From: Amycolatopsis sp. FBCC-B4732 | GTDB taxonomy: Bacteria; Actinomycetota; Actinomycetes; Mycobacteriales; Pseudonocardiaceae | Direction: 5' to 3' | Assembly: GCF_023008405.1 (NCBI RefSeq) | Contig: NZ_CP095376.1 | Location: 1,760,001 to 1,824,000 of the forward strand | DNA: 64,000 bases | In this document: positions 1 to 64,000 of the stretch, in pieces | How positions within the stretch are numbered: position 1 is the stretch's first letter | How the letters are laid out: every line of letters begins with the position of its first letter | The notes under the pieces: generated by a model | What the model saw: only the letters and a program-made list of their open reading frames with translations | Told to the model about the DNA's origin: nothing | The model's database searches: none | Position numbers and translations under genes: made by a program

Positions 1-1862
1 ACTATGCCGGCTGCACCCGCGCTGGACAGACCGTCGACGAAGTTAACGGGCGAATTTGGGGTGAGCTCGGCCGTGTGGCAGCCGTTAAGGATCACCAGCG
101 GCCGCGTGGTGGACCAGTGCTCGTCACGCGGCACCCAGTCGGCGACGGCCCACGTCGCGATGTCCTGTGGGTAGATGGCCTCGTTGCGCCCCACCTCGAT
201 CCAAGCGTCGTCGGGTGTCCCCCGGCCATGGCAATAGAAGTACGCCAGGCCGAGGGCGTGCTCGCCGAGCGCCTCGCAGACCTCGTCGGCTGAGCTGGCC
301 TCCCGGACACTGAACCCGGGCAACGAGGAAACCACCGCGGCAAGATGGGTGTCCGCCATCTCCCGGTCGAGCGCGAGGCTCTGTGCGATGGTGGCCGCCG
401 GTGCGGACGGGAGGAGGATCTGCAACGGCAGCGACCTACCGCGTGTCGAGGCCGGCTGTTCTATCGCGAAGCGAAACCCCCAGAAGCCGAAGGGGCACAG
501 CATGTTCTTCCGGGCGTGCTCGGCTTCACGCGGGCATCGCGTCGGAGAGCCGTCGATCAACGGTGCTCGATCGTCCCACTCCTCGACGAGGGGGCACAGG
601 TCGTAGTGGCCGGACCGCCTGCGCTCGAGCGGAAGGTCGTAGATCCCTGCCCACGGGAAGACGAACCGGCTGCTCTCGACGCGAGCGATCTGCATCCCGT
701 CGCCCTGTGCTTCGGCGAACGCGGGCAGTGCCTCAGGGGCATGCGGATACAACGCCGCCCAGTGTTTGGCTCCCACGCGCGCGAGCCGGGCGAGGTCCTT
801 CACCAGCCCCAGCCGTGACTTTTCGTTGGCAGGACCGAGGAGGCTGCGGCGCTGGGTGCCGTCCTGCTTAAGGTGAGCCCTCAGCAGCGCCGCACGGAAG
901 GCGTCCATCGCCGTCAGCAGCGTCCCCTCGCTGAAATCGACGGTGATAATGCCGTCGTCCGCGCCATTGAGGACCAGCGTGTGGCTGCCGCCGCGCTCGT
1001 TGACCAGGACGCCGGCCGCTCGCGCTCGAAGGGATTCGACGTCGCTGAGATTTTGGGTGAGCGTGAAGTCGACGTGCGCATGTTGACGTCCCGGGTCCCG
1101 CTCCAGTGCCACCACGTCGACTTCAACCAGCACGGACTGGACGACGTTGCGGCTGTGCCACAGCGCGACGCGGAGGCGGCCGAGGCCTGGTTCCAGGGGA
1201 GCCGTCACCGTGAGGAACGCGTAGTCATCACGGTCGCGAACATTGCAGGTGTGTGTGCCTCCGGGATGGCACGGACACGTGAAGCTGGCGCCCTGTCTGG
1301 GGAGGTAAAGGTGGGTCGGCTCCGTCGGCACGCGGAAGCCTTCGCTGGTGACGGTCAGCTCCAGCCAGTGTCCCTGCTGTGTTGGAGGCAGCCACTTCTC
1401 CGACACGGGCGGACTGTTGCGGTCCATGATCGACTCTGGTGAGAACTCGCCGACGTCGACCCGCAGCTGGTAGCCGCCTCCGGCGCGCAGGCCCTGGGTC
1501 GCCGGGACGCGGGTGAAGTCCTCTTGACGGACGAACGCGAGGTTCATGTAGCGAGGCGGCCGCCGAGGTTCGACCTTCGGCGGGCCGTCGCCCTTACGGC
1601 GCACGTCCTTCGGCGCCGGGGGCTCGGTGTCTGGGCTCTCGGGCTCCGCCGTGCCCGTGACCAAGCCGTAGACCTGCGGGTAGCCCGCCACGGCGACGCG
1701 GATGCGCGTTGCGGCGACCAGCGGCGCCAGGCGACCGAACTCGCCCTCTTCTATGAGCCGCGTGAGCTGCCGCTCCAGCTCTGGCCAGCCCGGCCCGGCG
1801 AGCGCGGGCAACCTGACCCAGTTGCGTCGCAAGTTGGCGACAAGGTCGTCGAAGTCTGCCAT
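1..1862 (-). CDS. CHAT-domain (caspase-like) protein with beta-rich middle, 3' end outside window
   Basis: About 620 codons are visible; the gene starts at the ATG at 1862 and runs off the left edge. The C-terminal part is a CHAT peptidase domain: a catalytic His in YCHG (about residue 545) and a catalytic Cys in LNGCH (about residue 595), preceded by the typical WGFRFAIEQP segment. The middle (about 120-270) looks beta-rich and carries a compact Cys/His motif, FTCPCHPGG followed by HTC, that could bind metal. Its start codon overlaps the stop of the small membrane protein upstream by one base (TGATG), so translation should be coupled. It is the last visible gene of a five-gene operon. CHAT proteins are caspase-like proteases in bacterial conflict systems; the substrate is unknown. 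A G-run near 485 invites a frameshift reading, but a careful count leaves the frame intact. Confidence 0.8.
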   Translation of the reverse strand, partial: MADFDDLVANLRRNWVRLPALAGPGWPELERQLTRLIEEGEFGRLAPLVAATRIRVAVAGYPQVYGLVTGTAEPESPDTEPPAPKDVRRKGDGPPKVEPRRPPRYMNLAFVRQEDFTRVPATQGLRAGGGYQLRVDVGEFSPESIMDRNSPPVSEKWLPPTQQGHWLELTVTSEGFRVPTEPTHLYLPRQGASFTCPCHPGGTHTCNVRDRDDYAFLTVTAPLEPGLGRLRVALWHSRNVVQSVLVEVDVVALERDPGRQHAHVDFTLTQNLSDVESLRARAAGVLVNERGGSHTLVLNGADDGIITVDFSEGTLLTAMDAFRAALLRAHLKQDGTQRRSLLGPANEKSRLGLVKDLARLARVGAKHWAALYPHAPEALPAFAEAQGDGMQIARVESSRFVFPWAGIYDLPLERRRSGHYDLCPLVEEWDDRAPLIDGSPTRCPREAEHARKNMLCPFGFWGFRFAIEQPASTRGRSLPLQILLPSAPAATIAQSLALDREMADTHLAAVVSSLPGFSVREASSADEVCEALGEHALGLAYFYCHGRGTPDDAWIEVGRNEAIYPQDIATWAVADWVPRDEHWSTTRPLVILNGCHTAELTPNSPVNFVDGLSSAGAAGI

Positions 1863-2182
1863 CAGTCGTCCATGAACTCGTCGCGCTTGCGGGGCTCACC
1901 GAGCCATTCGTCGACCTTCTTCCTGTCCTTCACCAGGAGCGCTGCAGTGAAGAGGTAGCCGAAGAATCCGACCGCGAGCCCGATGGAGTAGGCGGCGAAG
2001 ACGTCCGGGTCCTTGAACGGGATCGCAGTCACGGCACCGCCGCTCACTGCCCCGATCACCGCCGCGAGGTCCGAGAGCTGGGCGGGATCCTCGCGACGAC
2101 GCAGGGTCCGATAGGTGATCCAGCCGACCACGACTCCGAAGGCGACTGCGCCGATGATCGTGAGTGTTGTCGCTTCCATCAT
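1862..2182 (-). CDS. small membrane protein of the CHAT/TPR operon
   Basis: A 106-aa protein. The ATG at 2182 overlaps the stop of the TPR-CHAT gene by four bases (ATGA); a second ATG at 2179 is possible. Two to three hydrophobic segments are visible: one near residues 5-25, one near 40-55 and one near 63-85. It ends in a charged tail rich in Lys, Arg and Asp. An upstream extension to 2263 would only read through the end of the previous gene. Lying between two CHAT protease genes, it is an obvious candidate membrane target, anchor or pore component of the system, but that role is inferred from position. No known family was recognised. Confidence 0.75.
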   Translation of the reverse strand: MMEATTLTIIGAVAFGVVVGWITYRTLRRREDPAQLSDLAAVIGAVSGGAVTAIPFKDPDVFAAYSIGLAVGFFGYLFTAALLVKDRKKVDEWLGEPRKRDEFMDD

Positions 2183-5100
2183 GCCGCTCCAGTCACAGTA
2201 AAGGCCGCCCAGCTCAGCTCGTCGGCGAACGCCGGCGAGTCGTCGCCCCGGCGTGCGGCCCACTCGTCGCGCGCGGCCCGCAGGCGCTCGTCGTCCGGTG
2301 CCTCGCGTGCTAACGAGTCCGTGAGCCGAGCCACGTCGTCATAGCTGACCTCTTCACGCAGCCACGCCTGCGCCTGCGCGAGCGCGCGGGCAGGATGAAC
2401 CGCGCCCCAGTTCCAGCGCCGGAAGAACTCCGGCACGAGGAGCGACGTCGCAATGTCGCCGACCTCCCACAGAGAGCCGACGACCCAGCGTGTGCCCGTG
2501 GCGAGGAGAATGCCCGGCAGGCCGACGAGCTCGTCGAACGGGTCGTCCGGGGTGAACGAGGATGATTCACATGCCGCGAGGACCACGACATCGGGAGGAG
2601 TAGCGACCTCGCCCAGCGTCCGCGTCACCGTCAGCCGCCCATGGTCGTCACGTGAGGGCGCGCATCGCAGGAAGGAGCGCACCGGGTCGTCGACGTCGAA
2701 GGCGGCGTGCCCGGCAAAAAGCAGCACGTCGGCAGAACGCATCAGCTCGAGAACGGCGTCCGGCGTCGCAGCAGGGCCGGGGCATACGGTGGTAGGACCG
2801 TCATGGAGGGCCGCAACGGCACGCGCTTCGAAGCGGCTGAACGGCAGATCGCCCGTGGGGTCGACGACCTGGCCAAGCAGCCCTGTCGCAGGTCGCGACG
2901 TCCGATCGGAGATCAGCGAGAGGCTGGGAGCGAACGTGAGGCAGAACCGCTCGGCCGCCCGCCGTCCCTCCGGCAACGTGGCCGCGCCGAGCGGCAGGCC
3001 CGCCAACCGGGCAGACGGAAGCACCACCAGCCGCGACGTGTCGGCGGTCAGTCGCTCCAGCACGGCTGGCCACAGCTGCCGGCCCAGCGTCCGGCACAGC
3101 CGCGCCAGCGTTGTGGGGTCGCGGAGCTGCTCGGGGTCGGGCAGGTCAGCGCGTGTCATGCGCGGATCGAGTGCCGCCTCCGACCAGAGCGCTCCGGTCG
3201 CGTCCCGACCGGCGCATACCAGCTGGATGCCGTCCTCCACGACGTCGACCGCCACGACAGCCACCTCGGCCGGCAACGGGCGAAGCAGGTCCTCAAAGCG
3301 CGGGAACGGCGAGCGGGTCTTGTCGGGCTGGTGCTCGCCGAAAACCGCGGCGGTCGCATGCGCGAGCTCGCGCTCCGCCTCCGACGACTCGCGCGCGAGC
3401 TCAGGGTCGGGTAACAGCAGGTCGTTGCGTCGCCGCACGCGCAGCTCGGCCAGTGCGTCCGCAGCGCGCTCGTAGCGCAGCCAGTCCGCGTCGGACGTTC
3501 CGGCGGGACGGCTGCGTCGGCGCTCCATCACCGTGCGCAAGAACCGGGCCCGCCCCGATTCGACGATCTCCAGAGCGAACTTACCGTCGTCGGCACGGAC
3601 CGCCGCGTTAGTCGCCAGCCGGTGGACGCGTTCCTCCCTGCGCAGACGCTGGCGTGCGGACCCGGCTGCGCCCGAGAGGTCCGAGCCGTGGAGGAGCTCG
3701 AACGAGGTGCGGAGCGCTTCGCGCGCCGCCGGCCACTGCCCCTTGTCGGCCATCACAAGCGCTGAGAGGAGGTGCGCGTTCCAGAGCATGGCCGGCGCAC
3801 TGGTGTCGTCCAGCAACGAGTCGATTTCGACCAGCGTCTCCTCCGCGCCATAGGGGTCGCGCGCGCAGTAGCGCGCCTCGGCGAGGTTGAGTAGTGCGAC
3901 CAGTTCGTCGCGTGGCGAGTCGGCCGCTCGGAAGGACCGCACCGCGGCCGCGTGGTCCTGGGCGGCCTGGTCGAAGCGGCCTTCGAGGCGCTCGACGGTG
4001 CCAACCAGGTCGACTGCTGTCGCCTCCGCGTGGCGGTCGCTGACGCTCGTTGCCAAATCGCGTGCCGTCTGTGCGTAGTCGAGCGCGCTGTGGAGGTCGC
4101 CGCGCTGGATCGCCACGTTTGCGCGGATGCAGAGGGCTCGGGCGAGCCGGGTGTCGTCGCCGTTTGCCGTGGCCCGCTCGGCGATGCGCGCCAGCACTGC
4201 GTCGGCGCCCGTCGCGTCGCCCATCGCGCTGAGCGTCTGTGCGGTCTCCAGCCCGACCAGCCGCTCCGGGTCCTCGACGCCGGCGTTGTGCAGGCGGCTC
4301 GTCACCGACTCCAGGACCGTGAGCGCCTCGCTTACCGCGCCGTCCTCCAGCAACGCGAACGCGAGCGCCCGTGACCCGAAGCATGAGGTCGGATCCAGCT
4401 CCGCCTGATGCTCGAGCTCGAGTGCGTAAGCGGTCCGCAGCTCCACCAGGGCGGCGATGCGGTCTCCGCGTTCCGCGAGCGCATTGGCACGTGCGGCGCG
4501 CTGCAGCACGCGGCTGGCAGGCTCGACCGACTCGGCATCGACCTCGTCGAGCTGTGCGAGCGCCTCGTCTGGCCGACGGGCGCGTGCGAGCGCGTCGCCG
4601 AGCATGATCCTGACCTTGGGATCGTCATCGAGCTTCAGGGCAGTGCTCAACGCGTCGACCGCGGAAGCGAACTGCTGGCCCTCGTGCTGGAGCGCGCCGA
4701 GGACGGCGTACGCATGCGCTCGCACGCGCGGGTCTCCTGAGGCGTTCGCTGCGCGCACCGCGCGCTCGGCGTAGCCGCGAGCCCGCAGGGGCTGGGTGCT
4801 GACGGCTGTGACCATGCGCCCGAGGGTCTGGGCGGCGAGTGCCGGGTTGTCGTGTTCGTAGCGACGGGCGACGGCGTCCAGCTGGTCCAGGGCGGCGTCG
4901 ACGCGTCCGAGCGCGTGGAGGGCGATCGCGTAGTTGGCGCGTGCACCCCACTCCGTGGCGGAGGGCTGGCCCGACTTGATCTGCGAAAACGCGCGCTCGA
5001 ACAGCTTTACGGCCGCGTAGGGCTCGCCCTGGCGCGTCAATAGTGCGGCTCGTTGCAGAATCTCGTCCGGGTCGTCGCTCTCAGCCGCGAACTGCTCGTC

Positions 5101-7230
5101 TGACCCGGCGGCCGCGCGGGCAGCTCGCAGGTTGTAGCGCGTCAGCTCGAGCTGGTCCAGCTCGCCACGCCGCTCCTGGTCGCGTTCGAGCTGCTCGAAG
5201 ACCGGGATGGCCTCGTCCGCGCGACCAAGCTGGAGCAACGACGAGGCGAGGTTACCGAGGGCCATGCCCTCGATCTGCTCGAGCCCCAGGCGTCCGGCCG
5301 CATCGGCCGCGGCCTGCGCCGCCGCCATCGCCTCTTCCGCACGGCCTAGCTGTTGCAGGTTCACCGACGTCTCGTTGAGGAGGTCTGCTCGTATCTCGAT
5401 GTCAGCGTCCCCGAGCAGCTCAACACCGCGACGAGCATGCGCCAGCGCCGCCGCCGAGCCGGGAGCGCTTAGCATCAGGAACCGGCACAGGCACGCCGCC
5501 AGCGGCGCACTGTCCGTGGTCTTCACGACCAGCTGCACCAGCGCTGACTGGGTGCCGCGTTCGACGTTCTCATGACGCGCGACATAGGCAACGAGTGCGG
5601 TCGCGTCGTCGGTCGTGACCGCCAGAGACCGTGTGGCCGCCTCCGCGTCGGAAGCCGAGACGTGGCCTTGCGCCAGCAGCTCTGCCACCTGCAGCAGTCC
5701 GCCCGGGCCGCCGGCCGATGCGCCGTCCACAGTCGTGGCCACGCCGCTGTCCATGCGCTCGGCCAGGTAGTCGAAAAGGTCGAGCAGCGACGTGACTGCG
5801 CGCGGCTGGACGGGCGAGGCCCGCCAGCGGCTCAGCATCCCGTCCAGGCGCGGATCGGTCGCCGCGCACAGCGCGTCCACGTCCAGCGCCGCGACCGCCG
5901 GTGTGACCGGCAGGTCAGGCAACTCCATTCCTCCCGCTCTGCCCAGCCGCAGCGCCAGCGCCAACTCATCGGCCTCCAGCAGTCGCGTAGCCGCCTCCGC
6001 CACCTCCGGCAGCAGCAGCTCGCGGTCATCGGCGTCGAGATCACTTTCCTCCAGGAGGCGGGCGGCCTCGGTAAACGCGGCGACGGCGGCCGTCCAGTCG
6101 TGTTGAGCGTCGACGGCGACGCGGCCGCTCAGCAGGTAGGCCAGCAGCCGATGGTCGACGCGGGCCGTCGCGGAGATCTCGACGCACCGCTGTGCCAGTG
6201 CGACCGCTCGTCCCGTCTCACCCATCTCGAGGATTGGCACGACGAAGTTGAGGCTCAGCACCAGCTCGCGTCGCCGGTCAGCTCGTGCCCGGAGCCTGGG
6301 GATCGTCTCGTCGAATGCGGTCAGCGCGTCGCCCAGGTCGTGCTGCAACAGCGTCGCGGCGTAGTTCACGCGCGCCGAGAGCTCCGCTTCGACGTCGTGA
6401 CTGTCCAGCGCCGCGTCGATCTCGGCTCTGAACTTCTCCGGGGCGAGTGCGCTGGTTCGCAGTCCGCTACTGGGCTCGGCGTCCAACGTCTGCGTCATGG
6501 CAGTGACTATCTCGTCGTAGCCGAGACGACGGGCGATGTCCACCGCGGCTCGGAGGTCGTTCCGAGCGCGATGGGGATCGCCCGCGCGCTCCGCGAGGCT
6601 TCCGCGCAGCATAAGCGCGCGCAGCATGAGGTCGTCGCTTGCAGGGGGATCGGCGAAAAAGCGTCCGAGCACTGCGGACGCGTCTGTCGCGCGGTTTTGG
6701 GCGAATGCCGCATCGGCGAGCGCGAGGCGCACGGTGGCGAGGTTGTCGCGCAGCAGCGCTTCGATCTCCGGCGGGCCGGACGCGGTCTCCAGGCCGTGGG
6801 CGAACCACTCCTCGGCTTCCGCGAATCGCTGCTGCTCGGCGAAGTACTGCCCGGCCGTGGACGCCGCGGCGCCCACTTGGCGAGCGTCACCGGTCGCCTC
6901 AGCGGCCTCGAGCATCTGGGGGAGCAGGTTCTCGGCCTGCTCGTTCGCGCCGCGTGAGATCAGCAGCGCGACGAGGTTGGTGGTCCAGCGGCTCAGGTTG
7001 AGTGCGTCCCCGTAGCGCTGGCAGAGCGCGATCGCGCGTTCGTACGTCGCGATCGCCTTCTGGGGATTGCCGATCCGGTTGTAGGCGACGGCCATGTCGC
7101 CGAGGGCCCCGCACATTGCGGGGTCGTCCCCATTCATCGCCTCGGCGCGCGTGTACGCCTCGAGGGAGCGCACGGCATCTCCCGACTCGAGGAAGTTGCT
7201 GCCCTTGCGTAGGAGTTCGGTGAATTTCAT
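2179..7230 (-). CDS. giant TPR-CHAT protease
   Basis: A 1683-aa protein. Residues 1 to about 1270 are almost entirely helical TPR-type repeats, with many pairs of short amphipathic helices and recurring ALxxLGRxDEAL-like units. The C-terminal ~400 residues form a CHAT domain with catalytic His in FAGHA (about 1508) and catalytic Cys in LAACES (about 1554), so the protease is predicted active. The ATG at 7230 overlaps the preceding gene by four bases. TPR-CHAT proteins are known as triggered proteases, for example the one working with type III-E CRISPR effectors; the TPR part usually binds the partner that switches the protease on. No CRISPR genes are present here, so the trigger is probably the upstream operon products or an unknown ligand. 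Cytoplasmic; no signal peptide or membrane segment. Confidence 0.9.
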   Translation of the reverse strand: MKFTELLRKGSNFLESGDAVRSLEAYTRAEAMNGDDPAMCGALGDMAVAYNRIGNPQKAIATYERAIALCQRYGDALNLSRWTTNLVALLISRGANEQAENLLPQMLEAAEATGDARQVGAAASTAGQYFAEQQRFAEAEEWFAHGLETASGPPEIEALLRDNLATVRLALADAAFAQNRATDASAVLGRFFADPPASDDLMLRALMLRGSLAERAGDPHRARNDLRAAVDIARRLGYDEIVTAMTQTLDAEPSSGLRTSALAPEKFRAEIDAALDSHDVEAELSARVNYAATLLQHDLGDALTAFDETIPRLRARADRRRELVLSLNFVVPILEMGETGRAVALAQRCVEISATARVDHRLLAYLLSGRVAVDAQHDWTAAVAAFTEAARLLEESDLDADDRELLLPEVAEAATRLLEADELALALRLGRAGGMELPDLPVTPAVAALDVDALCAATDPRLDGMLSRWRASPVQPRAVTSLLDLFDYLAERMDSGVATTVDGASAGGPGGLLQVAELLAQGHVSASDAEAATRSLAVTTDDATALVAYVARHENVERGTQSALVQLVVKTTDSAPLAACLCRFLMLSAPGSAAALAHARRGVELLGDADIEIRADLLNETSVNLQQLGRAEEAMAAAQAAADAAGRLGLEQIEGMALGNLASSLLQLGRADEAIPVFEQLERDQERRGELDQLELTRYNLRAARAAAGSDEQFAAESDDPDEILQRAALLTRQGEPYAAVKLFERAFSQIKSGQPSATEWGARANYAIALHALGRVDAALDQLDAVARRYEHDNPALAAQTLGRMVTAVSTQPLRARGYAERAVRAANASGDPRVRAHAYAVLGALQHEGQQFASAVDALSTALKLDDDPKVRIMLGDALARARRPDEALAQLDEVDAESVEPASRVLQRAARANALAERGDRIAALVELRTAYALELEHQAELDPTSCFGSRALAFALLEDGAVSEALTVLESVTSRLHNAGVEDPERLVGLETAQTLSAMGDATGADAVLARIAERATANGDDTRLARALCIRANVAIQRGDLHSALDYAQTARDLATSVSDRHAEATAVDLVGTVERLEGRFDQAAQDHAAAVRSFRAADSPRDELVALLNLAEARYCARDPYGAEETLVEIDSLLDDTSAPAMLWNAHLLSALVMADKGQWPAAREALRTSFELLHGSDLSGAAGSARQRLRREERVHRLATNAAVRADDGKFALEIVESGRARFLRTVMERRRSRPAGTSDADWLRYERAADALAELRVRRRNDLLLPDPELARESSEAERELAHATAAVFGEHQPDKTRSPFPRFEDLLRPLPAEVAVVAVDVVEDGIQLVCAGRDATGALWSEAALDPRMTRADLPDPEQLRDPTTLARLCRTLGRQLWPAVLERLTADTSRLVVLPSARLAGLPLGAATLPEGRRAAERFCLTFAPSLSLISDRTSRPATGLLGQVVDPTGDLPFSRFEARAVAALHDGPTTVCPGPAATPDAVLELMRSADVLLFAGHAAFDVDDPVRSFLRCAPSRDDHGRLTVTRTLGEVATPPDVVVLAACESSSFTPDDPFDELVGLPGILLATGTRWVVGSLWEVGDIATSLLVPEFFRRWNWGAVHPARALAQAQAWLREEVSYDDVARLTDSLAREAPDDERLRAARDEWAARRGDDSPAFADELSWAAFTVTGAA

Positions 7231-7862
7231 CCCAGCAGCACCTCCCGGAGCTCGCCCAGCCGGTCAGCCTGTCCCAGCAGCTGCAGAGCGGTCGCCATTG
7301 TCTTCGCGACGTCGAAGTCGCCGTCGCGAACCGAGAGCGTGGCGACGTTCACCATGACGTCGACCAGCCGGGTGACGTAGACGGGATCCTCTACCGCCAT
7401 CGCGTTCAGTTGGTTGGCGCACGCGAGGAACCGATCCCTCGCTTCGGTGATGCGCTCGTCCCTGAGAGCCAGATCACCGTCGAGCAGCTCGAAGTACAGT
7501 GCGGCGCGCGGGTCCTGGAGGTCCTGCGCGAGCGCCTTGCCGGCGTCAATCTCCTCGCGCGTCGCGTGCGCGACGTCGCGGCTGGCGATCGCGTCGTGCA
7601 ACCGGAAGATCTCGAGCGCGAGCACCGAATCCGGAGCGCCGCCGAGGTGCGCCGCGACCGCGTCGTACGCACTGCTGGGTGCCATGCCTGGTCCCTGATA
7701 GGCCTCCAGCAGTGCGTACACCGCGGCACCCTCTTCGTAGGAGACCCCTCCGTACGGCGGCGACCCGCCGACCGACCACACCGCATCCATCCACGCCTCC
7801 TGGCCGTTGGCGAGGATCGCCCGAGTGAGCCAGTAAGGCCAGGACAGCGACTGCTCATCCAC
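7227..7862 (-). CDS. helical 211-aa protein upstream of TPR-CHAT
   Basis: A 211-aa, mostly helical acidic protein rich in Ala, Asp and Leu, without membrane segments or recognisable catalytic motifs. The second half (from about residue 85) has a TPR-like flavour: repeated pairs of helices around DPRAALYFELLDGD and NVATLSVRDGDFD. Its stop overlaps the TPR-CHAT start by four bases and its own start overlaps the Cys-rich gene by eight, so it is a core part of the coupled operon. Position suggests a regulator or adaptor that docks on the TPR protein, possibly one of the small proteins that accompany CHAT/TPR conflict systems. I do not recognise the family; function is unassigned. Confidence 0.75.
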   Translation of the reverse strand: MDEQSLSWPYWLTRAILANGQEAWMDAVWSVGGSPPYGGVSYEEGAAVYALLEAYQGPGMAPSSAYDAVAAHLGGAPDSVLALEIFRLHDAIASRDVAHATREEIDAGKALAQDLQDPRAALYFELLDGDLALRDERITEARDRFLACANQLNAMAVEDPVYVTRLVDVMVNVATLSVRDGDFDVAKTMATALQLLGQADRLGELREVLLG

Positions 7863-8385
7863 GGTCAGGATCTCCGTGCTTGCCGGAGAAATTGCGGTCG
7901 ACCGCTGCCATCACGAACCGGTGCGCCAACGACACTTGGTCCTGCCGGAGATGTCTGTTCATCTCCAACTCGTTGCCGGACTGTTCGCAGCGATTTGCCC
8001 GTTGCCGCTGGCGGACGGTGGGCCGGGCGAGGTGGATGCGGATATTCGGCCGTCTCCACAGCTCACCGGCGGGCCGAGGGCTGCCAGCAACATCCCGTTG
8101 GCGAGAGAGGTGCACCGTGCTGCGTCGGCTGGCAGAGCATGCCGTCTCACACGAGAACAAACGTCTGAACATGGCGATGCGCTCCTCGCCTGCGAGCGCC
8201 CGCCGCGCGAAGGTCCTGCAGGGGCAGTCTGTGCACCGGAGGTGCTGCTCCAACCGCTCGCCGTGCTTTGGGCAAGCATGCACATTGCAGCCGTAGCACG
8301 TACCGAACTCGTCGGTGGACTGCGCCGCCGGACTGGTCATCGCGCTGACGGCCCCCACAGTGCACAAAAAGCACGTATCCACCAT
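7855..8385 (-). CDS. Cys-rich putative metal-binding protein, first gene of CHAT/TPR operon
   Basis: Predicted 176 aa from the ATG at 8385 (a GTG at 8394 is also in frame). The N-terminal 75 residues carry many Cys/His pairs: CFLC, CYGC, a HACPKHG segment, and CTDCPC, spaced like a zinc-ribbon or treble-clef fold. The C-terminal half is Arg/His-rich and less convincing. The frame ends inside the first codons of the 211-aa gene (8-base overlap), which argues that it is genuinely translated as the operon leader. A zinc-finger-like sensor or adaptor role is inferred. A frameshift within 8040-8200 cannot be excluded, because the Cys-rich part is clearly more protein-like than the rest. Confidence 0.55.
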   Translation of the reverse strand: MVDTCFLCTVGAVSAMTSPAAQSTDEFGTCYGCNVHACPKHGERLEQHLRCTDCPCRTFARRALAGEERIAMFRRLFSCETACSASRRSTVHLSRQRDVAGSPRPAGELWRRPNIRIHLARPTVRQRQRANRCEQSGNELEMNRHLRQDQVSLAHRFVMAAVDRNFSGKHGDPDRG

Positions 8386-8567
8386 GGCAACCACCCGTCA
8401 TTCCGTGCTGAGTAGTCGCCGCAACCCCGGCAGGTGTTTCAGTGGAGACACAACGGGTGGGTATCGGAGCGGCAGCTCGCGCGCTACTGATGGTCGCGGT
8501 CGTGCGGGACCTGCGGTTCGGGGCGGTCGGATGGGTGCCCAGCGGCGGATCGACGACACCAACTCGT

Positions 8568-9007
8568 GACCCCCGACGACGGTTACGACGGCGAGCGGCG
8601 GGTGGCTGTCGACGCCCAGCACGGTGTCCGGATCACCGACGCCGAGCGAATGGGGGCAGCGACACTTTCGTTGGCTGCTTGACCTGCCACGCCCCCTGGC
8701 GCGGGGCGAGACCCATACCTACTCGCTGGCGTTCCGGGTACGGGACGGCGCATCCATCCGGCCGTCATACATATTCGTGCCGCTGATGACGTGCGAGTCG
8801 CTCAGCGTGCGGGTCCGGTTCGACCCTCGGCGACCGCCGGAAATGGTGTGGCTGGTGGATCGGGTGCCGCACTCCGTGCTCGCCGATCCGTCGCCGCCGG
8901 GCCCGCCGCTGGCGCTGGATGATGCGTGTGAGGTGGCGCAGGAGTTCGCTGGCCCGCAGCAGGGATATGCCTACGGGCTCCGGTGGCTGAACCACGACGT
9001 TCCGTAA
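8568..9007 (+). pseudogene. C-terminal remnant of an actinobacterial regulator, frameshifted
   Basis: Two plus-strand frames join into one familiar sequence: first a frame from about 8568 ending in RITDAERMG, then after a shift near 8650-8660 the frame RHFRWLLDLPRPL that continues to the stop at 9007. The second part, with SIRPSYIFVPL, VRVRFDP and a final GYAYGLRW, matches the C-terminal ligand-like domain that I know from actinobacterial helix-turn-helix regulators. The DNA-binding half is missing and no start with a ribosome-binding site is visible. It is therefore best read as a decayed fragment rather than a short gene. The upstream 170 bases hold nothing recognisable. Confidence 0.5.
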
Positions 9008-9326
9008 CGCGACACTGCAGGCGTGACCCAGCGAACCGGATTTCGCCGCGGTTGAACGGCCGACTCGGCGGCCGTCGCCAGCTCGGCGGTCGTGGAGTGG
9101 TGTTGCCGGCTTTCCTCGGCGAGACTAGTGAGGGGACTGGCCGCGTCCATGTCGTATATCCAGTGCAACGGCGACATCTCGAGTTGGACTCGGGGGTGCG
9201 GGACCAGATTAGCGGTGTCCTGCTTTCGGACTGTAGCCATGAGCGACCTCGGTTGCGCGCTCGCAGGTTGAGTTGCCACTGAGCGACGCCCGACGGGTAA
9301 CGTGCTATCCGCGGCAGAAGAGTGCG
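9008..9326. other. gene-poor spacer
   Basis: No convincing gene is seen on either strand. The minus strand keeps a frame open from 9279 to 8971, but it lacks a ribosome-binding site and any recognisable motif. The spacer probably carries the 3' ends of the neighbouring remnant and of the small membrane-protein gene. Confidence 0.4.
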
Positions 9327-9530
9327 TTAGTCATTCTTGGTGGAGTCGAGCGGGTCATCATCGACCTTGTCTGCTTCCCGGGAGACCTCGAACCCGAGGA
9401 ACCGCAGTCGGACCCACATGGGGTGCGCGGAGGTCTTCACCATCCGCGTGATGACCAGCACCGTTCCCATCGTGACGACCAGCACGGCCACCACGACGTA
9501 CGGCGACGCTCCTGCGAGGAACCCCCACAT
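9327..9530 (-). CDS. small single-span membrane protein divergent from HTH/NB-ARC gene
   Basis: A 67-aa frame from the ATG at 9530 (GTG codons at 9533 and 9536 are alternatives). Residues 8-28 form one clear hydrophobic helix, followed by a basic stretch and an acidic C-terminal tail (DKVDDDPLDS). It is transcribed away from the NB-ARC/TPR gene that starts 166 bases away, so the two could share a divergent promoter. The arrangement mirrors the other NLR-like gene at 14105, which also has a divergent membrane-protein gene. No family recognised and the ribosome-binding site is weak. Confidence 0.5.
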   Translation of the reverse strand: MWGFLAGASPYVVVAVLVVTMGTVLVITRMVKTSAHPMWVRLRFLGFEVSREADKVDDDPLDSTKND

Positions 9531-9696
9531 CACGACCCCATTCCCGGCCTCAGGCCGTGGCCCGTGTCCGACCCGTGTGATCCAGACCCTGAGACGGTAC
9601 GATCGCTGCTCGTCATCCGGCGTCGGCGTGAGGGCATTCACGCAGGTCAGGCGGAGGCAAGTCGTTACATCAAGTGACATCCAGGACGGAGGCCCG

Positions 9697-12201
9697 GTGG
9701 CCAAGCGTCTCCCCGGCCAGCCGAGGCGATGGGCTCGCTTCATCGGCGGCACCGCTGAGACCCCTGAGACCCGTGCCTTGGCGCAGTTCCTGCGGGAACT
9801 CCTGGATCGCTGCCCCGAACCGCTTGGGGAAGTCGGCCGGCGTCTGAACGTGTCCGCTCAGACCCTGTCGAACCGGGTCAACGCGCAGAAGCGACCGGAC
9901 TGGGACTTCGTGCGGAACGTGGTGCATCTGGCATACGGCGCTGGCGACATTGCAGGCCGGTTGACGAAGCTGCACGAGGCCGAACAGTTGTGGCGTCGAG
10001 CCAGCCCGGCCAACACAACGTCTCCTGCGTACCCCGGGGTCGCCCAGCCGGTGCCGGTCGAGGACGACCTACGCAGCGGCGGTACTGACGGTTCGGGCGT
10101 GCCGGCGATGGAGTCGCTCCCAGCCGTTGCGGGCGTGGGTCGTGTCCCGGCCGAGCCGGACGTGTTCGTCGGCAGAGTCCAGGAGCTGGAGCAGCTGGAG
10201 TCGGTGGTGGCCGGATCGGGTGGTCGTGCGGTGGTGGTTGCGGTGCACGGTTTGGGCGGGGTCGGCAAGAGCACCCTGGCCGCTCGGTTCGCGGGGCTGC
10301 ACACCGGCCGGTTCTCACCAGTGTGGTGGGTAGCAGCGGACTCGCCGGCAGCGGTAGAGAGGGGGTTGGGAGAGCTGGCCGCCGCGCTGGCGCCGGAGAC
10401 GGCGACACTGCCCACCGAACAGCGCGTGGAGCTGTGCCTGCGATGGCTGGCGACCCACGAGGACTGGTTGCTGGTGTTGGACAACGTATCCGGCCCGCAG
10501 GATGTGGCGGGGTTGCTGAGCCGGGTGCGGACAGGCACGGTCGTGATCACCAGCCGCCAACGCTCAGGATGGCGGGCTACGAAGACAGTGCCGTTGGATA
10601 TGCTCACCGAGGACGAAGCGGTAGCACTGCTGGCCCGGATCGTGCAGTCGGAGTGGCCGGACGCGAACCTGGCCGGCGCGAACCGGTTGTGCGCTGAGCT
10701 GGGGTGGCTGCCACTGGCGGTCGAGCAGGCAGGCGCCTACTTAGCTCAGACACGTACCAGCCCTGCCGCTTATCTGGACCTGCTGGCGCGGTTTCCGGCG
10801 CGGATGTTCACCGCGACGGCGGAGGGCGGTGACGCGCAAAGGACGATGGCCAGAGTTTGGCACGTCACCCTCGACCGCCTCGCCGACACTCCGGCTGCGG
10901 GGCAGGTGCTGCGGCAGCTGGCCTGGTTCGCAGCGGACGGCATTCCCCGGAACTTGTTGGCTGGTGCTTTGGGGGAACCGGACCTGTCTGAGGCGCTGGG
11001 CCGTCTGGCGGCTTACAGCATGGTCACTCTGACCGGAGACACTGTGGCAGTGCATCGTCTCGTTCAGGCGGTCACCCGCACACCCGACCCCGCTGACCCG
11101 CACCGTCAGCCCGCCGACATCGCGGCCGCCCGAAACAGCGCCGCAACCTTTCTCGCGGCCGCCCTCTCCGATCTTGACCCGGACTCTCCCGCTGACTGGC
11201 CTGTCTATCGGATGGTCCTGCATCATGCGCAGGCTCTTCTGGAACACACCAAGCCCGACGTCCACACTACGCAAACCGGCCGGTTGCTCAACGAGCTGGG
11301 CCTCTACCTCAAAGGGCAAGGCGAGGTCGGCACCTCCATTGACTACCTCACCCGCGCCCGTGACAGCTACCAGCGCCTCAACGGTCCCGACCATCCCGAC
11401 ACGCTGAACTCGCGGAACAACCTGGCGGTCGCCTACGAATCGGCGGGTAATTTGGGGCGGGCGATTCCACTGTTTGAGGCCACGCTCGCCGACTGCGAGC
11501 GGGTGCTGGGACCTGACGACCCGTACACGCTCACTTCGCGGAACAACTTGGCGAGCGCCTACGAGTCGACGGGCGATTTGCGGCAGGCGATTCCACTGTA
11601 TGAGGTTACTCTTGCCGATTTTGAGCGGGTACTGGGACCGGGCCACCCTGACACGCTGAGCTTGCGGAACAACCTGGCTTACGTCTACCGGGCGGCGGGT
11701 TATCCGAGCCGGGCGATTCCGCTATACGAGGCCACCCTCGCCGATCGGGAGCGGGTGCTGGGAGTTGACCATCCCGATACGCTGAGCTCGCGGAACAATC
11801 TGGCCTACGCCTACCAGTCGGCGGGTGATCTGGAGCGAGCGATTCCGCTATACGAGGCTACCCTCACCGACCGGGAGCGGGTGCAGGGACCTGACTACCC
11901 CGACACGCTGACCTCGCGGAACAATCTGGCCTACGCCTATGATTCGACGGGCGATTTGGGGCGCGCGATTCCGCTGTATGAGGTCACTCTCGCCGATCGG
12001 GAGCGGGTGCTGGGAGTTGACCATCCCGACACGCTGCTCTCGCGGAACAACTTGGCGAGCGCGTACGAGGCGATGGGTGATTTGGAGCGGGCGATTCCGC
12101 TGTACGAGGCTACCCTCGCCCGCTGGGAGGGGGTGCTGGGAACCGACCACCCCACGACCAAGACCATCCGGTCGCTCATCGACGGAATGCGATCGACATG
12201 A
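9697..12201 (+). CDS. HTH / NB-ARC / TPR STAND protein (NLR-like)
   Basis: An 834-aa protein from GTG 9697, preceded by GGAGG four bases upstream; the frame is open further upstream but without better signals. Residues about 20-100 are a small helix-turn-helix-like domain (VGRRLNVSAQTLSNRVNAQ). An NB-ARC NTPase follows, with VGR box VFVGR, P-loop HGLGGVGKST (about 184-193) and Walker B WLLVLDN (about 258). The C-terminus has seven kinesin-light-chain-type TPRs, six of them nearly identical 42-residue units beginning NNLA. STAND proteins are ligand-activated switches: TPRs sense, the NTPase oligomerises, and the N-terminal domain signals. Here the N-terminal effector looks nucleic-acid or protein binding, not enzymatic. 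It lies next to two CHAT loci, suggesting a conflict or regulatory role; the ligand is unknown. Confidence 0.85.
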   Translation: MAKRLPGQPRRWARFIGGTAETPETRALAQFLRELLDRCPEPLGEVGRRLNVSAQTLSNRVNAQKRPDWDFVRNVVHLAYGAGDIAGRLTKLHEAEQLWRRASPANTTSPAYPGVAQPVPVEDDLRSGGTDGSGVPAMESLPAVAGVGRVPAEPDVFVGRVQELEQLESVVAGSGGRAVVVAVHGLGGVGKSTLAARFAGLHTGRFSPVWWVAADSPAAVERGLGELAAALAPETATLPTEQRVELCLRWLATHEDWLLVLDNVSGPQDVAGLLSRVRTGTVVITSRQRSGWRATKTVPLDMLTEDEAVALLARIVQSEWPDANLAGANRLCAELGWLPLAVEQAGAYLAQTRTSPAAYLDLLARFPARMFTATAEGGDAQRTMARVWHVTLDRLADTPAAGQVLRQLAWFAADGIPRNLLAGALGEPDLSEALGRLAAYSMVTLTGDTVAVHRLVQAVTRTPDPADPHRQPADIAAARNSAATFLAAALSDLDPDSPADWPVYRMVLHHAQALLEHTKPDVHTTQTGRLLNELGLYLKGQGEVGTSIDYLTRARDSYQRLNGPDHPDTLNSRNNLAVAYESAGNLGRAIPLFEATLADCERVLGPDDPYTLTSRNNLASAYESTGDLRQAIPLYEVTLADFERVLGPGHPDTLSLRNNLAYVYRAAGYPSRAIPLYEATLADRERVLGVDHPDTLSSRNNLAYAYQSAGDLERAIPLYEATLTDRERVQGPDYPDTLTSRNNLAYAYDSTGDLGRAIPLYEVTLADRERVLGVDHPDTLLSRNNLASAYEAMGDLERAIPLYEATLARWEGVLGTDHPTTKTIRSLIDGMRST
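11404..12165 (+). repeat. six tandem 126-bp TPR-coding repeats
   Basis: The DNA phrase cggaacaa(c/t)(c/t)tggc recurs every 126 bases (near 11413, 11539, 11665, 11791, 11917 and 12043), each copy encoding one 42-residue TPR. Copies are similar enough at the DNA level that unequal recombination could change repeat number, as is common in sensory repeat proteins. Confidence 0.85.
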
Positions 12202-12289
12202 AGTTGCCGCCAGGCGGTCGTTTACGAAGCGGGGCAGACGGCGACGCGTAGAACGTCCGCTCGTCGGCAAGACAGTGCGTTGGGTGTGA

Positions 12290-12615
12290 GGTTGCGGATG
12301 CCATGTGCGCCGCGAGGATGTAGTTCGGGTGCCGGTCGAGGTTCTTGGCGTGGCGAGCTGCGATCTGGACGTCGCGGAGGTCGACGTCGGCATGGAGCGT
12401 GGTGGTGACGAAGGCGTATCGCACATGTGTGGGTGCATCCGGGGGAGCTGCACGACTGACGCTTCGGCCAGTCGGCGTAGCCGTCGGGTGGCGCAGTGTC
12501 GGTCCGTGCGGGCGTCTCGTCGGATGAGCAGGATGGGACCGTGATCGCGGTTGCCGACGGCTCGGTCGATCGCCCGGCCGACGCTGGCGGCAATGGCACC
12601 AGCATGACCTTGCCG
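12290..12615 (-). pseudogene. decayed tyrosine-recombinase (integrase) C-terminus
   Basis: Reading the minus strand across frames gives segments typical of actinobacterial phage/ICE integrases: GKVMLVPLPPA, then VGRAIDRAVGNRDHGPILL, CATRRLRRLAEAS and LPRMHPHM, then FVTTTLHADVDLRDVQIAAR, and finally KNLDRHPNYILAAHMAS. At least two frameshifts separate these blocks. The stretch between the QIAARHA and KNLDRHPN blocks, where the family normally carries the active-site Tyr (TTMRYDR-like), is missing. The N-terminal half is cut off exactly where a tRNA 3' half begins. The gene is dead; it marks an old integrated element. Confidence 0.75.
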
Positions 12616-12626
12616 GCCTTGCCGCG

Positions 12627-12667
12627 TCTTAACCAGCGGGTTCGGGGTTCAAGTCCCTGATGGCGCA
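12627..12667 (+). other. 3' half of a tRNA gene (Lys-CUU-like), putative attachment site
   Basis: The 41 bases read like the 3' half of a tRNA: anticodon-loop remnant tcttaa, variable region, T arm cggggTTCAAGTcccTg and acceptor strand atggcgc with discriminator a. The CTT anticodon and ATGGCGC acceptor fit tRNA-Lys(CUU) of actinobacteria. The 5' half is absent: upstream sequence is integrase debris. Duplicated tRNA 3' halves are the classic footprint of tyrosine-integrase elements (attL/attR), and the adjacent integrase remnant supports this. The intact target tRNA gene must lie elsewhere. Confidence 0.65.
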
Positions 12668-13012
12668 CAGTCGGAAAGCAAAGCCCACCAACTTCCCGGC
12701 CGGGAAGCTGTATCTGGTCTGCGACAACTGTGAGGACCCCACGGCAAGGCCGAGGTCGTCACGTGGTGCGCGGCCAACGACATCGAGCTGGTCTACACAC
12801 CCACCAACGCCTCCTGGCTGAACTGGATCGAGTGCGAATTCACCGCGGTCCGCTACTTCACCCTCGCCGGCAGCGACTACCCCAGCCACGCCGCCCAGGA
12901 GGGTGCGATCGCCGGCTACCTGCGCTGGCGCAACCGCCACGGCCACCCCAAACGCCGCTTCGCCGTCAACTCCAAGATCCGCCGACCGGATTGCCTACCC
13001 AACGTTGCTTGA
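12668..13012 (+). pseudogene. IS630-family transposase, C-terminal remnant with frameshift
   Basis: The plus strand encodes the last ~110 residues of a DDE_3 transposase: FPAGKLYLVCDN, then after a one-base shift near 12736 HGKAEVVTWCAANDIELVY, TPTNASWLNWIECEF, RYFTL, and RWRNRH with a RRFAVNSKIRRPD tail, stopping at 13012. WLNWIECEF contains the family's final catalytic Glu. The N-terminal two thirds are missing; the remnant begins directly after the tRNA half, so two rearrangements meet at about 12668. Confidence 0.75.
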
Positions 13013-13202
13013 TGCGGCACTAGGCCTGTTCAAGTACCGGCGGCGATCATCGCGATGTTGAGCCAATCGGGTGACCGGCGTTGCGTCACCAGAACCCGGC
13101 AGAGGTTGGTGTGACGTTCTCCACCGGACCGGACTGGCCGACCCCAAATCAAGATCCATTAACGGAGTTTCTGCCATGATCATCGAATTTTGGAGACCGA
13201 GG

Positions 13203-13412
13203 CTAGTTGTCGTGGGCCTGGTTCTCCTCGCCTTGCCCGCTCTCCTTATAATCAGTTCGCCGCCGAAACGATTGGGTCGCCTTCTCGCGCATCGACTTGA
13301 TCAGCTCGACGGCGGTCAGCCTGTCGGGGCGCGGGCAGAGAGGGCACTTGTGCTGCGGAACCTGATGGACGCACATCTCAGTGAGCCGAGGATCGCTCCG
13401 TTCACTGTCCAC
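13203..13412 (-). CDS. small Cys/His protein coupled to membrane protein
   Basis: A 69-aa protein from GTG 13412, with a strong AGGAG about six bases upstream inside the preceding gene; it overlaps that gene by 11 bases. The sequence MCVHQVPQHKCPLCPRPDR suggests a small zinc-knuckle (C-x-H, then H-x-C-x-x-C), followed by a charged, probably helical tail. It is the downstream partner of the four-helix membrane protein and sits in the locus of a CHAT-containing NLR-like protein. The other CHAT operon also has a small Cys-rich gene, so a shared adaptor role is possible. The plus strand here also encodes a hydrophobic frame, judged less likely. Confidence 0.6.
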   Translation of the reverse strand: MDSERSDPRLTEMCVHQVPQHKCPLCPRPDRLTAVELIKSMREKATQSFRRRTDYKESGQGEENQAHDN

Positions 13413-14061
13413 GTCGCTCCTCTCCCCTCCTGGTGAAACCAGCAGCCACTTCGTCGTAGGCGATCCAGACCAGCTCCAGCAGCGTGCCCAGGATCGCGAC
13501 GCCGGAACCGATCCACCGGCAGACCGCCTCTGACGTCGTCAACGCTTGATCCGGTGAGTACTTCAACGGCGGCGCCAAGAGGAGTGCCAGGCCCACGCCT
13601 AAGACCACGATCCCCAAGTTGAAGGTCAGCCGTGACCGCCGGTGCCATCGGCGCCACTCGGCCATGTCCCGGGCCTGGACGTGGGCTCGAAGCCGCTCGT
13701 CCGCCGCCGGCCCGAGTGCTGACAGCGGGCCCCACGCCTGCACGTCACTCTTGGAGTAGAGGACCGCCCTGCCCCGGAACCCGAACTGCACGCACGCCAC
13801 CAGGATTATGACTACGACGGTCAGCACCGTCAGCGTCGCGCCGGGCCATCGGAAGGAGCTCGGGGCCTGGGCCACCACGCCAAGGAGGGCCAGGGAGAAG
13901 CCAGCCAGCAAGGGTGCCGCGGACCCGGTCTTGGCGTCGAAGGCCGCCGGTTGCCCGAAGTCTCCCGGGCCGGTCCAGGTGATCGGCCCGCCGGAACCAC
14001 CCGCTCGTCCGTCTGAGTCTGCTTGGGCTGCTGATTCGCCACCGAAGATACTTTGACTCAT
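13402..14061 (-). CDS. four-helix membrane protein divergent from CHAT-STAND gene
   Basis: A 219-aa protein from the ATG at 14061; the frame stays open upstream but that part would run into the divergent gene. Two pairs of transmembrane helices are visible: about residues 48-95 in the first pair (SLALLGVVAQ; LTVVVIILVACVQF) and about 155-205 in the second (LGIVVLGVGLALLLA; SGVAILGTLLELVWI), with a basic soluble segment rich in Arg and Trp between them. Its start lies 43 bases from the start of the CHAT/NTPase/TPR gene on the other strand, so the two must share a control region. A membrane-acting partner or anchor of that system is inferred; no known family recognised. Confidence 0.75.
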   Translation of the reverse strand: MSQSIFGGESAAQADSDGRAGGSGGPITWTGPGDFGQPAAFDAKTGSAAPLLAGFSLALLGVVAQAPSSFRWPGATLTVLTVVVIILVACVQFGFRGRAVLYSKSDVQAWGPLSALGPAADERLRAHVQARDMAEWRRWHRRSRLTFNLGIVVLGVGLALLLAPPLKYSPDQALTTSEAVCRWIGSGVAILGTLLELVWIAYDEVAAGFTRRGEERRGQ

Positions 14062-14104
14062 GACACAATTATGCGCCAACCCGTCAGTCTGAACGTGAGG
14101 GATC

Positions 14105-17100
14105 ATGGGTGATGCCGTCCTGCTCCAACTGGATGTCAGAGCCAACGTCGTCCAGCTGATCGGCCCGGGTCTCGACGTGAGCGAACGCCACAACGGCGTA
14201 ACCCAGGAACTGCTGGACTCAATCTCCGACGTCCAGCGCGCCCGTCGCCGGTCCGTTAACCGGGTTGCCGACCCGGGCGCGGTTCCGTCCCTGCGTGCGG
14301 TGGGCCGCCTGCTCGGCGACGCCCTGCTCCCGGGCCGCGTCGCCGCCGGTCTGATCGCCCAGCTTGGTGAGTCGCGCCGAGTCAACGTCGCCCTGACGTC
14401 GGAGACCTATGCCGGGCTGCCCTGGGAGGCCGTGACCCTCCCTGGAACCGAGGTGCCCTTGGTGCTCCAGCCTGGGGTGCAGGTGTTTCGCACGGTCAAG
14501 TCGCCCCAGCCGCGCCCCACCCTCCGAGGCGGCCCATTGCGCATCGCCTTCGCCGTGGCCGCCCCCACCGAGAACGGCGGTGCTCTGCTGAACTACGAGC
14601 GTGAGCTTCGAGACATCGAGGAAGCGGTCCGGCCGGCGCGCGCGGCTGGCCTGGAGCTGACCTTGGTGCGCTACGCCACCCTTGGTTCCCTGCGTTCCTG
14701 TGTAGAGAACGTGCAGCCACATGTCCTGCATGTGTCGACGCACGGCGGCGTTGGGTCGCTGACCCTGGAGGACGACGAAGGGCGGCCCCGGCCCGTCGGG
14801 GCGGACGAATTCGTCACCGAAGTTCTCGGCGCCGGTCCCGTACCCGACCTCATCTGCCTCGCTGCCTGCTTCACCTCGGCCGAGGCCGCGCCCGGCCTGC
14901 CATCGTTTGCCGCCCGGCTCGTGCACAGCGGCGTGAAGGCAGTCGTCGGAACCCAGACCTCCGTCACCGACAGGTATTCAACGCTCTTCTTCACGCGGCT
15001 TTACAACATACTCGCCACCGGCTCGACCGACCTCGCGGCCGCGACCGCCGATGCCCGGCGCGCCGTGCAGGAGCAGCTCAGCGGCCCGGGCGAACCCCGG
15101 CAGCAACAGATCGCCAGGCTGGACGAGTGGGCCATCGTCACGCTCAGCACCACCGACGAGACGCCGACCCTCATCTCCGGCACCCCGGTCGAGGGCGCCC
15201 CGGCCGTTCGAGTGGAACCGGACGGGTCCGAGTTCATCGGCCGCCGCGGAGAGCAACGGCTGATCGCCAGACTCCTGTTGGAGGAGAGCGTCAGCCTCCA
15301 CGGCCTGGGCGGGGCCGGCAAGACGGCTCTCGCGTGGCAGGTGATTGCGAGCCTCGAAGAGAGGATGGACCTGACCGCCATGGTCAGCGGGACGGCGACC
15401 GCGGCGGAGACATTCGCCGTGGCAGCACGATGCGCATCAGCCGACGTCCGGGATGACAACGCCGGATTGCCGTGGGCCGAACGCCTGCGCCGCCTCGCAT
15501 CCCGCCTTCCGAGCGGGCGGAGCCTGGTCCTGGTCGTCGACGGGAGTTGTGAGTCAGAAGGTCTGCGTGAACTCATGACCGTCTGGGCCGCGACGCCCGG
15601 GTTGCGACTGTTACATACCTCCCGCGTTCCCGAGATCCCGGGCACCACCAAGGTTTCGCTGCCGCAGCTCAGCCTTCCCGAGACCGTGAAGCTGGCGTGG
15701 TCCCTCCCCGCCGTGGGCCGCTGGACGGACAACTCCATCGAAGCCGCGTTCGATCTTCTCGGAGGCCATCCGGCAGCGTGGTTCTCGCTGGACCGCTCGC
15801 TCTCACTTTCGTCGTCCGTCCCCGACTCGCTCGTCACCCGATTCGCGGAGATCACCTGGTCCGCGTCCGGCGCCGCCGACCGCGTGCGGGAGCTCGCAGA
15901 CGGGAACGCCTACCTCACCCTGCTGGCTGCGTCAATCTTTAATTCACCATTTCCGGCCGAAGGCTTGGACAAGGCCCTGCTAGGCGCGAACGTGGGCACC
16001 GGCGTTCGCCCGGAGACTGAGAGACTCATCCACCTCGGCCTCCTGGCCGTGCGGCTAGACGGGCTCCTGGACTGCCCTCGCTGGTTGCGGGTGATTCTGC
16101 AGGCGAACGCATCCGACGACTTCCAGAGAGAAACACTCAACCGATTCGAGTTCATGGCCGGCGAGTTCTTTATGAATCGGGTGCTATCGACGGCCGACCA
16201 GCAGGATCCATACAACATTAGAAGCGACTCGGACATTCACGACTTCACCGAGGCCAACCAGCATTTCCTGGCTGCTGGCGCCCTGCCGCAGGCGGCAGCA
16301 GCAGCCGTCCTGGCAGCGCAGGCGTTGCGACGCGAGGGTGCGTGGGTCGCCCGAGACCAGATCCTCCGGCAGAACTTGAGCGTCCCCGGCTGGGACGAGC
16401 GATCGAGGATACATCTCTTGCAAGCTCTCGGCGAGTTGGCCCTCGACTCGGGAGACTATGACGAGGCCCTAAGTGCCTTCGACGAAGCCTACGACCTCAG
16501 CCGAGGACTGAGTGCGGAATCCGAGTACGACGCCCACCAGCGAAGCCGGATTCAGGGACACATCGCGCTGGTCTACAAAGCTCGCGGCCAGCTCGACGAC
16601 GCCGAGCGTGCCTTCACGAACGTCCTGGAGAGCGCCCGGGCCGACGGTGACGAGATCGTCGAGGCCTCTGCCTTATACAACCTGGCCGAGCTGTTCGAGC
16701 GTCAGGGTGCGCTGGATAAGGCTGAACCGCTGTACTTGGATGCACTGACGCTGAAGGAGAGCCAAGGAGACCGCCTCGGAGCGGCGAACTGCATCCACCA
16801 GCTGGGAATGCTTAACCAGTTCCGTGGTCAGTTTCAGGAGGCGTTCGAGTACTACCAGGCCGCCGCCCGGATCCGGGCCGAGGTCGGTGACGCACATGAA
16901 TCGACGATCTCAGTCGCCCAGCTCGGCATTCTGCTGACCCTGGTCGGCGAATGGAGCGGAGCTAGGCGCCTACTGTCGCAGGCACTGGGAACCTTCGAGG
17001 CCGTGGGCGACGTATCTATGATGGCGGTCTGCTACGAGAAGCTGGGCATCGTCGCGACGGCCTATCGTGAGTTCGACCTGGCCGAACGGTACCTGGCGCG

Positions 17101-18196
17101 ATCCGTGCGGATCCACAGTGAACTTGGTGAGCGCGAGGGGCTCCAGTCAGCCGGCAAAAGCCGGGCCGAGCTCTTGGTCGCGCGGGGTGACTACGCGGCT
17201 GCCACCGATGCCTACGAGAAGCTCGGAGCGAGCGGACGGCTGCAGGCGTTCAGGGATCTGGAGCGAATCGACGCGGCCCGAGGCGACTTCATGAGCCTGG
17301 TTCGTCATCGTGAACAACTCAAGGTCGTCATAGCGGCCCAGAACGAGGGCGAGCGGGTCGTAGTCGGCGACCTGTTTCAGATGTCTGCCCTGGCGGGGGA
17401 CTTCGAGCGCGCCGACCGCACCTTGACCGAATACCTCGACGTCATGCGGCCGCCTGAGCAGTCGATCGAATTCGATCAGTGGGCGAACATCCAGAGGGAA
17501 AAAATCGAGCGCTGCCGTCGAGACCTTGCTGTAGAACGTCGCGAATTCCTGAAAAGTCATGAGTTTGGCGCACGGGATACGGCGAAGGAAGCGATCTCCA
17601 AACGCCAGTACGCTAAGGCAGGCCAATACCGCCGGTTGGCCGCCTCCATCGCGGAGCAAATCGTGGCACTCGATTCCAGAAACTTCGACGATGTTCTGAA
17701 CGTCGCCGGCGACTACGACGACCTAGGTGACCTTGCCCTCCACGTTAACCGCCTCGCCGAGGCTGAAGAATGGTTCGCCCGGGCCCTGCAGCTGCGCACG
17801 GAGATCCTTTCGTCGGTTCCCGACCACGAGCGCGTCCTCCGGGGAGTGGCGGTGGTCCAAGAGCGCCTAGCCCAGATTACGAACCTCTCGGAACGCCACG
17901 CCGATGCCATGACCCACTTCAACCAGGCGCGGGCCATCCGCGAAGCACTTGCCGAGCGTTTCCCCGGCCGGGTGGACCTCGCCGAGGAGTACGGAGTCCT
18001 CATGCTCCTGCTCGAGCGACTGGAGCCAGATCAGGCGGCGGAGGCGAAGCGCCGCGCGCTCGAGGTTCTGACTCCCGTTAGTGACCAGTTGTCTGAGACC
18101 CAGGCGGCCCTGCTGACCTGGGCCGCGGCGGGCCCCGACGCGACCGTCGAGGTCGCGCGATACGACATGGGTTTTCGCACTTCACCGCCACTGTGA
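14105..18196 (+). CDS. CHAT / STAND NTPase / TPR protein (NLR-like protease)
   Basis: A 1363-aa single-chain protein. Residues about 1-330 form an N-terminal CHAT protease with catalytic His in VSTHGG (213) and Cys in LAACFTS (255). A STAND-type NTPase follows: P-loop LHGLGGAGKTALAW (about 399-412) and Walker B-like LVLVVDGS (about 475). From about 740 to the end are TPRs (for example ALYNLAELFERQGALDKAEP). The order effector, switch, sensor repeats is that of animal and plant NLRs and bacterial Avs-like proteins, with a caspase-like effector. Ligand binding to the TPRs would trigger oligomerisation and proteolysis, possibly suicidal. Start chosen at ATG 14105 with GAGG upstream. A membrane protein gene and a small Cys/His gene lie divergently; these are likely co-functional. 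Substrate unknown. Confidence 0.9.
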   Translation: MGDAVLLQLDVRANVVQLIGPGLDVSERHNGVTQELLDSISDVQRARRRSVNRVADPGAVPSLRAVGRLLGDALLPGRVAAGLIAQLGESRRVNVALTSETYAGLPWEAVTLPGTEVPLVLQPGVQVFRTVKSPQPRPTLRGGPLRIAFAVAAPTENGGALLNYERELRDIEEAVRPARAAGLELTLVRYATLGSLRSCVENVQPHVLHVSTHGGVGSLTLEDDEGRPRPVGADEFVTEVLGAGPVPDLICLAACFTSAEAAPGLPSFAARLVHSGVKAVVGTQTSVTDRYSTLFFTRLYNILATGSTDLAAATADARRAVQEQLSGPGEPRQQQIARLDEWAIVTLSTTDETPTLISGTPVEGAPAVRVEPDGSEFIGRRGEQRLIARLLLEESVSLHGLGGAGKTALAWQVIASLEERMDLTAMVSGTATAAETFAVAARCASADVRDDNAGLPWAERLRRLASRLPSGRSLVLVVDGSCESEGLRELMTVWAATPGLRLLHTSRVPEIPGTTKVSLPQLSLPETVKLAWSLPAVGRWTDNSIEAAFDLLGGHPAAWFSLDRSLSLSSSVPDSLVTRFAEITWSASGAADRVRELADGNAYLTLLAASIFNSPFPAEGLDKALLGANVGTGVRPETERLIHLGLLAVRLDGLLDCPRWLRVILQANASDDFQRETLNRFEFMAGEFFMNRVLSTADQQDPYNIRSDSDIHDFTEANQHFLAAGALPQAAAAAVLAAQALRREGAWVARDQILRQNLSVPGWDERSRIHLLQALGELALDSGDYDEALSAFDEAYDLSRGLSAESEYDAHQRSRIQGHIALVYKARGQLDDAERAFTNVLESARADGDEIVEASALYNLAELFERQGALDKAEPLYLDALTLKESQGDRLGAANCIHQLGMLNQFRGQFQEAFEYYQAAARIRAEVGDAHESTISVAQLGILLTLVGEWSGARRLLSQALGTFEAVGDVSMMAVCYEKLGIVATAYREFDLAERYLARSVRIHSELGEREGLQSAGKSRAELLVARGDYAAATDAYEKLGASGRLQAFRDLERIDAARGDFMSLVRHREQLKVVIAAQNEGERVVVGDLFQMSALAGDFERADRTLTEYLDVMRPPEQSIEFDQWANIQREKIERCRRDLAVERREFLKSHEFGARDTAKEAISKRQYAKAGQYRRLAASIAEQIVALDSRNFDDVLNVAGDYDDLGDLALHVNRLAEAEEWFARALQLRTEILSSVPDHERVLRGVAVVQERLAQITNLSERHADAMTHFNQARAIREALAERFPGRVDLAEEYGVLMLLLERLEPDQAAEAKRRALEVLTPVSDQLSETQAALLTWAAAGPDATVEVARYDMGFRTSPPL

Positions 18197-18952
18197 CCGG
18201 GTGCCGCAACTATCGCAGGGTTTCAACCTCTTCTCGCAATACGATGATCTGCTGCCGTTAACCTGCTCCACGTGCCGCCGCCCGGTCATGTAGCCGCAGA
18301 CCGGTCGTGCGGCGTTCCGCTGAGATTCAACGATGGATCAGCAGCGACCCGTCAACAATCAGCGTCCGCTCGTCGGCGCATTCAGAACCCGGCCGTCCAC
18401 GCGAGATCACCCTTGAGCGGAGGCGTGAGCCTGACGGAGGAACGCAGCTGAGCCCATGCCAGCCTCCCGAGGTCGAGGGATCATCGCCTGGCTCGAAGGT
18501 AACCCGGCTAGCCCAACTTTGCTGTGTTTGCGCTGGTCAACATCCTGCTCGGCGACAGTGGGTACGGAGCTGAGCGCCGTACGCGGCGGCAGCGTCACGG
18601 AGGGGTGAGGTTGTCCGGCTTGGCTTGACAGCGCCCGCGTCGTCTCGCAGACTTCGAACAAATGTTCGAGGAGTTCGGGGTCGCTCGCGGCTTCCCCTCG
18701 TGGCGTCTCCGGTGGGCGTTCGTGGTGCTGGAGGTGCGTGGTGGCGGGACTCGCGGCGATCCCCGGCGTCCGCACAGCCGCGCAGCTCGGCGAGCCGACG
18801 GCGCGAGCTTGTCGTAGAGATCCAGGTTCAGCCAGTGCCCACGCGAACACGTCGTGACGGTCGTGACCCGCTCGACGTGTAGATTATCCGGCGACCTCGC
18901 GCAGCCCTCGGCCAGCAGGCTCCTCACCAGACGCGACGTCGTACTCAGGTAA
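18197..18952. other. decayed region, no intact gene
   Basis: No gene with a good start is seen. On the minus strand, pieces in different frames look like the broken downstream part of the membrane-protein gene at 18953: VERVTTVTTCSRGHW and LNLDLYDKLAPSA around 18760-18870, and DPELLEHLFEVCETTRAL around 18620-18690. Another short minus-strand piece near 18320-18370 (ADERTLIVDGSLLIH) may be old transposon debris. Treat all as remnants. Confidence 0.45.
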
Positions 18953-19441
18953 CTACGGCTGACCGGGCAAGAGTGTCCGCTTGGGGCCGTTCTTCGCTCG
19001 GAGCACCAGCCGCTCACCGCCGGCAAGCCAGTTTGTCGCGACCACCGCGACATCCGTCACCGGATCAGTTCCCACGTTCTCGATCTTCATCGTCGGGCGC
19101 TTGTTCTCCAACCTCTGCTCGCCGTTGTTCGTGCCGACGTGGACCACGTCGGAGTAGGTCCACGAGCCGCTGACGAAGTACGCGTGCACCCGCAGCCGCT
19201 CATTCTCGCGCCGGTTCTCGCGGCCGGCCTCATCGCGGGCGATCCGCAGTGCTGCCCATGCGGCGTAGAACGCGCCGAGCCCGCCGACCCACTGGCCGAG
19301 CCCAGCCCAGTCGTTAGTGCCGAGCCAGACGCGGAGACCGATCATGGCCAGGACTGCTGCGGCGATGCTAGCCAGCAACCATCACGGGCGGGAGCCGCTG
19401 AACAGCGCCTTCAAACGCTGCACCGAGACATCCCGGTTCAC
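18953..19441 (-). pseudogene. membrane protein gene with in-frame TGA and broken 3' end
   Basis: A GTG at 19441 with GAGG seven bases upstream opens a frame VNRDVSVQRLKALFSGSRP that meets TGA at 19384-19382 and then continues in the same frame with WLLASIAAAVLAMIGLRVW. The 141-residue remainder has one or two membrane helices (about residues 1-16 and 30-45 of it), a charged RENRREN stretch and a beta-rich C-terminal domain ending at 18953. Downstream sequence looks like its frameshifted continuation. Either a nonsense mutation inactivated it or a rescue start (TTG 19378) is used. It is the kind of small membrane protein found beside accessory systems; function unknown. Confidence 0.5.
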
Positions 19442-19638
19442 AGCGACGCCTCGGGGCAAGTGGGATTCAGGCACTGGACGCGTCCCTTCGTGTTCGTAGC
19501 CGCGTTGCCTCGGCGGACCAAAGACTACGGAGGGTCGCAGCCAGCCGCGCCGCCACACGTGGGCTCAGCTCGCACCCACTGTGAGCACTCACTGTTCGAC
19601 CGGTTGCTGGCGCGAGGCCTGCATCGGCCAGGCGCTAG

Positions 19639-20751
19639 CTGTTGCGGGTCATTACGTTGGTGACGTGGGCGAAGGCCTAAGACGAGGGACGGGTCTTTCG
19701 ACGGCAGGATGAGAAGTGCGACCAACACATCCGCCGAGGAGAAAGACCCGTCCGTGCACCACCGTAATGCCCCACTGTCCCTCGAGGGCCGCCGCCGGCT
19801 CGTCGCGCGTTGCCAGACCCGCCCGATCGCCCACGTCGCCGCCGAAATGGGCATCTCCCGGCAATGCGCCTCCAAATGGGTCAACCGCTGGCGCCGCTAT
19901 GGCGAGACCGGCCTGCTCGACCAGCCCAGCGTCCCGCACCACCAGCCCACCGCCACCCCCGCCGAGGTCGTGGCCCGGATCGAGCAGCTGCGCAGGCAAC
20001 GCAAGTACTCCGCCCGCCGCATCGCCACCGAACTCACCACCGAAGGCATCACCCTCTCCGTCCGCACCGTCGGCCGGCACCTGCTGCACCTCGGGCTCAA
20101 CCGGCGCCGCTTTATCGACCCCACCGGCGCCACCAACCGGGAACCCCGCAAGATCATCGCCCGCTGGCCCGGGCACATGGTCCACCTGGACGTGAAGAAG
20201 ACCGGCCGGATCCCCGACGGCGGCGGCTGGCGCATCCACGGCAAAGGCAGCGACCAGGACAAACGCGCCCGCCGCGGCAAGACCCGAGGCCAGCGGGCCC
20301 GCTACACCTACCTGCACTCCGCCGTCGACGGCTACTCACGCCTGGCCTACACCGAAGCCCTGCCCGACGAAACCGCCCGGACCGCGATCGGGTTCGTCCA
20401 CCGCGCCCGAGCCTTCTTCGCCCGCCACGGCATCACCCACATCCACCGCCTGGTCACCGACAACGGCGCCTGCTACCGCGCGAACGACTTCGCCACCGTC
20501 CTGCGCGGAGCCCGGCATCAGCGGATCACGCCCTACACCCCACGCCACAACGGGAAAGTCGAGCGCTACAACCGGATCCTGGCCGAAGAGTTCCTCTACG
20601 CCCATGTCTGGCTCAGTGAAGAACACCGCACCGCAGCCCTGGCCGTCTGGAACATCCACTACAACTACCATCGACCACACACTGCCGCTGGGAACCAGCC
20701 ACCGGTCACCCGGCTCCACACCGGCGTCACCAACGTCATGGCCTCATACAA
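19639..20751 (+). mobile_element. IS481-family insertion sequence
   Basis: Imperfect terminal inverted repeats of about 26 bp start with TGT at 19640 and, on the other strand, at 20750; they share the core CAT-n-ACGTTGGTGACG. Direct repeats CTAG flank the element at 19635-19638 and 20752-20755, matching the known preference of IS481 for NCTAGN targets with duplication. The single transposase gene inside is complete, so the copy is probably recent and potentially active. It inserted between the decayed accessory region and the dormancy-type cluster. Confidence 0.85.
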
Positions 20752-20755
20752 CTAG
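19754..20755 (+). CDS. IS481-family transposase
   Basis: A 333-aa DDE transposase; GTG 19754 starts the conserved VHHRNAPLSLEGRRRL N-terminus, while an in-frame ATG at 19709 would add 15 residues. Domains: an N-terminal helix-turn-helix (VAAEMGISRQCASKWVNRW, about 30-50) and an integrase core with catalytic residues in HLDVKKTG, TDNGACYRA and HNGKVERYNR. It cuts and pastes the element. The stop codon TAG is completed by the CTAG target duplication, so the reading frame ends only because of the insertion site. Confidence 0.93.
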   Translation: MHHRNAPLSLEGRRRLVARCQTRPIAHVAAEMGISRQCASKWVNRWRRYGETGLLDQPSVPHHQPTATPAEVVARIEQLRRQRKYSARRIATELTTEGITLSVRTVGRHLLHLGLNRRRFIDPTGATNREPRKIIARWPGHMVHLDVKKTGRIPDGGGWRIHGKGSDQDKRARRGKTRGQRARYTYLHSAVDGYSRLAYTEALPDETARTAIGFVHRARAFFARHGITHIHRLVTDNGACYRANDFATVLRGARHQRITPYTPRHNGKVERYNRILAEEFLYAHVWLSEEHRTAALAVWNIHYNYHRPHTAAGNQPPVTRLHTGVTNVMASYN

Positions 20756-20961
20756 TCCTGCCCGCGCAACTGGATGACCCAGGCCGACGCCGACGCGACC
20801 GCCTCGGCGACGAGACTGCGTACTTCGCGGGCGGTATCGATATCGCGGTGGCCTGCTCGAGTCGCCCTGGTCGGGGACCCGGCCGGCATGGCACAGCCGG
20901 CTCTGCCGGGCGTTGCTTGTTCGTCACCTCGTCTCGGCGCGAGGTGCGGCGGGTCGGCGCG

Positions 20962-20995
20962 TAAGCTGACGGCGAGTGCCCCGGACCCCGGTGCG
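20962..20995 (+). promoter_or_regulatory. putative shared promoter/leader motif, copy 1
   Basis: TAAGCT (20962-20967) followed after 11 bases by ccccggaccccggtgcg. The same layout recurs at 42106, 51654 and 61035, each ahead of a dormancy-type gene. Likely a -10 box plus a conserved transcription-start/leader sequence; inferred from recurrence only. Confidence 0.45.
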
Positions 20996-21022
20996 ACGAC
21001 CAGTCGACCCGAGGGGACTGTC

Positions 21023-21346
21023 ATGGCGCGCGTTGAGTTCGCGGGGATCGCCGAGCCCTACCGGAGCACGGTGACCGCGATCATCGGTCTCGGCCGTCAA
21101 GGCCGGTCCACCGGTGCGCCGGCGCTCCCGATGGCCGGTCGGATCCGCGCCGTGGCCGGTGCACGTCTTCCGGCCCGGTGCCACCGGCTCTTCGGGCTCG
21201 GCCTGGCGGGACTGACGAAGCTCGCAGCGCGCCGGTCCGTCGCCGGGCACGAGGGTGTCCGCCGGTTCGTCGCCGACGTCCTGGCGGAGAACGCGGTCGC
21301 CGGACAGGCCGTCGCCGTGCGCTACCGGGACGGTGAGCCGCGATGA
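21023..21346 (+). CDS. 107-aa protein, paralogue of the 55-aa protein at 51714
   Basis: ATG 21023 is preceded by GAGGGGAC. The first ~45 residues ([20 protein letters not shown], later GRIRAVA) clearly match the 55-aa protein at 51714, as does the upstream leader DNA. The remaining 60 residues are extra: an Ala/Arg-rich helical tail. The stop overlaps the ATPase start by four bases (ATGA), implying coupled translation. The domain looks like a small helical pair; function unknown. The long tail could be a genuine extension or the product of an old rearrangement, since the paralogue stops soon after the shared part. Confidence 0.65.
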
Positions 21347-24036
21347 CCACGCGGGTGGGCGCCGAGCCCGCCGCCGCCGCGGAACCGCAACCGGACGCCC
21401 GGGAACCCGTCGCGCGGTTGCTGCGCGACCTCCGTACCACCACCGAAGGGCTGACCTCTCGGGAAGCCGCCCGCCGGTTGCTGGCACGGGGTCCGAACGA
21501 GCTGCCGTCGCACCGCTCCCGGCAGTGGCCGCTCGCCCTGGTGCGCCAGGTGATCCACCCGCTCGCGCTGCTGCTCTGGGTGGCGGCGGGCCTGTCGTGG
21601 CTCGCGGGCACCACCAGCCTGGCGTACGCGATCGTCGGGGTGATCGTGCTCAACGGCGTCCTCGCCTTCGTCCAGGAACAGCAGGCCGAGCGGGCCGTCG
21701 ACGCGCTCGGTGCGTACCTGCCCGCGCAGGCGTCCGCGCTGCGCGACGGCCGGCCGCGGGCCGTGCCGGTGCGGGAACTGGTCCCGGGCGACGTCCTGCT
21801 GATCGCCGAGGGCGACCGGGTCCCCGCGGACGTGCGGCTCGTCGACGGCGTCCTCGAGGTGGACGCCTCGATGCTGACCGGCGAGCCGGGGCCGGTGACC
21901 CGCACGGCGGACGCGGTCGACGACGCCGATCGTGCCCTCGACTCGCCGGTGCTGGTGTTCAGCGGCACCGCCTGCGTCGGCGGTGCCGCCCGGGGCGTGG
22001 TCCACGCCACCGGACGGCACACCGAGATCGGGCGGATCGCCGCGCTGACCGCGGGGGTCGGCCACGAGGAGAGCCCGCTGGAACGGCAGGTCCGGCGGGT
22101 GGCCTGGCTCATCGCCGGCGTCGCGCTCGCCGTCGGGATCGGCTTCCTGCCGCTGGGCGTCGCGGCGGGCCTGTCGTGGCCGGCCGCGTTCGTGTTCGCG
22201 ATCGGCCTGCTGGTGGCGAACGTGCCGGAAGGGCTCCTGCCGACGATCACGCTGGCGCTGGCCGGCGGGGTGCGTTCGATGGCGAAGTCCGGCGCGCTCG
22301 TCAAACGGCTGTCCGCGGTGGAAACACTCGGGTCGACGACCGTGATCTGCACGGACAAGACCGGGACGTTGACCCGCAACGCCATGCACGTCGTGGAGGC
22401 GCATGACGCGGCGGGGGAGCCACTGACCGGATCGATGCCACTGGCCGAGACTCTCGCGCGGTGCAGCACCGCCGATCTCGGCTCGCGCACCGGGGATCCG
22501 ACCGAGCTGGCCCTGCTCGACTTCGCCGCGGCGAGCGGTGTCCGGCTCGACGCGTCGACCCGGGACGCCGACCGGCTGGTGCTGTATCCGTTCGACCCGC
22601 GGCTCAAAATGATGTCCACAGTGGACGGATCGCGCACCGGGCCCCGGATGCGCGACACGAAGGGTGCGCCCGAGCAGGTCGTTCCGCGCTGCCTGACCGC
22701 CCTCGACGCGGCCGGTCACGAGGTCGGCCTGACCGCGCCGCGCCGCGCCCGGATCACCGCGCTGGTGGACGAGATGGCCGGCCGCGGGCTCCGGGTGCTG
22801 GCCGTCGCCGACGGACCGGTGCCCGGCGAGGCCCCGCTCACCCGCGACGCGGCCGAATCCGGGTTGCGCCTGCTCGGCCTCGTCGGGCTGGCCGACCCGC
22901 CGCGTCCGGAAGTCGCCGGCGCCGTCGCGGCGTGCCACTCGGCCGGGATCACCGTGCACGTGGTGACCGGGGACAACGGGCTGACCGCGGCGGAGATCGC
23001 GCGCCAGGTGGGGATCCGCGTGAGCCGCGTCATCGACGGCGGCGAGCTGCTCGCCATGCCGGAGGCGGAGCTGGATGCGGTCTTGGCGGGCGGCGGAGAG
23101 ATTGTGTTCGCCCGGGTGGCGCCGGAGGACAAGCTGCGGATCGCGGACGCGCTGCGCCACGGCGGCGCGGTCGTCGCGATGACCGGTGACGGCGTGAACG
23201 ACGCTCCCGCGCTCCGGCGGGCGGACATCGGCGTCGCGATGGGGGCCGGCGGAACGGACGTCGCCAAGGAGGCGGCGACCGTCGTGCTCACCGACGACAA
23301 CTTCGCCACGATCGTCGCGGGCGTCCGCGAGGGCCGCCGGGTCTACGACAACGTCCGCAAGTTCGTGCTGTACATCTTCGCGCACGCCGTCCCCGAGGTC
23401 CTGCCGTTCCTGCTGTTCGCGATCTCGGGCGGAGCGATCCCGCTGCCGCTGACCGTGCTGCAGATCCTGGCGATCGACCTCGGCACCGAAACCCTGCCCG
23501 CACTCGCCCTCGGGCGTGAGCCGGCCGAACCCGGGTTGATGGACCGCCGTCCCCGCAGCCGGTCCGAGGGTGTCGTCTCCGGGTGGATGCTCCTGCGTGC
23601 CTGGGGAATCATGGGGCTGCTCTCGGGAATCCTGGTGCTGGCCGCTTTCTTCGCCGTCCTGTACGAGGCGGGCTGGCACTACGGTGTCGACGTCTCGGCC
23701 GGCGCACCGCTGCACCACGCCTACCTGCAGGCCACCACGGCGAGCTTCGCCGCCATCGTGTTCTGCCAGCTCGGGACCGCCTTCGCCGCGCGCACCCAGC
23801 GGGCGTCCCTGCGTTCGGTCGGGCTCACCACGAACCGGCTGCTGCTGGCCGGCCTGGTCTTCGAGCTGGCGTTCGCCGCGGCCCTGATCTACGTCCCGGC
23901 GCTGCAGCCGGTGTTCGGCACCGCCGCGCTGCCCGCCTGGGTGATCGCACTGCTGCTGCCGATGCCGCTGCTCGTGTGGGGTGCCGACGAGGTGTTCCGC
24001 TGGGCGGGGCGCCGGCACACGCGGGACGTCCGATGA
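21343..24036 (+). CDS. P2-type cation-transporting ATPase
   Basis: An 897-aa P-type ATPase. Visible are the N-terminal actuator domain with LTGEPGPV, the membrane motif [15 protein letters not shown], the phosphorylation site CTDKTGTLT (Asp about 338), TGDNGLTA, and the hinge [12 protein letters not shown]. About ten membrane helices are expected. The PEGLLP and [14 protein letters not shown] motifs resemble the Na+/K+- and Ca2+-ATPase branch (P2) more than heavy-metal pumps. It couples ATP hydrolysis to cation export or exchange across the membrane; the ion is not certain. Start overlaps the 107-aa gene and its stop overlaps acetate kinase (ATGA), so it is the second gene of a tight operon. 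In mycobacteria a related pump (CtpF) is part of the hypoxia regulon. Confidence 0.9.
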
Positions 24037-25151
24037 GAGTGCTGACGGTGAACCCGGGCTCCTCGAGCGTCAAACTCTCGGTCGTCGACGACGGCCGTGA
24101 GGTCGACCACGCCACGGTCGGCGCCGCGTCCGCTGCCGAGGCCCGGCAGCCGCTGGCCGACCTGGTGGTCCGCCGGCACCCGATCGACGCGGCCGGCGTC
24201 CGGTTCGTGCACGGCGGGCTGAGCACCGACCCGGTCCCGCTGGACCACGCGGAAACCGCGCGGCTGACCGCCTTGACCCCGCTGGCGCCGCTGCACCAGC
24301 CGCTGTCGCTCGAACTGGCCGCGGTGGTCGCCGAGATCGTGCCGGGCCCGGTGTACGCGTGTTTCGACACCGCTTTCCACGCCCGGATGCCGGAATCCGC
24401 GGCGCACTACGCGCTGCCGAGGAGCTGGGTCCGCGAGCACGAGCTGCGGCGCTACGGCTTCCACGGTCTCTCCTGCGCGTCCGCCCTGCGCCGCACGGCC
24501 GAGCTGCTCGACCGGGAACCCACCGGGCTGCGGCTGGTCTGCTGCCACATCGGGGCCGGCGTTTCGGTGACCGCCGTCCGCGACGGCCACGGCGTGGACA
24601 CGTCGATGGGCTTCACCCCGCTGGAAGGGGCGGTGATGGCCACCCGTTCCGGCAGCGTCGACCCGGGCCTGCTGCTGTACCTGCTGCGCTCCGGCGTCAC
24701 CGACGCGGCCGGCCTCGACGACGCGCTCGACCGGGGGAGCGGCCTGGCCGGGATGACCGGCACCGGCGGTGACGTGCGGGACGTGCTGACCGCGCGGGAC
24801 CGCGGCGACCCGGACGCCCGCACCGCGATCGAGGTCTACCTGCACCGGCTGCGCCGGGAGATCGGCGCGATGGTGGCGTCTTTGGACCGGCTGGACGCGC
24901 TGGTGTTCACCGGCGGCGTCGCCGAACACCAGCCGGCCTTGCTGGCCGAGCTCTGCGAGCGGCTGGGGGTCTTCGGGGTGCGAACCGATTCCGGGCGCCT
25001 GGCCGCTGACGGCGACCGGCAGGTCGGCCGGGCGCACGGGGCCGTGCGGGTGCTGGTCGTGTCCGCGCGGGAGGGCCTGGAGATCGCCCGGCAGACGACC
25101 CTGGCGATGGCCGCCCGCGCCGCGGGTGCCGGTGGACCCCGCGATCGGTGA
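24033..25151 (+). CDS. ackA: acetate kinase
   Basis: A 372-aa ASKHA-fold kinase converting acetyl phosphate and ADP to acetate and ATP. Motifs: [12 protein letters not shown] at the N-terminus, [27 protein letters not shown] and [18 protein letters not shown] near the end. Slightly shorter than the usual ~400 aa, with a trimmed N-terminal domain, but key motifs are present. The ATG overlaps the ATPase stop by four bases. With the phosphoketolase two genes downstream it forms a two-step route from xylulose-5-P/fructose-6-P to acetate with one ATP, without phosphotransacetylase. Cytoplasmic. The antisense frame here is a shadow. Confidence 0.93.
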
Positions 25152-25215
25152 CGAACGGCCGCAGCGCGCCCGGCGCGCACGCCCCTAGCGTGAAGGCCGA
25201 CGGAAGAGGAGTTCG

Positions 25216-25836
25216 ATGCAAGCACGCGACATCATGAGCAGCCCCGTCGTCACCGTGACACCGGGCATGACGGTGAAGTACGCCGCGAACCTGTTGTCCG
25301 CCCACGGCTTCACCGCGCTCCCGGTCCTCGACGACGACGGCCGGCTCGTCGGCGTGGTGACCGAGGCGGACCTCGTGCGGGACCGGTTCCCGCGTGACGC
25401 CCGGTACCACCCGGCCGACGGCACCGGCCCGGACGAGCCGCCCGAGCCACCGGCCGGGACCGTCGGCGGCGTGATGACCACCCCGGCGGTCGGGATGGGC
25501 GCGGGCACCGACGTGGTCGACCTGGTGCGCGTCCTGCTCGAAGACCGGATCCGCAGCATGCCGATCGTCGACGGCGCGCACGTCGTCGGCATCGTCACCC
25601 GGCGCGACCTCGTCCGGGCGCTCGCCCGCGACGACGAAGTCATTTCGGCCGACGTGCGCCACCAGCTGTCGATCTACGGCGGGCCGGCGCGCTGGACCGT
25701 CGCGGTGCACGGCGGCGAGGTCGAGGTCGTGGACGCGTTCGACGACGAGACCGACCGGCACGTCGCGACCGTGCTGGCCCAGGCCGTGCCCGGGGTGACC
25801 GCGGTCCGCGTGAGCGGCACCAGCCCGGCCGGCTGA
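25216..25836 (+). CDS. CBS-pair protein with BON-like C-terminus
   Basis: A 206-aa protein with two CBS domains (about 1-60 and 85-140; DIMSSPVVTVTPGM and GVMTTPAVGMGAG starts, GVVTEADLVRDR and GIVTRRDLVRAL ends) and a BON-like tail (about 145-200). CBS pairs bind adenine nucleotides and report energy state; the combination with BON occurs in actinobacterial stress proteins related to Hrp1 of the DosR regulon. ATG 25216 has AGAGGAG seven bases upstream. It lies between acetate kinase and phosphoketolase. A paralogue is at 47448 and a dead fragment at 51919. Confidence 0.88.
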   Translation: MQARDIMSSPVVTVTPGMTVKYAANLLSAHGFTALPVLDDDGRLVGVVTEADLVRDRFPRDARYHPADGTGPDEPPEPPAGTVGGVMTTPAVGMGAGTDVVDLVRVLLEDRIRSMPIVDGAHVVGIVTRRDLVRALARDDEVISADVRHQLSIYGGPARWTVAVHGGEVEVVDAFDDETDRHVATVLAQAVPGVTAVRVSGTSPAG

Positions 25837-25873
25837 CCGGCCGGCCAGACCCACCTGGCGGAAGGCCACGGCG

Positions 25874-28291
25874 ATGCAGCGGACCACGATCTCGACCAGC
25901 ACCACGACCACGGCTTCGGCGTACGAGGAGCACGAGCGGGACCTGGACCTGAGGTGGTGGGCCGCGGCGAACTACCTGACCGCCGCCCAGATCTACCTGC
26001 AGGACAACCCGCTGCTGCGCGAGCCCCTTTCAGTGGAGGACATCAAGCCGCGCCTGCTCGGGCACTGGGGCACCAGTCCCGGGCTGTCGATGATCTACAC
26101 CCTGCTCAACCGGCTCATCCGCGACACCGGCGCCGACTGCGTGTACGTCGCCGGTCCGGGCCACGGCGGGCCGGCCCTGCTCGCGAACGCCTATCTCGAA
26201 GGCACCTACGGCGAGGCGTACCCCGCCGTCTCCGCCGACGTCGCCGGGCTGACCCGGCTGGTGCGGCAGTTCTCCACGCCCGGGGGCGTGCCGAGCCACG
26301 TCGGCGTCCAGACGCCCGGCAGCATCCACGAGGGCGGCGAACTCGGCTATTCCCTGGCCCACGCAGCGGGCGCCGCGTTCGACCACCCGGACCTGATCGT
26401 GGCCTGCGTGGTCGGGGACGGTGAGGCGGAGACCGGGCCGCTGGCGGGGTCCTGGAAGATCCCCGCCTTCCTCAACGCCCGCCGCGACGGTGCCGTGCTG
26501 CCGATCCTGCACCTCAACGGGTACAAGATCGCCGGGCCCACCGTGCTCGGCCGGGCCGACGACACCGACGTGCTCGGGTTGCTGACGGCGCAGGGCTGGG
26601 ACCCGGTCGTCGTGGCCGGGGACGACCCCGCCGCGGTGTTCACCGACCTGCACCACGCCCTGACCGCGGCGCACGACCGGATCCGGGACAACCAGCGGCG
26701 GGCGCGCACGGGCTCGGCCGAGCCGTTCCGGCCGGTCCGCTGGCCGGCGATCGTCCTGCGCACGCCGAAGGGCTGGACCGGCCCGACGATCGTCGACGGT
26801 GTCGTCGTCGAAGGCACGTTCCGGGCGCACCAGGTACCGCTGACCCTGGTCCGGGAGGACGTCGGACACTTCCGGTTGCTCGAGCGGTGGCTGCGGTCCT
26901 ACGCCCCGGAAACCCTGTTCGACGCCGCCGGACGGCTCGTCCCGGAACTGAGGGCGCTCGCCCCCGCAGGTGACAAGCGGATGTCCGCCAGCCCCTACGC
27001 CAACGGCGGCCGGCTGCTGCACCGGCTCGACATCCCCGCCCTGGCACCGTATTCCGTCAGCGTCCCGGCGCCCGGTGCCGTGCACCACGGCAACACCCGT
27101 CCGTTCGGTGAGCTGCTGCGCGACGTCTACCGCGCCAGTACCCGGGAATCCGACGGTGGCGGCACGTTCCGGTTGTTCTGCCCGGACGAAACGGCCAGCA
27201 ACCGGCTCGGTGCGGTCTTCGAGGCCACCGACAGCTGTTTGCAGGCGCCGGCCCTCACCACCGACGATCACGTCTCACCCGAAGGCCGGGTAATGGAGGT
27301 GCTCTCGGAGCACCTGTGCCAGGGCTGGCTGGAGGGGTACCTGCTGTCGGGCCGGCACGGCGTGTTCGCGACCTACGAAGCGTTCGCGATGGTCTCGGCC
27401 TCCATGCTGATCCAGCACGCCAAGTGGCTGCAGCACGCCGCGGACCTGCCGTGGCGGCGCTCGATCGCATCGCTCAACGTGTTGTTGACCTCGACCTGCT
27501 GGCGCAATGACAACAACGGTTTCTCGCACCAGGGACCGGGCCTGATCGACATCGCCATCCCGCTGGCGCCCGCTGTCGTGCGCGTCTGGTTCCCGCCGGA
27601 CGCCAACACCACGCTGTCGGTGGCGGAGCACTGCCTGCGCAGCCGCGACCACGTCAACCTGATCGTCGCCGACAAGCAGGAGCACCTGCAGTACCTCGAC
27701 CTCGAGGAAGCGGCCGCGCACTGCGCCGCGGGAGCGTCCACATGGGACTGGGCCGGCACCGAGACGGCCGACAGCGAACCCGACATCGTGCTCGCCGCCG
27801 CCGGTGACGTGCCGACGCTGGAGGTCCTGGCCGCGGCCCGGCTGCTCCGCGACTACGTCCCGTACCTGCGGGTGCGGGTGGTCAACGTGGTCGACCTGAT
27901 GGGCCTGCTCCCGCCCGCCGACCACCCGCACGGGTTCGGCGAGCGGAAGTTCGAGCGGCTGTTCACCGCCGCCACCGACGTCGTGTTCGCCTTCCACGGC
28001 TACCCCCGGGCCGTGCACCAGCTGCTGCACGGCCGCCCCGAGCCGGGCCGGTTCCACGTCCGCGGCTACACCGAGCAGGGCACCACCACGACGCCGTTCG
28101 ACATGGTCGTGCTCAACCGGATGAGCCGCTACCACCTCGCCCTCGAAGCACTGCGCAGGTCCGCCCGGGTTCCCGAAGGCGGCGCGGCACTGGCCGAGCA
28201 CTGCCACGCCATGCTGACCCGCCACCACGGCTACATCCGTGAACACTTCGAGGACATGCCGGAAATCCGCGGGTGGACCTGGGCCGGCTGA
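25874..28291 (+). CDS. xfp: xylulose-5-phosphate/fructose-6-phosphate phosphoketolase
   Basis: An 805-aa thiamine-diphosphate enzyme, normal length for the family. Motifs: GHWGTSPGLS, GPGHGGPA, TPGSIHEGGELGY, the ThDP-binding GDGEAETGPLAGSWK, and HLNGYKIAGPT; the C-terminal third has NDNNGFSHQGPG and VNVVDLMGLL. It splits xylulose-5-P or fructose-6-P to acetyl phosphate plus a triose or tetrose phosphate; acetate kinase 0.7 kb upstream then makes ATP. The ATG at 25874 is preceded by GCGGAAGG. Gene order suggests co-expression with the ATPase, ackA and CBS gene, useful when respiration is limited. Confidence 0.94.
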   Translation: MQRTTISTSTTTTASAYEEHERDLDLRWWAAANYLTAAQIYLQDNPLLREPLSVEDIKPRLLGHWGTSPGLSMIYTLLNRLIRDTGADCVYVAGPGHGGPALLANAYLEGTYGEAYPAVSADVAGLTRLVRQFSTPGGVPSHVGVQTPGSIHEGGELGYSLAHAAGAAFDHPDLIVACVVGDGEAETGPLAGSWKIPAFLNARRDGAVLPILHLNGYKIAGPTVLGRADDTDVLGLLTAQGWDPVVVAGDDPAAVFTDLHHALTAAHDRIRDNQRRARTGSAEPFRPVRWPAIVLRTPKGWTGPTIVDGVVVEGTFRAHQVPLTLVREDVGHFRLLERWLRSYAPETLFDAAGRLVPELRALAPAGDKRMSASPYANGGRLLHRLDIPALAPYSVSVPAPGAVHHGNTRPFGELLRDVYRASTRESDGGGTFRLFCPDETASNRLGAVFEATDSCLQAPALTTDDHVSPEGRVMEVLSEHLCQGWLEGYLLSGRHGVFATYEAFAMVSASMLIQHAKWLQHAADLPWRRSIASLNVLLTSTCWRNDNNGFSHQGPGLIDIAIPLAPAVVRVWFPPDANTTLSVAEHCLRSRDHVNLIVADKQEHLQYLDLEEAAAHCAAGASTWDWAGTETADSEPDIVLAAAGDVPTLEVLAAARLLRDYVPYLRVRVVNVVDLMGLLPPADHPHGFGERKFERLFTAATDVVFAFHGYPRAVHQLLHGRPEPGRFHVRGYTEQGTTTTPFDMVVLNRMSRYHLALEALRRSARVPEGGAALAEHCHAMLTRHHGYIREHFEDMPEIRGWTWAG

Positions 28292-28495
28292 CCGCGGGTT
28301 TCGCCTGCCGGGAAACGAAGTTGGGCTGAACGACCAGGCTCACCGGTACCGGGGCGCGGTATGCTGAGGAGGACAGCGCCGAAGTGCCGAGTCCCCGCTC
28401 TTGCGACGACCGACAGCCGATGACTGAACGTCCGCACCGGACCCGTGCAGTGTCCGACGTGGCGGGAGCCGGACGGCGATGCTTGGAGCGAATCC

Positions 28496-28960
28496 ATGAA
28501 CCTCAGCGCGCTGGCCACCCGCCGTCGTCACGGCCTCGCAGCGGAACCGTTGGTCCTGGTCATGTTCGGCCCGCACGGGACACCGTCGCTCCCGGCCGGG
28601 CTGAAGCTGTCGGAGGAGCTGATCGGCCGCACCGCGATCCTGGCCCTGGACGGCGAATTCGACCTGTACACCGCGCCCGAGGTCGACCTGGCCCTCGACC
28701 TGATCCTGCGCCGGGCCCCGCGGCGGCTGGTGGTGGACCTTTCGCAGGTCAGTTTCCTGAATTCGGCGGGACTCGAGGTGCTGCTCGGCTGCCACCGGCG
28801 CGCCGCACCGCAGACCGATCTACGCATCGTGGCGGCGACGCGATCGACGTGGCGGTTCCTGCAAATCGCCCGGCTGCACGAAACCCTGGTGATCCACACC
28901 TCGCGCGCGGCCGCCGTCGCCGCTCCGGTGTCCAGGGATCCGCGCGCCTGGTCGCCGTGA
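28496..28960 (+). CDS. STAS-domain protein (anti-sigma factor antagonist type)
   Basis: A 154-aa protein; ATG 28496 with TTGGAGCG upstream is preferred over a GTG at 28445. Residues about 45-135 are a STAS domain (TAILALDGEFDLYTAPEV; LVVDLSQVSFLNSAGLEVLL), where the Ser of FLNSAG is the usual phosphorylated residue. STAS antagonists bind anti-sigma kinases and free stress sigma factors. A paralogue at 57125 has Ala instead of that Ser. It stands alone after phosphoketolase, with a 200-base leader. Confidence 0.85.
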   Translation: MNLSALATRRRHGLAAEPLVLVMFGPHGTPSLPAGLKLSEELIGRTAILALDGEFDLYTAPEVDLALDLILRRAPRRLVVDLSQVSFLNSAGLEVLLGCHRRAAPQTDLRIVAATRSTWRFLQIARLHETLVIHTSRAAAVAAPVSRDPRAWSP

Positions 28961-29198
28961 CCGTCGTCTCCGGTACCTCGTTCCGCCGATCAGGAAGCAC
29001 GACAAGGGCTCGTGGCCGAGCCCGAGCCGGCGTCCCGCGTCTGCTTGCTGTTGTCCCGGTCGCTGCGCGCGTCGATCACGGCGTTGTCCGCGCGAGGTGA
29101 ACGCCGAGCGGCAGCCCGCTGCGTGGCCGCGCACTCGAGCACCACACCACGGAGCACCGCGTAGGTGCGGATGGCCAAGACGGCCGCCGGGCGGACTG

Positions 29199-30107
29199 CT
29201 ACGAGATCGACGACGTCTCATCACCGCTTGGCTTGTCGCGACTGGTGATCGCCGGGCTGACGATCGCCGCGAGGCGCAGCTTGGTCTCGTCCTCGCTGCC
29301 GGGCGCGGCGCTCATGATCACGATCTTCAGCTCGGAGTCGCCGTCGGTCAGCACGTCGCAGTCCACCGTGACCGGGCCCACCGCAGGGTGTTCGATCGTC
29401 TTGTGGTCTTCACGATGAGCGGTCACCGTGCCGGTCGCCCACAGTTCGGCGAAACGCCGATTGCCCTTGTGCAGGAGGCGGATCAGCTCGGCCAGGCGCT
29501 GGTCACCGGGGAAGCGTCCAGTGGCGCGGCGCAGGTCGGACACGACGGCCGCGTCGGTGGCGTCACTGTCTGCTTCGGACACCGGCCAGAGCGTGAGGTG
29601 TGCTGGACCGGCGTTGACCGGGAACCTGTCGCGGGCGAAGTTCCGCAGGTGCGGAGGCGATGAAGCGGGGTGCCCGAGCAGCGCGGCCCAGCCGGGGTTC
29701 CACCAGATCAGCTGCCAGTCGGCCGCGAAGACGGCGACCGCGACGTCACCCAGCCGGGTGAGTACCCGGCGGACGCCGGGCGGGATGTGGTCGGAGATCG
29801 CGCCGTCCGCCGGTGGCGCGAGACGGGCCAGCCGGTACAGGTGTTCACGCTCGGCGGTGGACAGCTGCAAGGCGCGCGCCAGCGCCGCGACCACCGGCGC
29901 CGAAGGTGTCGTGGCCCGCCCCTGCTCCAGGCGCACGACGTAGTCGACCGACACGCCGGCGAGCTCGGCGAGCTCCTCGCGGCGCAGCCCGGCCGCGCGG
30001 CGCGTCCGGCCGGCCGGCAGCCCCGCGGCCGAGGGCGGCAGCCGATCCCGCCACGTGCGGATCATCGCACCGAGCTCGGTGCCGGAAGCAGGGGTCACGA
30101 CGGCCAT
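29199..30107 (-). CDS. MmyB-like helix-turn-helix regulator
   Basis: A 302-aa transcription factor. Residues about 10-85 form an XRE-type DNA-binding domain (RRAAGLRREELAELAGVSVD, YVVRLEQGR), and about 105-270 the PAS-like MLTR ligand pocket (VAVFAADWQLIWWNPGWAAL; LHKGNRRFAELWATG). Such regulators control neighbouring oxidoreductases and may bind fatty-acid-like ligands. It is divergent from the dehydrogenase at 30213 with 105 bases between starts, the usual target layout. Start chosen at ATG 30107. Confidence 0.9.
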   Translation of the reverse strand: MAVVTPASGTELGAMIRTWRDRLPPSAAGLPAGRTRRAAGLRREELAELAGVSVDYVVRLEQGRATTPSAPVVAALARALQLSTAEREHLYRLARLAPPADGAISDHIPPGVRRVLTRLGDVAVAVFAADWQLIWWNPGWAALLGHPASSPPHLRNFARDRFPVNAGPAHLTLWPVSEADSDATDAAVVSDLRRATGRFPGDQRLAELIRLLHKGNRRFAELWATGTVTAHREDHKTIEHPAVGPVTVDCDVLTDGDSELKIVIMSAAPGSEDETKLRLAAIVSPAITSRDKPSGDETSSIS

Positions 30108-30212
30108 CTTCCCGCAGCCGCGGCCGCCCGGCCGGGTAAGAGGGTGGTACTGCTGTTCCTCCCGTCGAGGCGTCCCTGGCCGGGGCGCCGTGAGCGGACG
30201 AAGGTGGATTCC

Positions 30213-30911
30213 ATGACGATCACCTTCATCACCGGAGCGAACAAGGGGCTGGGCCGCGAGACCGCCCGCCGGCTCGTCGAACTCGGCCACACCGTGCTGG
30301 TCGGCGCCCGCAACGCCGAACTGGGCGCCGAAGCCGCTACGGCGCTCGGCGCGCGGTTCGTCCCCATCGACGTGACCGACGACGCTTCCGTCGCCGCCGC
30401 GGCGGCGAACGTCGCCGGGCACGAGGGTTCGATCGACGTCCTGATCAACAACGCCGGCGTCAACGGCCCGGTCGGCGACCCCAGCGCCTTGACCGCGGCG
30501 GACGCCTTCGGGGTCTTCGACGTCAACCTGGTCGGTGTGGTCCGGACGACCACGGCGTTCCTGCCGCTGCTGCGCCGGTCGGCGGACCCGGTCATCATCA
30601 ACGTCAGCAGCGGGCTCGGCTCCCTGGCCATCACCCACGACCCGGCGCGGATCGAGTCGAAGGTCATCGCGCCGCTCTACACCGCCTCGAAGGCGGCGCT
30701 GACGATGCTGACCACCCAGTACGCCAAGGCGCTGACCGACGTTCGCGTCAACGCCGTCGACCCCGGCTACACCGCGACCGACCTCAACGGCCACAGCGGG
30801 CCGCAGACCGTGACCGAAGGCACGGACGCCATCGTCGGCCTCGCGACCGAGAAGCCCGGCGCCCCCTCCGGGCGCTTCGTCGACCGGGACGGCGTCATCA
30901 CCTGGTCCTGA
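30213..30911 (+). CDS. short-chain dehydrogenase/reductase
   Basis: A 232-aa Rossmann-fold oxidoreductase. Cofactor motif TGANKGLGRETA at residues 7-18, NNAG at about 80, catalytic Ser in INVSSGLGS and Tyr-x3-Lys in YTASKAALTM, and a VDPGYTATDLN loop. NAD(P)-dependent; the Arg after the first strand (GARN) suggests NADPH. Substrate unknown. Likely regulated by the divergent MmyB-like gene. Confidence 0.9.
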   Translation: MTITFITGANKGLGRETARRLVELGHTVLVGARNAELGAEAATALGARFVPIDVTDDASVAAAAANVAGHEGSIDVLINNAGVNGPVGDPSALTAADAFGVFDVNLVGVVRTTTAFLPLLRRSADPVIINVSSGLGSLAITHDPARIESKVIAPLYTASKAALTMLTTQYAKALTDVRVNAVDPGYTATDLNGHSGPQTVTEGTDAIVGLATEKPGAPSGRFVDRDGVITWS

Positions 30912-30924
30912 GCCACGCCGCGGC

Positions 30925-31290
30925 CGACGGTGACCTGCTGGGTCTGGGTGAACCCGGCGAACACTGCTTCCAGTGGCACCTCACGGCCGCTGTCCTCGTC
31001 CCCGCCGTCGGACCGCGACCACCTGCCCGCCTGGTCCGGGGCGTGCGACCACACGTGGGCCGCGAGCCCGTGATCGCTTTCGTCGGCCATGCCAATCGCG
31101 CTCCTCGCGGTCCCGGCGCGGGATGACCACCAGGACGGGACGGGACCGAAGATCTCCTCCCGAGCGAGCCGGAAATCGTTGCGGGTCGCGGCGAACACCC
31201 TCGTCGAACTGCTTCTCGTCGAGCACCCTTGCCCGCGTCGCCGGCCGGCCACGCCGGACTGTCAGCTCGGCCCGCCGGTGAGCAGTGGCA
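30925..31290 (-). pseudogene. aldehyde dehydrogenase, C-terminal remnant
   Basis: Minus-strand pieces in shifting frames match the C-terminal third of an NAD-dependent aldehyde dehydrogenase: LLTGGP near 31275, RNDFRLAREEIFGPV near 31190-31140, then in another frame VLVVIPRRD, and again ESDHGLAAHVWSHAPDQAG near 31080-31020. REEIFGPV is the hallmark. The catalytic domain is missing and there are at least two frameshifts, so it is dead. Confidence 0.7.
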
Positions 31291-31299
31291 ACCGCGCCG

Positions 31300-32148
31300 C
31301 TATTGCCTCGTGAGCACCCACGGCATGAGTTTTCCGGCGAGCGCCCGGGTGAACGGGCGAACCAGTGCCTGCAGTTCGGCGCAGGCGGACTCGCCGATGT
31401 GCGCGTAGGGAGTCACGCTGTTCTCGTCGGTCGCTTCTTCGATTTCCGCTCGGCGGGCCGCGCCCGCGGGCGTGAACGCCGGGTCGGCGTCGCCGGTGAG
31501 CCAGTCTCGCTCACGGAGGCGGGCGGCGGCCCGGTTCCAGTCCCCTTCGGACCACGACCGGGAGGTGCGCAACGTCTCGGCGGGGACGGCGCCGGAAGCA
31601 GCGTGGGTGAGGAGGGCTTCGATGCCGTCCAGACGTGCCGTCAGCAGGGCCGCGATGTGCGCGTCGCCGCGGTACTCCCGGAGCAGGGTCTGCGCGTGCC
31701 ACAGGACCAGATGGGGCTCGGTGGGCGACGGCAAGGCCGCGTGGGCGGCGAAAAGGGGCCGGCCGATGACATCGCCGGCGACCGTTTCGGCGGCCTCGCG
31801 CGCCAGAGCGGCGGCCCGGCGCATCTCCGGTGAGCCGGTCGCCTCGCCCAGGATGCCGCGCAACGCCCGGTCGGCCGCGGCGTACCGCGCGGCCAGGACG
31901 GCGTCCGGGTCGGTGGTGGACCAGGCGGCGGTGATCGACGCCCGGACGAGGGCCGGGTTGAAGTTGTAGAAGGTCGCGACCACGACCGGCGCCGGGACCG
32001 CGCCGAGCGCCGCCGACCTCGACGCGAAATAGCCGGCGCGGCCGGTGAGACCGAGCTTCTCGTACGCGGCAGCGGCTTCCGGGGCGAAGTAGATCATTCC
32101 GTGGTAGGGCTCGAGAAGTCGCCAGGTCCGGCGCGCCGCTTCGATCAC
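31300..32148 (-). CDS. SCO6745-family protein
   Basis: A 282-aa helical protein starting at GTG 32148 (RRTWRLLEPYHGMIYFAPEA). The N-terminal LLEPxHxxxYFAPE signature, the PVVVATFYNFNPALV segment and the C-terminal winged-helix-like part (RLRERDWLTGDADPAFTPAG) match the actinobacterial SCO6745 family, thought to be MarR-like/DNA-binding but uncharacterised. It stands alone; its 3' end abuts the aldehyde dehydrogenase remnant. Confidence 0.8.
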   Translation of the reverse strand: MIEAARRTWRLLEPYHGMIYFAPEAAAAYEKLGLTGRAGYFASRSAALGAVPAPVVVATFYNFNPALVRASITAAWSTTDPDAVLAARYAAADRALRGILGEATGSPEMRRAAALAREAAETVAGDVIGRPLFAAHAALPSPTEPHLVLWHAQTLLREYRGDAHIAALLTARLDGIEALLTHAASGAVPAETLRTSRSWSEGDWNRAAARLRERDWLTGDADPAFTPAGAARRAEIEEATDENSVTPYAHIGESACAELQALVRPFTRALAGKLMPWVLTRQ

Positions 32149-32190
32149 GCGGGCAACATACCATCCGGTCGGTACGGCGTGAGTCGCCTT

Positions 32191-32679
32191 TCACCCGGGC
32201 AAGGTGGCTTTCGAAGTCACGGTTCGCAGTGCGCCTCGCAGCAGCCGGGCGATCTGGGGGGACGTCCAGCCGGTGCGGATGGCGAGTTCGGCCGTCGTGA
32301 GGTGGTCCACCGCCGTCGACCACAAGGCGAAGCGCTGGCGAGGCGGTAGCTGCGTCACCTCGTCGAGCAGCACCGCGTCCCGCAGTGCCGCGTCCAGCCG
32401 TGGCCGGTCGATCCGCCGGCCCAGTTCGGTGCGCAGCTGCATCAGGACGCGCGCGCGCACCTGCCGCCCGGCGTCCGCGACCGCTCGTGAGTCGGTGGCA
32501 TCCGGCTGTGCGCAAAGGATCCGGCTGCACAACGTGGCACTCCGCCGGCGGGAATGGCCGGTCTGGCACGCGACCCGGTAGACCAGCGTCAGCATCCGGC
32601 CGGGCAGGTCGACCTCCGCGGGCTCCCACTCCGGCACCGGGCGCGTCGGCGAGGGCCGGGAGTGGCTCTCGGTCGTCAT
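32191..32679 (-). CDS. sigma-70-like regulator (helical, region-4-type HTH)
   Basis: A 162-aa protein from ATG 32679, overlapping the tiny gene upstream by four bases. Residues about 28-100 resemble sigma region 2 helices (RMLTLVYRVACQTG) and about 105-160 region 4 (LPPRQRFALWSTAVDHLTTA, ELAIRTGWTSPQIARLLRGA). The -35-reading helix is present but the region 2 core is poorly conserved, so it may be a sigma-related regulator rather than a true sigma factor. Regulon unknown. Confidence 0.65.
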   Translation of the reverse strand: MTTESHSRPSPTRPVPEWEPAEVDLPGRMLTLVYRVACQTGHSRRRSATLCSRILCAQPDATDSRAVADAGRQVRARVLMQLRTELGRRIDRPRLDAALRDAVLLDEVTQLPPRQRFALWSTAVDHLTTAELAIRTGWTSPQIARLLRGALRTVTSKATLPG

Positions 32680-32846
32680 CCGGTCACCTTCGGCCGCGCT
32701 GAGTCCGCCGGCAGGTGCTCCAGCAGCCAGACGAGTTCCGCGGCGTCGATGATCCCGGCGTCCGCGGCGCGGACCCAGGCATCGGCTGCGCGCCGGGTGA
32801 ACTCGCGCGTGAGGAGGGCTTTGGTCGTGTGCTGGACGCTGGTCAT
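32676..32846 (-). CDS. 56-aa helical protein coupled to sigma-like gene
   Basis: ATG 32846 with GGGAGC six bases upstream; 56 residues (MTSVQHTTKALLTREFTRRA and a tail AAELVWLLEHLPADSARPK), ending in ATGA overlap with the sigma-like gene. Composition and length suggest a two-helix protein. Coupled translation and order suggest that it modulates the downstream regulator, perhaps as a small anti-sigma-like partner; this is inferred. No family recognised. Confidence 0.6.
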   Translation of the reverse strand: MTSVQHTTKALLTREFTRRAADAWVRAADAGIIDAAELVWLLEHLPADSARPKVTG

Positions 32847-32980
32847 CGGCTGCTCCCGGTGGGCGGGTGACGCGGGTTGGCCACCGGGGTCCGGGGTTGC
32901 CGTGACGTGTTGTTCTCCCGAATCCTAGGCCCGTTTCCGCGGGCAAGCGATTCGGTGACCGATACTCCGCCTCCGGCGGC

Positions 32981-33742
32981 AGCCGGTTCCCGATCCTGGA
33001 CCCGCCCGGCAGTCTCTGGGGTGCGGACTTCACGGTGGCGCTGTGGTACCTCCGCGCCTACCTGTGGTTCGTGCTGCTCAGCCCGCTGCTGCTGCTCGCG
33101 TTCCGCCGCCGGCCGGTCGTCACCGTGCTCGCCCCGCTGGTCTTCGTCGCGGTGGACGCCGTACTGGGCTCCCCGCTGGCCGATTCGGGGCCGGTCGGCG
33201 AGGGGGTGCTGGACTTCGTCACCTTCGGGGCGTGCTGGATGCTGGGCTTCGCCCACCGGGAAGGCATGCTGCGCCGGATCCACCCGGCCGTGCTGGCAGG
33301 ACTGTTCATCGCCGCGGTGGGGCTGGGCGCCTGGTGGACGGCGGGGCACCCGCTGCCGGACGGGACGTTCGACCTCAACGAGATCCCGCTCGGGCAAGCG
33401 CTGATCTCCGCCGCCGCGATCCTCGTGTTCCTGCGGGTGTCGCCCAAGCTCGCCTGGCTGGACCGGACGCCGGTGCTCGGCCGGCTGGTGACCGTGCTCA
33501 ACGCGCGTGCGGTGACGATCTACCTGTGGCACAACGTGGCCATCGACCTGTCCTATCCCCTCGGCGACCGGCTCGGGTGGTCGTCCCAGCCGGTTCGGCT
33601 GGCGACATCGGCCGTCCTCACGGCCGTGGCCGTGCTCGCCTTCGGCTGGGTCGAGGACGTGGCGGCCCGCCGTCCCCCGCGGCTCGTTCCCGGTGGCCGC
33701 CGGAAGCCGGTCGTTCCCGCGGTCGTTCCGGCGGGCGTCTGA
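32981..33742 (+). pseudogene. acyltransferase-3 family membrane protein, N-terminally truncated
   Basis: The frame encodes the C-terminal ~250 residues of an acyltransferase-3 (OafB/Rv1565c-like) protein: GSLWGADFTVALWYLRAYLW then about six membrane helices and ending in a Pro/Arg-rich tail. The usual N-terminal helices with the catalytic His are absent and the upstream part of the frame lacks a start with a ribosome-binding site. Probably a truncated remnant; expression from GTG 33032 is possible but would lack the active site. Confidence 0.65.
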
Positions 33743-33860
33743 CGATCCTCGTGGTGTCGATCTTGTCTCGTTTAGCGGGGATTCTGCGGGGAATCCCGGA
33801 GCAGTAAGTGCACCAGTGGTCGCCCCGGTCCCCGGCGCCATGACTTGGGGAAAGGCTTCC

Positions 33861-34904
33861 ATGGTTGTATCTCCGGAGAGCGTCGATGTTCGCGCGAAGT
33901 CGCGTGACGACTTCAGTGAACTTGTTCGCCTCGTGCGGGGTGAAGGCTTGCTCGACCGTCGCCGCGGCTACTACGCGGTGAAAACCGGTCTCACGCTGCT
34001 CGCGCTGGTCGGCGGGTGCGTCGCATTCGTGGTGCTGGGCGATTCGTGGTGGCAGCTGGCCACCGCGGTCTTCTTCGCGGTGATGTTCGCCCAGATCGCT
34101 TTCCTCGGCCACGACGCCGGGCACAACCAGATCTTCCGCACCGGGCAGGCCAACGATCGCGCCGGCTACGCCTTCGGCGCCGTCGTCGGGATGAGCTACG
34201 GCTGGTGGATGGGCAAGCATCGCCGGCACCACGCCAATCCCAACCACGAAGGCGACGATCCCGACATCGACATCCCGCTGCTCGCCTTCACCCGGGGACA
34301 GTCGGTCGGCAAGAGCGGGTTCGTGCGCTGGACTTCGAAGCATCAGGCGGTGCTGTTCTTCCCGTTGCTGTTGCTGGAAGGGCTGAGCCTGCACTGGGCC
34401 GGCATCCAAGCGGTGTGGCGCGGCGAGGTCAAAGCGCGCCGGCTCGAGGCGGTGCTGCTGATCGCCCACGTCGGTGTGTACCTCGGTGCGCTGTTCGTGG
34501 TGTTGTCGCCGCCGGTGGCGGTCGCGTTCATCGCGGTGCACCAGGGGCTGTGGGGCGTCTACCTGGGCTGTTCGTTCGCGCCGGGCCACAAGGGCATGCC
34601 CATCTTCACCGACAAGACGCAGCTGGACTTCTTGCGCAAGCAGGTGCTCACCAGCCGCAACGTCCGTGGCGGTCCGTGGGTCGACTTCACGCTCGGCGGG
34701 TTGAACTACCAGATCGAGCACCACCTGTTCCCGAGCATGCCGCGCGCCAACCTGCGCCGCGCGCAGCCGCTCGTGCGCGCGTTCTGCGCCGACCACGGGA
34801 TCGACTACGCCGAATGCGGACTGCTGAAGACCTACCACTACGTCCTGCGACACCTGCACGACGCGAGCGCGCCACTCCGTGCGAAGAGCGCACCCGCCCG
34901 GTAG
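33861..34904 (+). CDS. membrane fatty acid desaturase
   Basis: A 347-aa di-iron desaturase. Start at ATG 33861 with GGGGAAAGG eight bases upstream, rather than ATG 33840. Histidine boxes: HDAGH (about 94), HRRHH (about 130) and QIEHH (about 288); the Q-IEHH form with LFPSMPR resembles front-end/linoleoyl-CoA-type desaturases. Four membrane helices expected. It introduces double bonds in acyl lipids using O2 and an electron donor, adjusting membrane fluidity. A perfect palindrome 45 bases after the stop probably terminates transcription. A second, delta-9-type desaturase is at 59549. Confidence 0.9.
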   Translation: MVVSPESVDVRAKSRDDFSELVRLVRGEGLLDRRRGYYAVKTGLTLLALVGGCVAFVVLGDSWWQLATAVFFAVMFAQIAFLGHDAGHNQIFRTGQANDRAGYAFGAVVGMSYGWWMGKHRRHHANPNHEGDDPDIDIPLLAFTRGQSVGKSGFVRWTSKHQAVLFFPLLLLEGLSLHWAGIQAVWRGEVKARRLEAVLLIAHVGVYLGALFVVLSPPVAVAFIAVHQGLWGVYLGCSFAPGHKGMPIFTDKTQLDFLRKQVLTSRNVRGGPWVDFTLGGLNYQIEHHLFPSMPRANLRRAQPLVRAFCADHGIDYAECGLLKTYHYVLRHLHDASAPLRAKSAPAR

Positions 34905-34949
34905 CCGCGGCCTGACCCCACCGCCGCAATCCCGCGGTCGGCCGCGAGA

Positions 34950-34977
34950 AGCGGCACTTTCACGTGAAAGTGCCGCT
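34950..34977. terminator. perfect 28-bp palindrome after desaturase
   Basis: AGCGGCACTTTCAC followed immediately by its exact complement: 14 paired bases with no loop spacer. In RNA it would fold as a long hairpin with a small loop. It lies between the desaturase (plus) and the small-peptide gene (minus), so it could terminate both; the CACTTTCACGTGAAAGTG core could also bind a dimeric protein. No T-tract, as usual in high-GC actinobacteria. Confidence 0.7.
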
Positions 34978-35133
34978 CAGCCGGGGGAGACGTGGGCAAC
35001 CGGTCGACGGTACTTTGCGCCGCGACCCCGGTGACGCGGCCAAAGGGGTGGACACGTTCGGCCGATCAGGGCTATCCGGACGACCCCCGCCGGCGGGGTG
35101 GCCTGCGGGGGTCGTGGTGGTCGAGCCGGGGCG

Positions 35134-35250
35134 CTACAGCGGCAGGAGGGGGAGGAAGACGGCGCCGGCGGCGCTGGTGATGGCGACGACGGCGCCGTTG
35201 ACGATGCCGATGACGGAGTCGATCAAGCCGCCGACGATGACGATGCCCAT
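35134..35250 (-). CDS. 38-residue hydrophobic peptide
   Basis: ATG 35250 is preceded by GAAGGAGAA, a near-ideal ribosome-binding site seven bases away; 38 codons follow to TAG. The sequence starts MGIVIVGGLIDSVIGIVNGA and ends FLPLLPL: Gly/Ile/Val-rich, amphipathic to membrane-spanning, with a single Asp. It begins 31 bases after the stop of the secreted beta-helix protein, so the two are probably one operon. It could be a membrane peptide, a surface-active peptide or a small toxin; no family recognised. Confidence 0.65.
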   Translation of the reverse strand: MGIVIVGGLIDSVIGIVNGAVVAITSAAGAVFLPLLPL

Positions 35251-35281
35251 GATGGGTTCTCCTTCGTGTTCGGTGTGCTGG

Positions 35282-36151
35282 TCATCCGGTGCAGTTGGGG
35301 ACGGCGGGGACGCTGCCGACGCAGTTGTTCGGGGTGTTGGCGGTGATGGGTGCGTTGGTGGTGGTCATGGTGCCGCCCTGGCGGTAGACGCCGCCGGCGT
35401 CGCCCAGGAGCAGCAGTGCGTGGTTGTTGGTGACGGCGGTCTGGGTGAGGGTCGTCGCGGTGGCGGCGACGGCGGAGATCCCGCCGCCGCGGCCGGCGTT
35501 GTTGCCGGTGATGAACAGGGGGCTGCCGGTGACACCGGTGACGGTCAGGGTGCCGCGGAGCCCGTTGTAGATGGCGCCGCCGTCGCCGAGGAGGGTGGTG
35601 TTGCCCGACAGCGGGCTGTTGGTGAACGTCGCGGCGGGTGCGGTGCCGGTGGGGGTGTCGGCGTTGGCGAGGCCGCCGCCGTTGCCGGAGGCGGTGTTGC
35701 CGGTCAGGGTGCTCCCGGTCAGGGTGACCGCGCCGCGGTTGAGGATGCCGCCGCCGTCGCCGACGACGTTGCCGCGGGTGAAGGAGACGCCGGTGGTGAG
35801 CGTGAGGCTGCCGGTCGGACCGACTTCGGCGATGCGGAAAAGCCCCAGGCCCAGCAGCGAGGCGTTGGTGACGGTGGCGGGGCCGATCATCTCGATCGGG
35901 GTGGTGATCACGGGGAGTGCGTTCGCGGCGCCACCGTGGGCGGTGGTCATGCCGTAGGTGCAGCCACCCGCCAGGACGAGGGTGTCCGGGGTGGGGGTGG
36001 AATTGGCCAGGTTGACCGCCGCGACGAGGGCGTTCTGGCTGCAGGCCACCGGAATGGTGATGGCTTGCGCCGCCGGAGCCAGCGCGATCAGGCCTCCGGT
36101 CACGACGGTGGCGCCGAACATGAGCCTGGCTATGCCGTGGATGCGTCGCAT
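35282..36151 (-). CDS. secreted parallel beta-helix protein
   Basis: A 289-aa protein from ATG 36151 with AGGAAAG upstream. A Sec signal peptide (MRRIHGIARLMFGATVV, hydrophobic core, cleavage near APAAQA) is followed by repeated turns of the right-handed beta-helix type: GDGGGILN, GNGGGLAN, GDGGAIYN, GRGGGISA and GDAGGVY, as in chlamydial Pmp-like and choice-of-anchor proteins. Low in charge, rich in Thr, Asn and Gly. Exported to the cell surface or medium; role unknown. It is followed by a 38-aa hydrophobic peptide gene. A long open frame in another register across this gene is a shadow. Confidence 0.8.
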   Translation of the reverse strand: MRRIHGIARLMFGATVVTGGLIALAPAAQAITIPVACSQNALVAAVNLANSTPTPDTLVLAGGCTYGMTTAHGGAANALPVITTPIEMIGPATVTNASLLGLGLFRIAEVGPTGSLTLTTGVSFTRGNVVGDGGGILNRGAVTLTGSTLTGNTASGNGGGLANADTPTGTAPAATFTNSPLSGNTTLLGDGGAIYNGLRGTLTVTGVTGSPLFITGNNAGRGGGISAVAATATTLTQTAVTNNHALLLLGDAGGVYRQGGTMTTTNAPITANTPNNCVGSVPAVPNCTG

Positions 36152-36757
36152 GACGATTTCTTTCCTGGAACACAATAGTGTCGGGCTGCGGCGCGGCGCG
36201 CCGGCAGGAGAATTTCGCAGTGGCCGGCCCGATTCATAGAACCGGCCGGATGAGATTGGTCCATGAAAAAGGACCTCGGCTCGTGATCTGCGCCGTAATC
36301 GTGGGGCGCGGATCAGGTACCGAGGTCCGGGGCAACAGAAGTCAGCCTATCGCGGCCCGCCGGATGATCGATACCGGGGTCCCCCGAATGGCGGCACATG
36401 AAGGGATTCACCTGCCACAACTGTACCGATTCGATTAGTGTCCAGGCTTGCGTGATTAATCGGATTCATGGGAAATCGCTCGTTTGTCTACGGATTCGAC
36501 TCTCTCGTCGGCGAATATCCTCGCGGAAGGGTGAACTACCCTCTTCTGGTCGCCGAAGTGTCCGCGACGAGACGGGTGTGGGTCTTGAGAGTGCCGGCCG
36601 ACCTTCGGCGGTACGGCCGGCCTCACCGTCGTGTGCTTCGCCTGAACGCAACTCGCCGAACCGGCCCGGGAGCCTTGTCGGGGGCCCGGCGAGCTCCGTT
36701 CATTCAAGCGGGAAGTGCGGGTGAACGACACCCGACGGCCGCGGCCGGGGCCGATGG
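36152..36757. other. 600-bp intergenic region, regulatory
   Basis: No convincing gene. The region has lower GC stretches (around 36220-36300 and 36400-36480) likely to hold the promoter of the beta-helix gene, and a strong hairpin at 36593-36621. Frames open here on both strands lack start signals and motifs. Confidence 0.5.
36593..36621. terminator. hairpin downstream of DUF3494 gene
   Basis: GCCGGCCG and CGGCCGGC pair (8 bp), extended by an inner ACC/GGT pairing with one bulged A and a TTCGGC loop. Placed after the stop at 36758 of the minus-strand surface-protein gene, it fits a transcription terminator. Confidence 0.5.
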
Positions 36758-38017
36758 CTACGGCCTCGCCCTGCGGCGACGGGCGATCGTGAGCAGCAAT
36801 CCGCCGAGGACGACGAGCAGCACTCCGAGCGCGATCAGCGGCCGGAGCAAGGGGCTGGCTCCGGTGCCGGCGAGGTTGGACGTACCACCGGGCACGGTGT
36901 CTTGAGTCCCGCTACCACCGTTGCGGTCGGTGGTAGTCCAGGTCGCGCCGAGGCCTGCCGCGGGTGAAGTGGTCGTCGTCTCGCTGCCGATGGTCTCACT
37001 GCCGGTGGAGGACGTGGTGCTCGTGGTCGATCCCGTGGTGGTGCCGGTGTCCGAAGTGGAGGGTGTAGTGGTTTCGGTGGTGGGGGGTGGCGTGGTGGTG
37101 TCGGTGGTGGGAGCTGGTGTGGTCGTGTCGGTGGTAGGAGACGGCGTGGTCGTGCCGGTGTCCGAAGTGGAGGGTGTGGTGGTGTCGGTAGTCGGAGGTG
37201 GTGTGGTGGTGTCGGTGGTGGGGGATGGTGTGGTGGTGCCGGTGGTGCCCGGCGTCGTGGTGGGGTTCGGGGTGCAGCCGGGGGTGGTGAAAGTGTTGTC
37301 GTCGAGGGAAACCTGGCCGTTGCGGGCCAGCGCGCGCCCCGCGACGGTGGTGCCGGTCGTCACCGTGATCGAGGTCAGCGCCATGATCGTGCCGACGAAG
37401 TCCGAGTTCGTGCCCAGGGTCGCCGAGCTGCCGACCTGCCAGAACACGTTGCACGCCTGAGCACCGTTGATCAGCGCCACCCTGCTCGACGAAGCCGTGA
37501 TCAAGGTCGAGGCGACCTGGAAGATCCAGACGGTGCCGGAGGTGCCCTGGCCGTCCAGGGTCAGGGTTCCGCTGAGCGCGAGCGGGCCGGTGGACTTGTA
37601 GACACCACCGACCAGTGTCTGGCCGACGAGGTCACCGGCGACGTTCGCGGTCGGCGCGCGGCCGGCCGCGTCGTCGTAGGCGACGACGAGGTCGGACTGG
37701 GCCTGACCGGCCACCGCATCCCCCGCGTGCGTGGCCCCGGCCGCCGTGCCGGGCGGGAAGCCGGTGATGGCTGTCCCGGGGGAAACGCCGAGGTCCCCGG
37801 CCAGCGTGCTGGGGCCGGTGTTGGTCACCGCCTGCCCACCCAGCACGGAATAGGGCCCCGCGGTACCGAGCCCGACGGGTGCTTCGGCGGCGACGGCCTG
37901 AGGCACCCCGATCACCAGGCCCAGCACCAGCGTGCTCACGGTTGCGCACAGTCCCATGACCGCGCTACCCCGGCGCCACGTCCGCGCCGGCCGGGTGGTG
38001 CGGAAAACGCGTTTCAT
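36758..38017 (-). CDS. DUF3494 (ice-binding-like) cell-surface protein with sorting signal
   Basis: A 419-aa protein from ATG 38017 (GGAGGC upstream). It has a long signal peptide (hydrophobic core about residues 20-42). The DUF3494 domain covers about 45-245 (AGPYSVLGGQAVTNTGPSTL; GDLGVSPGTAITGFPPGT; TLDGQGTSGTVWIFQ), a beta-solenoid fold shared with ice-binding proteins and adhesins. Then comes a Thr/Pro-rich stalk of repeated TTTPxPTTDTTTP units (about 250-340), and finally a sorting signal NLAGTGASP, a hydrophobic helix and RRRRARP. LAxTG is a sortase E-type motif in actinobacteria, so the protein is probably covalently anchored to the wall. Whether it binds ice or acts as an adhesin cannot be told. 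Confidence 0.85.
   Translation of the reverse strand: MKRVFRTTRPARTWRRGSAVMGLCATVSTLVLGLVIGVPQAVAAEAPVGLGTAGPYSVLGGQAVTNTGPSTLAGDLGVSPGTAITGFPPGTAAGATHAGDAVAGQAQSDLVVAYDDAAGRAPTANVAGDLVGQTLVGGVYKSTGPLALSGTLTLDGQGTSGTVWIFQVASTLITASSSRVALINGAQACNVFWQVGSSATLGTNSDFVGTIMALTSITVTTGTTVAGRALARNGQVSLDDNTFTTPGCTPNPTTTPGTTGTTTPSPTTDTTTPPPTTDTTTPSTSDTGTTTPSPTTDTTTPAPTTDTTTPPPTTETTTPSTSDTGTTTGSTTSTTSSTGSETIGSETTTTSPAAGLGATWTTTDRNGGSGTQDTVPGGTSNLAGTGASPLLRPLIALGVLLVVLGGLLLTIARRRRARP
37030..37250 (-). repeat. low-complexity Thr/Pro stalk repeats
   Basis: On the plus strand, units like gtggtgtcggtggtgggag recur about every 30-36 bases and two longer copies of about 110 bases (PSTSDTGTTTPSPTTD-type) are nearly identical, encoding the stalk of the surface protein. 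Such repeats expand and contract readily. Confidence 0.75.
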
Positions 38018-38244
38018 TGGTGTTGCCTCCGCCGACTCGATGATCGAAGCCGGCGAGGTCCGGGCCGGGAAGTTCGTCCCACATCGGAGCGGTGCGCATA
38101 CGCCACCTGCCCTCGATCCGGTGAACGGTAGGCCGAGTCGGCTAGCCCCACCAGGGAATGCCCCATAATGAACACGAAAGTGTAGGCACGCATTAACTCA
38201 CACGAGTGGCGGCAACTTTTCGTCGCAATGGCAGCTCGTACGGG

Positions 38245-39729
38245 TCACGGGCCCGCTTCTTCGAGCCGGGCGACGAGGGCGTCCACCGGTACGGTGGCCA
38301 GGGCGACCCGGGTGTCGCTGCTGCCGTAGGGCAGCCAAAGCGTGCCGTCGTGGATCAGCCCGCCGCAGGAGTAGACGACGTTGGGAACGTAGCCGTCACG
38401 CTCGTCCTCGTCCGGCACCAGCAGTGGTTCGGGCAGCGCGCCCACGATCCGGGCCGGGTCGGCGAGGTCGAGCAGCAGCGCGCCGATGGCGTAGGTCCGC
38501 ATCGGGCCGACGCCGTGGGTGAGCACCAGCCAGCCCGACGGCGTTTCCAGCGGCGAGCCGCAGTTGCCGACCTGCAGCAGCTCCCAGGCCGCCGTCGGGC
38601 CGTGCAGCGGCACTTCGCCGGACCAGGAACGGCCGTCGGACGAGGTCGCCAGGCTCATCGTTTCCCCGTCCCCGCGGCACAACGCGAGGTGCCGGCCGCC
38701 GACGGGCCGGGGGAAGAGCGCCATTCCCTTGTTGCGGGCCGCCGGTCCGGTGAGGGCGAACGCGGTGAACGACGTCAGGTCGGCGCTTTCCAGCAGCCGG
38801 GGGGTCACGGTGGCGCCGTTGTACGCGGTGTAGGTGGCCCGATATCCGGTCTCGCCCGTGTCGGCGGTGAAGCGGACGAAGCGGGCGTCTTCCATGCCGT
38901 GGCTTTCGGTCGCGCCGACCGGCCACAGCAGCCGTTGCGCGAGATCGGTGTCGCCGGGGAAGCTCACCGTGTAGCCGGAGGCGGCGAGTTCGCGGATGCG
39001 CTGGGTCGTGCCGGCCGCCCCGGCGCGTTCGAGCAGGCGCGGATCGAGGGTGGCGAGCGCGTGGTCGAGGTCGGACTGGCCGAAGGGATCGGGGAGGGTC
39101 GCGGTCACGGTGGCGGTGATCTCGTTGTCGCAGTCGTCGTGGTCCAGGGCGGCGCGCAGCCACGAGCGGCTCCAGGGGTCCGGCCGGCGCTCACCCGTGC
39201 TCACCGGCCCGGTCCGGGAATGCCACTCCGCGCGGGTCCCGGGCCCCAGGACGCCGGTGGCGAACCCGATCGAGGAGATGTGTCCTTCGCCGATCCCGCG
39301 CAGGCTGAGCACCACTCGGACCTGACCGGGCGACAGCCCGTCCTGCCGGGGGTGCGCCACCAGGGACGGGTTGCACAGCGCGGCCGCCTCGACCGCGTAT
39401 TCGTGCGTGAAGTACGCGCCGAGGAGCAGCCGGCGCCGAGCGTCGAGCGAGCGGGGATCGACGAGCCGGTGGCTCATGATCGACGCGTTGTGCTCGAGGA
39501 CCGCGAGCAGATCCCGGTGGCGGCCGGCGAAACCGGCCAGGACCCGGTCCACTGTGGAATCGATCGACCCTTCCGGCAGGGCGAGGACGCGCGCGATCAG
39601 CGCACCCGCCCGCGACCGGGTCTCCGGTGCCTCCTCGCCGGGCACGAACAGCTTCGTCACGACCCGCGTGGGGTCGGGCCGGAACCCGGCCGGGTGCCGG
39701 GTCACCAGTCCCGCGCTCTCGCCGATCAC
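38245..39729 (-). CDS. GH130-like glycoside phosphorylase/hydrolase
   Basis: A 494-aa five-bladed beta-propeller-type protein. GH130 features: PSLVAHPRQD, HISSIGFATG, the ESHGMEDARFVRF motif with its acidic residues, YNGAT, RNKGMALFPR and a late LPYGSSDTRVALA. GH130 enzymes are mostly mannoside phosphorylases (beta-1,4 or beta-1,2). It begins at GTG 39729, overlapping the previous gene by four bases. With the two upstream genes it forms a glycan operon (glycosyltransferase 4, six-hairpin-like protein, GH130). The glycan is unknown. Confidence 0.8.
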   Translation of the reverse strand: MIGESAGLVTRHPAGFRPDPTRVVTKLFVPGEEAPETRSRAGALIARVLALPEGSIDSTVDRVLAGFAGRHRDLLAVLEHNASIMSHRLVDPRSLDARRRLLLGAYFTHEYAVEAAALCNPSLVAHPRQDGLSPGQVRVVLSLRGIGEGHISSIGFATGVLGPGTRAEWHSRTGPVSTGERRPDPWSRSWLRAALDHDDCDNEITATVTATLPDPFGQSDLDHALATLDPRLLERAGAAGTTQRIRELAASGYTVSFPGDTDLAQRLLWPVGATESHGMEDARFVRFTADTGETGYRATYTAYNGATVTPRLLESADLTSFTAFALTGPAARNKGMALFPRPVGGRHLALCRGDGETMSLATSSDGRSWSGEVPLHGPTAAWELLQVGNCGSPLETPSGWLVLTHGVGPMRTYAIGALLLDLADPARIVGALPEPLLVPDEDERDGYVPNVVYSCGGLIHDGTLWLPYGSSDTRVALATVPVDALVARLEEAGP

Positions 39730-40742
39730 GCCGTACCGACGCCCGTCAGCGCGCCGGTGCGCAGCCGCGTGAGCTGGAACGTCGCGAGCATCGCCAGCGT
39801 CGATTCCGCACCCTGGTTGCGGTTGACGCCGTCGGCGCGGAGCCCGTCGCCGCAGCCGCCGGTGTCCCGGTCCAGCAACGGCACACCGGCGTCGTTGGTG
39901 CCGAGGAACCAGGCACGGGCCAGCTCCACAGTGGACGTCCAGCGGGGGTCACCGGTGACCGCGTGGGCCCGGGCGCAGGCCGCCGCTAGTGCGGCCACCT
40001 CGATCGGCTGCTGGTCGAATCCAGGTGGCGACTGGCTCGGTGCCCAGCCCCCGGTGGGCACCACCGACAACCGGGCCTCCCGGGTCTGCCGGTCCGCCAG
40101 CCAGTCCAGGGCACGCAGGCCGTCGGCGAGTGCGCCGGAATCGGGCAGTAGTGCGCCGGCGGCGATCAGGACCTCGGCGACCGCGGCGTTGGCGTATGCC
40201 AGCCGGGGCTCGGGCCACGGCCAGTCCCGGCCGGGCGGAACCGGCCCGATCGCCGTGACAGCGGCGCCGAGCAGCGCCCGCGCCGGCTCGTCCGCCGGGA
40301 ACCGGGTGAGCACCTCGGCGGCACCCAGCGCGGCGAACACCATCGCGCGCAGGTCCGGAGACCGGCGGCGGGCTCCCGCGTCGAACAGCAGGCGGGCTTC
40401 GGCGCGCAGCCACGCGCGTCCGGCGTGGGCCGCTGTGCTGCCGAGGCCCCAGAGCGCGCGGCCCCACCAATCCCCGAGACCGGGGGCGTCCTGCCAGCGG
40501 CGGTCGTAGCCGAGCCGGTTGCGGAAGCGGCCGTGTTCGTGCGCGTGCGCGGTGAAGGCGAAGAGCGTTTCCTGCGCGCGCGACAGCTGGGGGGTCAGGT
40601 CCTGCTCGCGGCTCAGCACCACCAGGCCGCGAGCGGCGTCGTCGAGGCAGTACCCGTGCTCGCGACGCGGGATGGCCCCGCACGCGTGCTCGAAGAGACC
40701 GACGTCGTCGGACATGCGCAGCAGGTGCCGGTCGTCCAGCAT
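39726..40742 (-). CDS. six-hairpin-like protein of glycan operon
   Basis: A 338-aa all-helical protein resembling (alpha/alpha)6-barrel glycosidases: HLLRMSDDVGLFEHACGAIP, HGYCLDDAARGLVVL, FRNRLGYDRRWQD and WGRALWGLGSTA, and DQQPIEVAALAAACARAH. Homologous domains are found fused or adjacent to glycosyltransferases near GH130 genes. ATG 40742 shares a base with the stop of the glycosyltransferase (TGATG). Activity uncertain: it may process the product of the glycosyltransferase. Confidence 0.7.
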   Translation of the reverse strand: MLDDRHLLRMSDDVGLFEHACGAIPRREHGYCLDDAARGLVVLSREQDLTPQLSRAQETLFAFTAHAHEHGRFRNRLGYDRRWQDAPGLGDWWGRALWGLGSTAAHAGRAWLRAEARLLFDAGARRRSPDLRAMVFAALGAAEVLTRFPADEPARALLGAAVTAIGPVPPGRDWPWPEPRLAYANAAVAEVLIAAGALLPDSGALADGLRALDWLADRQTREARLSVVPTGGWAPSQSPPGFDQQPIEVAALAAACARAHAVTGDPRWTSTVELARAWFLGTNDAGVPLLDRDTGGCGDGLRADGVNRNQGAESTLAMLATFQLTRLRTGALTGVGTA

Positions 40743-41866
40743 CACGCCACGACCCGGGGCCGGGCGGAGACGAGCTCGGCGCCGAGCCGGCTGTACTGCG
40801 CGGCCACCGACGCCCAGCCGAGGTCACCGGCGACGATGCCGGCGGCCGCGGCCATCCGGCCCGCCGCGGCCCGGTCGGTGAGGATCTCCTGGAGCGCGTG
40901 CGCGATGGCCGCCGGATCCCGGTGGTCCACGAGCAGGCCCGCACCGCCGGAGAGCAGCTCGACGGCGTGCGGGAAGCGGGTCGCCACGACCGGTGTCCGT
41001 GAAGTGACGGCTTCGATGAGCACCCCCGAGGTGACCTGTTCGCGGGAGTCGTAGGGCAGGAGGACCACCTCCGCGTGGGCCACCAGGCGCCGCAGCGACG
41101 CGGCGGCGAGGTAGCGGGCGTCGAACCGGACCCGGTCCCGCACGCCGAGCCGCTCGGTCCGCAGCTGCAGCGACCGGCGGTAGCTTTCCCCTTGCTGCGC
41201 CTGCACCTTCGGATGGGTGCGGCCGGCCACCAGATAGCGCGGCTCCGGCCACTGGGCGGGGAGCAGGGCCATCGCCTCGATGCCCCATTCGATGCCCTTG
41301 CCGGGACCGAGCAGGCCCCACGTCAGGATCTGGCGGTGCTGGCTGTGGTGCGGCACCGCCGCCGGGCCGCCGTGGTCGGGGGCACCGTGCGGGATCACCA
41401 CGAGCCGGCCGGCGGGGACGTCGTAGCCGGCGACGAGCCGGGCCCGCGCGGTCTCGCTCATCACCACGACCGCGGCCGCGGTGGCGAGCACGCGGTCGAG
41501 GACCACGCGCTGGTGCGGTGTCGGCGCGCTGAGGACGGTGTGCAGCACGACGATCGCCGGCACGCGCAGCAGTTCCAGGACGCGCAGGACGTCTTCGCCG
41601 TCCGGGCCGCCGTAGATGCCGTATTCGTGCTGGACGATCGCCACGTCGTCCCGGTCGAGCAGGGCCGCCGCCGCGTGGCAGCTCGCCGGCGAGCCGGCGA
41701 TCAGGTCCCCGACCACTTCGGGGCCGGCCGTGGGAGCCGCGGACTCGACCGCGCGGACCACCCCGCCCGCGGAGCCAGGCGGCAACGCGGCGCGCAGCGA
41801 GGCCGTGAACGACGCGAGGCCGCAGAGCGTGGGCGGATAAGTACTCAGGAGACCGAACGTAAGCAC
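40742..41866 (-). CDS. GT4-family glycosyltransferase
   Basis: About 374 aa from GTG 41866, which has GAAGGG upstream and starts a typical VLTFGLLSTYPPTLCGLASF N-terminus; an in-frame ATG at 41998 would add 44 poorly structured residues. Two Rossmann domains: acceptor part with VQHEYGIYGGPDG, donor part with LTWGLLGPGKGIEWGIEAMA, VPHGAP-like loop (VVIPHGAPDHGG) and the E-x7-E element EQVTSGVLIEAVTS. Retaining transferase, probably using GDP-mannose or UDP-glucose. First gene of the glycan operon. Confidence 0.85.
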   Translation of the reverse strand: MLTFGLLSTYPPTLCGLASFTASLRAALPPGSAGGVVRAVESAAPTAGPEVVGDLIAGSPASCHAAAALLDRDDVAIVQHEYGIYGGPDGEDVLRVLELLRVPAIVVLHTVLSAPTPHQRVVLDRVLATAAAVVVMSETARARLVAGYDVPAGRLVVIPHGAPDHGGPAAVPHHSQHRQILTWGLLGPGKGIEWGIEAMALLPAQWPEPRYLVAGRTHPKVQAQQGESYRRSLQLRTERLGVRDRVRFDARYLAAASLRRLVAHAEVVLLPYDSREQVTSGVLIEAVTSRTPVVATRFPHAVELLSGGAGLLVDHRDPAAIAHALQEILTDRAAAGRMAAAAGIVAGDLGWASVAAQYSRLGAELVSARPRVVA

Positions 41867-42105
41867 ACGGGCCCTTCGGGTCGGAGGCTGCACGCGGCAG
41901 CCGTCAACGGCTGAACGGTGGCGCTCGGGCTCACCGGGCGGGGAACGTACCGCGACCGCGGTACGTCGTCCTCGTGTCCGGAGCGGCGCCGAGGTCATGC
42001 CGCGACTCTGTTTCCTCACGTGGCCCGGGCCTAGAGTCGTGAGACCTTTTTTCGAGGGGCGTTCGGCGGCCGGGGCCGGGGCGCGGGTGTGGCCGGCACG
42101 GCGCG
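41867..42105. other. divergent control region
   Basis: Between the glycosyltransferase (minus) and the RGCVC gene (plus). No separate gene is seen; an in-frame ATG at 41998 could extend the glycosyltransferase. It contains a near-perfect inverted repeat gtaccgcgaccgcggtac at 41947-41964 that may be an operator or hairpin. Confidence 0.5.
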
Positions 42106-42136
42106 TAAGGTGGAGGTATCGTCCCGGACCCCGGCG
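42106..42136 (+). promoter_or_regulatory. putative shared promoter/leader motif, copy 3
   Basis: TAAGGT (42106-42111), then 11 bases, then cccggaccccggcg; same layout as at 20962, 51654 and 61035. It lies 115-145 bases before the RGCVC start codon. Confidence 0.45.
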
Positions 42137-42250
42137 TATTCGGTGAAGCCGGGACCCGAAGCCGGAATACCCGGCGATTCCTGACTTTTCTCGTCTGATC
42201 AGCGGACCGCGCCCGCGTGGTCGGCCATCCGAAAAAAAGGAGAATCCGGT

Positions 42251-42463
42251 ATGTCGGGTATCGATGTCGAATCGGGCGTCGCCGTCGCGGAAATCGGCGA
42301 TCCGGTGGTGACCGCCTGTGCGGTGTGCCCCCATCCTGCCGAATCGCACGACGTGATCGCGCGCCGATTCTGCACGGCAACGCAGGCGGGCGCGTTCACC
42401 CGTGGCTGCGTCTGTTCGGGCGGATCGGAAAAAGCCACCGCCGCGATGCGAGTCCGGAAATGA
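42251..42463 (+). CDS. RGCVC-family small protein
   Basis: A 70-aa protein with AAAAGGAG eight bases before ATG 42251. Cys pattern: CAVCPHP, FCTA and RGCVCSG, the last giving the family its name. Four to five Cys plus His suggest a bound metal or redox centre. Its stop overlaps the DUF5994 start by four bases (ATGA), a pairing typical of actinobacterial stress clusters. Function unknown. Confidence 0.85.
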   Translation: MSGIDVESGVAVAEIGDPVVTACAVCPHPAESHDVIARRFCTATQAGAFTRGCVCSGGSEKATAAMRVRK

Positions 42464-42933
42464 CGTTCTGGTCGGAGAGCACCGCGGGGCCCGTGGTCGG
42501 CTCCCCGGCCGTCGAGCGGCGGCTGCGGCTGAAACCGCCGGGTGCGGTCAAGGGCTGCTTCGACGGCGGCTGGTGGCCACGCTCGCGGGAGCCGGTCGCG
42601 GAGTTCAGCGCCCTGGTCACCGCCCTCGCCGCGGACTCGGGCCCGGTCGACCGGATCGGCTTCAACCCGGGTGTGTGGGATCTGGCTCCCCGGACGCTCG
42701 CGCTCGAGAGCGGTTCCGTCCGGCTGGCGGGGTTCTTCGGCCTGGATCGGCACACGATCGTCGTGATCGGACCGCGCATCCGCCGGTTGACCCTGCTGGT
42801 GGTCCCGGCCGGCGCCGACCCGGCCGCGGCGGAGCGAGCGCTGGAAGCGGCCGCCGCGCCGGACGCGGTGGGTTCCGCCGAGCTGATCCTGACCATCAGC
42901 GGCGCCCTCGGCCCGCCCACCGGGACGGCTTGA
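42460..42933 (+). CDS. DUF5994 protein (copy 1)
   Basis: A 157-aa protein with the DUF5994 signature GCFDGGWWPRSREPVAEF at about 35-52 and the following VDRIGFNPGVWDLAPR and RRLTLLVVPA strands. Coupled to RGCVC. Two paralogues occur in this window (53070, 60583). The domain is actinobacterial and uncharacterised; presence in hypoxia/stress neighbourhoods suggests a stress role. Confidence 0.85.
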   Translation: MTFWSESTAGPVVGSPAVERRLRLKPPGAVKGCFDGGWWPRSREPVAEFSALVTALAADSGPVDRIGFNPGVWDLAPRTLALESGSVRLAGFFGLDRHTIVVIGPRIRRLTLLVVPAGADPAAAERALEAAAAPDAVGSAELILTISGALGPPTGTA

Positions 42934-43048
42934 ACGCCACCGCTCGTGGGCCATAGGTCCCGGCCACCGGTGACCAACGGCCGGCGCGCGGGACGGCCGT
43001 CTTCCGCGATGCTGGAGTGGTACAGGATCCCGACGTCCGGAGCGCGCG

Positions 43049-44035
43049 ATGAGCCGACCGCACCCGGCGATGTTCGAGCAGGCCCTCGCTTCGGCCGTCG
43101 GCGCACCGTCTCCGCACAACACCCAGCCCTGGCGGTTCGTGCTCGAGGGCGAAGCGATCGAGGTGTGGCTGGATCGCGAGCGCGTGCTCGCGGTGGCGGA
43201 TCCGCTCGCGCGCGAAGCACGGCTGTCCTGTGGCGCGGCCGCGTTCAACGCGGCCGTCCACCTGGGAGCCGGCGGGATCGCGACGACCGTCCGGACGATC
43301 CCGGATCCCGACGCACCCGACCTGCTGGCCGTGATCCGGTTCGACGGCAACCGGAGGGTCACGCAGACCGACCGCGATCTCGCCGCGGCCGTGTTCCGGC
43401 GGCACACCAACCGCAGGCCCTTCCTGGACCGGCTGGTGCCGCCGGTCGCCCGCGTCGCGCTGAAGTCGGCCGCGCTGCGAGAAGGCGGGCAGGTGGAGTA
43501 CCTCGACGAGGCCGGGCACTTCTCCACCGTCACGACGTTGGTGCGCCGTGCCGAAGCACTGCAGGGGAACGATCTCGCGTTCCGGACTGAGACCTCGTCC
43601 TGGATGCGCCGCGATACCGCGTCCCCGGACGGCGTGCCGGCGAGCGCCTCCGGGCCTCCGCCGTACGGGGCCAGAGCGGTATCGCTGCGTGCCTCGCACG
43701 CCAACCAGGAGCTGCCGCCGCGCGAGTTCGAGCAGGACCCGCTGCTGGCCGCCGTCCTCACCCGGGACCGCGGGCCGCACGCCGAGGTCCGGGCCGGGAT
43801 GGCCATGCAGCACGTGCTCCTCACCGCAACCGCGGCGGGCCTGGCGACCTCGTTCCTGTCGCAGCCCTTCGAGACACCGCAGACCCGGGAAGCGCTCGAC
43901 CGGATCTTCGACGGTCACGGGCAGGTCCACACACTGCTGCGCGTCGGCTACGGCCAGCCGACGGCGACGACGGCACGACGAGCCGTGGCCGACGTCCTGA
44001 CCCGCCGCGTCACCCCGGATGCTCCCGTGCGGTGA
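43049..44035 (+). CDS. Acg-like nitroreductase-family protein
   Basis: A 328-aa protein. N-terminal APSPHNTQPWRF is the FMN-binding signature of the Acg/Rv3131 branch; HTNRRPFLD and the central ATAAGLATSFLSQPFE segment fit. The family is fused from two nitroreductase halves and often lacks ordinary reductase activity; it may sequester FMN. In mycobacteria these genes belong to the DosR regulon. Candidate inverted repeat ggtgaccaacggcc lies about 75 bases upstream. Confidence 0.88.
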   Translation: MSRPHPAMFEQALASAVGAPSPHNTQPWRFVLEGEAIEVWLDRERVLAVADPLAREARLSCGAAAFNAAVHLGAGGIATTVRTIPDPDAPDLLAVIRFDGNRRVTQTDRDLAAAVFRRHTNRRPFLDRLVPPVARVALKSAALREGGQVEYLDEAGHFSTVTTLVRRAEALQGNDLAFRTETSSWMRRDTASPDGVPASASGPPPYGARAVSLRASHANQELPPREFEQDPLLAAVLTRDRGPHAEVRAGMAMQHVLLTATAAGLATSFLSQPFETPQTREALDRIFDGHGQVHTLLRVGYGQPTATTARRAVADVLTRRVTPDAPVR

Positions 44036-44070
44036 GCGACGAGGCGGCGGCCGGGCAACGGTCCGGTGCT

Positions 44071-44940
44071 TCATTCCGCGACCGGGTCCTCCGGACGGAC
44101 CACGAGCACCGGGCAGCCGGCGTGCTGCACGAGCGCCTGGCCGGTCGAACCGAGCCGCATCCCGGTGAACCCGCCGCGCCGCGGTTGCCGACGACCACCA
44201 GCTGGGCCTTCTCCGCGGCTTCGAGCAAGGCGTGCCGGGGGGCGGTCGCGGCGCAGCACACGGCGGATTTCGACGTCCGGGTACTTCTCCTGCCAGCCCG
44301 CCGGCCGCTGCGCGAGCAGCCGCTCCTCGTCGTCCTTCACCGCCGCCCACCGCGGCATGATCCGGATGGTGTCGGAGAAGTCTTCGTCGGCGACGTCGCT
44401 CCAGGCGTGCACCGCGACGAGCGGCGCACCGCGTGCCGAGGCCCCCGAACGCCGCGGCGATCGCCAGCTCGCTCGGCGGGCTCCCGTCGACCCCGACCAC
44501 CACCGGCCCCGGATCACCGCCACCGGGGAGTGCGTGTGGTTCACGAGGGTGGCCGTCGTGGTGCCGAGCAGCATTCCGGCGAGGCCGCTCGAGCCGGTCG
44601 CGCCGACGACGACCAGCCGGGCCCGCCGCGAACGTTCGGCGACCAGCGGCGCCGGCGCCTCGATCGGCGTCTCCGTGGTGATCACCAGATCCGGATCGAC
44701 CTGGGCGGCCAGCGTCCGGGCGAGGGCGACGACGCGTTCGCCGTCCTGGCGGACCGCCTCGACCAGGACGTCCGTGCCCGGCCGGCCGCCGCCGTGACCG
44801 AGCGCCGCGATCTGCAGGCCGTGCACGATCTCGAGGTCGAGATGACGGGAGGAGGCGAGCTCGGCGGCCCACGACACCGCCGTCGCCGAGGCTGCCGAGC
44901 CGTCGGTCCCCACGACGATCGTGCGGTTCCGGTCCTTCAT
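44071..44940 (-). pseudogene. tandem-domain universal stress protein with paired frameshifts
   Basis: The open frame from ATG 44940 gives 289 aa starting RTIVVGTDGSAASATAVSWA, a good first USP domain. But near 44510 the homology jumps to another frame (DPGPVVVGVDGSPPSELAIA) and back near 44440 (APLVAVHAWSD), and again out near 44250 (ALLEAAEKAQLVVVGNRG) and back near 44190 (GFTGMRLGSTGQALVQ). Each pair restores the frame, so the ORF stays open but about 25-30 residues in two places, including the ATP-binding strand and GVDGS motif of the second domain, are scrambled. Either clustered indels (mutation or assembly error) or a functionally altered protein. Start overlaps the upstream USP by four bases. 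Confidence 0.75.
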
Positions 44941-45881
44941 CGGACCCCCTCGCTTCCCGCGTCGTGGGGCCGGATCACCGCGACCGGGCACGGCGAGTGC
45001 ACGATCAGCGCCTGGCTGGTCGAGCCGACCAGCATCCCGGTGAAGCCACCGCGGCCCCGGCTGCCGACCACGATCAGCTGCGCGTGCTCCGCGCGCTCGA
45101 GCAGCGTCCGGACCGGGCGGCCACGGGCGGCCTCGAGGTCGATCGTGAGGTCCGGGTACTTGTCCTGCCAGGGCCGCACCTGCTCGGCGAGCCTGGCGCG
45201 TTCTACCTGTTCGAGCTCGGCGGGGTCGTCCTGCAGCGGATGCGCCCGGAGCACTTCGCCGGCGACGATGTCGCTCCAGGTGCGCACCGCGGTCAGCCCG
45301 ACGCCGCGCAACCGTGCCTCCTCACAGCCGAACGCCAGTGCGCCGTCGCTGGGGGACGAGCCGTCCGTGCCGACGATGACCGGGCCGGTGTCCGGTGGCG
45401 GATCCTGCGGCCGCCGGCCACGCACCACCACGATCGGGCAGAGCGCGTGCGCGACCACGGAAACGGCCGTCGAGCCGACGAGCATCCCGGTCAACCCGCC
45501 GAGGCCGCGGGAACCCAGTACCACCAGCTCCGCGTGCCGTGACTCCTGGACGAGGGCCGCGACCGGGTTCCATTCCCGCGCGGCGACCCCGATGTCGAGG
45601 CCGGGAGACCGCGCGAGCACCGCGGCCCGCGCCTCGGCCAGCCGGCCTTCGGCGTACTCGGCCAGGCCGGCGCGCACCTGTTCGCCGGCTCCGACCGCGA
45701 TCGGCGCGCGGACCGGCGGCAACGCGTAGACCTGTACCAGCCGCAGTGGCCGGTTTCGCCGGAGCGCTTCGGTACCGGCCCAGACCGCGGCGCGCAGCGC
45801 GGAGGACGAGCCGTCGACCCCGGCGACGACGGCGCCGTGCGTGGCCCGGGCCGCCCGCCGGACCCCGGGTGGTGTGGTCAT
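44937..45881 (-). CDS. universal stress protein, two USP domains
   Basis: A 314-aa protein: domain 1 (about 15-155; VVAGVDGSSSALRAAVWA, VLGSRGLGGLTGMLVGSTA) and domain 2 (about 165-310; VIVGTDGSSPSDGALAFG, VVGSRGRGGFTGMLVGSTS). Both keep the G-x2-G-x9-G(S/T) ATP-binding signature. Tandem USPs in actinobacteria bind ATP or cAMP and are induced by hypoxia. ATG 45881 overlaps the flavodoxin stop and its stop overlaps the next USP, making a three-gene operon. Confidence 0.92.
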   Translation of the reverse strand: MTTPPGVRRAARATHGAVVAGVDGSSSALRAAVWAGTEALRRNRPLRLVQVYALPPVRAPIAVGAGEQVRAGLAEYAEGRLAEARAAVLARSPGLDIGVAAREWNPVAALVQESRHAELVVLGSRGLGGLTGMLVGSTAVSVVAHALCPIVVVRGRRPQDPPPDTGPVIVGTDGSSPSDGALAFGCEEARLRGVGLTAVRTWSDIVAGEVLRAHPLQDDPAELEQVERARLAEQVRPWQDKYPDLTIDLEAARGRPVRTLLERAEHAQLIVVGSRGRGGFTGMLVGSTSQALIVHSPCPVAVIRPHDAGSEGVR

Positions 45882-46318
45882 GACGTACTCCGGGCGACGG
45901 CCGCGGTGGCCAGGATCGCGCCGATCTCGTGGCCCCAGGCCCGGATCAGCGGCCGGTCGGCGGTTCCGTCGAACACCCGGTGGTCGCGGGCCGCCAGCTG
46001 CCGGACGAGTTCGCGGGCGGGTTCGTCCCGCTCGTCCACCGGACCGCGGGAGAACAGCCAGACCGGCAGCCACCGCAGACCGTCCGAAAAGGACTCAGCG
46101 AACTTCCGGGCCGGGTCGAGCCACTGTCCCAGGTGCACGGCGCTGCCGAGGACCACGGCGTCGAAGCCCTCGAGCGAAGCGACGAGCCCGACGTCGCGCA
46201 CCTCGACCTCGGGCGCCACTCCGGCCTCGGTCAGCGCGGAGCCGAGCGACGTGGCGAGGTGTTCGGCGATTTCCCGGGTGGCGCCGTGCCGGGTGGCCAC
46301 CGCAACGAGGATTCTCAT
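45878..46318 (-). CDS. flavodoxin-domain protein
   Basis: A 146-aa FMN-binding protein of the HemG/flavodoxin-5 type: phosphate-binding loop VAVATRHGATREIAEHL at residues 5-21, AVVLGSAVHLGQW around 55, and a C-terminal helix. It may act as an electron carrier or protoporphyrinogen oxidase-like quinone reductase. First gene of the flavodoxin-USP-USP operon; a GAGG-centred inverted repeat lies 36-50 bases upstream of the start. Confidence 0.88.
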   Translation of the reverse strand: MRILVAVATRHGATREIAEHLATSLGSALTEAGVAPEVEVRDVGLVASLEGFDAVVLGSAVHLGQWLDPARKFAESFSDGLRWLPVWLFSRGPVDERDEPARELVRQLAARDHRVFDGTADRPLIRAWGHEIGAILATAAVARSTS

Positions 46319-46353
46319 GGTGCCAGCCTCGCGCGTCCGCGGCTTCGTGAGCA

Positions 46354-46368
46354 GAGGCCAACGACCTC
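46354..46368. promoter_or_regulatory. inverted repeat upstream of flavodoxin-USP operon
   Basis: GAGGCCAACGACCTC, a near-perfect palindrome (one mismatched pair), 36-50 bases before ATG 46318. Similar to half-sites seen at 51609 and 56645. A candidate DosR-like response-regulator box; inferred. Confidence 0.4.
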
Positions 46369-46398
46369 GGCGGACCGGCGAAAGGCTCCGCCACCCGC

Positions 46399-47223
46399 TC
46401 AGTGGACGACGGCGACCGGGCAGGTGGCGTGCGCGAGCAGGTCGTTGCCCGTCGATCCCAGCAGGGCACCGGCGAGCGGGCCGCGACCGCGGCTGCCGAC
46501 CACGATCAGCTGGGCGGCGGGCGTGATCCCGATGAGCGCACGCGACGGATCACCGTCGTCGACGACCCGCGTCGTGATCTCCAGCCGGGGGTGCTTCCGT
46601 GACCAGCCGGCGACCAGCTCCTCGACCTTGCGCCGGTCCTCGGCCTGCTGGTCGGCGAAGGAGGGTTCGATGCTGGGTGCTCGTTGGCGGGCGGCGTGCG
46701 CCACGACCAGCGGTACGCCACGCGCGGCCGCCCCGTCGGCGGCGAAGTGCAGCGCTTCCGCGCTCGCCGGTGAGGAGTCCACGCCGACCACGACCGGGCC
46801 CCGCGGGTCGGCGTGGCCGCGGAAGACGACCACCGGGCACTTCGCGGCCGCGGCGACCCGGAGGGCGACCGAACCGACCAGGACGCCCCGGAGTCCGCCG
46901 AGGCCGTGCGAGCCGAGCACGAGCAAGGGGGCGGTCACGGACTCGGCGAGCAGCAGGTCGACCGCGAGGCCGAGCCGAACGTCGATTTCGACTTCGAGGC
47001 CCGGTGCCGCGGTGCGGGCGATCTTCGCCGCGTGGCGCGTCCGCCGGGTCACGTGTTCGGGCAGGAATCCGGCCTCGTCGCCCGGATCGACCACGCAGGC
47101 GTGGAGCAACCGCAGTCCCGTGGTGCGCCGAGCCGCTTCCCGCGCCGCCCACCGGACCGCGCGCAGCGACCCTTCCGAGGCATCCACCCCGGCGATCACC
47201 GCGGCCGTCGTCTGTTCGGACAT
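46399..47223 (-). CDS. universal stress protein, two USP domains
   Basis: A 274-aa tandem USP: AVIAGVDASEGSLRAVRW at the N-terminus with VLGSHGLGGLRGVLVGS, then VVVGVDSSPASAEALHFA and VVGSRGRGPLAGALLGST. The first nucleotide loop has Ala-Ser in place of Gly-Ser (VDAS), the second SS. ATP binding likely retained. Transcribed in the same direction as the flavodoxin operon but 80 bases before it, probably separately controlled. Confidence 0.92.
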   Translation of the reverse strand: MSEQTTAAVIAGVDASEGSLRAVRWAAREAARRTTGLRLLHACVVDPGDEAGFLPEHVTRRTRHAAKIARTAAPGLEVEIDVRLGLAVDLLLAESVTAPLLVLGSHGLGGLRGVLVGSVALRVAAAAKCPVVVFRGHADPRGPVVVGVDSSPASAEALHFAADGAAARGVPLVVAHAARQRAPSIEPSFADQQAEDRRKVEELVAGWSRKHPRLEITTRVVDDGDPSRALIGITPAAQLIVVGSRGRGPLAGALLGSTGNDLLAHATCPVAVVH

Positions 47224-47447
47224 CGCCGACTCCTGCCCTCCGGCGCCGCCCGGACGGCGGCCCTTGCCAGCATGTCCTCCGCCGCGTCCGCGCGGCAGAG
47301 CACGAAGACCTTTCGCCGGGTGACCAAATCCGCCGAACGGAATCGCTGCTGCCGGAGAGGGGCAACGCGGCCGTCCCCGGAGCCGCCCAGTCGCACCCGG
47401 CTGGGGCGTGCTGCCCTCCGACCGCGCTCACCGGGCGGGGACAGCGG

Positions 47448-48131
47448 TCAGCCGCCGGCGTGCTGCGGTCCCTCGCCCCGCCAGACGAAGTCCATCCGAT
47501 TCCGGACCCCGACCACGCCGGGAACGGCGAGGGCCAGCCGTTGCGCGGTGGCCACGTCGGCTTCGTACTCGAGCCGGCCGGTCAGCAGGACCACGCCGTG
47601 CTCGACGCTCGCGAGCACGCTGTTCTGGTCGGCGTGCAGCGCGTCCTCGAACACGGTGCGGTCGATGTCGGCCCGCACGTCTTCGTCCGTGCGGAGGAAC
47701 GTGCGCAAGAGGTCCCGCCGCGCGACGACCCCGACCAGCTGCCCGCCGTCGAGCACGAACAGCCTGCGGACACCGCTCGTCGTGAGCAGCCGCGCGACCT
47801 CGGGCAGGGTGGCGCCCGGGGTGGTGGTCCGCGGCGCCGCGGACATCAGCGTGGCCGCGGTTTGCGCGGCCGCCTTCCGCCAGTCGTCCCGCGTCAGGTG
47901 GCCGGCGAAGTGCGGACAGCTCGCGCCGAGGGCGTCGTCCTCGTGTGCCTGCCGGCACAGCAGGTCCGCTTCGGTCACGACGCCGAGCAGGCCGCCGCCG
48001 GGGCTCACGACCGGGACCGCGCTGACGCGGTCGGTGACGATCATGCCGGCCAGGTCCTTGAACGACGTCGCCGGCGTCGCGGTGATCACTTCCCGGGTCA
48101 TGACGTGGCCGACGGTCGTGCTGGTGCGCAT
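47448..48131 (-). CDS. CBS-pair protein with BON domain
   Basis: A 227-aa protein: CBS 1 (about 1-65; VGHVMTREVITATPATSF, LLGVVTEADLLCR), CBS 2 (about 95-150; LMSAAPRTTTPGATLPEV, LVGVVARRDLLRTFL), and BON (about 155-220; VLTGRLEYEADVATAQRLAL). Paralogue of the gene at 25216. Probably an adenylate-sensing stress protein. First gene reading away from the DoxX gene on the same strand with 40 bases between. Confidence 0.9.
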   Translation of the reverse strand: MRTSTTVGHVMTREVITATPATSFKDLAGMIVTDRVSAVPVVSPGGGLLGVVTEADLLCRQAHEDDALGASCPHFAGHLTRDDWRKAAAQTAATLMSAAPRTTTPGATLPEVARLLTTSGVRRLFVLDGGQLVGVVARRDLLRTFLRTDEDVRADIDRTVFEDALHADQNSVLASVEHGVVLLTGRLEYEADVATAQRLALAVPGVVGVRNRMDFVWRGEGPQHAGG

Positions 48132-48173
48132 GGTTCCTTCTTCCGGTGTCCGTTGTGGACGAAATGGCGGCGC

Positions 48174-48764
48174 TCAGCGAAGCCAGCTATTGCGCCGGAC
48201 GAGTTCCAGCTTCGCCCAGCGGCGGCCCAGGCCCCAGGTGTCGCCGGCCGCGAAGGCGGCCAGAACGACGATCGCGACGAGGTACACGAGGTGGTAGTCG
48301 AGCAAGGGATTGGTCGAAGAGGTGGCCGTGCCGTCCGAGGTCGTGCGGGCGAGCGGCCATTCGGCGATCCACATCAAGGCGAGCAGGATCGTGCCCGCGA
48401 CGGCGGCCGGGCGCAGGCCCACCCCGAGCAGCAACGCGAGCCCGATGCCGAGCAGGGCCAGCATGAACAGCCCGTCGGCCCAGCCGGTGCCCGCCCAGTC
48501 CCGGAGCATCGACTGCAGCGGGCCGACCTGCACGTGCCCCAGGAAACCCTTGGTGGGCGACCCGCCGCCGACCCAGGCCTGCGCCGGGCTCGTGGCGTAC
48601 CCCAGCCCGAACGCCTTGTCGAAGAACGCCCACAGGAAGGTCAACCCCAGGACGATGCGCAGGATCGCCAGCGCCGGGCGGCGGCCCGGTTCGGCCGCCT
48701 CGTTCGCCGGCCGGTCGGAGAGGAACGTTTCCTGCGTGGACGGACTGCGGTCCCGGATGGACAT
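48174..48764 (-). CDS. DoxX-family membrane protein
   Basis: A 196-aa protein with four membrane helices: LAILRIVLGLTFLWAFFDKA, GLFMLALLGIGLALLLGVG, AVAGTILLALMWIAEW and HLVYLVAIVVLAAFAAG. DoxX proteins are small quinone-linked membrane proteins (thiosulfate:quinone oxidoreductase subunit relatives). The Trp-rich N-terminal loop (SPAQAWVGGGSPTKGFL) is typical of the actinobacterial group. Thirty bases downstream of the P-type ATPase, probably cotranscribed. Confidence 0.88.
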   Translation of the reverse strand: MSIRDRSPSTQETFLSDRPANEAAEPGRRPALAILRIVLGLTFLWAFFDKAFGLGYATSPAQAWVGGGSPTKGFLGHVQVGPLQSMLRDWAGTGWADGLFMLALLGIGLALLLGVGLRPAAVAGTILLALMWIAEWPLARTTSDGTATSSTNPLLDYHLVYLVAIVVLAAFAAGDTWGLGRRWAKLELVRRNSWLR

Positions 48765-48795
48765 GAGGGGCTCCTTCTTGGGGTCACCCGGAGTA

Positions 48796-51516
48796 TCAGC
48801 CCCGGGTGGCGGCCGGCGCTGGTGCCGAAGTCCCCTTTTCGGAGGGTCTTGGGGAACCGGGACCGCGGCGCGGCCGGGGACGCCAGAGGTACTTGTCGAG
48901 CTCGGCGATCAGGAACGTCGTGGCGGCGAGGCCGAGGACCAGCAGCCAGCCCCCGACGGTCAGCGGCGCGGTGTGGAACAGCTCGTTCATCAGCGGGACG
49001 TAGAGGATCGCCACCTGCAGTGCGATCATGACGGCGACGCCGCCGAGCACCCAGGGGTTCCAGCCCGCCGGCCGGAACCGGTCGAGGGACCGGCAGCTGA
49101 ACAGGTACGCGATCTGCGCGAACACGAACACGGTCACGGTGATCGAGCGCGCTTCGGTGACGGAGGCGCCGGTTCGCAGCTGCCAGGTGAACACCGCGAA
49201 GGACCCGGCGACGAGGATGACCGACACGAGCGTGATCCGCCGGAGCAGGTCGGCGGTCATCAGCGCCTGTCCCGGTGGGCGGGGGCGGCGGGCCATGATG
49301 GCTGTTTCCTTCGGTTCGAACGCCAGCGCGAGGCCGAGGAAGACCGCGGTGGTCATGTTGATCCACAGCACCTGGACCGGCAGCATCGGCAGCTGGGCGC
49401 CGAGCACGATCGCGACCAGGATGACCAGCCCTTCGGCGATGTTGGTCGGCAGCGTCCAGGCCATGAACTTCCGGATGTTGTCGAACACCGCCCGGCCTTC
49501 CTCGACGGCGGCCTCAATGGTCGCGAAGTCGTCGTTCGCCAGCACCATGTCGGCGGCTTCCTTCGCGACTTCGGTCCCGCTGCGGCCCATCGCGATCCCG
49601 ATGTCGGCTTTGCGCAGCGCAGGCGCGTCGTTGACCCCGTCGCCGGTCATCGCGACCACATCGCCGCGCTCCTGCAGGAGGGTGACCAGCCGCAGTTTCT
49701 GTTCCGGGGAAACGCGGGCGAACACGTCCACGCCGGCGAGGGCGTCGTCCGGGGTGACGGCGATTTCGGCACCGGTGAGGACCACCGGTTCTCCTTCGGT
49801 CAGCGCGAAGTTCCGGGCGATCGCCCGTGCGGTTTCGCCGTGGTCACCGGTGATCATCTTGACGGTGATCCCGGCTCGTCGGCACGCGGCGACGGCGGCC
49901 ACCGCGGCCGGCCGGGGTGGGTCGTGCATGGCCTGGAAGCCGACGAGGGTCAGCCCGTCCGGAGGCGTGTCCGCGGGGAAGGCGGCTTCGGCCGCCGGGG
50001 TGAACATCGCGAAAGCCAGTACCCGCAGCCCGCGGCGGGCGAGGGCTTCCGCCGTGCCTCGTTGCGACTCCCGCTCCAGTGGTTCGCCGATGCCGTCTTC
50101 CCGCAGCTGGTCGCGGCACAGTGCGAGCACCTTTTCGGGAGCGCCCTTCAGGTATCCGGTCAGCCGGCCGTCGGCGGTCCGGTGCACCGTCGCCATCAGG
50201 TTCCGGCCGGATTCGAAGGGCAGCACGTCGACGCGCGGCCGGGCCGACCGTTCCGCGCCGATGTCCAGCCCCGCTTCCCGCGCCGCGGTGAGGAGGGCGG
50301 TTTCGGTCGGGTCGCCGATCGCCGCAACGGTGCCGTCGGCCGGTTGCGCCTCGTTGCACAGCACCCCGGTGAGCAGGCACTCCCGCAGGGCCGGCGGGAG
50401 CGGGTCGCCACCGGCCCACTCGTGGGTGCGTCCGCCGGCGAACACGGTCGTCACGGTCATCCGGTTGGTGGTGAGGGTGCCGGTCTTGTCGGTGCAGACG
50501 ACCGTGGTGCTGCCCAGGGTCTCCACCGACGGCAGCCGCCGGACGATCGCGCCGCGCCGGGCCATCCGGACGACGCCGATGGCCAGGACGATCGACACCG
50601 CGGCCGGCAGGCCTTCGGGGATCGCGCCGACCGCCATCGTCACCGCCGCGGTGAACATCTCCCCGGCGCGGTAGCCCCGCAGCAGGCCGACGAGGAACAG
50701 GACGACCGCCAGCGCCACGATGCCGACCGAGAGCCGGCGGCTGAACCCGGCCAGCTTGCGGGTCAGCGGTGTGGTCGGCACCCCGGTCGCGGTCATGAGC
50801 TGGTTGATCAGGCCCAGTTCGGTCGCGGCGCCGATCGCCACGACGACGGCCGTGCCCTCGCCCCGCGTCACCACGGTGCCCGCGTGCGCCATGTTCCGCC
50901 GGTCGGCGAGCGCGGTGGCCCGGGGGAGCGCGCCGGGGACCTTCGTGACGGGTGCGGCCTCACCGGTGAGCGCGGATTCGTCGATCTGCAGGGTGCGCGC
51001 CGAAATCAGGAGCGAGTCCGCCGCGACCTTATCCCCGGCGCGGAGAAGCACGAGGTCTCCCGTGGCCAGTTTTTCGGCGCTCAGCCGGATCGGTGCACCG
51101 CCGCGCACCACCCGGACCTCGGTGGTCACCATGCCGGCCAACGCGGCGAGCGCGTGCTCGGCCCGCGACTCCTGGAGCAGCCCGACGACCGCGTTGAGCA
51201 GCACCACGGCGAAGATGACGCTCGAGTCGACCAGCTGGCCGAGGCTCAGGGTCACGGCGGCCGAGGCGAGCAGGACGTAGACGAGCGGATCCTCGAACTG
51301 GCGGAAGAACCGGCCGAGCGCGCTGGTGGGCCGGCCGGTCGGCAGCACGTTCAGTCCGTTGTGGACGTTGCGGGCGGCGGCCTCGGCTTCGGTCAGCCCG
51401 GTTCGCCCGTCGGTCCCGAGCAGGGTGATCGTCTCGGCCGCGTCCAGCGCGTGCGCCGGTGCCCGGCCGGCTGTGTCGGCCTGGCCTCCCGGCCGGGCCG
51501 GTGCCGGCACTCGCAT
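48796..51516 (-). CDS. P2-type cation-transporting ATPase
   Basis: A 906-aa P-type ATPase from ATG 51516 (GAAGGGA upstream). N-terminal cation-ATPase domain, TGEAAPV actuator loop, AIPEGLPAAVSIVLAIG helix 4 motif, [15 protein letters not shown] (Asp about 343), and [20 protein letters not shown] hinge. The PEGLP form and LWINMTTAVFLGLALAFEP in helix 6 place it near the Ca2+/Mn2+ (P2A/P2B) pumps, related to CtpF. It differs from the pump at 21343 (PEGLLP), so the window has two distinct P2 pumps. Heads an operon with DoxX and perhaps CBS. Confidence 0.92.
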   Translation of the reverse strand: MRVPAPARPGGQADTAGRAPAHALDAAETITLLGTDGRTGLTEAEAAARNVHNGLNVLPTGRPTSALGRFFRQFEDPLVYVLLASAAVTLSLGQLVDSSVIFAVVLLNAVVGLLQESRAEHALAALAGMVTTEVRVVRGGAPIRLSAEKLATGDLVLLRAGDKVAADSLLISARTLQIDESALTGEAAPVTKVPGALPRATALADRRNMAHAGTVVTRGEGTAVVVAIGAATELGLINQLMTATGVPTTPLTRKLAGFSRRLSVGIVALAVVLFLVGLLRGYRAGEMFTAAVTMAVGAIPEGLPAAVSIVLAIGVVRMARRGAIVRRLPSVETLGSTTVVCTDKTGTLTTNRMTVTTVFAGGRTHEWAGGDPLPPALRECLLTGVLCNEAQPADGTVAAIGDPTETALLTAAREAGLDIGAERSARPRVDVLPFESGRNLMATVHRTADGRLTGYLKGAPEKVLALCRDQLREDGIGEPLERESQRGTAEALARRGLRVLAFAMFTPAAEAAFPADTPPDGLTLVGFQAMHDPPRPAAVAAVAACRRAGITVKMITGDHGETARAIARNFALTEGEPVVLTGAEIAVTPDDALAGVDVFARVSPEQKLRLVTLLQERGDVVAMTGDGVNDAPALRKADIGIAMGRSGTEVAKEAADMVLANDDFATIEAAVEEGRAVFDNIRKFMAWTLPTNIAEGLVILVAIVLGAQLPMLPVQVLWINMTTAVFLGLALAFEPKETAIMARRPRPPGQALMTADLLRRITLVSVILVAGSFAVFTWQLRTGASVTEARSITVTVFVFAQIAYLFSCRSLDRFRPAGWNPWVLGGVAVMIALQVAILYVPLMNELFHTAPLTVGGWLLVLGLAATTFLIAELDKYLWRPRPRRGPGSPRPSEKGTSAPAPAATRG

Positions 51517-51608
51517 GATCGGTTCCCTTCGACGGTCGTGGCGAACCTTTCGTCCCGATCCTCCAGGTGATCGAGGTGCCGGGCACAGGGCCGAACTGCT
51601 CCACCTCC

Positions 51609-51624
51609 GGGGTCCGAGGGCCTC
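51609..51624. promoter_or_regulatory. inverted-repeat-like site between divergent genes
   Basis: GGGGTCCGAGGGCCTC lies midway between the ATPase start (51516, minus) and the 55-aa gene (51714, plus). It shares the GGTCC-n3/4-GGCCT form with 56645. Candidate shared operator. Confidence 0.35.
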
Positions 51625-51653
51625 GAACTCCTCGACGTCGCCAACCGGACGCG

Positions 51654-51687
51654 TAGCATGTGTGGTGAGTGCCCCGGACCCGGCGCG
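51654..51687 (+). promoter_or_regulatory. putative shared promoter/leader motif, copy 2
   Basis: TAGCAT (51654-51659), 12 bases, then ccccggacccggcgcg. The following cgacgaccag is also shared with the copy at 20962, so these two copies came from one duplication. Confidence 0.5.
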
Positions 51688-51713
51688 ACGACCAGCCGAC
51701 CGAGGAGCACACC

Positions 51714-51881
51714 ATGGCATCCGTTGATCTCGCGGGAATCGCCGAGCCGCACCGCAGCGCGGTGACCGCGATCATCGACCTCGCCCGGCAGGGGCTGTTC
51801 ACGGATGCGCAGGCGCTCCGCATGATCGGCCGGATCCGCGCCGTGGCCGATGACCTCGTCGTCCGGGAGCGGACACCGTGA
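51714..51881 (+). CDS. 55-aa helical protein
   Basis: ATG 51714 with CGAGGAG seven bases upstream; 55 residues, MASVDLAGIAEPHRSAVTAI then LARQGLFTDAQALRMIGRIR. Looks like two helices with a turn. Paralogue of the N-terminal part of the 107-aa protein at 21023, including the leader DNA. Both sit beside P2 ATPase genes, so a role with the pump or in the same response is likely; mechanism unknown. Too short for many gene callers. Confidence 0.7.
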   Translation: MASVDLAGIAEPHRSAVTAIIDLARQGLFTDAQALRMIGRIRAVADDLVVRERTP

Positions 51882-51918
51882 CGGCCGCGCGGGTCCGGCC
51901 CGCTCACCGGTGACGGGC

Positions 51919-51966
51919 ACCGCGAACCTCTTGTCCGCTCACGGTTTCACCGCACTGCCGGTCCCG
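51919..51966 (+). pseudogene. fragment of a CBS-domain gene
   Basis: The bases encoding TANLLSAHGFTALPV match, almost base for base, the segment AANLLSAHGFTALPV of the CBS gene at 25216. No start, no second CBS motif and no continuation: a relic left after deletion or recombination. It follows the 55-aa paralogue, echoing the small gene/CBS content of the 21-25.8 kb operon. Confidence 0.75.
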
Positions 51967-52023
51967 GCGCCGACGGCGGCCCGGAAATCCGCGGCTGCCC
52001 CGGGCCGGCTGACCGACGTCGGT

Positions 52024-52356
52024 TCAGCCCGGGACGGGGGGCTCGTCGTCCGGCGCCGTGAGGCCGTCGGCGGGTTCCAGCCCGAGGATCGCGAGCAGCG
52101 TGGCGCAGTCGCCGGCGTCGTCGGCCGACGACGCGACCACGCGGGCGCCACGCCGGCGTTGCTCGGAGCTGAGCGCGAACGGGTCCGGCTCTCTGCGCTG
52201 GGCCACCTTCGGCTGCCTCACCGGCGTGGGGACACGAAGGGGGCGCCCGGCTCCGCCCGCGGGTGACCCGGTGTGCCCGGTGTCGCAATGATCATCACAG
52301 CCCTCCGTCCGGACCGGCCACTTCGAGGTGGCACCGCCGAGGTCCGGGGCGGACAC
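52024..52356 (-). CDS. hypothetical protein with C-terminal helical motif
   Basis: A 110-aa frame starting at GTG 52356. The N-terminal half is low-complexity with CDDHCDTGH; the C-terminal half (FALSSEQRRRGARVVASSAD, DAGDCATLLAILGLEP) looks like the short helical module RVVxxSADDAxDCxxLLxxLGL common in actinobacterial small proteins. The true start may be internal, nearer 52220. Function unknown. Confidence 0.5.
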   Translation of the reverse strand: MSAPDLGGATSKWPVRTEGCDDHCDTGHTGSPAGGAGRPLRVPTPVRQPKVAQRREPDPFALSSEQRRRGARVVASSADDAGDCATLLAILGLEPADGLTAPDDEPPVPG

Positions 52357-52551
52357 CTCCGAGGATAACCCGCCCGGCCCGCTCGGAGCGTCGGCGAACG
52401 GGTGGGCCCGGGTGGCCCGCTGCCGGCGCCCTCGACCAGGTTCGGCGCTGTGCTCGCACGAGACCCCGGTCAGCCACAGCTCGCGAGCGGCCGCCGTCGC
52501 CGCTCCCGGGTTCGGGGAGCCACGCGCGTGAACCGCGGTTTCCGGCGGCTT

Positions 52552-53031
52552 CTAGGGGGTCGCCGTCGCTTCGCGTGCGATCACGTCGTCGGCCAGCCGG
52601 GCGAGGACGGTGTCGACGGCGGGGCCGAGCTTCTGCACGCAGTCGCAGCCGGGGCCGTGGGCGTCCCGGTGCCAGGCGAAGAGGTACTGCAGGGCGAGCT
52701 GGTCGACGCGGAAGTCGTGCTCGGCTTCGATCCGGTCGCGTTCGGCCTGCCGGTTCTGCGACAGCAGCAGCAACGGGGCCGCGTAGGCGGCTTGGGTCGA
52801 GAACACGAGGTTCAGCAGGATGAACGGGTACGGGTCCCAGCCGCCCGCCCAGGCCACGAGGTTGAGCCCGATCCACAGCAGCACGATCACGCTCTGCCCG
52901 ACGATGAACGGCCAGGAGCCGAACGACGCGGTGACCCGGTCGGCGATCCGTTCACCCGCGGTCCGGTGCTCGTACCGGTGCCGGTTGGCGGGGGAGCGGT
53001 ACTCACGCTTGTGTCCTTTTCGGACGTTCAT
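52552..53031 (-). CDS. DUF1003 membrane protein
   Basis: A 159-aa protein from ATG 53031. After a basic N-terminus (MNVRKGHKREYRSP) come two membrane helices, FGSWPFIVGQSVIVLLWIGL and DPYPFILLNLVFSTQAAYAA, with the family motif ASFGSWPFI, and the conserved PLLLLSQNRQAERDR after helix 2. The C-terminal part contains CDCVQKLG. DUF1003 proteins are widespread, of unknown role, sometimes linked to metal stress. Transcribed with DUF5994 upstream (38-base gap). Confidence 0.88.
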   Translation of the reverse strand: MNVRKGHKREYRSPANRHRYEHRTAGERIADRVTASFGSWPFIVGQSVIVLLWIGLNLVAWAGGWDPYPFILLNLVFSTQAAYAAPLLLLSQNRQAERDRIEAEHDFRVDQLALQYLFAWHRDAHGPGCDCVQKLGPAVDTVLARLADDVIAREATATP

Positions 53032-53069
53032 CGGCCCGTTCCGGTCGTCCTGTGGTTCGGCGGGGGAGG

Positions 53070-53609
53070 TCAGGAGACTTGCCCGCCTTCGGTTTCCCAG
53101 CCGTCTTCGCTGGTGTCGGGGTGGAGCCGGGGTGCCGCCGGAGCGACGAGGGCCCCGCTCGCGGCCAGGATGTCCGCGGGCCGGTCGGTGTTGCCGCGAC
53201 GGGACGCGGTCGTCAGCGCTCGGTGGCCCGCGGGGGCCGCCGCCTCCGGTGGAACGACGAGGAGCGTGAGCTGGTCCGGTTCCGGGCCGGTGATCGACAG
53301 GACGTGGCCGTCCCGGTCGAGGAGACCGTCGAGCCGGACGACGTGGCCGCCGATCTCCAGTCGCCGCGGCGCACTGTCCCATTCGGACACGGGGTACGCC
53401 ACCCTGGTGAGGTGGCCCATCCGCGCCGTGAGCGCCGCGGCCAGCCCCGGCAGTTCCGCCGCGAGATCACGCGACCGCGGCCACCAGCCGCCGTCGACGT
53501 GACCAACCGGCCCGCCCTGCGGTTTCCACCCCAGCCTGGGGGCGGGAGGGGTAGCTCCACGCGGTCGCGCGGAGGGCGTTCCGGTTCTGGTGGGCGATTC
53601 CGGCGTCAT
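53070..53609 (-). CDS. DUF5994 protein (copy 2)
   Basis: A 179-aa protein with the signature HVDGGWWPRSRDLAAELPGL at about 40-60 and LTLLVVPPEAAAPAGHRALT later; N-terminal Pro/Arg-rich extension. Shares the family core with copies at 42460 and 60583. In the same direction as DUF1003 downstream. Confidence 0.85.
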   Translation of the reverse strand: MTPESPTRTGTPSARPRGATPPAPRLGWKPQGGPVGHVDGGWWPRSRDLAAELPGLAAALTARMGHLTRVAYPVSEWDSAPRRLEIGGHVVRLDGLLDRDGHVLSITGPEPDQLTLLVVPPEAAAPAGHRALTTASRRGNTDRPADILAASGALVAPAAPRLHPDTSEDGWETEGGQVS

Positions 53610-53729
53610 GCCGTGTCCCGTCCCGATCGCGGTGATCGATGTGGAGGGCGACCGAGGACGGCGCGGGCTCGGCCGCCGACGCGCGAAATGCTCTCGGTAC
53701 CCGGGATTCTACACCGGTCGCCGCGCATT

Positions 53730-54035
53730 TCACGGCTCGCCCTGCTGCGAGACGTGATCCGGCCGGCCGGCCGGCTGCGCGGTCACGGCGATGATGTCCC
53801 GGTCGTCGACCCAGCGCACCGAGGTCGCGGGGCCGTCGTCGGCGACGATGGGGACGCGGGCCCCTCCGGGGCCGAACTCGGGCCGGCCGGCGAGGGTGCC
53901 GGTCCGCGGCGAGCGGGGATCCGGGCCGGCGTAGGTGACGCGCCAGTTCCCGACGCTGAACGCGATCTGGCGCCGAGGCGGGAGGGGAGTGCCGTCGTCC
54001 GCCGGTGCGCCGCGGTCCGGGTTCCCGGCAGTCAT
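53730..54035 (-). CDS. hypothetical 101-aa protein
   Basis: ATG 54035 with CGAGGAGGAGA upstream, a strong ribosome-binding site. The sequence has beta-like strands (QIAFSVGNWRVTYAGPD, VPIVADDGPATSVRWVDD, RDIIAVTAQP). Pro-rich N-terminus, no Cys, no membrane segment. The long open frame extending to 55031 is a shadow of the ligase gene. Family not recognised. Confidence 0.6.
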   Translation of the reverse strand: MTAGNPDRGAPADDGTPLPPRRQIAFSVGNWRVTYAGPDPRSPRTGTLAGRPEFGPGGARVPIVADDGPATSVRWVDDRDIIAVTAQPAGRPDHVSQQGEP

Positions 54036-54247
54036 CCGTCTCCTCCTCGGCCGTGGGTACGTTCCGCGCGGTGCGGGGAACGGCGGGCACGCCGAGGTCT
54101 GGGGCGGTCCGGACAGCCTAGGCGTCCTACGCCATCCACCAGGGTTGAATCCCCCGGACGGGGGACCTCGAATGGAGGCGACGGTTGCGGGTCCGGTCGG
54201 CGCGCGAGATCGGTCTGCCGCGGACCGAGGTCGTCCCCGGAGCCGGC

Positions 54248-55423
54248 TCAGCCGTCGTGGACGGCCACCGGTCGTCGCCTCGGTGCCGGGCCGTAGCCGC
54301 CTCTCCCGGCGAGTGTCGCCGAGGCCAGCTCCGCCACGAGCGCGGCCGGTGAGCCGGCGTCGGCGAACAGCGCGCGTTGGCGTGCCGCGCCGGTTTCCCC
54401 GGACCGCACCGCGGCGAGCTGCCGATCGATCGTCGCGAAGTCCCCGTTGGCCTGCAAGGCCGGCCGGACGTACTCCAGGAGCCGGGCAACGAGCACGTGG
54501 TTCGGGACGACCTGGCCTGTGCCGGGGTCGATGCCTTGGCCGGGGTAGCCGCCGCGGGCCGCTGCGGTGAGCGATGCGGCGACCGGCGCGGTCCGCACCG
54601 GCCGGGGCGCGAGGCCGGCCCGGGCCTCCGCGAGGATCGTGACCACCAGGGCGCGGATCAGCCCGGCGAGCAGCACCGCGTCTTCGGCCGTCAAGCCGAC
54701 GTCCGCGATGCGGACTTCGACTGTCGGGTACTTCGGTGAGAGCCGGGCGTAGTAGTAGACCCCGTTCGCGTCCAACGCCTCGCCACGGCTTACCGCGCCG
54801 TCGACGCTCGCGGCGTAGGCGGTCGCGTCCGGCCAGTCCAGCGGCGGGTTCGCGGTCGGCCAGCGCGACCACAGCGGGTACCGCCCGCTGGCCCACCCGG
54901 AGTCCGCGTCGTGGGCGAGCGGCGAATTGGGGCTGATGGCGAGGAGCGGGGCGAGCCAGGGGCGCAGGCCGGCCAGGACCCGGACGCCGAGTGCCGGTGA
55001 CGGGATGCCGACGTGCACGTGGCAGGCGCACGTGCCGGCGTCCGGGAGGAGAGCGGGATATCGGGCGGCCAGCGCGCGGTAGCGGGGTTCGGCGGTGACG
55101 CCGGGCAGGCCCGGCAGATCACCGCAGGGCGGCGTCCCGGACGCCAGTACCAGGCAGCCGGCGTGGCCGGCCGCGTCGGCCACGAGCCGGCGCAACCCGA
55201 GCAGCTCCGCCCGGATCTCGTCGAGGCGGGTGTGGATCCCGGTGGCGGTTTCGATCTGGAAGCGCAGGAACTCCGGCATCACGGCGGGTTCGCCGTCGAG
55301 CAGCTCCAGCACCCGGGGCGCGGCGAGCGCCACCCCACCGGTCGCCGGATCCGCGAGGACGAACTCCTCCTCCACACCGAGGGTGAGATCGTTCCTTTCC
55401 GGCAGGGAAAGTCGCACGTGCAC
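54248..55423 (-). CDS. YbdK-type carboxylate-amine ligase (GCS2 family)
   Basis: A 391-aa ATP-dependent ligase from GTG 55423. GCS2 motifs: LTLGVEEEFVLADP at the start (metal/ATP Glu residues), CHVHVGIPSP, LAISPNSPLAHDADSGWASG, and RIADVGLTAEDAVLLAGLI. Members are weak glutamate-cysteine ligases; actinobacterial ones such as EgtA make gamma-glutamylcysteine for ergothioneine, but the true substrate here is unknown. Stands alone; upstream DNA has GGGATCTTTCGGCCCTT, a possible stress operator. Confidence 0.9.
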   Translation of the reverse strand: MHVRLSLPERNDLTLGVEEEFVLADPATGGVALAAPRVLELLDGEPAVMPEFLRFQIETATGIHTRLDEIRAELLGLRRLVADAAGHAGCLVLASGTPPCGDLPGLPGVTAEPRYRALAARYPALLPDAGTCACHVHVGIPSPALGVRVLAGLRPWLAPLLAISPNSPLAHDADSGWASGRYPLWSRWPTANPPLDWPDATAYAASVDGAVSRGEALDANGVYYYARLSPKYPTVEVRIADVGLTAEDAVLLAGLIRALVVTILAEARAGLAPRPVRTAPVAASLTAAARGGYPGQGIDPGTGQVVPNHVLVARLLEYVRPALQANGDFATIDRQLAAVRSGETGAARQRALFADAGSPAALVAELASATLAGRGGYGPAPRRRPVAVHDG

Positions 55424-55699
55424 GGCCGGGCTCCGTCCCTCGGTGGATCGCCAGTCTCAACCGGCTCACCCGGTCCTGCGTAGGGCCTCAGGTCACCCAT
55501 CGGGGATCTTTCGGCCCTTTCGCGGTTGTGTTCCAGCGAATGCGCGTGAATGTTCCCGACCTTTTCAAAAGAATCTTCCGGCATTACCCTTCCGGTCGGT
55601 TCGTGGCGCTCACGATCGGTTGAACTCGGTTGACGCTCCGGACCCTGGTGGTGCATCCGGTCACGCCTGGAAACGGAGGCGCTGCCGTTCCGGGTCGAG

Positions 55700-56602
55700 G
55701 TGAGCGATCTCGAAGCGCTCGAGGCGACGACACGCGCGTTCCGCGCCCTCGACTACCGGTACGGCGGCGGGTACTGCCACACCCCGCTCGCCGCGCTCGC
55801 CTCGTGGACGGTTCTGCTGCGCGAGGGATCCGTGGCGCCGCGGCTGCGGCGCCGGCTTTGCCGCGGTCTGGCCGACCTGCACAACCTGCTGGCGTGGACG
55901 GAGTTCGACTCCGGTCGCGACGGGTCGGCGCTCCGGTCGTTCGACGTGGCGGCGGAGCTGGCCGGGGAAGCCGGGGACCACGATCTGCTCGCCAACGTCA
56001 GCTACCGGCGCGGTCGGCTGCACCTGCACCGCGGCTCGGTCGACGACGCGCTGGCGGAGTTCGATCGGGGGCAGGACGCGGCAGCGCGGGCCGTCCTTTC
56101 GATCAACCAGGCGTGGGCCTGGGCGATGCGGGCGGACGAGTCCGCCGCCTTGCGGTACCTGGGCCATGCGATCGACGCGTTCCCCGGCGAGGCGTCCGCG
56201 GCGCCCTGGACGCGGTTCTTCGACGCGAACGATCTCGCCGCCATGACCGGAACGGTCCGGGTCGAGCTCGGCCGTACCGTGGATCGCCACCACGCGGTGC
56301 TCGCGATCCCGTTCCTCGACGACGCAGTGGCCGCTTACGGGCCGGAGATGAGCAGAAGCCGCTCGCTGACCCAGATCATGCTCGCCCTCGCCCACACCCT
56401 CGGGCGTGACACCGAGGCGGCCGCACGGGTGGGGGCGGAGGCCATCAGCCTCGCCCGCGAAATCCGGTCGGTGCGCGCAAAGGGGCGCTTGCGGCCGCTG
56501 GAGGCCGCGCTCCGGGCCCGCCCGGGCAGCCGGGCCGGCGGGGAACTGCTGACCCGGATCGCCGAGTTCCGGGCGGAACCCGGGGACGTCCCGGCCGGCT
56601 GA
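55700..56602 (+). CDS. TPR-like sensor domain of a regulator lacking its HTH
   Basis: A 300-aa frame from GTG 55700. It matches the C-terminal helical-repeat domain of actinobacterial XRE-type regulators (VSDLEALEATTRAFRALDYR, YGGG, then helix pairs). Homology already starts a few residues upstream of the GTG (EALPFRVE) but an in-frame stop at 55631 and lack of any HTH show that the DNA-binding N-terminus is gone. Either a free-standing sensor or a truncated remnant. 110-170 bases before the HPF gene. Confidence 0.7.
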   Translation: MSDLEALEATTRAFRALDYRYGGGYCHTPLAALASWTVLLREGSVAPRLRRRLCRGLADLHNLLAWTEFDSGRDGSALRSFDVAAELAGEAGDHDLLANVSYRRGRLHLHRGSVDDALAEFDRGQDAAARAVLSINQAWAWAMRADESAALRYLGHAIDAFPGEASAAPWTRFFDANDLAAMTGTVRVELGRTVDRHHAVLAIPFLDDAVAAYGPEMSRSRSLTQIMLALAHTLGRDTEAAARVGAEAISLAREIRSVRAKGRLRPLEAALRARPGSRAGGELLTRIAEFRAEPGDVPAG

Positions 56603-56644
56603 GCCCGGCCGGAGGCTGTCACGGCAGCGCGGTGGCGGCGGGAA

Positions 56645-56661
56645 AAGGTCCCTTCGGCCTT
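56645..56661. promoter_or_regulatory. inverted repeat upstream of HPF gene
   Basis: AAGGTCCCTTCGGCCTT: half-sites AAGG-n-CC and GG-n-CCTT around a short spacer, ending about 110 bases before ATG 56772. This is the clearest of several GGTC/GGCC repeats next to stress genes here, and resembles DosR-type boxes of mycobacteria (GGGAC-n-GGCCCT forms). Confidence 0.45.
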
Positions 56662-56771
56662 CGGGTGGGGGACGTGTGACTCTGGGCGGATCGTCGCCGC
56701 GGTGGACACGATGGTCGGAGGCCGGACGCCCGCGTCGTGCAGACCCGGGCCGGCCGGCGAGAGGACAACGC

Positions 56772-57128
56772 ATGCAGATCCAGATCAGCACGGAGCGGAC
56801 CGTGCCCGGCGGCGAAGAGCTGGTCCGGTACTTCGAAGGAGAGCTGGCCGCCAAGTTGTCGCGGTTCAGCGACCACATCACGCGGCTGGAAGCCCACTTC
56901 AGCGAGGAATCCGCTGCCGCCGACGGAATGGACCGCCGCTGCGTGCTCGAAGCCCGGCCGACCGGACGCCGGACCGTGGCCGTCAGCCACCACGCGGGTT
57001 CGGTCGCCGAGGCGTGCCGGGGTGCCGTGCACAAACTCGAGAGCGTGCTCGAAGGTGTGTACGGGCGGACGGACCACCACAAGGGCGGGGACTCCATCCG
57101 GCACCAGGGTGGGCGGGCCGGGTCATGA
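56772..57128 (+). CDS. HPF/RaiA-family ribosome-associated protein
   Basis: A 118-aa protein with the beta-alpha-beta-beta-beta-alpha HPF fold: QIQISTERTVPGGEELVRYF, then LSRFSDHITRLEAHFSEE, DRRCVLEARPTGRRTVAVS and HAGSVAEACRGAVHKLESVL. Such proteins bind the 30S decoding region and hibernate or protect ribosomes during dormancy; the DosR-regulon member Rv0079 is a functional analogue. Short, without the C-terminal dimerisation domain. Its stop overlaps the STAS start (ATGA). Confidence 0.85.
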   Translation: MQIQISTERTVPGGEELVRYFEGELAAKLSRFSDHITRLEAHFSEESAAADGMDRRCVLEARPTGRRTVAVSHHAGSVAEACRGAVHKLESVLEGVYGRTDHHKGGDSIRHQGGRAGS

Positions 57129-57571
57129 CCGCCCACTGTGGACAGAGCGGGTGGATCGTGCCGTCCGTCGTCATCGACTTCTCGCGCGCGCCGGTCGCCG
57201 GTCGCCGGCACCAGGATCTGACCATCACCGTGGAGCGGCTCGGCGAGACGCTGGTCGTCGCCGTGGCCGGGGACGTCGACCTCGGCACGGCGCCGATGCT
57301 CCACGACGTCCTGGACGCGAACCTGAGCCGGGCGCCGCGGCGGATCGTCGTGGACCTGTCGCTCGTGCGGTTCCTGAACGCCGCCGGGCTGGAGGTGCTG
57401 CTCGACGCCCACCGCCGGGGCTCCCCGGGCACCGACGTGCGGCTGGTCGCCACGACGCGCGCGACCCGGCGGCCGCTGCAGCTCACTCGCACGGATGAAC
57501 GCCTGGCCGTCCACACCTCCAGGGCCGCGGCCATCGCCGCGCCGCGATGGGCGGCGGCGGGAACCCGCTGA
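57125..57571 (+). CDS. STAS-domain protein
   Basis: A 148-aa protein, coupled to HPF. STAS core about 30-130: DLTITVERLGETLVVAVAGD, VDLGTAPMLHDVL, RIVVDLSLVRFLNAAGLEVL. The position of the regulatory Ser in the paralogue at 28496 (FLNSAG) is Ala here (FLNAAG), so it cannot be phosphorylated there; it may be constitutively binding or have another role. C-terminal VHTSRAAAIAAP matches the paralogue. Confidence 0.88.
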   Translation: MTAHCGQSGWIVPSVVIDFSRAPVAGRRHQDLTITVERLGETLVVAVAGDVDLGTAPMLHDVLDANLSRAPRRIVVDLSLVRFLNAAGLEVLLDAHRRGSPGTDVRLVATTRATRRPLQLTRTDERLAVHTSRAAAIAAPRWAAAGTR

Positions 57572-57595
57572 CCGCGGACCCCGTTCCACTGCTCG

Positions 57596-57619
57596 GCCGC
57601 GCCTGCGTGAAAGCGCGGC
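57596..57619. terminator. bidirectional hairpin between convergent genes
   Basis: GCCGCGC (57596-57602) pairs with GCGCGGC (57613-57619) around a 10-base loop. It sits between the STAS gene (plus, stop 57571) and the minus-strand gene ending at 57623, so it can terminate both. Confidence 0.6.
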
Positions 57620-57622
57620 GGC

Positions 57623-57952
57623 TCAGATGCCGGTTCGCTCGTCGGAACCAGGTGGCCGGGCGTCGAGGATGTCGGTGGCCCGCACCAGGCTGATCTGCGC
57701 GTCCGAGGCGGACCCCTGCCGGCGGATGGGCACCCAGGTGGTGCTGGTGTGCTCGTCGCGCAGGCTGCGCCCCGCGACGGTCCCGACGGTTTCGCGCCAC
57801 GCCGGGGTCGCGCGCGACGCGCGATCGGCGCGGTTGCGGTAGCGGACGAGCCACCCGGGTGGGTAGCCACCGCCGTGGCGCGTGGGCCAGTTCCGGTTCG
57901 CGCTCCCCGCGGTCCGTCCCGCCGGGTACGCATCGGTCTGCTCGTCGTCCAC
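57623..57952 (-). CDS. hypothetical 109-aa protein
   Basis: From GTG 57952. Arg/Asp-rich, starts VDDEQTDAYPAGRTAGSANR, with a conserved-looking C-terminal strand region (EHTSTTWVPIRRQG, DAQISLVRATDILDA). No membrane segment or Cys. Convergent with the STAS gene. Family not recognised; possible nucleic-acid or protein binder from its charge. Confidence 0.5.
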   Translation of the reverse strand: MDDEQTDAYPAGRTAGSANRNWPTRHGGGYPPGWLVRYRNRADRASRATPAWRETVGTVAGRSLRDEHTSTTWVPIRRQGSASDAQISLVRATDILDARPPGSDERTGI

Positions 57953-57989
57953 CGTGCCCGCCTTCGCTCGCGGCGCACGGAGTGCACCG

Positions 57990-59123
57990 TCATGCTTCGC
58001 CGGGGTCCGGGGCGCGGTCTTCCAGACTAGAACGGGTGGCCCCGGGCGCGGTTCGCCCGGGCGGGTGGTTCTCCGGCCGCGCGGTCAGGCTGCGCACGCC
58101 CGAGCTGAAGACGGCGAGCAGGGGCACGGCGAACAGGGCACCCACGATGCCGGCAGCGACCAGTCCGACCGCGAGGGCGAGGACCACGGCCAGGGGATGC
58201 AGCCGGACCGCGCGCCCGAGCAGCAGAGGCTGCAGGACGTGGCTTTCGAGTTGCATGACACCGACGACGACGGCGAGCACGATGACGGCCGCCCACACGC
58301 CGTTGGTCACCAGCGCCACGAGGACGGCGATCGCGCCCGCGATCACCGAGCCGATGACCGGGACGAACGCGCCGAGGAAGACCAGCGCGCTCAACGGAGC
58401 CGCCAGCGGGACCCCGATGATCACCAGCCCGAGGCCGATGCCGGCGGCGTCGACGAACGCGACGGCGGCGGTGCCGCGGATGTAGTGCGCCAGGGTGGTG
58501 AACCCGCTGCGCCCGGCCACGTCCACGCGGTCGCGCAGGCGGACCGGCACGGCCCGCAGCATGAACACCCAGATCACGCGGCCCTGGGCGAGGAAGAAGA
58601 TCAGGCAGAAGACGACGAGCAGGGACTCGGCGAGCAGTTCCCCCACGGTCACCGCCGTGGTGAGCGCGCCCGAGGCGATCGCCGACTTGTTCCGGCCGAG
58701 CATGGCGGTCAGGTTGCCGAGCATCTCGTCGAGCTGGCCCTGGCTCAGGTGCAGCGGCCCGGTGCGCAACCAGGTGTGCAGGTCGGTCAGGCTCGCGGTG
58801 ATCTGGTCGATCAGCCCGGGCATGCCGACGGTGACGCTGATGACCACGAACGTCACCACGCCGCCGGCCAGCGCGATTCCCCCGACCAGCACGATCGCGG
58901 CCGCCAGTCCGCGGGGGACCTTCTTGCCCGCCAGCCAGGAAACGGCCGGGGCGAACAGCCCCGCCAGCAGCAGGGCAACGGCGACCGGGACCAGCACCGA
59001 GGCCAGCTTGACGGCCAGGAAACCGACGACCGTCAGAGCGGCCGCGACGACCAGCGCGCGCCAGGCGACGGCGGCCGCGACGCGGAGCCCGTACGGTACC
59101 GGGGAAGAGTCGGGGTCCGGCAT
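57990..59123 (-). CDS. AI-2E family transporter (PerM-like)
   Basis: A 377-aa membrane protein with about eight helices: a first pair (LVVAAALTVVGFLAVKLASV), then IVLVGGIALAGGVVTFVVIS, a cytoplasmic amphipathic segment and the conserved C-terminal core (SALVFLGAFVPVIGSVIAGA, LESHVLQPLLLGRAVRLHPL, AGIVGALFAVPLLAVF). The family includes autoinducer-2 exporters and ion antiporters; substrate not predictable. Stands alone, divergent from the desaturase region. Confidence 0.9.
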   Translation of the reverse strand: MPDPDSSPVPYGLRVAAAVAWRALVVAAALTVVGFLAVKLASVLVPVAVALLLAGLFAPAVSWLAGKKVPRGLAAAIVLVGGIALAGGVVTFVVISVTVGMPGLIDQITASLTDLHTWLRTGPLHLSQGQLDEMLGNLTAMLGRNKSAIASGALTTAVTVGELLAESLLVVFCLIFFLAQGRVIWVFMLRAVPVRLRDRVDVAGRSGFTTLAHYIRGTAAVAFVDAAGIGLGLVIIGVPLAAPLSALVFLGAFVPVIGSVIAGAIAVLVALVTNGVWAAVIVLAVVVGVMQLESHVLQPLLLGRAVRLHPLAVVLALAVGLVAAGIVGALFAVPLLAVFSSGVRSLTARPENHPPGRTAPGATRSSLEDRAPDPGEA

Positions 59124-59548
59124 CGGATCAGCGCGCGATCGGGTGCGTTGCGATCATGAAGATCCTGCTCCTGGTGTGGGACGGCCGGACCGGCGATACT
59201 GCCGGTCGCCGCGAGAGCAGGGGCCGGACGCTCGGGAAGCCGCAGCCCGATCCTACCGCCGGCGGGCTTCCGGCGCGCCTGCGGCTTCGGCGGGATCGGT
59301 TCCACCGCGAGCGACCCGCCGCGCGTGTGTTCGCCACGCCAGGCGCGGTACCGGTCCGTGCCCGAGGGGATCCACGGGAATCTTTCCAGGGTTTCGTGCG
59401 TTGGAGAAAGTGGTTGCTCTCGTCCGCACAGCACCTTCGCGGACCTCTTGCAAGTCTTCACCTCCTCCGGGTTTGCTCCGCCGTCGGCGGGCGACCCGAT
59501 GTTCACTCGCTCCGGACCCTGGCGAAGGCAGATGTCACGGAAAGAGCG
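59124..59548. other. 425-bp leader/intergenic region before desaturase
   Basis: Divergent spacer between the AI-2E gene (minus) and the desaturase (plus). The desaturase frame is open back to an ATG at 59156, but the Arg/Pro-rich extension (MKILLLVWDGRTGDTAGRRE and onward) does not look like desaturase sequence and lacks a ribosome-binding site. I see no other gene; it may be a long regulated 5' leader. Confidence 0.5.
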
Positions 59549-60586
59549 ATGGAAATGACCCACACCCTGGACCGCCCGCCCCGGGCCGCCGAGCCGATGC
59601 TCGCGGGCGAAAAGTCCCGCACCGAAACCTTTCTCGTCAAGCTGTTCGCGGTGGTGCCGTTGCTCGCGCTGGCCGCGGCGGTGCCGTTCGCGTGGGGCTG
59701 GGGCCTCGGCTGGACCGACGTCGCCCTGACGGTCGGGTTCTACTTCCTGACCGGGCTCGGGGTGACGATCGGGTTCCACCGCTACTTCACCCACGGAGCG
59801 TTCAAGGCCGGCCGCGGCCTGCGGATCGCGCTCGCCGTCACGGGCAGCATGGCGATGCAGGGGCCGGTGATCGGCTGGGTCGCCGACCACCGCCGTCACC
59901 ACGCCTACGCCGACCGCGCCGGCGACCCGCACTCGCCGTGGCGCTACGGCACGTCCGCCGCCGCGCTCGCGAAGGGTTTCTGGCACGCCCACATGGGCTG
60001 GTTGTTCGACCGCGAGAAGACCAACGCGCAGCGGTTCGCGCCCGACCTGCTCGCCGACCGCGACATCGTCCGGATCGACCGCGGGTTCCCGGCGCTCACC
60101 GTGCTCACCCTGCTCGCCCCGGCACTGATCGGCGGCCTGGTGACGCTGTCCTGGTGGGGTGCGCTGACCGCGTTCTTCTGGGCCGGCCTGGTGCGGGTGG
60201 CGGTGCTGCACCACGTCACCTGGTCGGTGAATTCGCTGTGCCACCTGATCGGCGAACGGCCCTACGCCGCCCGCGACAAGTCCGCGAACTTCTGGCCGCT
60301 GGCCATCGCCTCGATGGGCGAGTCCTGGCACAACTCCCACCACGCCGACCCGACCGGCGCCCGCCACGGCGTCCGCCGTGGCCAGCTGGACATGTCCGCG
60401 CGGCTGATCTGGCTGTTCGAGAGGTTCGGCTGGGCCACCGACGTTCGCTGGCCCCGGCCCGAACACCTGGCCCGCAAGCTCAACCCCGGCTACACCGCGG
60501 CCCCCCGCGGGTTCGGCAAGCCGGAACGCGGACTGCTCACCGGGACACCGGCCCGGCAGCAGCCCGGCGACGGGAGCCGGTCATGA
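59549..60586 (+). CDS. acyl-CoA/acyl-lipid delta-9-type desaturase
   Basis: A 345-aa membrane di-iron desaturase (ATG 59549; ATG 59555 possible; GGAAAG upstream). His boxes HRYFTHG (about 75), HRRHHAYADRAGDPHSP (about 115) and HNSHHADPTGARHG (about 265) as in the DesA3/OLE1 group. Two pairs of membrane helices (VVPLLALAAAVPFAWGWGLG; VGFYFLTGLGVTIG; FPALTVLTLLAPALIGGLV). Makes monounsaturated fatty acids with O2. Coupled to DUF5994 copy 3 by ATGA overlap. Confidence 0.92.
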   Translation: MEMTHTLDRPPRAAEPMLAGEKSRTETFLVKLFAVVPLLALAAAVPFAWGWGLGWTDVALTVGFYFLTGLGVTIGFHRYFTHGAFKAGRGLRIALAVTGSMAMQGPVIGWVADHRRHHAYADRAGDPHSPWRYGTSAAALAKGFWHAHMGWLFDREKTNAQRFAPDLLADRDIVRIDRGFPALTVLTLLAPALIGGLVTLSWWGALTAFFWAGLVRVAVLHHVTWSVNSLCHLIGERPYAARDKSANFWPLAIASMGESWHNSHHADPTGARHGVRRGQLDMSARLIWLFERFGWATDVRWPRPEHLARKLNPGYTAAPRGFGKPERGLLTGTPARQQPGDGSRS

Positions 60587-61017
60587 CCGCCGTTCGCGAC
60601 GAGGTGCGCCTGCAGCTGAAACCGGCGGCCGGCGGCGGCTACGTCGACGGAGCGTGGTGGCCGCGCTCCCGCGACGCCGGCGCCGAGTTCGCCGGCGTGC
60701 TCGCGGCGGTGCGCGACCAGGTCGGCCAGGTCGAGCGGATCAGCTACCCGCTGGGCGACGGCTGGGAGATCACCCACCGCAAACTCGTGGTGGACGGCCA
60801 CCTCGTGCGGCTGGAAGGGTTCCACGCGATGCCGGCGGACACCCTGGCCCTCATCGGCACGCAACAGCGGCGCCTGATCCTGCTCGTCGTGGCACCCGGC
60901 ACTCCGCACGACACCGCCACCACCGCCCTGAAAACCGCCGCGGACCCGGACAACACGGCGAGCCCCGACGACCTCCTCGCCGCGCGGACCGGGGTGCCGG
61001 CGCGGGCGAACGGGTAG
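60583..61017 (+). CDS. DUF5994 protein (copy 3)
   Basis: A 144-aa protein: VDGAWWPRSRDAGAEFAGVL at about 19-38, VERISYPLGDGWEITHRKLV, and RRLILLVVAPGTP. Start overlaps the desaturase stop (ATGA). Shortest of three copies; the only one translated together with an enzyme gene, which hints that DUF5994 proteins are stress-regulon passengers or membrane/lipid partners. Confidence 0.85.
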   Translation: MTAVRDEVRLQLKPAAGGGYVDGAWWPRSRDAGAEFAGVLAAVRDQVGQVERISYPLGDGWEITHRKLVVDGHLVRLEGFHAMPADTLALIGTQQRRLILLVVAPGTPHDTATTALKTAADPDNTASPDDLLAARTGVPARANG

Positions 61018-61034
61018 CGAACGGGCGCCGGGGC

Positions 61035-61065
61035 TAGACTGGGCACCACGCCCCGGACCTCGGCG
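61035..61065 (+). promoter_or_regulatory. putative shared promoter/leader motif, copy 4
   Basis: TAGACT (61035-61040), 10 bases, then ccccggacctcggcg; 60-90 bases before the membrane-protein start at 61127. Same design as copies at 20962, 42106 and 51654. Confidence 0.45.
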
Positions 61066-61126
61066 ATCCTGGTTTCCCCGGCACGGCTTTCCCGGCCGGC
61101 GCCCGACCCGGACGGTGAGGCGCACG

Positions 61127-61747
61127 ATGGTGGGACGTTTGGCGGTGGCCGTTCTGATCGGTCCCGTCAGTGCCCTGGCCGCGATCGGTGCCCTCACCTT
61201 GCCGGGCGACGTCCTGTTCGGCTGGATCCTGCTGGGCGCCGGCACGGGGATCCTCGTCGCTTTCGGCGCTTCCCGGCTCCGGCGTGGGCGGGATGCGGCG
61301 CGGGGACCCGATCTACCGGTGGGCGTGGCCACGGCGGCGGCGTTCGTCACGGTGTGCCTGGTCCTCGTCGGCTTGCTCGCGACCGTGGGCGGCGCCCTGA
61401 CGGCGACCTTCCTGGTCCTCCTGGTCTCCGGGGGGCTGGGGGCCGGCTATCGCCACCGCGTCACGCCGCCCACCGCGCCGGGGCTCCACGACGGCCCGGT
61501 CGCGCGCCCCGTGCCGCCCGTCCCGGTGGCCGACCTGGCCACCGAGGACCTGTGCGTGGCGTGGCGGCGCAGTTACTTCCTCCTGCTCCTCGCCACCGAC
61601 GAGCCGGCTCGCCGGCTCGTCGTCCAGCGCCGGCAGGACTTCCTCGACGAGATCGAACGACGGGACCGCCGCGGATTCCTCCGCTGGCTCGACAGCGGCG
61701 CCAAGGCGGGCAGCGATCCCGGCCCGTACCTGACCACGCGAAGCTGA
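61127..61747 (+). CDS. membrane protein upstream of sigma factor
   Basis: A 206-aa protein from ATG 61127 (GGTGAGG upstream; GTG 61115 also possible). Four membrane helices in two pairs (LAVAVLIGPVSALAAIGAL, GWILLGAGTGILVAF, VATAAAFVTVCLVLVGLLAT, ALTATFLVLLVSGGLG), then a soluble C-terminal module with DLCVAWRRSYFLLL, RRQDFLDEIERRDRRGFLRW and GPYLT, a conserved actinobacterial tail. Nineteen bases from the sigma factor gene; may regulate it, for example as a membrane partner. Uncharacterised. Confidence 0.75.
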   Translation: MVGRLAVAVLIGPVSALAAIGALTLPGDVLFGWILLGAGTGILVAFGASRLRRGRDAARGPDLPVGVATAAAFVTVCLVLVGLLATVGGALTATFLVLLVSGGLGAGYRHRVTPPTAPGLHDGPVARPVPPVPVADLATEDLCVAWRRSYFLLLLATDEPARRLVVQRRQDFLDEIERRDRRGFLRWLDSGAKAGSDPGPYLTTRS

Positions 61748-61766
61748 CCGAGGAGGGAAGGACATC

Positions 61767-62330
61767 ATGTGGGTCGACGGCGCACTCCTGGCGTCAGCGG
61801 TGTCGGGCGACCGCGCCGCGACGGGCGCGTTGCTGGGTCTGCTGCACCCGGGCGTGCTGCAGTACTGCCGGGCGCGGCTGGGGGACCGGTGGCACCGCGA
61901 CAGCGATGCGGACGACTGCGCGCAGGAGGTCCTGATCGGCGTGCTGGGCGCGCTGCCGGGCTACCGGCACGGTGCCGGCAAGTTCGTCGGTTTCGTGTAC
62001 GGCGTCGCCGCGCACAAGGTCGTCGACACGTACCGGCGCCGCGGTGCCGATGTCAGCGTCCCGGTTCCGGCGTTCGCTCCGGAACCCGCCGGGCACCAGG
62101 AACCGCTCCACCACGTCGAAGACCTCGAGTGGCGGCAGCGGCTGCACCACCTGCTCGCCCTGCTGGCACCGCAGCAGCGCGACGTCGTGGTCCTGCGGGT
62201 CATGGTCGGCCTGTCCGCCCAAGACACGGCCGCGGTGCTCGGGGTCGCCAGCCCGGGAGCGGTGCGGGTGAGCCAGCATCGGGCGCTGACCTCGCTGCGC
62301 CGGCACCTAGCCGCCGCGCCGGTGCCGTGA
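61767..62330 (+). CDS. RNA polymerase sigma factor (sigma-70 family, ShbA-like)
   Basis: A 187-aa sigma factor. Region 2 (about 30-95): LQYCRARLGDRWHRDSDADD, CAQEVLIGVLGALPGYRHG, GKFVGFVYGVAAHKVVDTYR. Region 4 (about 125-185): LLALLAPQQRDVVVLRVMVG, LSAQDTAAVLGVASPGAVRV, SQHRALTSLRRHL. The DxDDCAQEV and FVYGVAAHKVVD motifs resemble ShbA, the actinobacterial sigma factor that drives hrdB in Streptomyces. Preceded closely by the membrane-protein gene. Confidence 0.88.
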   Translation: MWVDGALLASAVSGDRAATGALLGLLHPGVLQYCRARLGDRWHRDSDADDCAQEVLIGVLGALPGYRHGAGKFVGFVYGVAAHKVVDTYRRRGADVSVPVPAFAPEPAGHQEPLHHVEDLEWRQRLHHLLALLAPQQRDVVVLRVMVGLSAQDTAAVLGVASPGAVRVSQHRALTSLRRHLAAAPVP

Positions 62331-62420
62331 TGGCCCGGGCCGGCCCGCGGTTGCGGGTAGGGTGGGTGCCCGCGGCCGCGACAGCGGTGCTGATCCGGAC
62401 CTGGCTGTGTCCGAGTTGGT

Positions 62421-63194
62421 GTGGCGATCACGTGCACCGACATGGGCGGAACTGGATGTGGAAACGCGGTGGCTGAGGTCGAAGTCTTGCGCGCGAGTGT
62501 GCTGGCCGCCCTGGGCGAGGGAGGGGCCGGCAGCGGCGTCGACGTCGTCGGGCGGGTGTGCCGAGCGTGCGTGCGCCTGTTACCGGTGGACGGCGCGGCG
62601 GTGTCGGTGATGGTCGACGCCGGGCACCGGGAGGTCGTCTACGCGAGCGACGCGGTGAGCACCGCGCTGGCGGAGCTGCAGTTCTCCCTGGGGGAAGGGC
62701 CGTGCTTCGAGGCGTACAGCCTCGGTGGCCCTGTGCTGGTGCCGGATCTGGCAGCGGGATCGCCACCGGCGTGGCCGGTGTTCGCGGCCGAGGCCGCGGC
62801 ACAGCCGGTGGCCGCGTTGTTCACGTTCCCGGTGCAGATCGGCGCGGTCCGGGTGGCGACCCTCGACACCTATCGGTCGACACCGGGCTCGCTGAGCGCC
62901 GGCGAGCTGTCGACGGCCCTGCAGGTGGCCGACATCGCGGCGCTCGCCCTGTCGGGACTGCGCGGCGGAGGTGGTCTTTGGCTCGACGGGGACGGGCGGT
63001 GGATGGCGGGCGCGGGGATGCGGCACCGGGAGGTGCACCAGGCCACCGGGATGTTGATCGCGCACCTGGACCTGCCCGCGTCCGCCGCGTTGGCCCGGTT
63101 GCGAGCGTACGCGTTCGGGCACGGACGTTCCCTGCTCGAGGTCGCGGCCGACATCGTGGCCGGGCGACTGCGACTGGACGAGGAGTTCGGGTGA
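62421..63194 (+). CDS. GAF-ANTAR antiterminator
   Basis: A 257-aa protein from GTG 62421; GTG 62469 (VAEVEVLRASVLAALGEG) is an alternative start. GAF sensor domain about 35-175 (VCRACVRLLPVDGAAVSVMV, SLGEGPCFEAYSLGGPVLVP) and C-terminal ANTAR RNA-binding domain about 195-255 (MRHREVHQATGMLIAHLDLP, ALARLRAYAFGHGRSLLEVA). ANTAR proteins bind paired RNA hairpins in leaders and allow transcription through terminators. Ligand unknown. Followed at 40 bases by a second GAF-ANTAR gene. Confidence 0.9.
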   Translation: MAITCTDMGGTGCGNAVAEVEVLRASVLAALGEGGAGSGVDVVGRVCRACVRLLPVDGAAVSVMVDAGHREVVYASDAVSTALAELQFSLGEGPCFEAYSLGGPVLVPDLAAGSPPAWPVFAAEAAAQPVAALFTFPVQIGAVRVATLDTYRSTPGSLSAGELSTALQVADIAALALSGLRGGGGLWLDGDGRWMAGAGMRHREVHQATGMLIAHLDLPASAALARLRAYAFGHGRSLLEVAADIVAGRLRLDEEFG

Positions 63195-63236
63195 GGATCA
63201 CCATGAAAGCAGCTGACGAACCAGGAGATGGTGGGC

Positions 63237-64000
63237 ATGGCCGACCGTGAACGACAAGTGACCCGGGCGTTCGTCGCGCTGGCGGACACGCTGGTCGACG
63301 ACTACGACGTCGCCGACCTGCTGCACACGCTGGTGCAGCAGTGCGTGGAGCTGCTCGACGTCGCCGCGGCCGGGCTGACCCTGGTCGACGAGCGGGGCGG
63401 CTTGCAGCTGCTCGCCTCCTCCACCGAGCAGGCGCGGCTGCTCGAGCTGTTCCAGCTCGACATCGACGAAGGGCCGTGCATCGAGTGCTTCACGACCAGC
63501 ACGCCGGTGCTGGTGGCCGACATCGCCGCGCAGGCCGCGCGGTGGCCGCGGTTCGCCATCGAGGCGGCCAAGGACGGGTTCGCGTCGGTGCACGCGCTGC
63601 CGTTGCGACTGCGCAAACAGACGATCGGAGCGCTGAACCTCTTCGGGCTGAACTCGGGGGACCTGTCGGCGGACGACGTGGCACTGGCGCAGGGGCTGGC
63701 CGACACCGCGACCATCGGCATCCTCCACGAACGAGCCTTCCGCCGAGGGGAGATCCTCTCCGAGCAGCTGCAGACCGCGTTGAACAGCCGGGTGATCATC
63801 GAGCAGGCCAAGGGTGTGCTCGCCGTCAGCGGGCAGCTGAGCATGGACGCGGCCTTCCAGGCCCTGCGCGGCTTCGCCCGGCGGAACAACCTCCGGCTCA
63901 GCGACGTCGCACGCGCGCTGGCCGACCGCGATCTCGCTCCCGCGGTCGTGCTGGCCCCCGTGGAGACGGCCACTCCCACTCACCTGGGTCCGTTGCGGCA
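63237..64000 (+). CDS. GAF-ANTAR antiterminator, 3' end outside window
   Basis: At least 254 codons; ATG 63237 with AGGAG nine bases upstream (ATG 63228 is too close to it). GAF domain about 10-150 (LLHTLVQQCVELLDVAAAGL, DIDEGPCIECFTTSTPVLVA, LPLRLRKQTIGALNLF) and ANTAR about 170-235 (LQTALNSRVIIEQAKGVLAV, MDAAFQALRGFARRNNLRLS). Complete domains are visible; only the tail is cut. Tandem with the previous GAF-ANTAR gene but clearly diverged, so they probably sense different signals. Confidence 0.9.
   Translation, partial: MADRERQVTRAFVALADTLVDDYDVADLLHTLVQQCVELLDVAAAGLTLVDERGGLQLLASSTEQARLLELFQLDIDEGPCIECFTTSTPVLVADIAAQAARWPRFAIEAAKDGFASVHALPLRLRKQTIGALNLFGLNSGDLSADDVALAQGLADTATIGILHERAFRRGEILSEQLQTALNSRVIIEQAKGVLAVSGQLSMDAAFQALRGFARRNNLRLSDVARALADRDLAPAVVLAPVETATPTHLGPLR

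What the first reader, a model, noticed from the sequence alone, without database searches (positions are those of the whole stretch)
1..8394. Five-gene coupled CHAT/TPR conflict operon with two protease genes and a membrane protein
The order is Cys-rich protein, 211-aa helical protein, TPR-CHAT protease, membrane protein, CHAT protease, with overlaps of 8, 4, 4 and 1 bases. Both CHAT domains keep their His/Cys dyads (FAGHA/LAACES and YCHG/LNGCH). Two caspase-like proteases in one operon with a small membrane protein suggest a cascade: sensor to TPR-CHAT, to the second CHAT or the membrane protein. CHAT/TPR conflict systems are known from comparative genomics; this exact five-part set, with a metal-binding-like leader protein, I have not seen described.
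Basis: partly seen in the sequence, partly recalled or inferred. Interest (0 to 1): 0.8.

Follow-up and report, generated by a model that had tools for sequence, protein, structure and literature searches.

The report
CHAT protease and membrane-protein death module
A mobile gene cluster pairs two caspase-like proteases with a tiny membrane protein; among close relatives the membrane protein is missing where the second protease has lost its active site, which points to a sensor-triggered, protease-driven cell-death switch.

Summary
Four of the five genes are real: g2, g3 (TPR-CHAT), g4 (three-helix membrane protein) and g5 (second CHAT, ending 190 bp outside the window). The Cys-rich 'leader' g1 is not part of the unit: homology to the one close relative locus stops inside it, and the rest is frameshifted and unconstrained. 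g2 and g3 look like one sensor; a 19-bp duplication fuses them in that relative.

The conserved core is g4-g5. In 249 Streptomycetaceae genomes the same seven carry g5 (E 1e-20) and g4, side by side. All 19 g4-linked CHATs with a complete region keep the His/Cys dyad; g4 and dyad are absent together in three lineages of the CHAT tree. Remoter CHATs can be intact without g4. N-termini of g5-type CHATs vary (LRR, HEAT, and an EF-Tu 98% identical to the genome's own), like interchangeable sensors. Another CHAT accompanies the pair in 7 of 20 core loci.

Best reading: a sensor/initiator CHAT activates an executioner CHAT, which licenses a small membrane effector (abortive-infection-like). Linkage and joint absence are shown; cascade order, pore formation and phage trigger are inferred. 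New variant of the known 'caspase-like protease plus membrane protein' conflict systems.

The parts
7227..7862 (-). g2, 211-aa helical protein, GTG start; read as the N-terminal part of the TPR sensor
   Evidence: ORF; fused in frame to g3 in L002 through a 19-bp duplication; coding constraint 4/4/17; upstream GGAG and start position shared with L002
2179..7230 (-). g3, 1683-aa TPR-CHAT protease (sensor/initiator, inferred), H1508/C1554
   Evidence: Pfam TPR_12 and CHAT; dyad invariant in 4 of 4 aligned relatives
1862..2182 (-). g4, 106-aa glycine-rich three-helix membrane protein (membrane effector, inferred)
   Evidence: 12 invariant positions in 68 aligned relatives; AlphaFold2 model helices 6-29, 33-53, 59-83, pLDDT 68.7; linked to g5-type CHATs
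1..1862 (-). g5, second CHAT protease (executioner, inferred); 683 aa, continues 190 bp beyond the window to genome base 1759811; H545/C595
7863..8174 (-). leader shared with L002 upstream of g2; not coding for g1
   Evidence: DNA conserved but frame broken and substitutions 8/13/9 over codon positions
7855..8394 (-). g1 ORF (Cys-rich), rejected as a part of the unit
19635..20755 (+). right copy of a 1121-bp IS481-family element; the left copy lies outside the window at genome 1753484-1754604, same orientation, one mismatch

Best explanation
The unit is a two-protease, one-membrane-protein death module. g2+g3 form a split TPR-CHAT sensor/initiator; on recognising an infection-linked ligand (inferred) its CHAT becomes active and activates g5 (inferred). 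g5, a CHAT protease of Csx29/separase fold, then acts on or through g4, a small glycine-rich three-helix membrane protein that is the terminal effector, most likely a pore or channel that stops the cell (inferred). In relatives the same g4-g5 pair is driven instead by sensor domains fused to g5 (LRR, HEAT, an EF-Tu bait). Shown: g4-g5 linkage, joint absence of g4 and the g5 active site within this clade, the g2-g3 fusion in a relative, near-identity between two bacterial families. Inferred: order of the cascade, the substrate, membrane permeabilisation, phage as trigger.
For: In 249 Streptomycetaceae genomes exactly the same seven have g5 (E 1e-20) and g4 (E 1e-3), all adjacent (hypergeometric 9e-14). 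In the window's family 8 of 9 genomes with g4 have it next to a g5 match. Dyad intact in 19 of 19 g4-linked CHATs with a complete region; broken in 8 of 9 without g4; both labels need three changes on the tree, forced by well-supported branches, at the same places. Six further family genomes checked late also lack both, but they look like one of these lineages. Sensor-like N-termini: LRR, HEAT and EF-Tu, EF-Tu 98% identical to the separate EF-Tu gene of the same genome. A second, differently built CHAT in 7 of 20 core loci with dyads present. g5 fold. CHAT proteases controlling adjacent gasdermin pore genes are on record (PMC12881547, passages).
Against: No experiment; no sign of a pore beyond sequence, charge pattern and a middling model. 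L077 keeps g4 beside a CHAT fragment lacking the Cys stretch; L076 has a g4 piece without CHAT. L034 has an intact g5-type CHAT and no g4 in view (its contig starts inside g5). Remoter CHATs caught by the g5 profile (G018, G057, G353, G383, G401, G457, G728; ORF E 5e-30 to 6e-13) have dyad-like residues and no g4 in the flanks held, so an active CHAT does not need g4 outside this clade. 13 of 20 core loci show no second CHAT in the stretch examined, so a cascade is not general. Many rows are near relatives, so independent events are about three.
Confidence: 0.5

Rival explanations
1. g4 is the sensor, not the effector: it detects membrane damage (for instance by a phage holin or DNA entry) and activates the CHAT protease, which then releases fused or other effectors, as proposed for the EACC1-caspase systems.
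For: Kaur et al. 2020 (PMC7159879, section 33) argue this for a Gly-rich TM protein next to a caspase with variable fused domains, EF-Tu among them. The joint absence of g4 and the dyad fits equally well.
Against: The variable domains here are mostly recognition modules (LRR, HEAT, TPR), which are poor effectors; a near-exact EF-Tu copy looks like bait. If g4 senses, no obvious effector is left in the window's unit.
Confidence: 0.25
2. g4 is a membrane tether or inhibitor (immunity-like partner) of g5: it keeps the protease silent at the membrane, and is dropped when the protease dies.
For: Explains loss of g4 after loss of catalysis and the tight pairing.
Against: A tether would not need 12 invariant positions across all three helices. 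L048, L070 and L071 encode g4 on the opposite strand from g5, unusual for an inhibitor that must be made together with its target (inference).
Confidence: 0.13
3. The unit serves development or stress control rather than defence, as the CHAT protein HetF does in cyanobacterial division (PMC8406250, listing only).
For: Lentzea-type members without g4 lie in similar chromosomal surroundings in several genomes (L003, L041-L043), so some family members look domesticated.
Against: The g4-g5 pair is patchy (g4 in 9 of 200 and 7 of 249 genomes), occurs on plasmids, is 94-95% identical in DNA between two families, and lies between IS copies with NB-ARC and CHAT-NB-ARC genes.
Confidence: 0.08

Closest known systems
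[quoted passage not shown] 2020, PMC7159879, section 33)
   Same: Actinobacterial two-gene core of a small Gly-rich membrane protein and a caspase-superfamily protease carrying many alternative fused domains, EF-Tu among them
   Different: EACC1 has a single TM helix with alpha+beta extensions and is the 5' gene, and the caspase is N-terminal; here g4 has three predicted helices, lies on either side of g5, and the CHAT is C-terminal with variable parts in front; a second CHAT gene joins in some loci
Gasdermin plus CHAT protease systems (fungal, bacterial; PMC12881547, passages)
   Same: A CHAT or other protease with repeat sensors encoded beside a membrane-active protein
   Different: g4 is a 106-aa helical membrane protein, not a gasdermin (size and beta-rich fold of gasdermins recalled)
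Craspase, type III-E CRISPR with the TPR-CHAT protein Csx29 (PMC9729208, PMC10028731, listings; PMC10952713, passage)
   Different: g3 scores 36.9 against a cut-off of 300 for the Csx29 model; no Cas7-11 among the neighbouring proteins scanned
SAVED-CHAT (PDB 8tl0) and its protease cascade in type III-B CRISPR (cascade recalled; only the PDB title seen)
   Same: A CHAT protease that starts a chain of proteolysis
   Different: No SAVED domain found here; two CHATs and a membrane protein instead

Membership tests
CHAT (PF12770), caspase/separase clan proteases | CHAT domain with His/Cys dyad in g3 | tested here: met
   Pfam E 6.2e-38; H1508/C1554
CHAT (PF12770), caspase/separase clan proteases | CHAT domain with His/Cys dyad in g5 | tested here: met
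EACC1-caspase system | 5' gene with a single-TM EACC1 domain | tested here: not met
   g4 models as three helices and Pfam lists no EACC1 for it
EACC1-caspase system | Caspase domain at the N-terminus of the second protein | tested here: not met
   CHAT is C-terminal in g5 and its relatives
Type III-E CRISPR Craspase | g3 is Csx29 | tested here: not met
   36.9 bits against a cut-off of 300
Type III-E CRISPR Craspase | CRISPR array and Cas7-11 nearby | not tested
   No array search was run; the neighbours scanned with Pfam show no Cas7-11
Gasdermin-protease system | Adjacent gasdermin gene | tested here: not met
   The only small partner, g4, is helical with no gasdermin match
Known anti-phage systems in PADLOC-DB 2.0.0 | Match to a listed system protein | tested here: not met
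   Only a generic TPR model for g3 and a chance-level match for g4; none for full g5
Anti-phage defence in general | Protection against phage or plasmid | not testable with these tools
   Needs an experiment

The most novel reading that the evidence does not exclude
An undescribed bacterial death pathway with an apoptosis-like logic: an initiator CHAT protease and an executioner CHAT protease in series, converging on a minimal three-helix membrane pore, with interchangeable sensor modules that include an integrated decoy, a near-perfect copy of the host's EF-Tu fused to the executioner protease.
Probability: 0.33. Interest if true: 0.88.

Novelty: new variant of a known kind. Interest (0 to 1): 0.66.

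Why it matters
It would add a sizeable family (759 g4 relatives at E 1e-3 among the 8000 candidates scored) of protease-coupled membrane proteins, give a genetic handle (g4 and the active site missing together) on which partner the protease needs, and offer a bacterial test case for two open questions: whether caspase-like proteases act in series in bacterial immunity, and whether host proteins such as EF-Tu serve as integrated decoys, as in plant NLRs (recalled).

Tried and rejected
Rejected: g1 as a gene of the unit. Rejected: the five-gene set as the conserved unit; the data point to g4-g5 as core and g2+g3 as one accessory sensor. Rejected: g3 as Csx29. Led nowhere: a scan of viral contigs gave no g5 relative; g2 has no relative in 295 other class genomes at E 1e-3; g3 has none in 119 other family genomes at E 1e-30 and two database relatives beyond itself at E 1e-40 (83% and 32%; 8000 candidates scored); Pfam and PDB sequences give only weak matches for g4. 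A YeaQ/YmgE relation of g4 was considered because some sources name relatives so; PF04226 (number recalled) is not among the 25 of 57 Pfam families shown, so this stays undecided. g4 was not sent to a fold search because its model is of middling confidence. The plain Foldseek search of g5 was not obtained; the VIA second look was. The Calothrix plasmid locus L089 was fetched but not scanned for g4.

Thresholds and dropped rows: the '20 core loci' are the window and 19 loci whose g5 profile match had E 1e-65 or better, a cut chosen after seeing the list. From the dyad count I left out L051, L077 and L078 (CHAT fragments) and L076 (no CHAT); all are described in the full report. The tree's ten rows in no group are L034 and nine database proteins. 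The second-CHAT profile was built partly from L034, L047, L048 and g3, so those match by construction; Pfam confirms them.
Full report

G1 IS NOT PART OF THE UNIT. The scan of the species-genome collection for close g5 relatives returned two loci, one of them close at the DNA level: L002, a Streptosporangiaceae bacterium that holds g2-g5 at 94-95% DNA identity. Homology ends at window position about 8174, inside the g1 ORF; in L002 a nucleotidyltransferase-like gene lies there instead. Over 7855-8176 the two differ by 30 substitutions spread 8/13/9 over g1 codon positions, with a 1-base indel, against 4/4/17 in g2, 58/51/135 in g3 and 26/24/59 in g5; g4 is uninformative (8/8/6 and a 30-base indel). 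The g2 start has a shared GGAG upstream and is GTG here, ATG in L002. The Cys-rich part found no credible relative: 9 of 245 other class genomes gave weak hits (E 0.002-0.0095) that look like chance on inspection, and 72,556 plasmid records gave none at E 0.1.

G2 AND G3 LOOK LIKE ONE SENSOR. In L002 a 19-bp tandem duplication at the junction removes the g2 stop and gives one 1900-aa ORF. In the window, and judging by length in database protein P0030 (1684 aa, 83%), g3 is separate. Whether the duplication is natural or an assembly error is not known.

THE CONSERVED CORE IS G4 PLUS G5. I fetched 24 stretches from these genomes (L076 was chosen for its g4 hit alone, L077 and L078 for g4 beside weak g5 matches) and five of the seven plasmid loci, and with L002 and L003 scanned 31 loci in six frames with g4, g5 and CHAT profiles. 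g5 matches in 30 of 31, g4 in 21 of 31, both in 20 of 31. Reverse test: the g4 profile finds 9 of 200 family genomes, 8 of them with g4 beside a g5 match, two of these (L077, L078) only CHAT fragments; the ninth (L076) is a g4 piece with no CHAT. In the 249 Streptomycetaceae genomes the g4 profile finds seven, exactly the seven with g5 at E 1e-20, all adjacent (hypergeometric 9e-14). At a laxer cut, G018 and G057, which groups with that family or which share its label, hold remoter CHAT matches (E 1e-10 and 5.5e-14) without g4. In database proteins four further g5 relatives share contig length and source with a g4 relative (P0003/P0049, P0004/P0065, P0005/P0057, P0006/P0059), an indirect sign of linkage. 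Order varies over the 20 loci with both: g4 3' of g5 on the same strand in 11, 5' on the same strand in six (L002, L036, L039, L044, L046, L047), opposite strand in three (L048, L070, L071); in L047 two genes lie between.

G4 AND THE ACTIVE SITE ARE MISSING TOGETHER. Aligning the CHAT regions: 19 of 19 g4-linked proteins with a complete region, the window included, keep His545 and Cys595. Of nine without g4, L037, L038 and L045 have Cys to Ser, L040 has His to Arg, and L003, L041, L042 and L043 lack the Cys stretch; L034 is intact, but its contig begins inside g5. (L038 is cut at its other side too.) A maximum-likelihood tree needs three changes for each label, forced by well-supported branches, and g4 and dyad change at the same places: the Lentzea-type clade next to L035, the L037/L038/L045 clade, and L040 next to L036. 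Loss is the simplest direction, but the tree is only midpoint-rooted. Fisher's test gives 2.9e-6 but ignores kinship; independent events are about three.

RESULTS AGAINST A STRICT RULE. L077 has g4 beside a CHAT fragment lacking the Cys stretch; L078 is a fragment with both residues and g4; L051 is a fragment between IS elements, both residues present, without g4. Of 16 family genomes with a g5 match and no g4 I first inspected three (G434, G446, G476). A late check of ten more held loci shows six (G302, G345, G377, G399, G450, G464) with the dyad stretch missing, like the Lentzea type; the other four (G353, G383, G401, G457), and G018, G057 and G728 from the phylum search, are remoter CHATs (ORF E 5e-30 to 6e-13) with His and Cys at the aligned places and no g4 in the short flanks. 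G322, G408 and G488 were not looked at. So active CHATs without g4 exist outside the g5 clade, as expected of a large superfamily; the coupling is claimed for the clade only. This did not change my odds.

SENSORS. The common part of the family starts near residue 90 of g5. In front of it lie LRRs (L049), HEAT repeats (L075) or a three-domain EF-Tu (L073; L072 is 95.5% identical), a zinc ribbon and a cyclase-like stretch with scores under Pfam's cut-offs (L033), or sequence without Pfam match. The EF-Tu part of L073 keeps its GTPase motifs (motif meaning recalled) and is 98% identical over 392 residues to a separate EF-Tu gene of the same genome; in the second genome that gene is 96% identical to the same query. 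EF-Tu fused to a caspase is on record for the EACC1 system (PMC7159879, section 33), so the fusion idea is not new; a pairing with g4 did not turn up in my paper searches.

SECOND CHAT. Seven of the 20 core loci carry another CHAT: window, L002, L034, L047, L048, L070, L071 (Pfam for all but L071). Architectures differ (C-terminal CHAT in the window type and L047, N-terminal in L034 and the L048/L070/L071 group), and His/Cys are present. An added CHAT thus seems to have been recruited more than once, which supports an upstream protease but does not prove order; 13 of 20 show none in the stretch examined.

G4. In 68 of the 120 listed relatives (759 found) 12 positions are invariant, six of them Gly, with Asp38 invariant before the second helix. 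The charge pattern (neutral N-terminus, basic first loop, acidic second loop, slightly basic tail) suggests N-out/C-in, and the model has helices 6-29, 33-53 and 59-83 (pLDDT 68.7, pTM 0.53). Pore formation is inference.

SURROUNDINGS. Two 1121-bp IS481-family copies with one mismatch, the only full-length copies in the genome, lie in the same orientation at genome 1753484 and 1779635. Between them are g2-g5, an NB-ARC-TPR protein (9337-12201) and a CHAT-NB-ARC-TPR protein (14105-18196). No target duplication was evident in the 20 bases looked at on each side. With the 94-95% identity to a genome of another named family this marks the unit as mobile.

MECHANISM. Most likely (0.5): ligand binding by g2-g3, activation of g5, g5 acting on or with g4 at the membrane, growth arrest or death. 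Shown: the pair, the joint absence in the clade, the fusion in a relative, the mobility. Inferred: everything from sensing on. Rivals: g4 as membrane sensor (0.25), as inhibitor or tether (0.13), non-defence role (0.08).

LITERATURE. Ten searches of the open library listed no paper that I could recognise as describing a CHAT protease paired with this membrane protein, or an EF-Tu-CHAT pair; most subscription papers are missing there, so this is not proof. Seen: section 33 and passages of PMC7159879; passages of PMC8195603, PMC10907252, PMC12669027, PMC10952713 and PMC12881547; others by listing only. The SAVED-CHAT cascade is recalled.

Noticed in passing
L073:7714-10923 and L072:9007-12204 (genomes G981, G1073): A complete EF-Tu fused to a g5-type CHAT with g4 next door; the EF-Tu part is 98% (G981) and 96% (G1073) identical to a separate EF-Tu gene, which looks like a decoy.
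   Followed up: partly
window 14105-18196: A third CHAT protein in the window: N-terminal CHAT, NB-ARC, TPRs.
   Followed up: no
window 9337-12201: NB-ARC-TPR protein with a weak N-terminal HTH match, divergent from the operon.
   Followed up: no
window 19635-20755 and L004:11485-12605: Two nearly identical IS481-family copies in the same orientation bracket about 27 kb holding the operon.
   Followed up: partly
L004:1955-5275: NACHT protein with an NNH7 helical domain just outside the left IS copy.
   Followed up: no
g5 residues C196/C198/H204/C206 and C423/C443/H449/C456: Two conserved Cys/His clusters in g5, possible zinc sites; the first is absent in part of the family.
   Followed up: partly
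L003, L041, L042, L043 and G302, G345, G377, G399, G450, G464: A Lentzea-type lineage of g5-like proteins without catalytic residues and without g4, in similar chromosomal surroundings where looked at.
   Followed up: partly
L048, L070, L071: Streptomyces-type loci share a very large protein, an N-terminal-CHAT protein, g5 and an opposite-strand g4.
   Followed up: partly
L002:52-3264: An upstream neighbour in L002 matches the Pfam domain TcA_TcB_BD; only noted.
   Followed up: no
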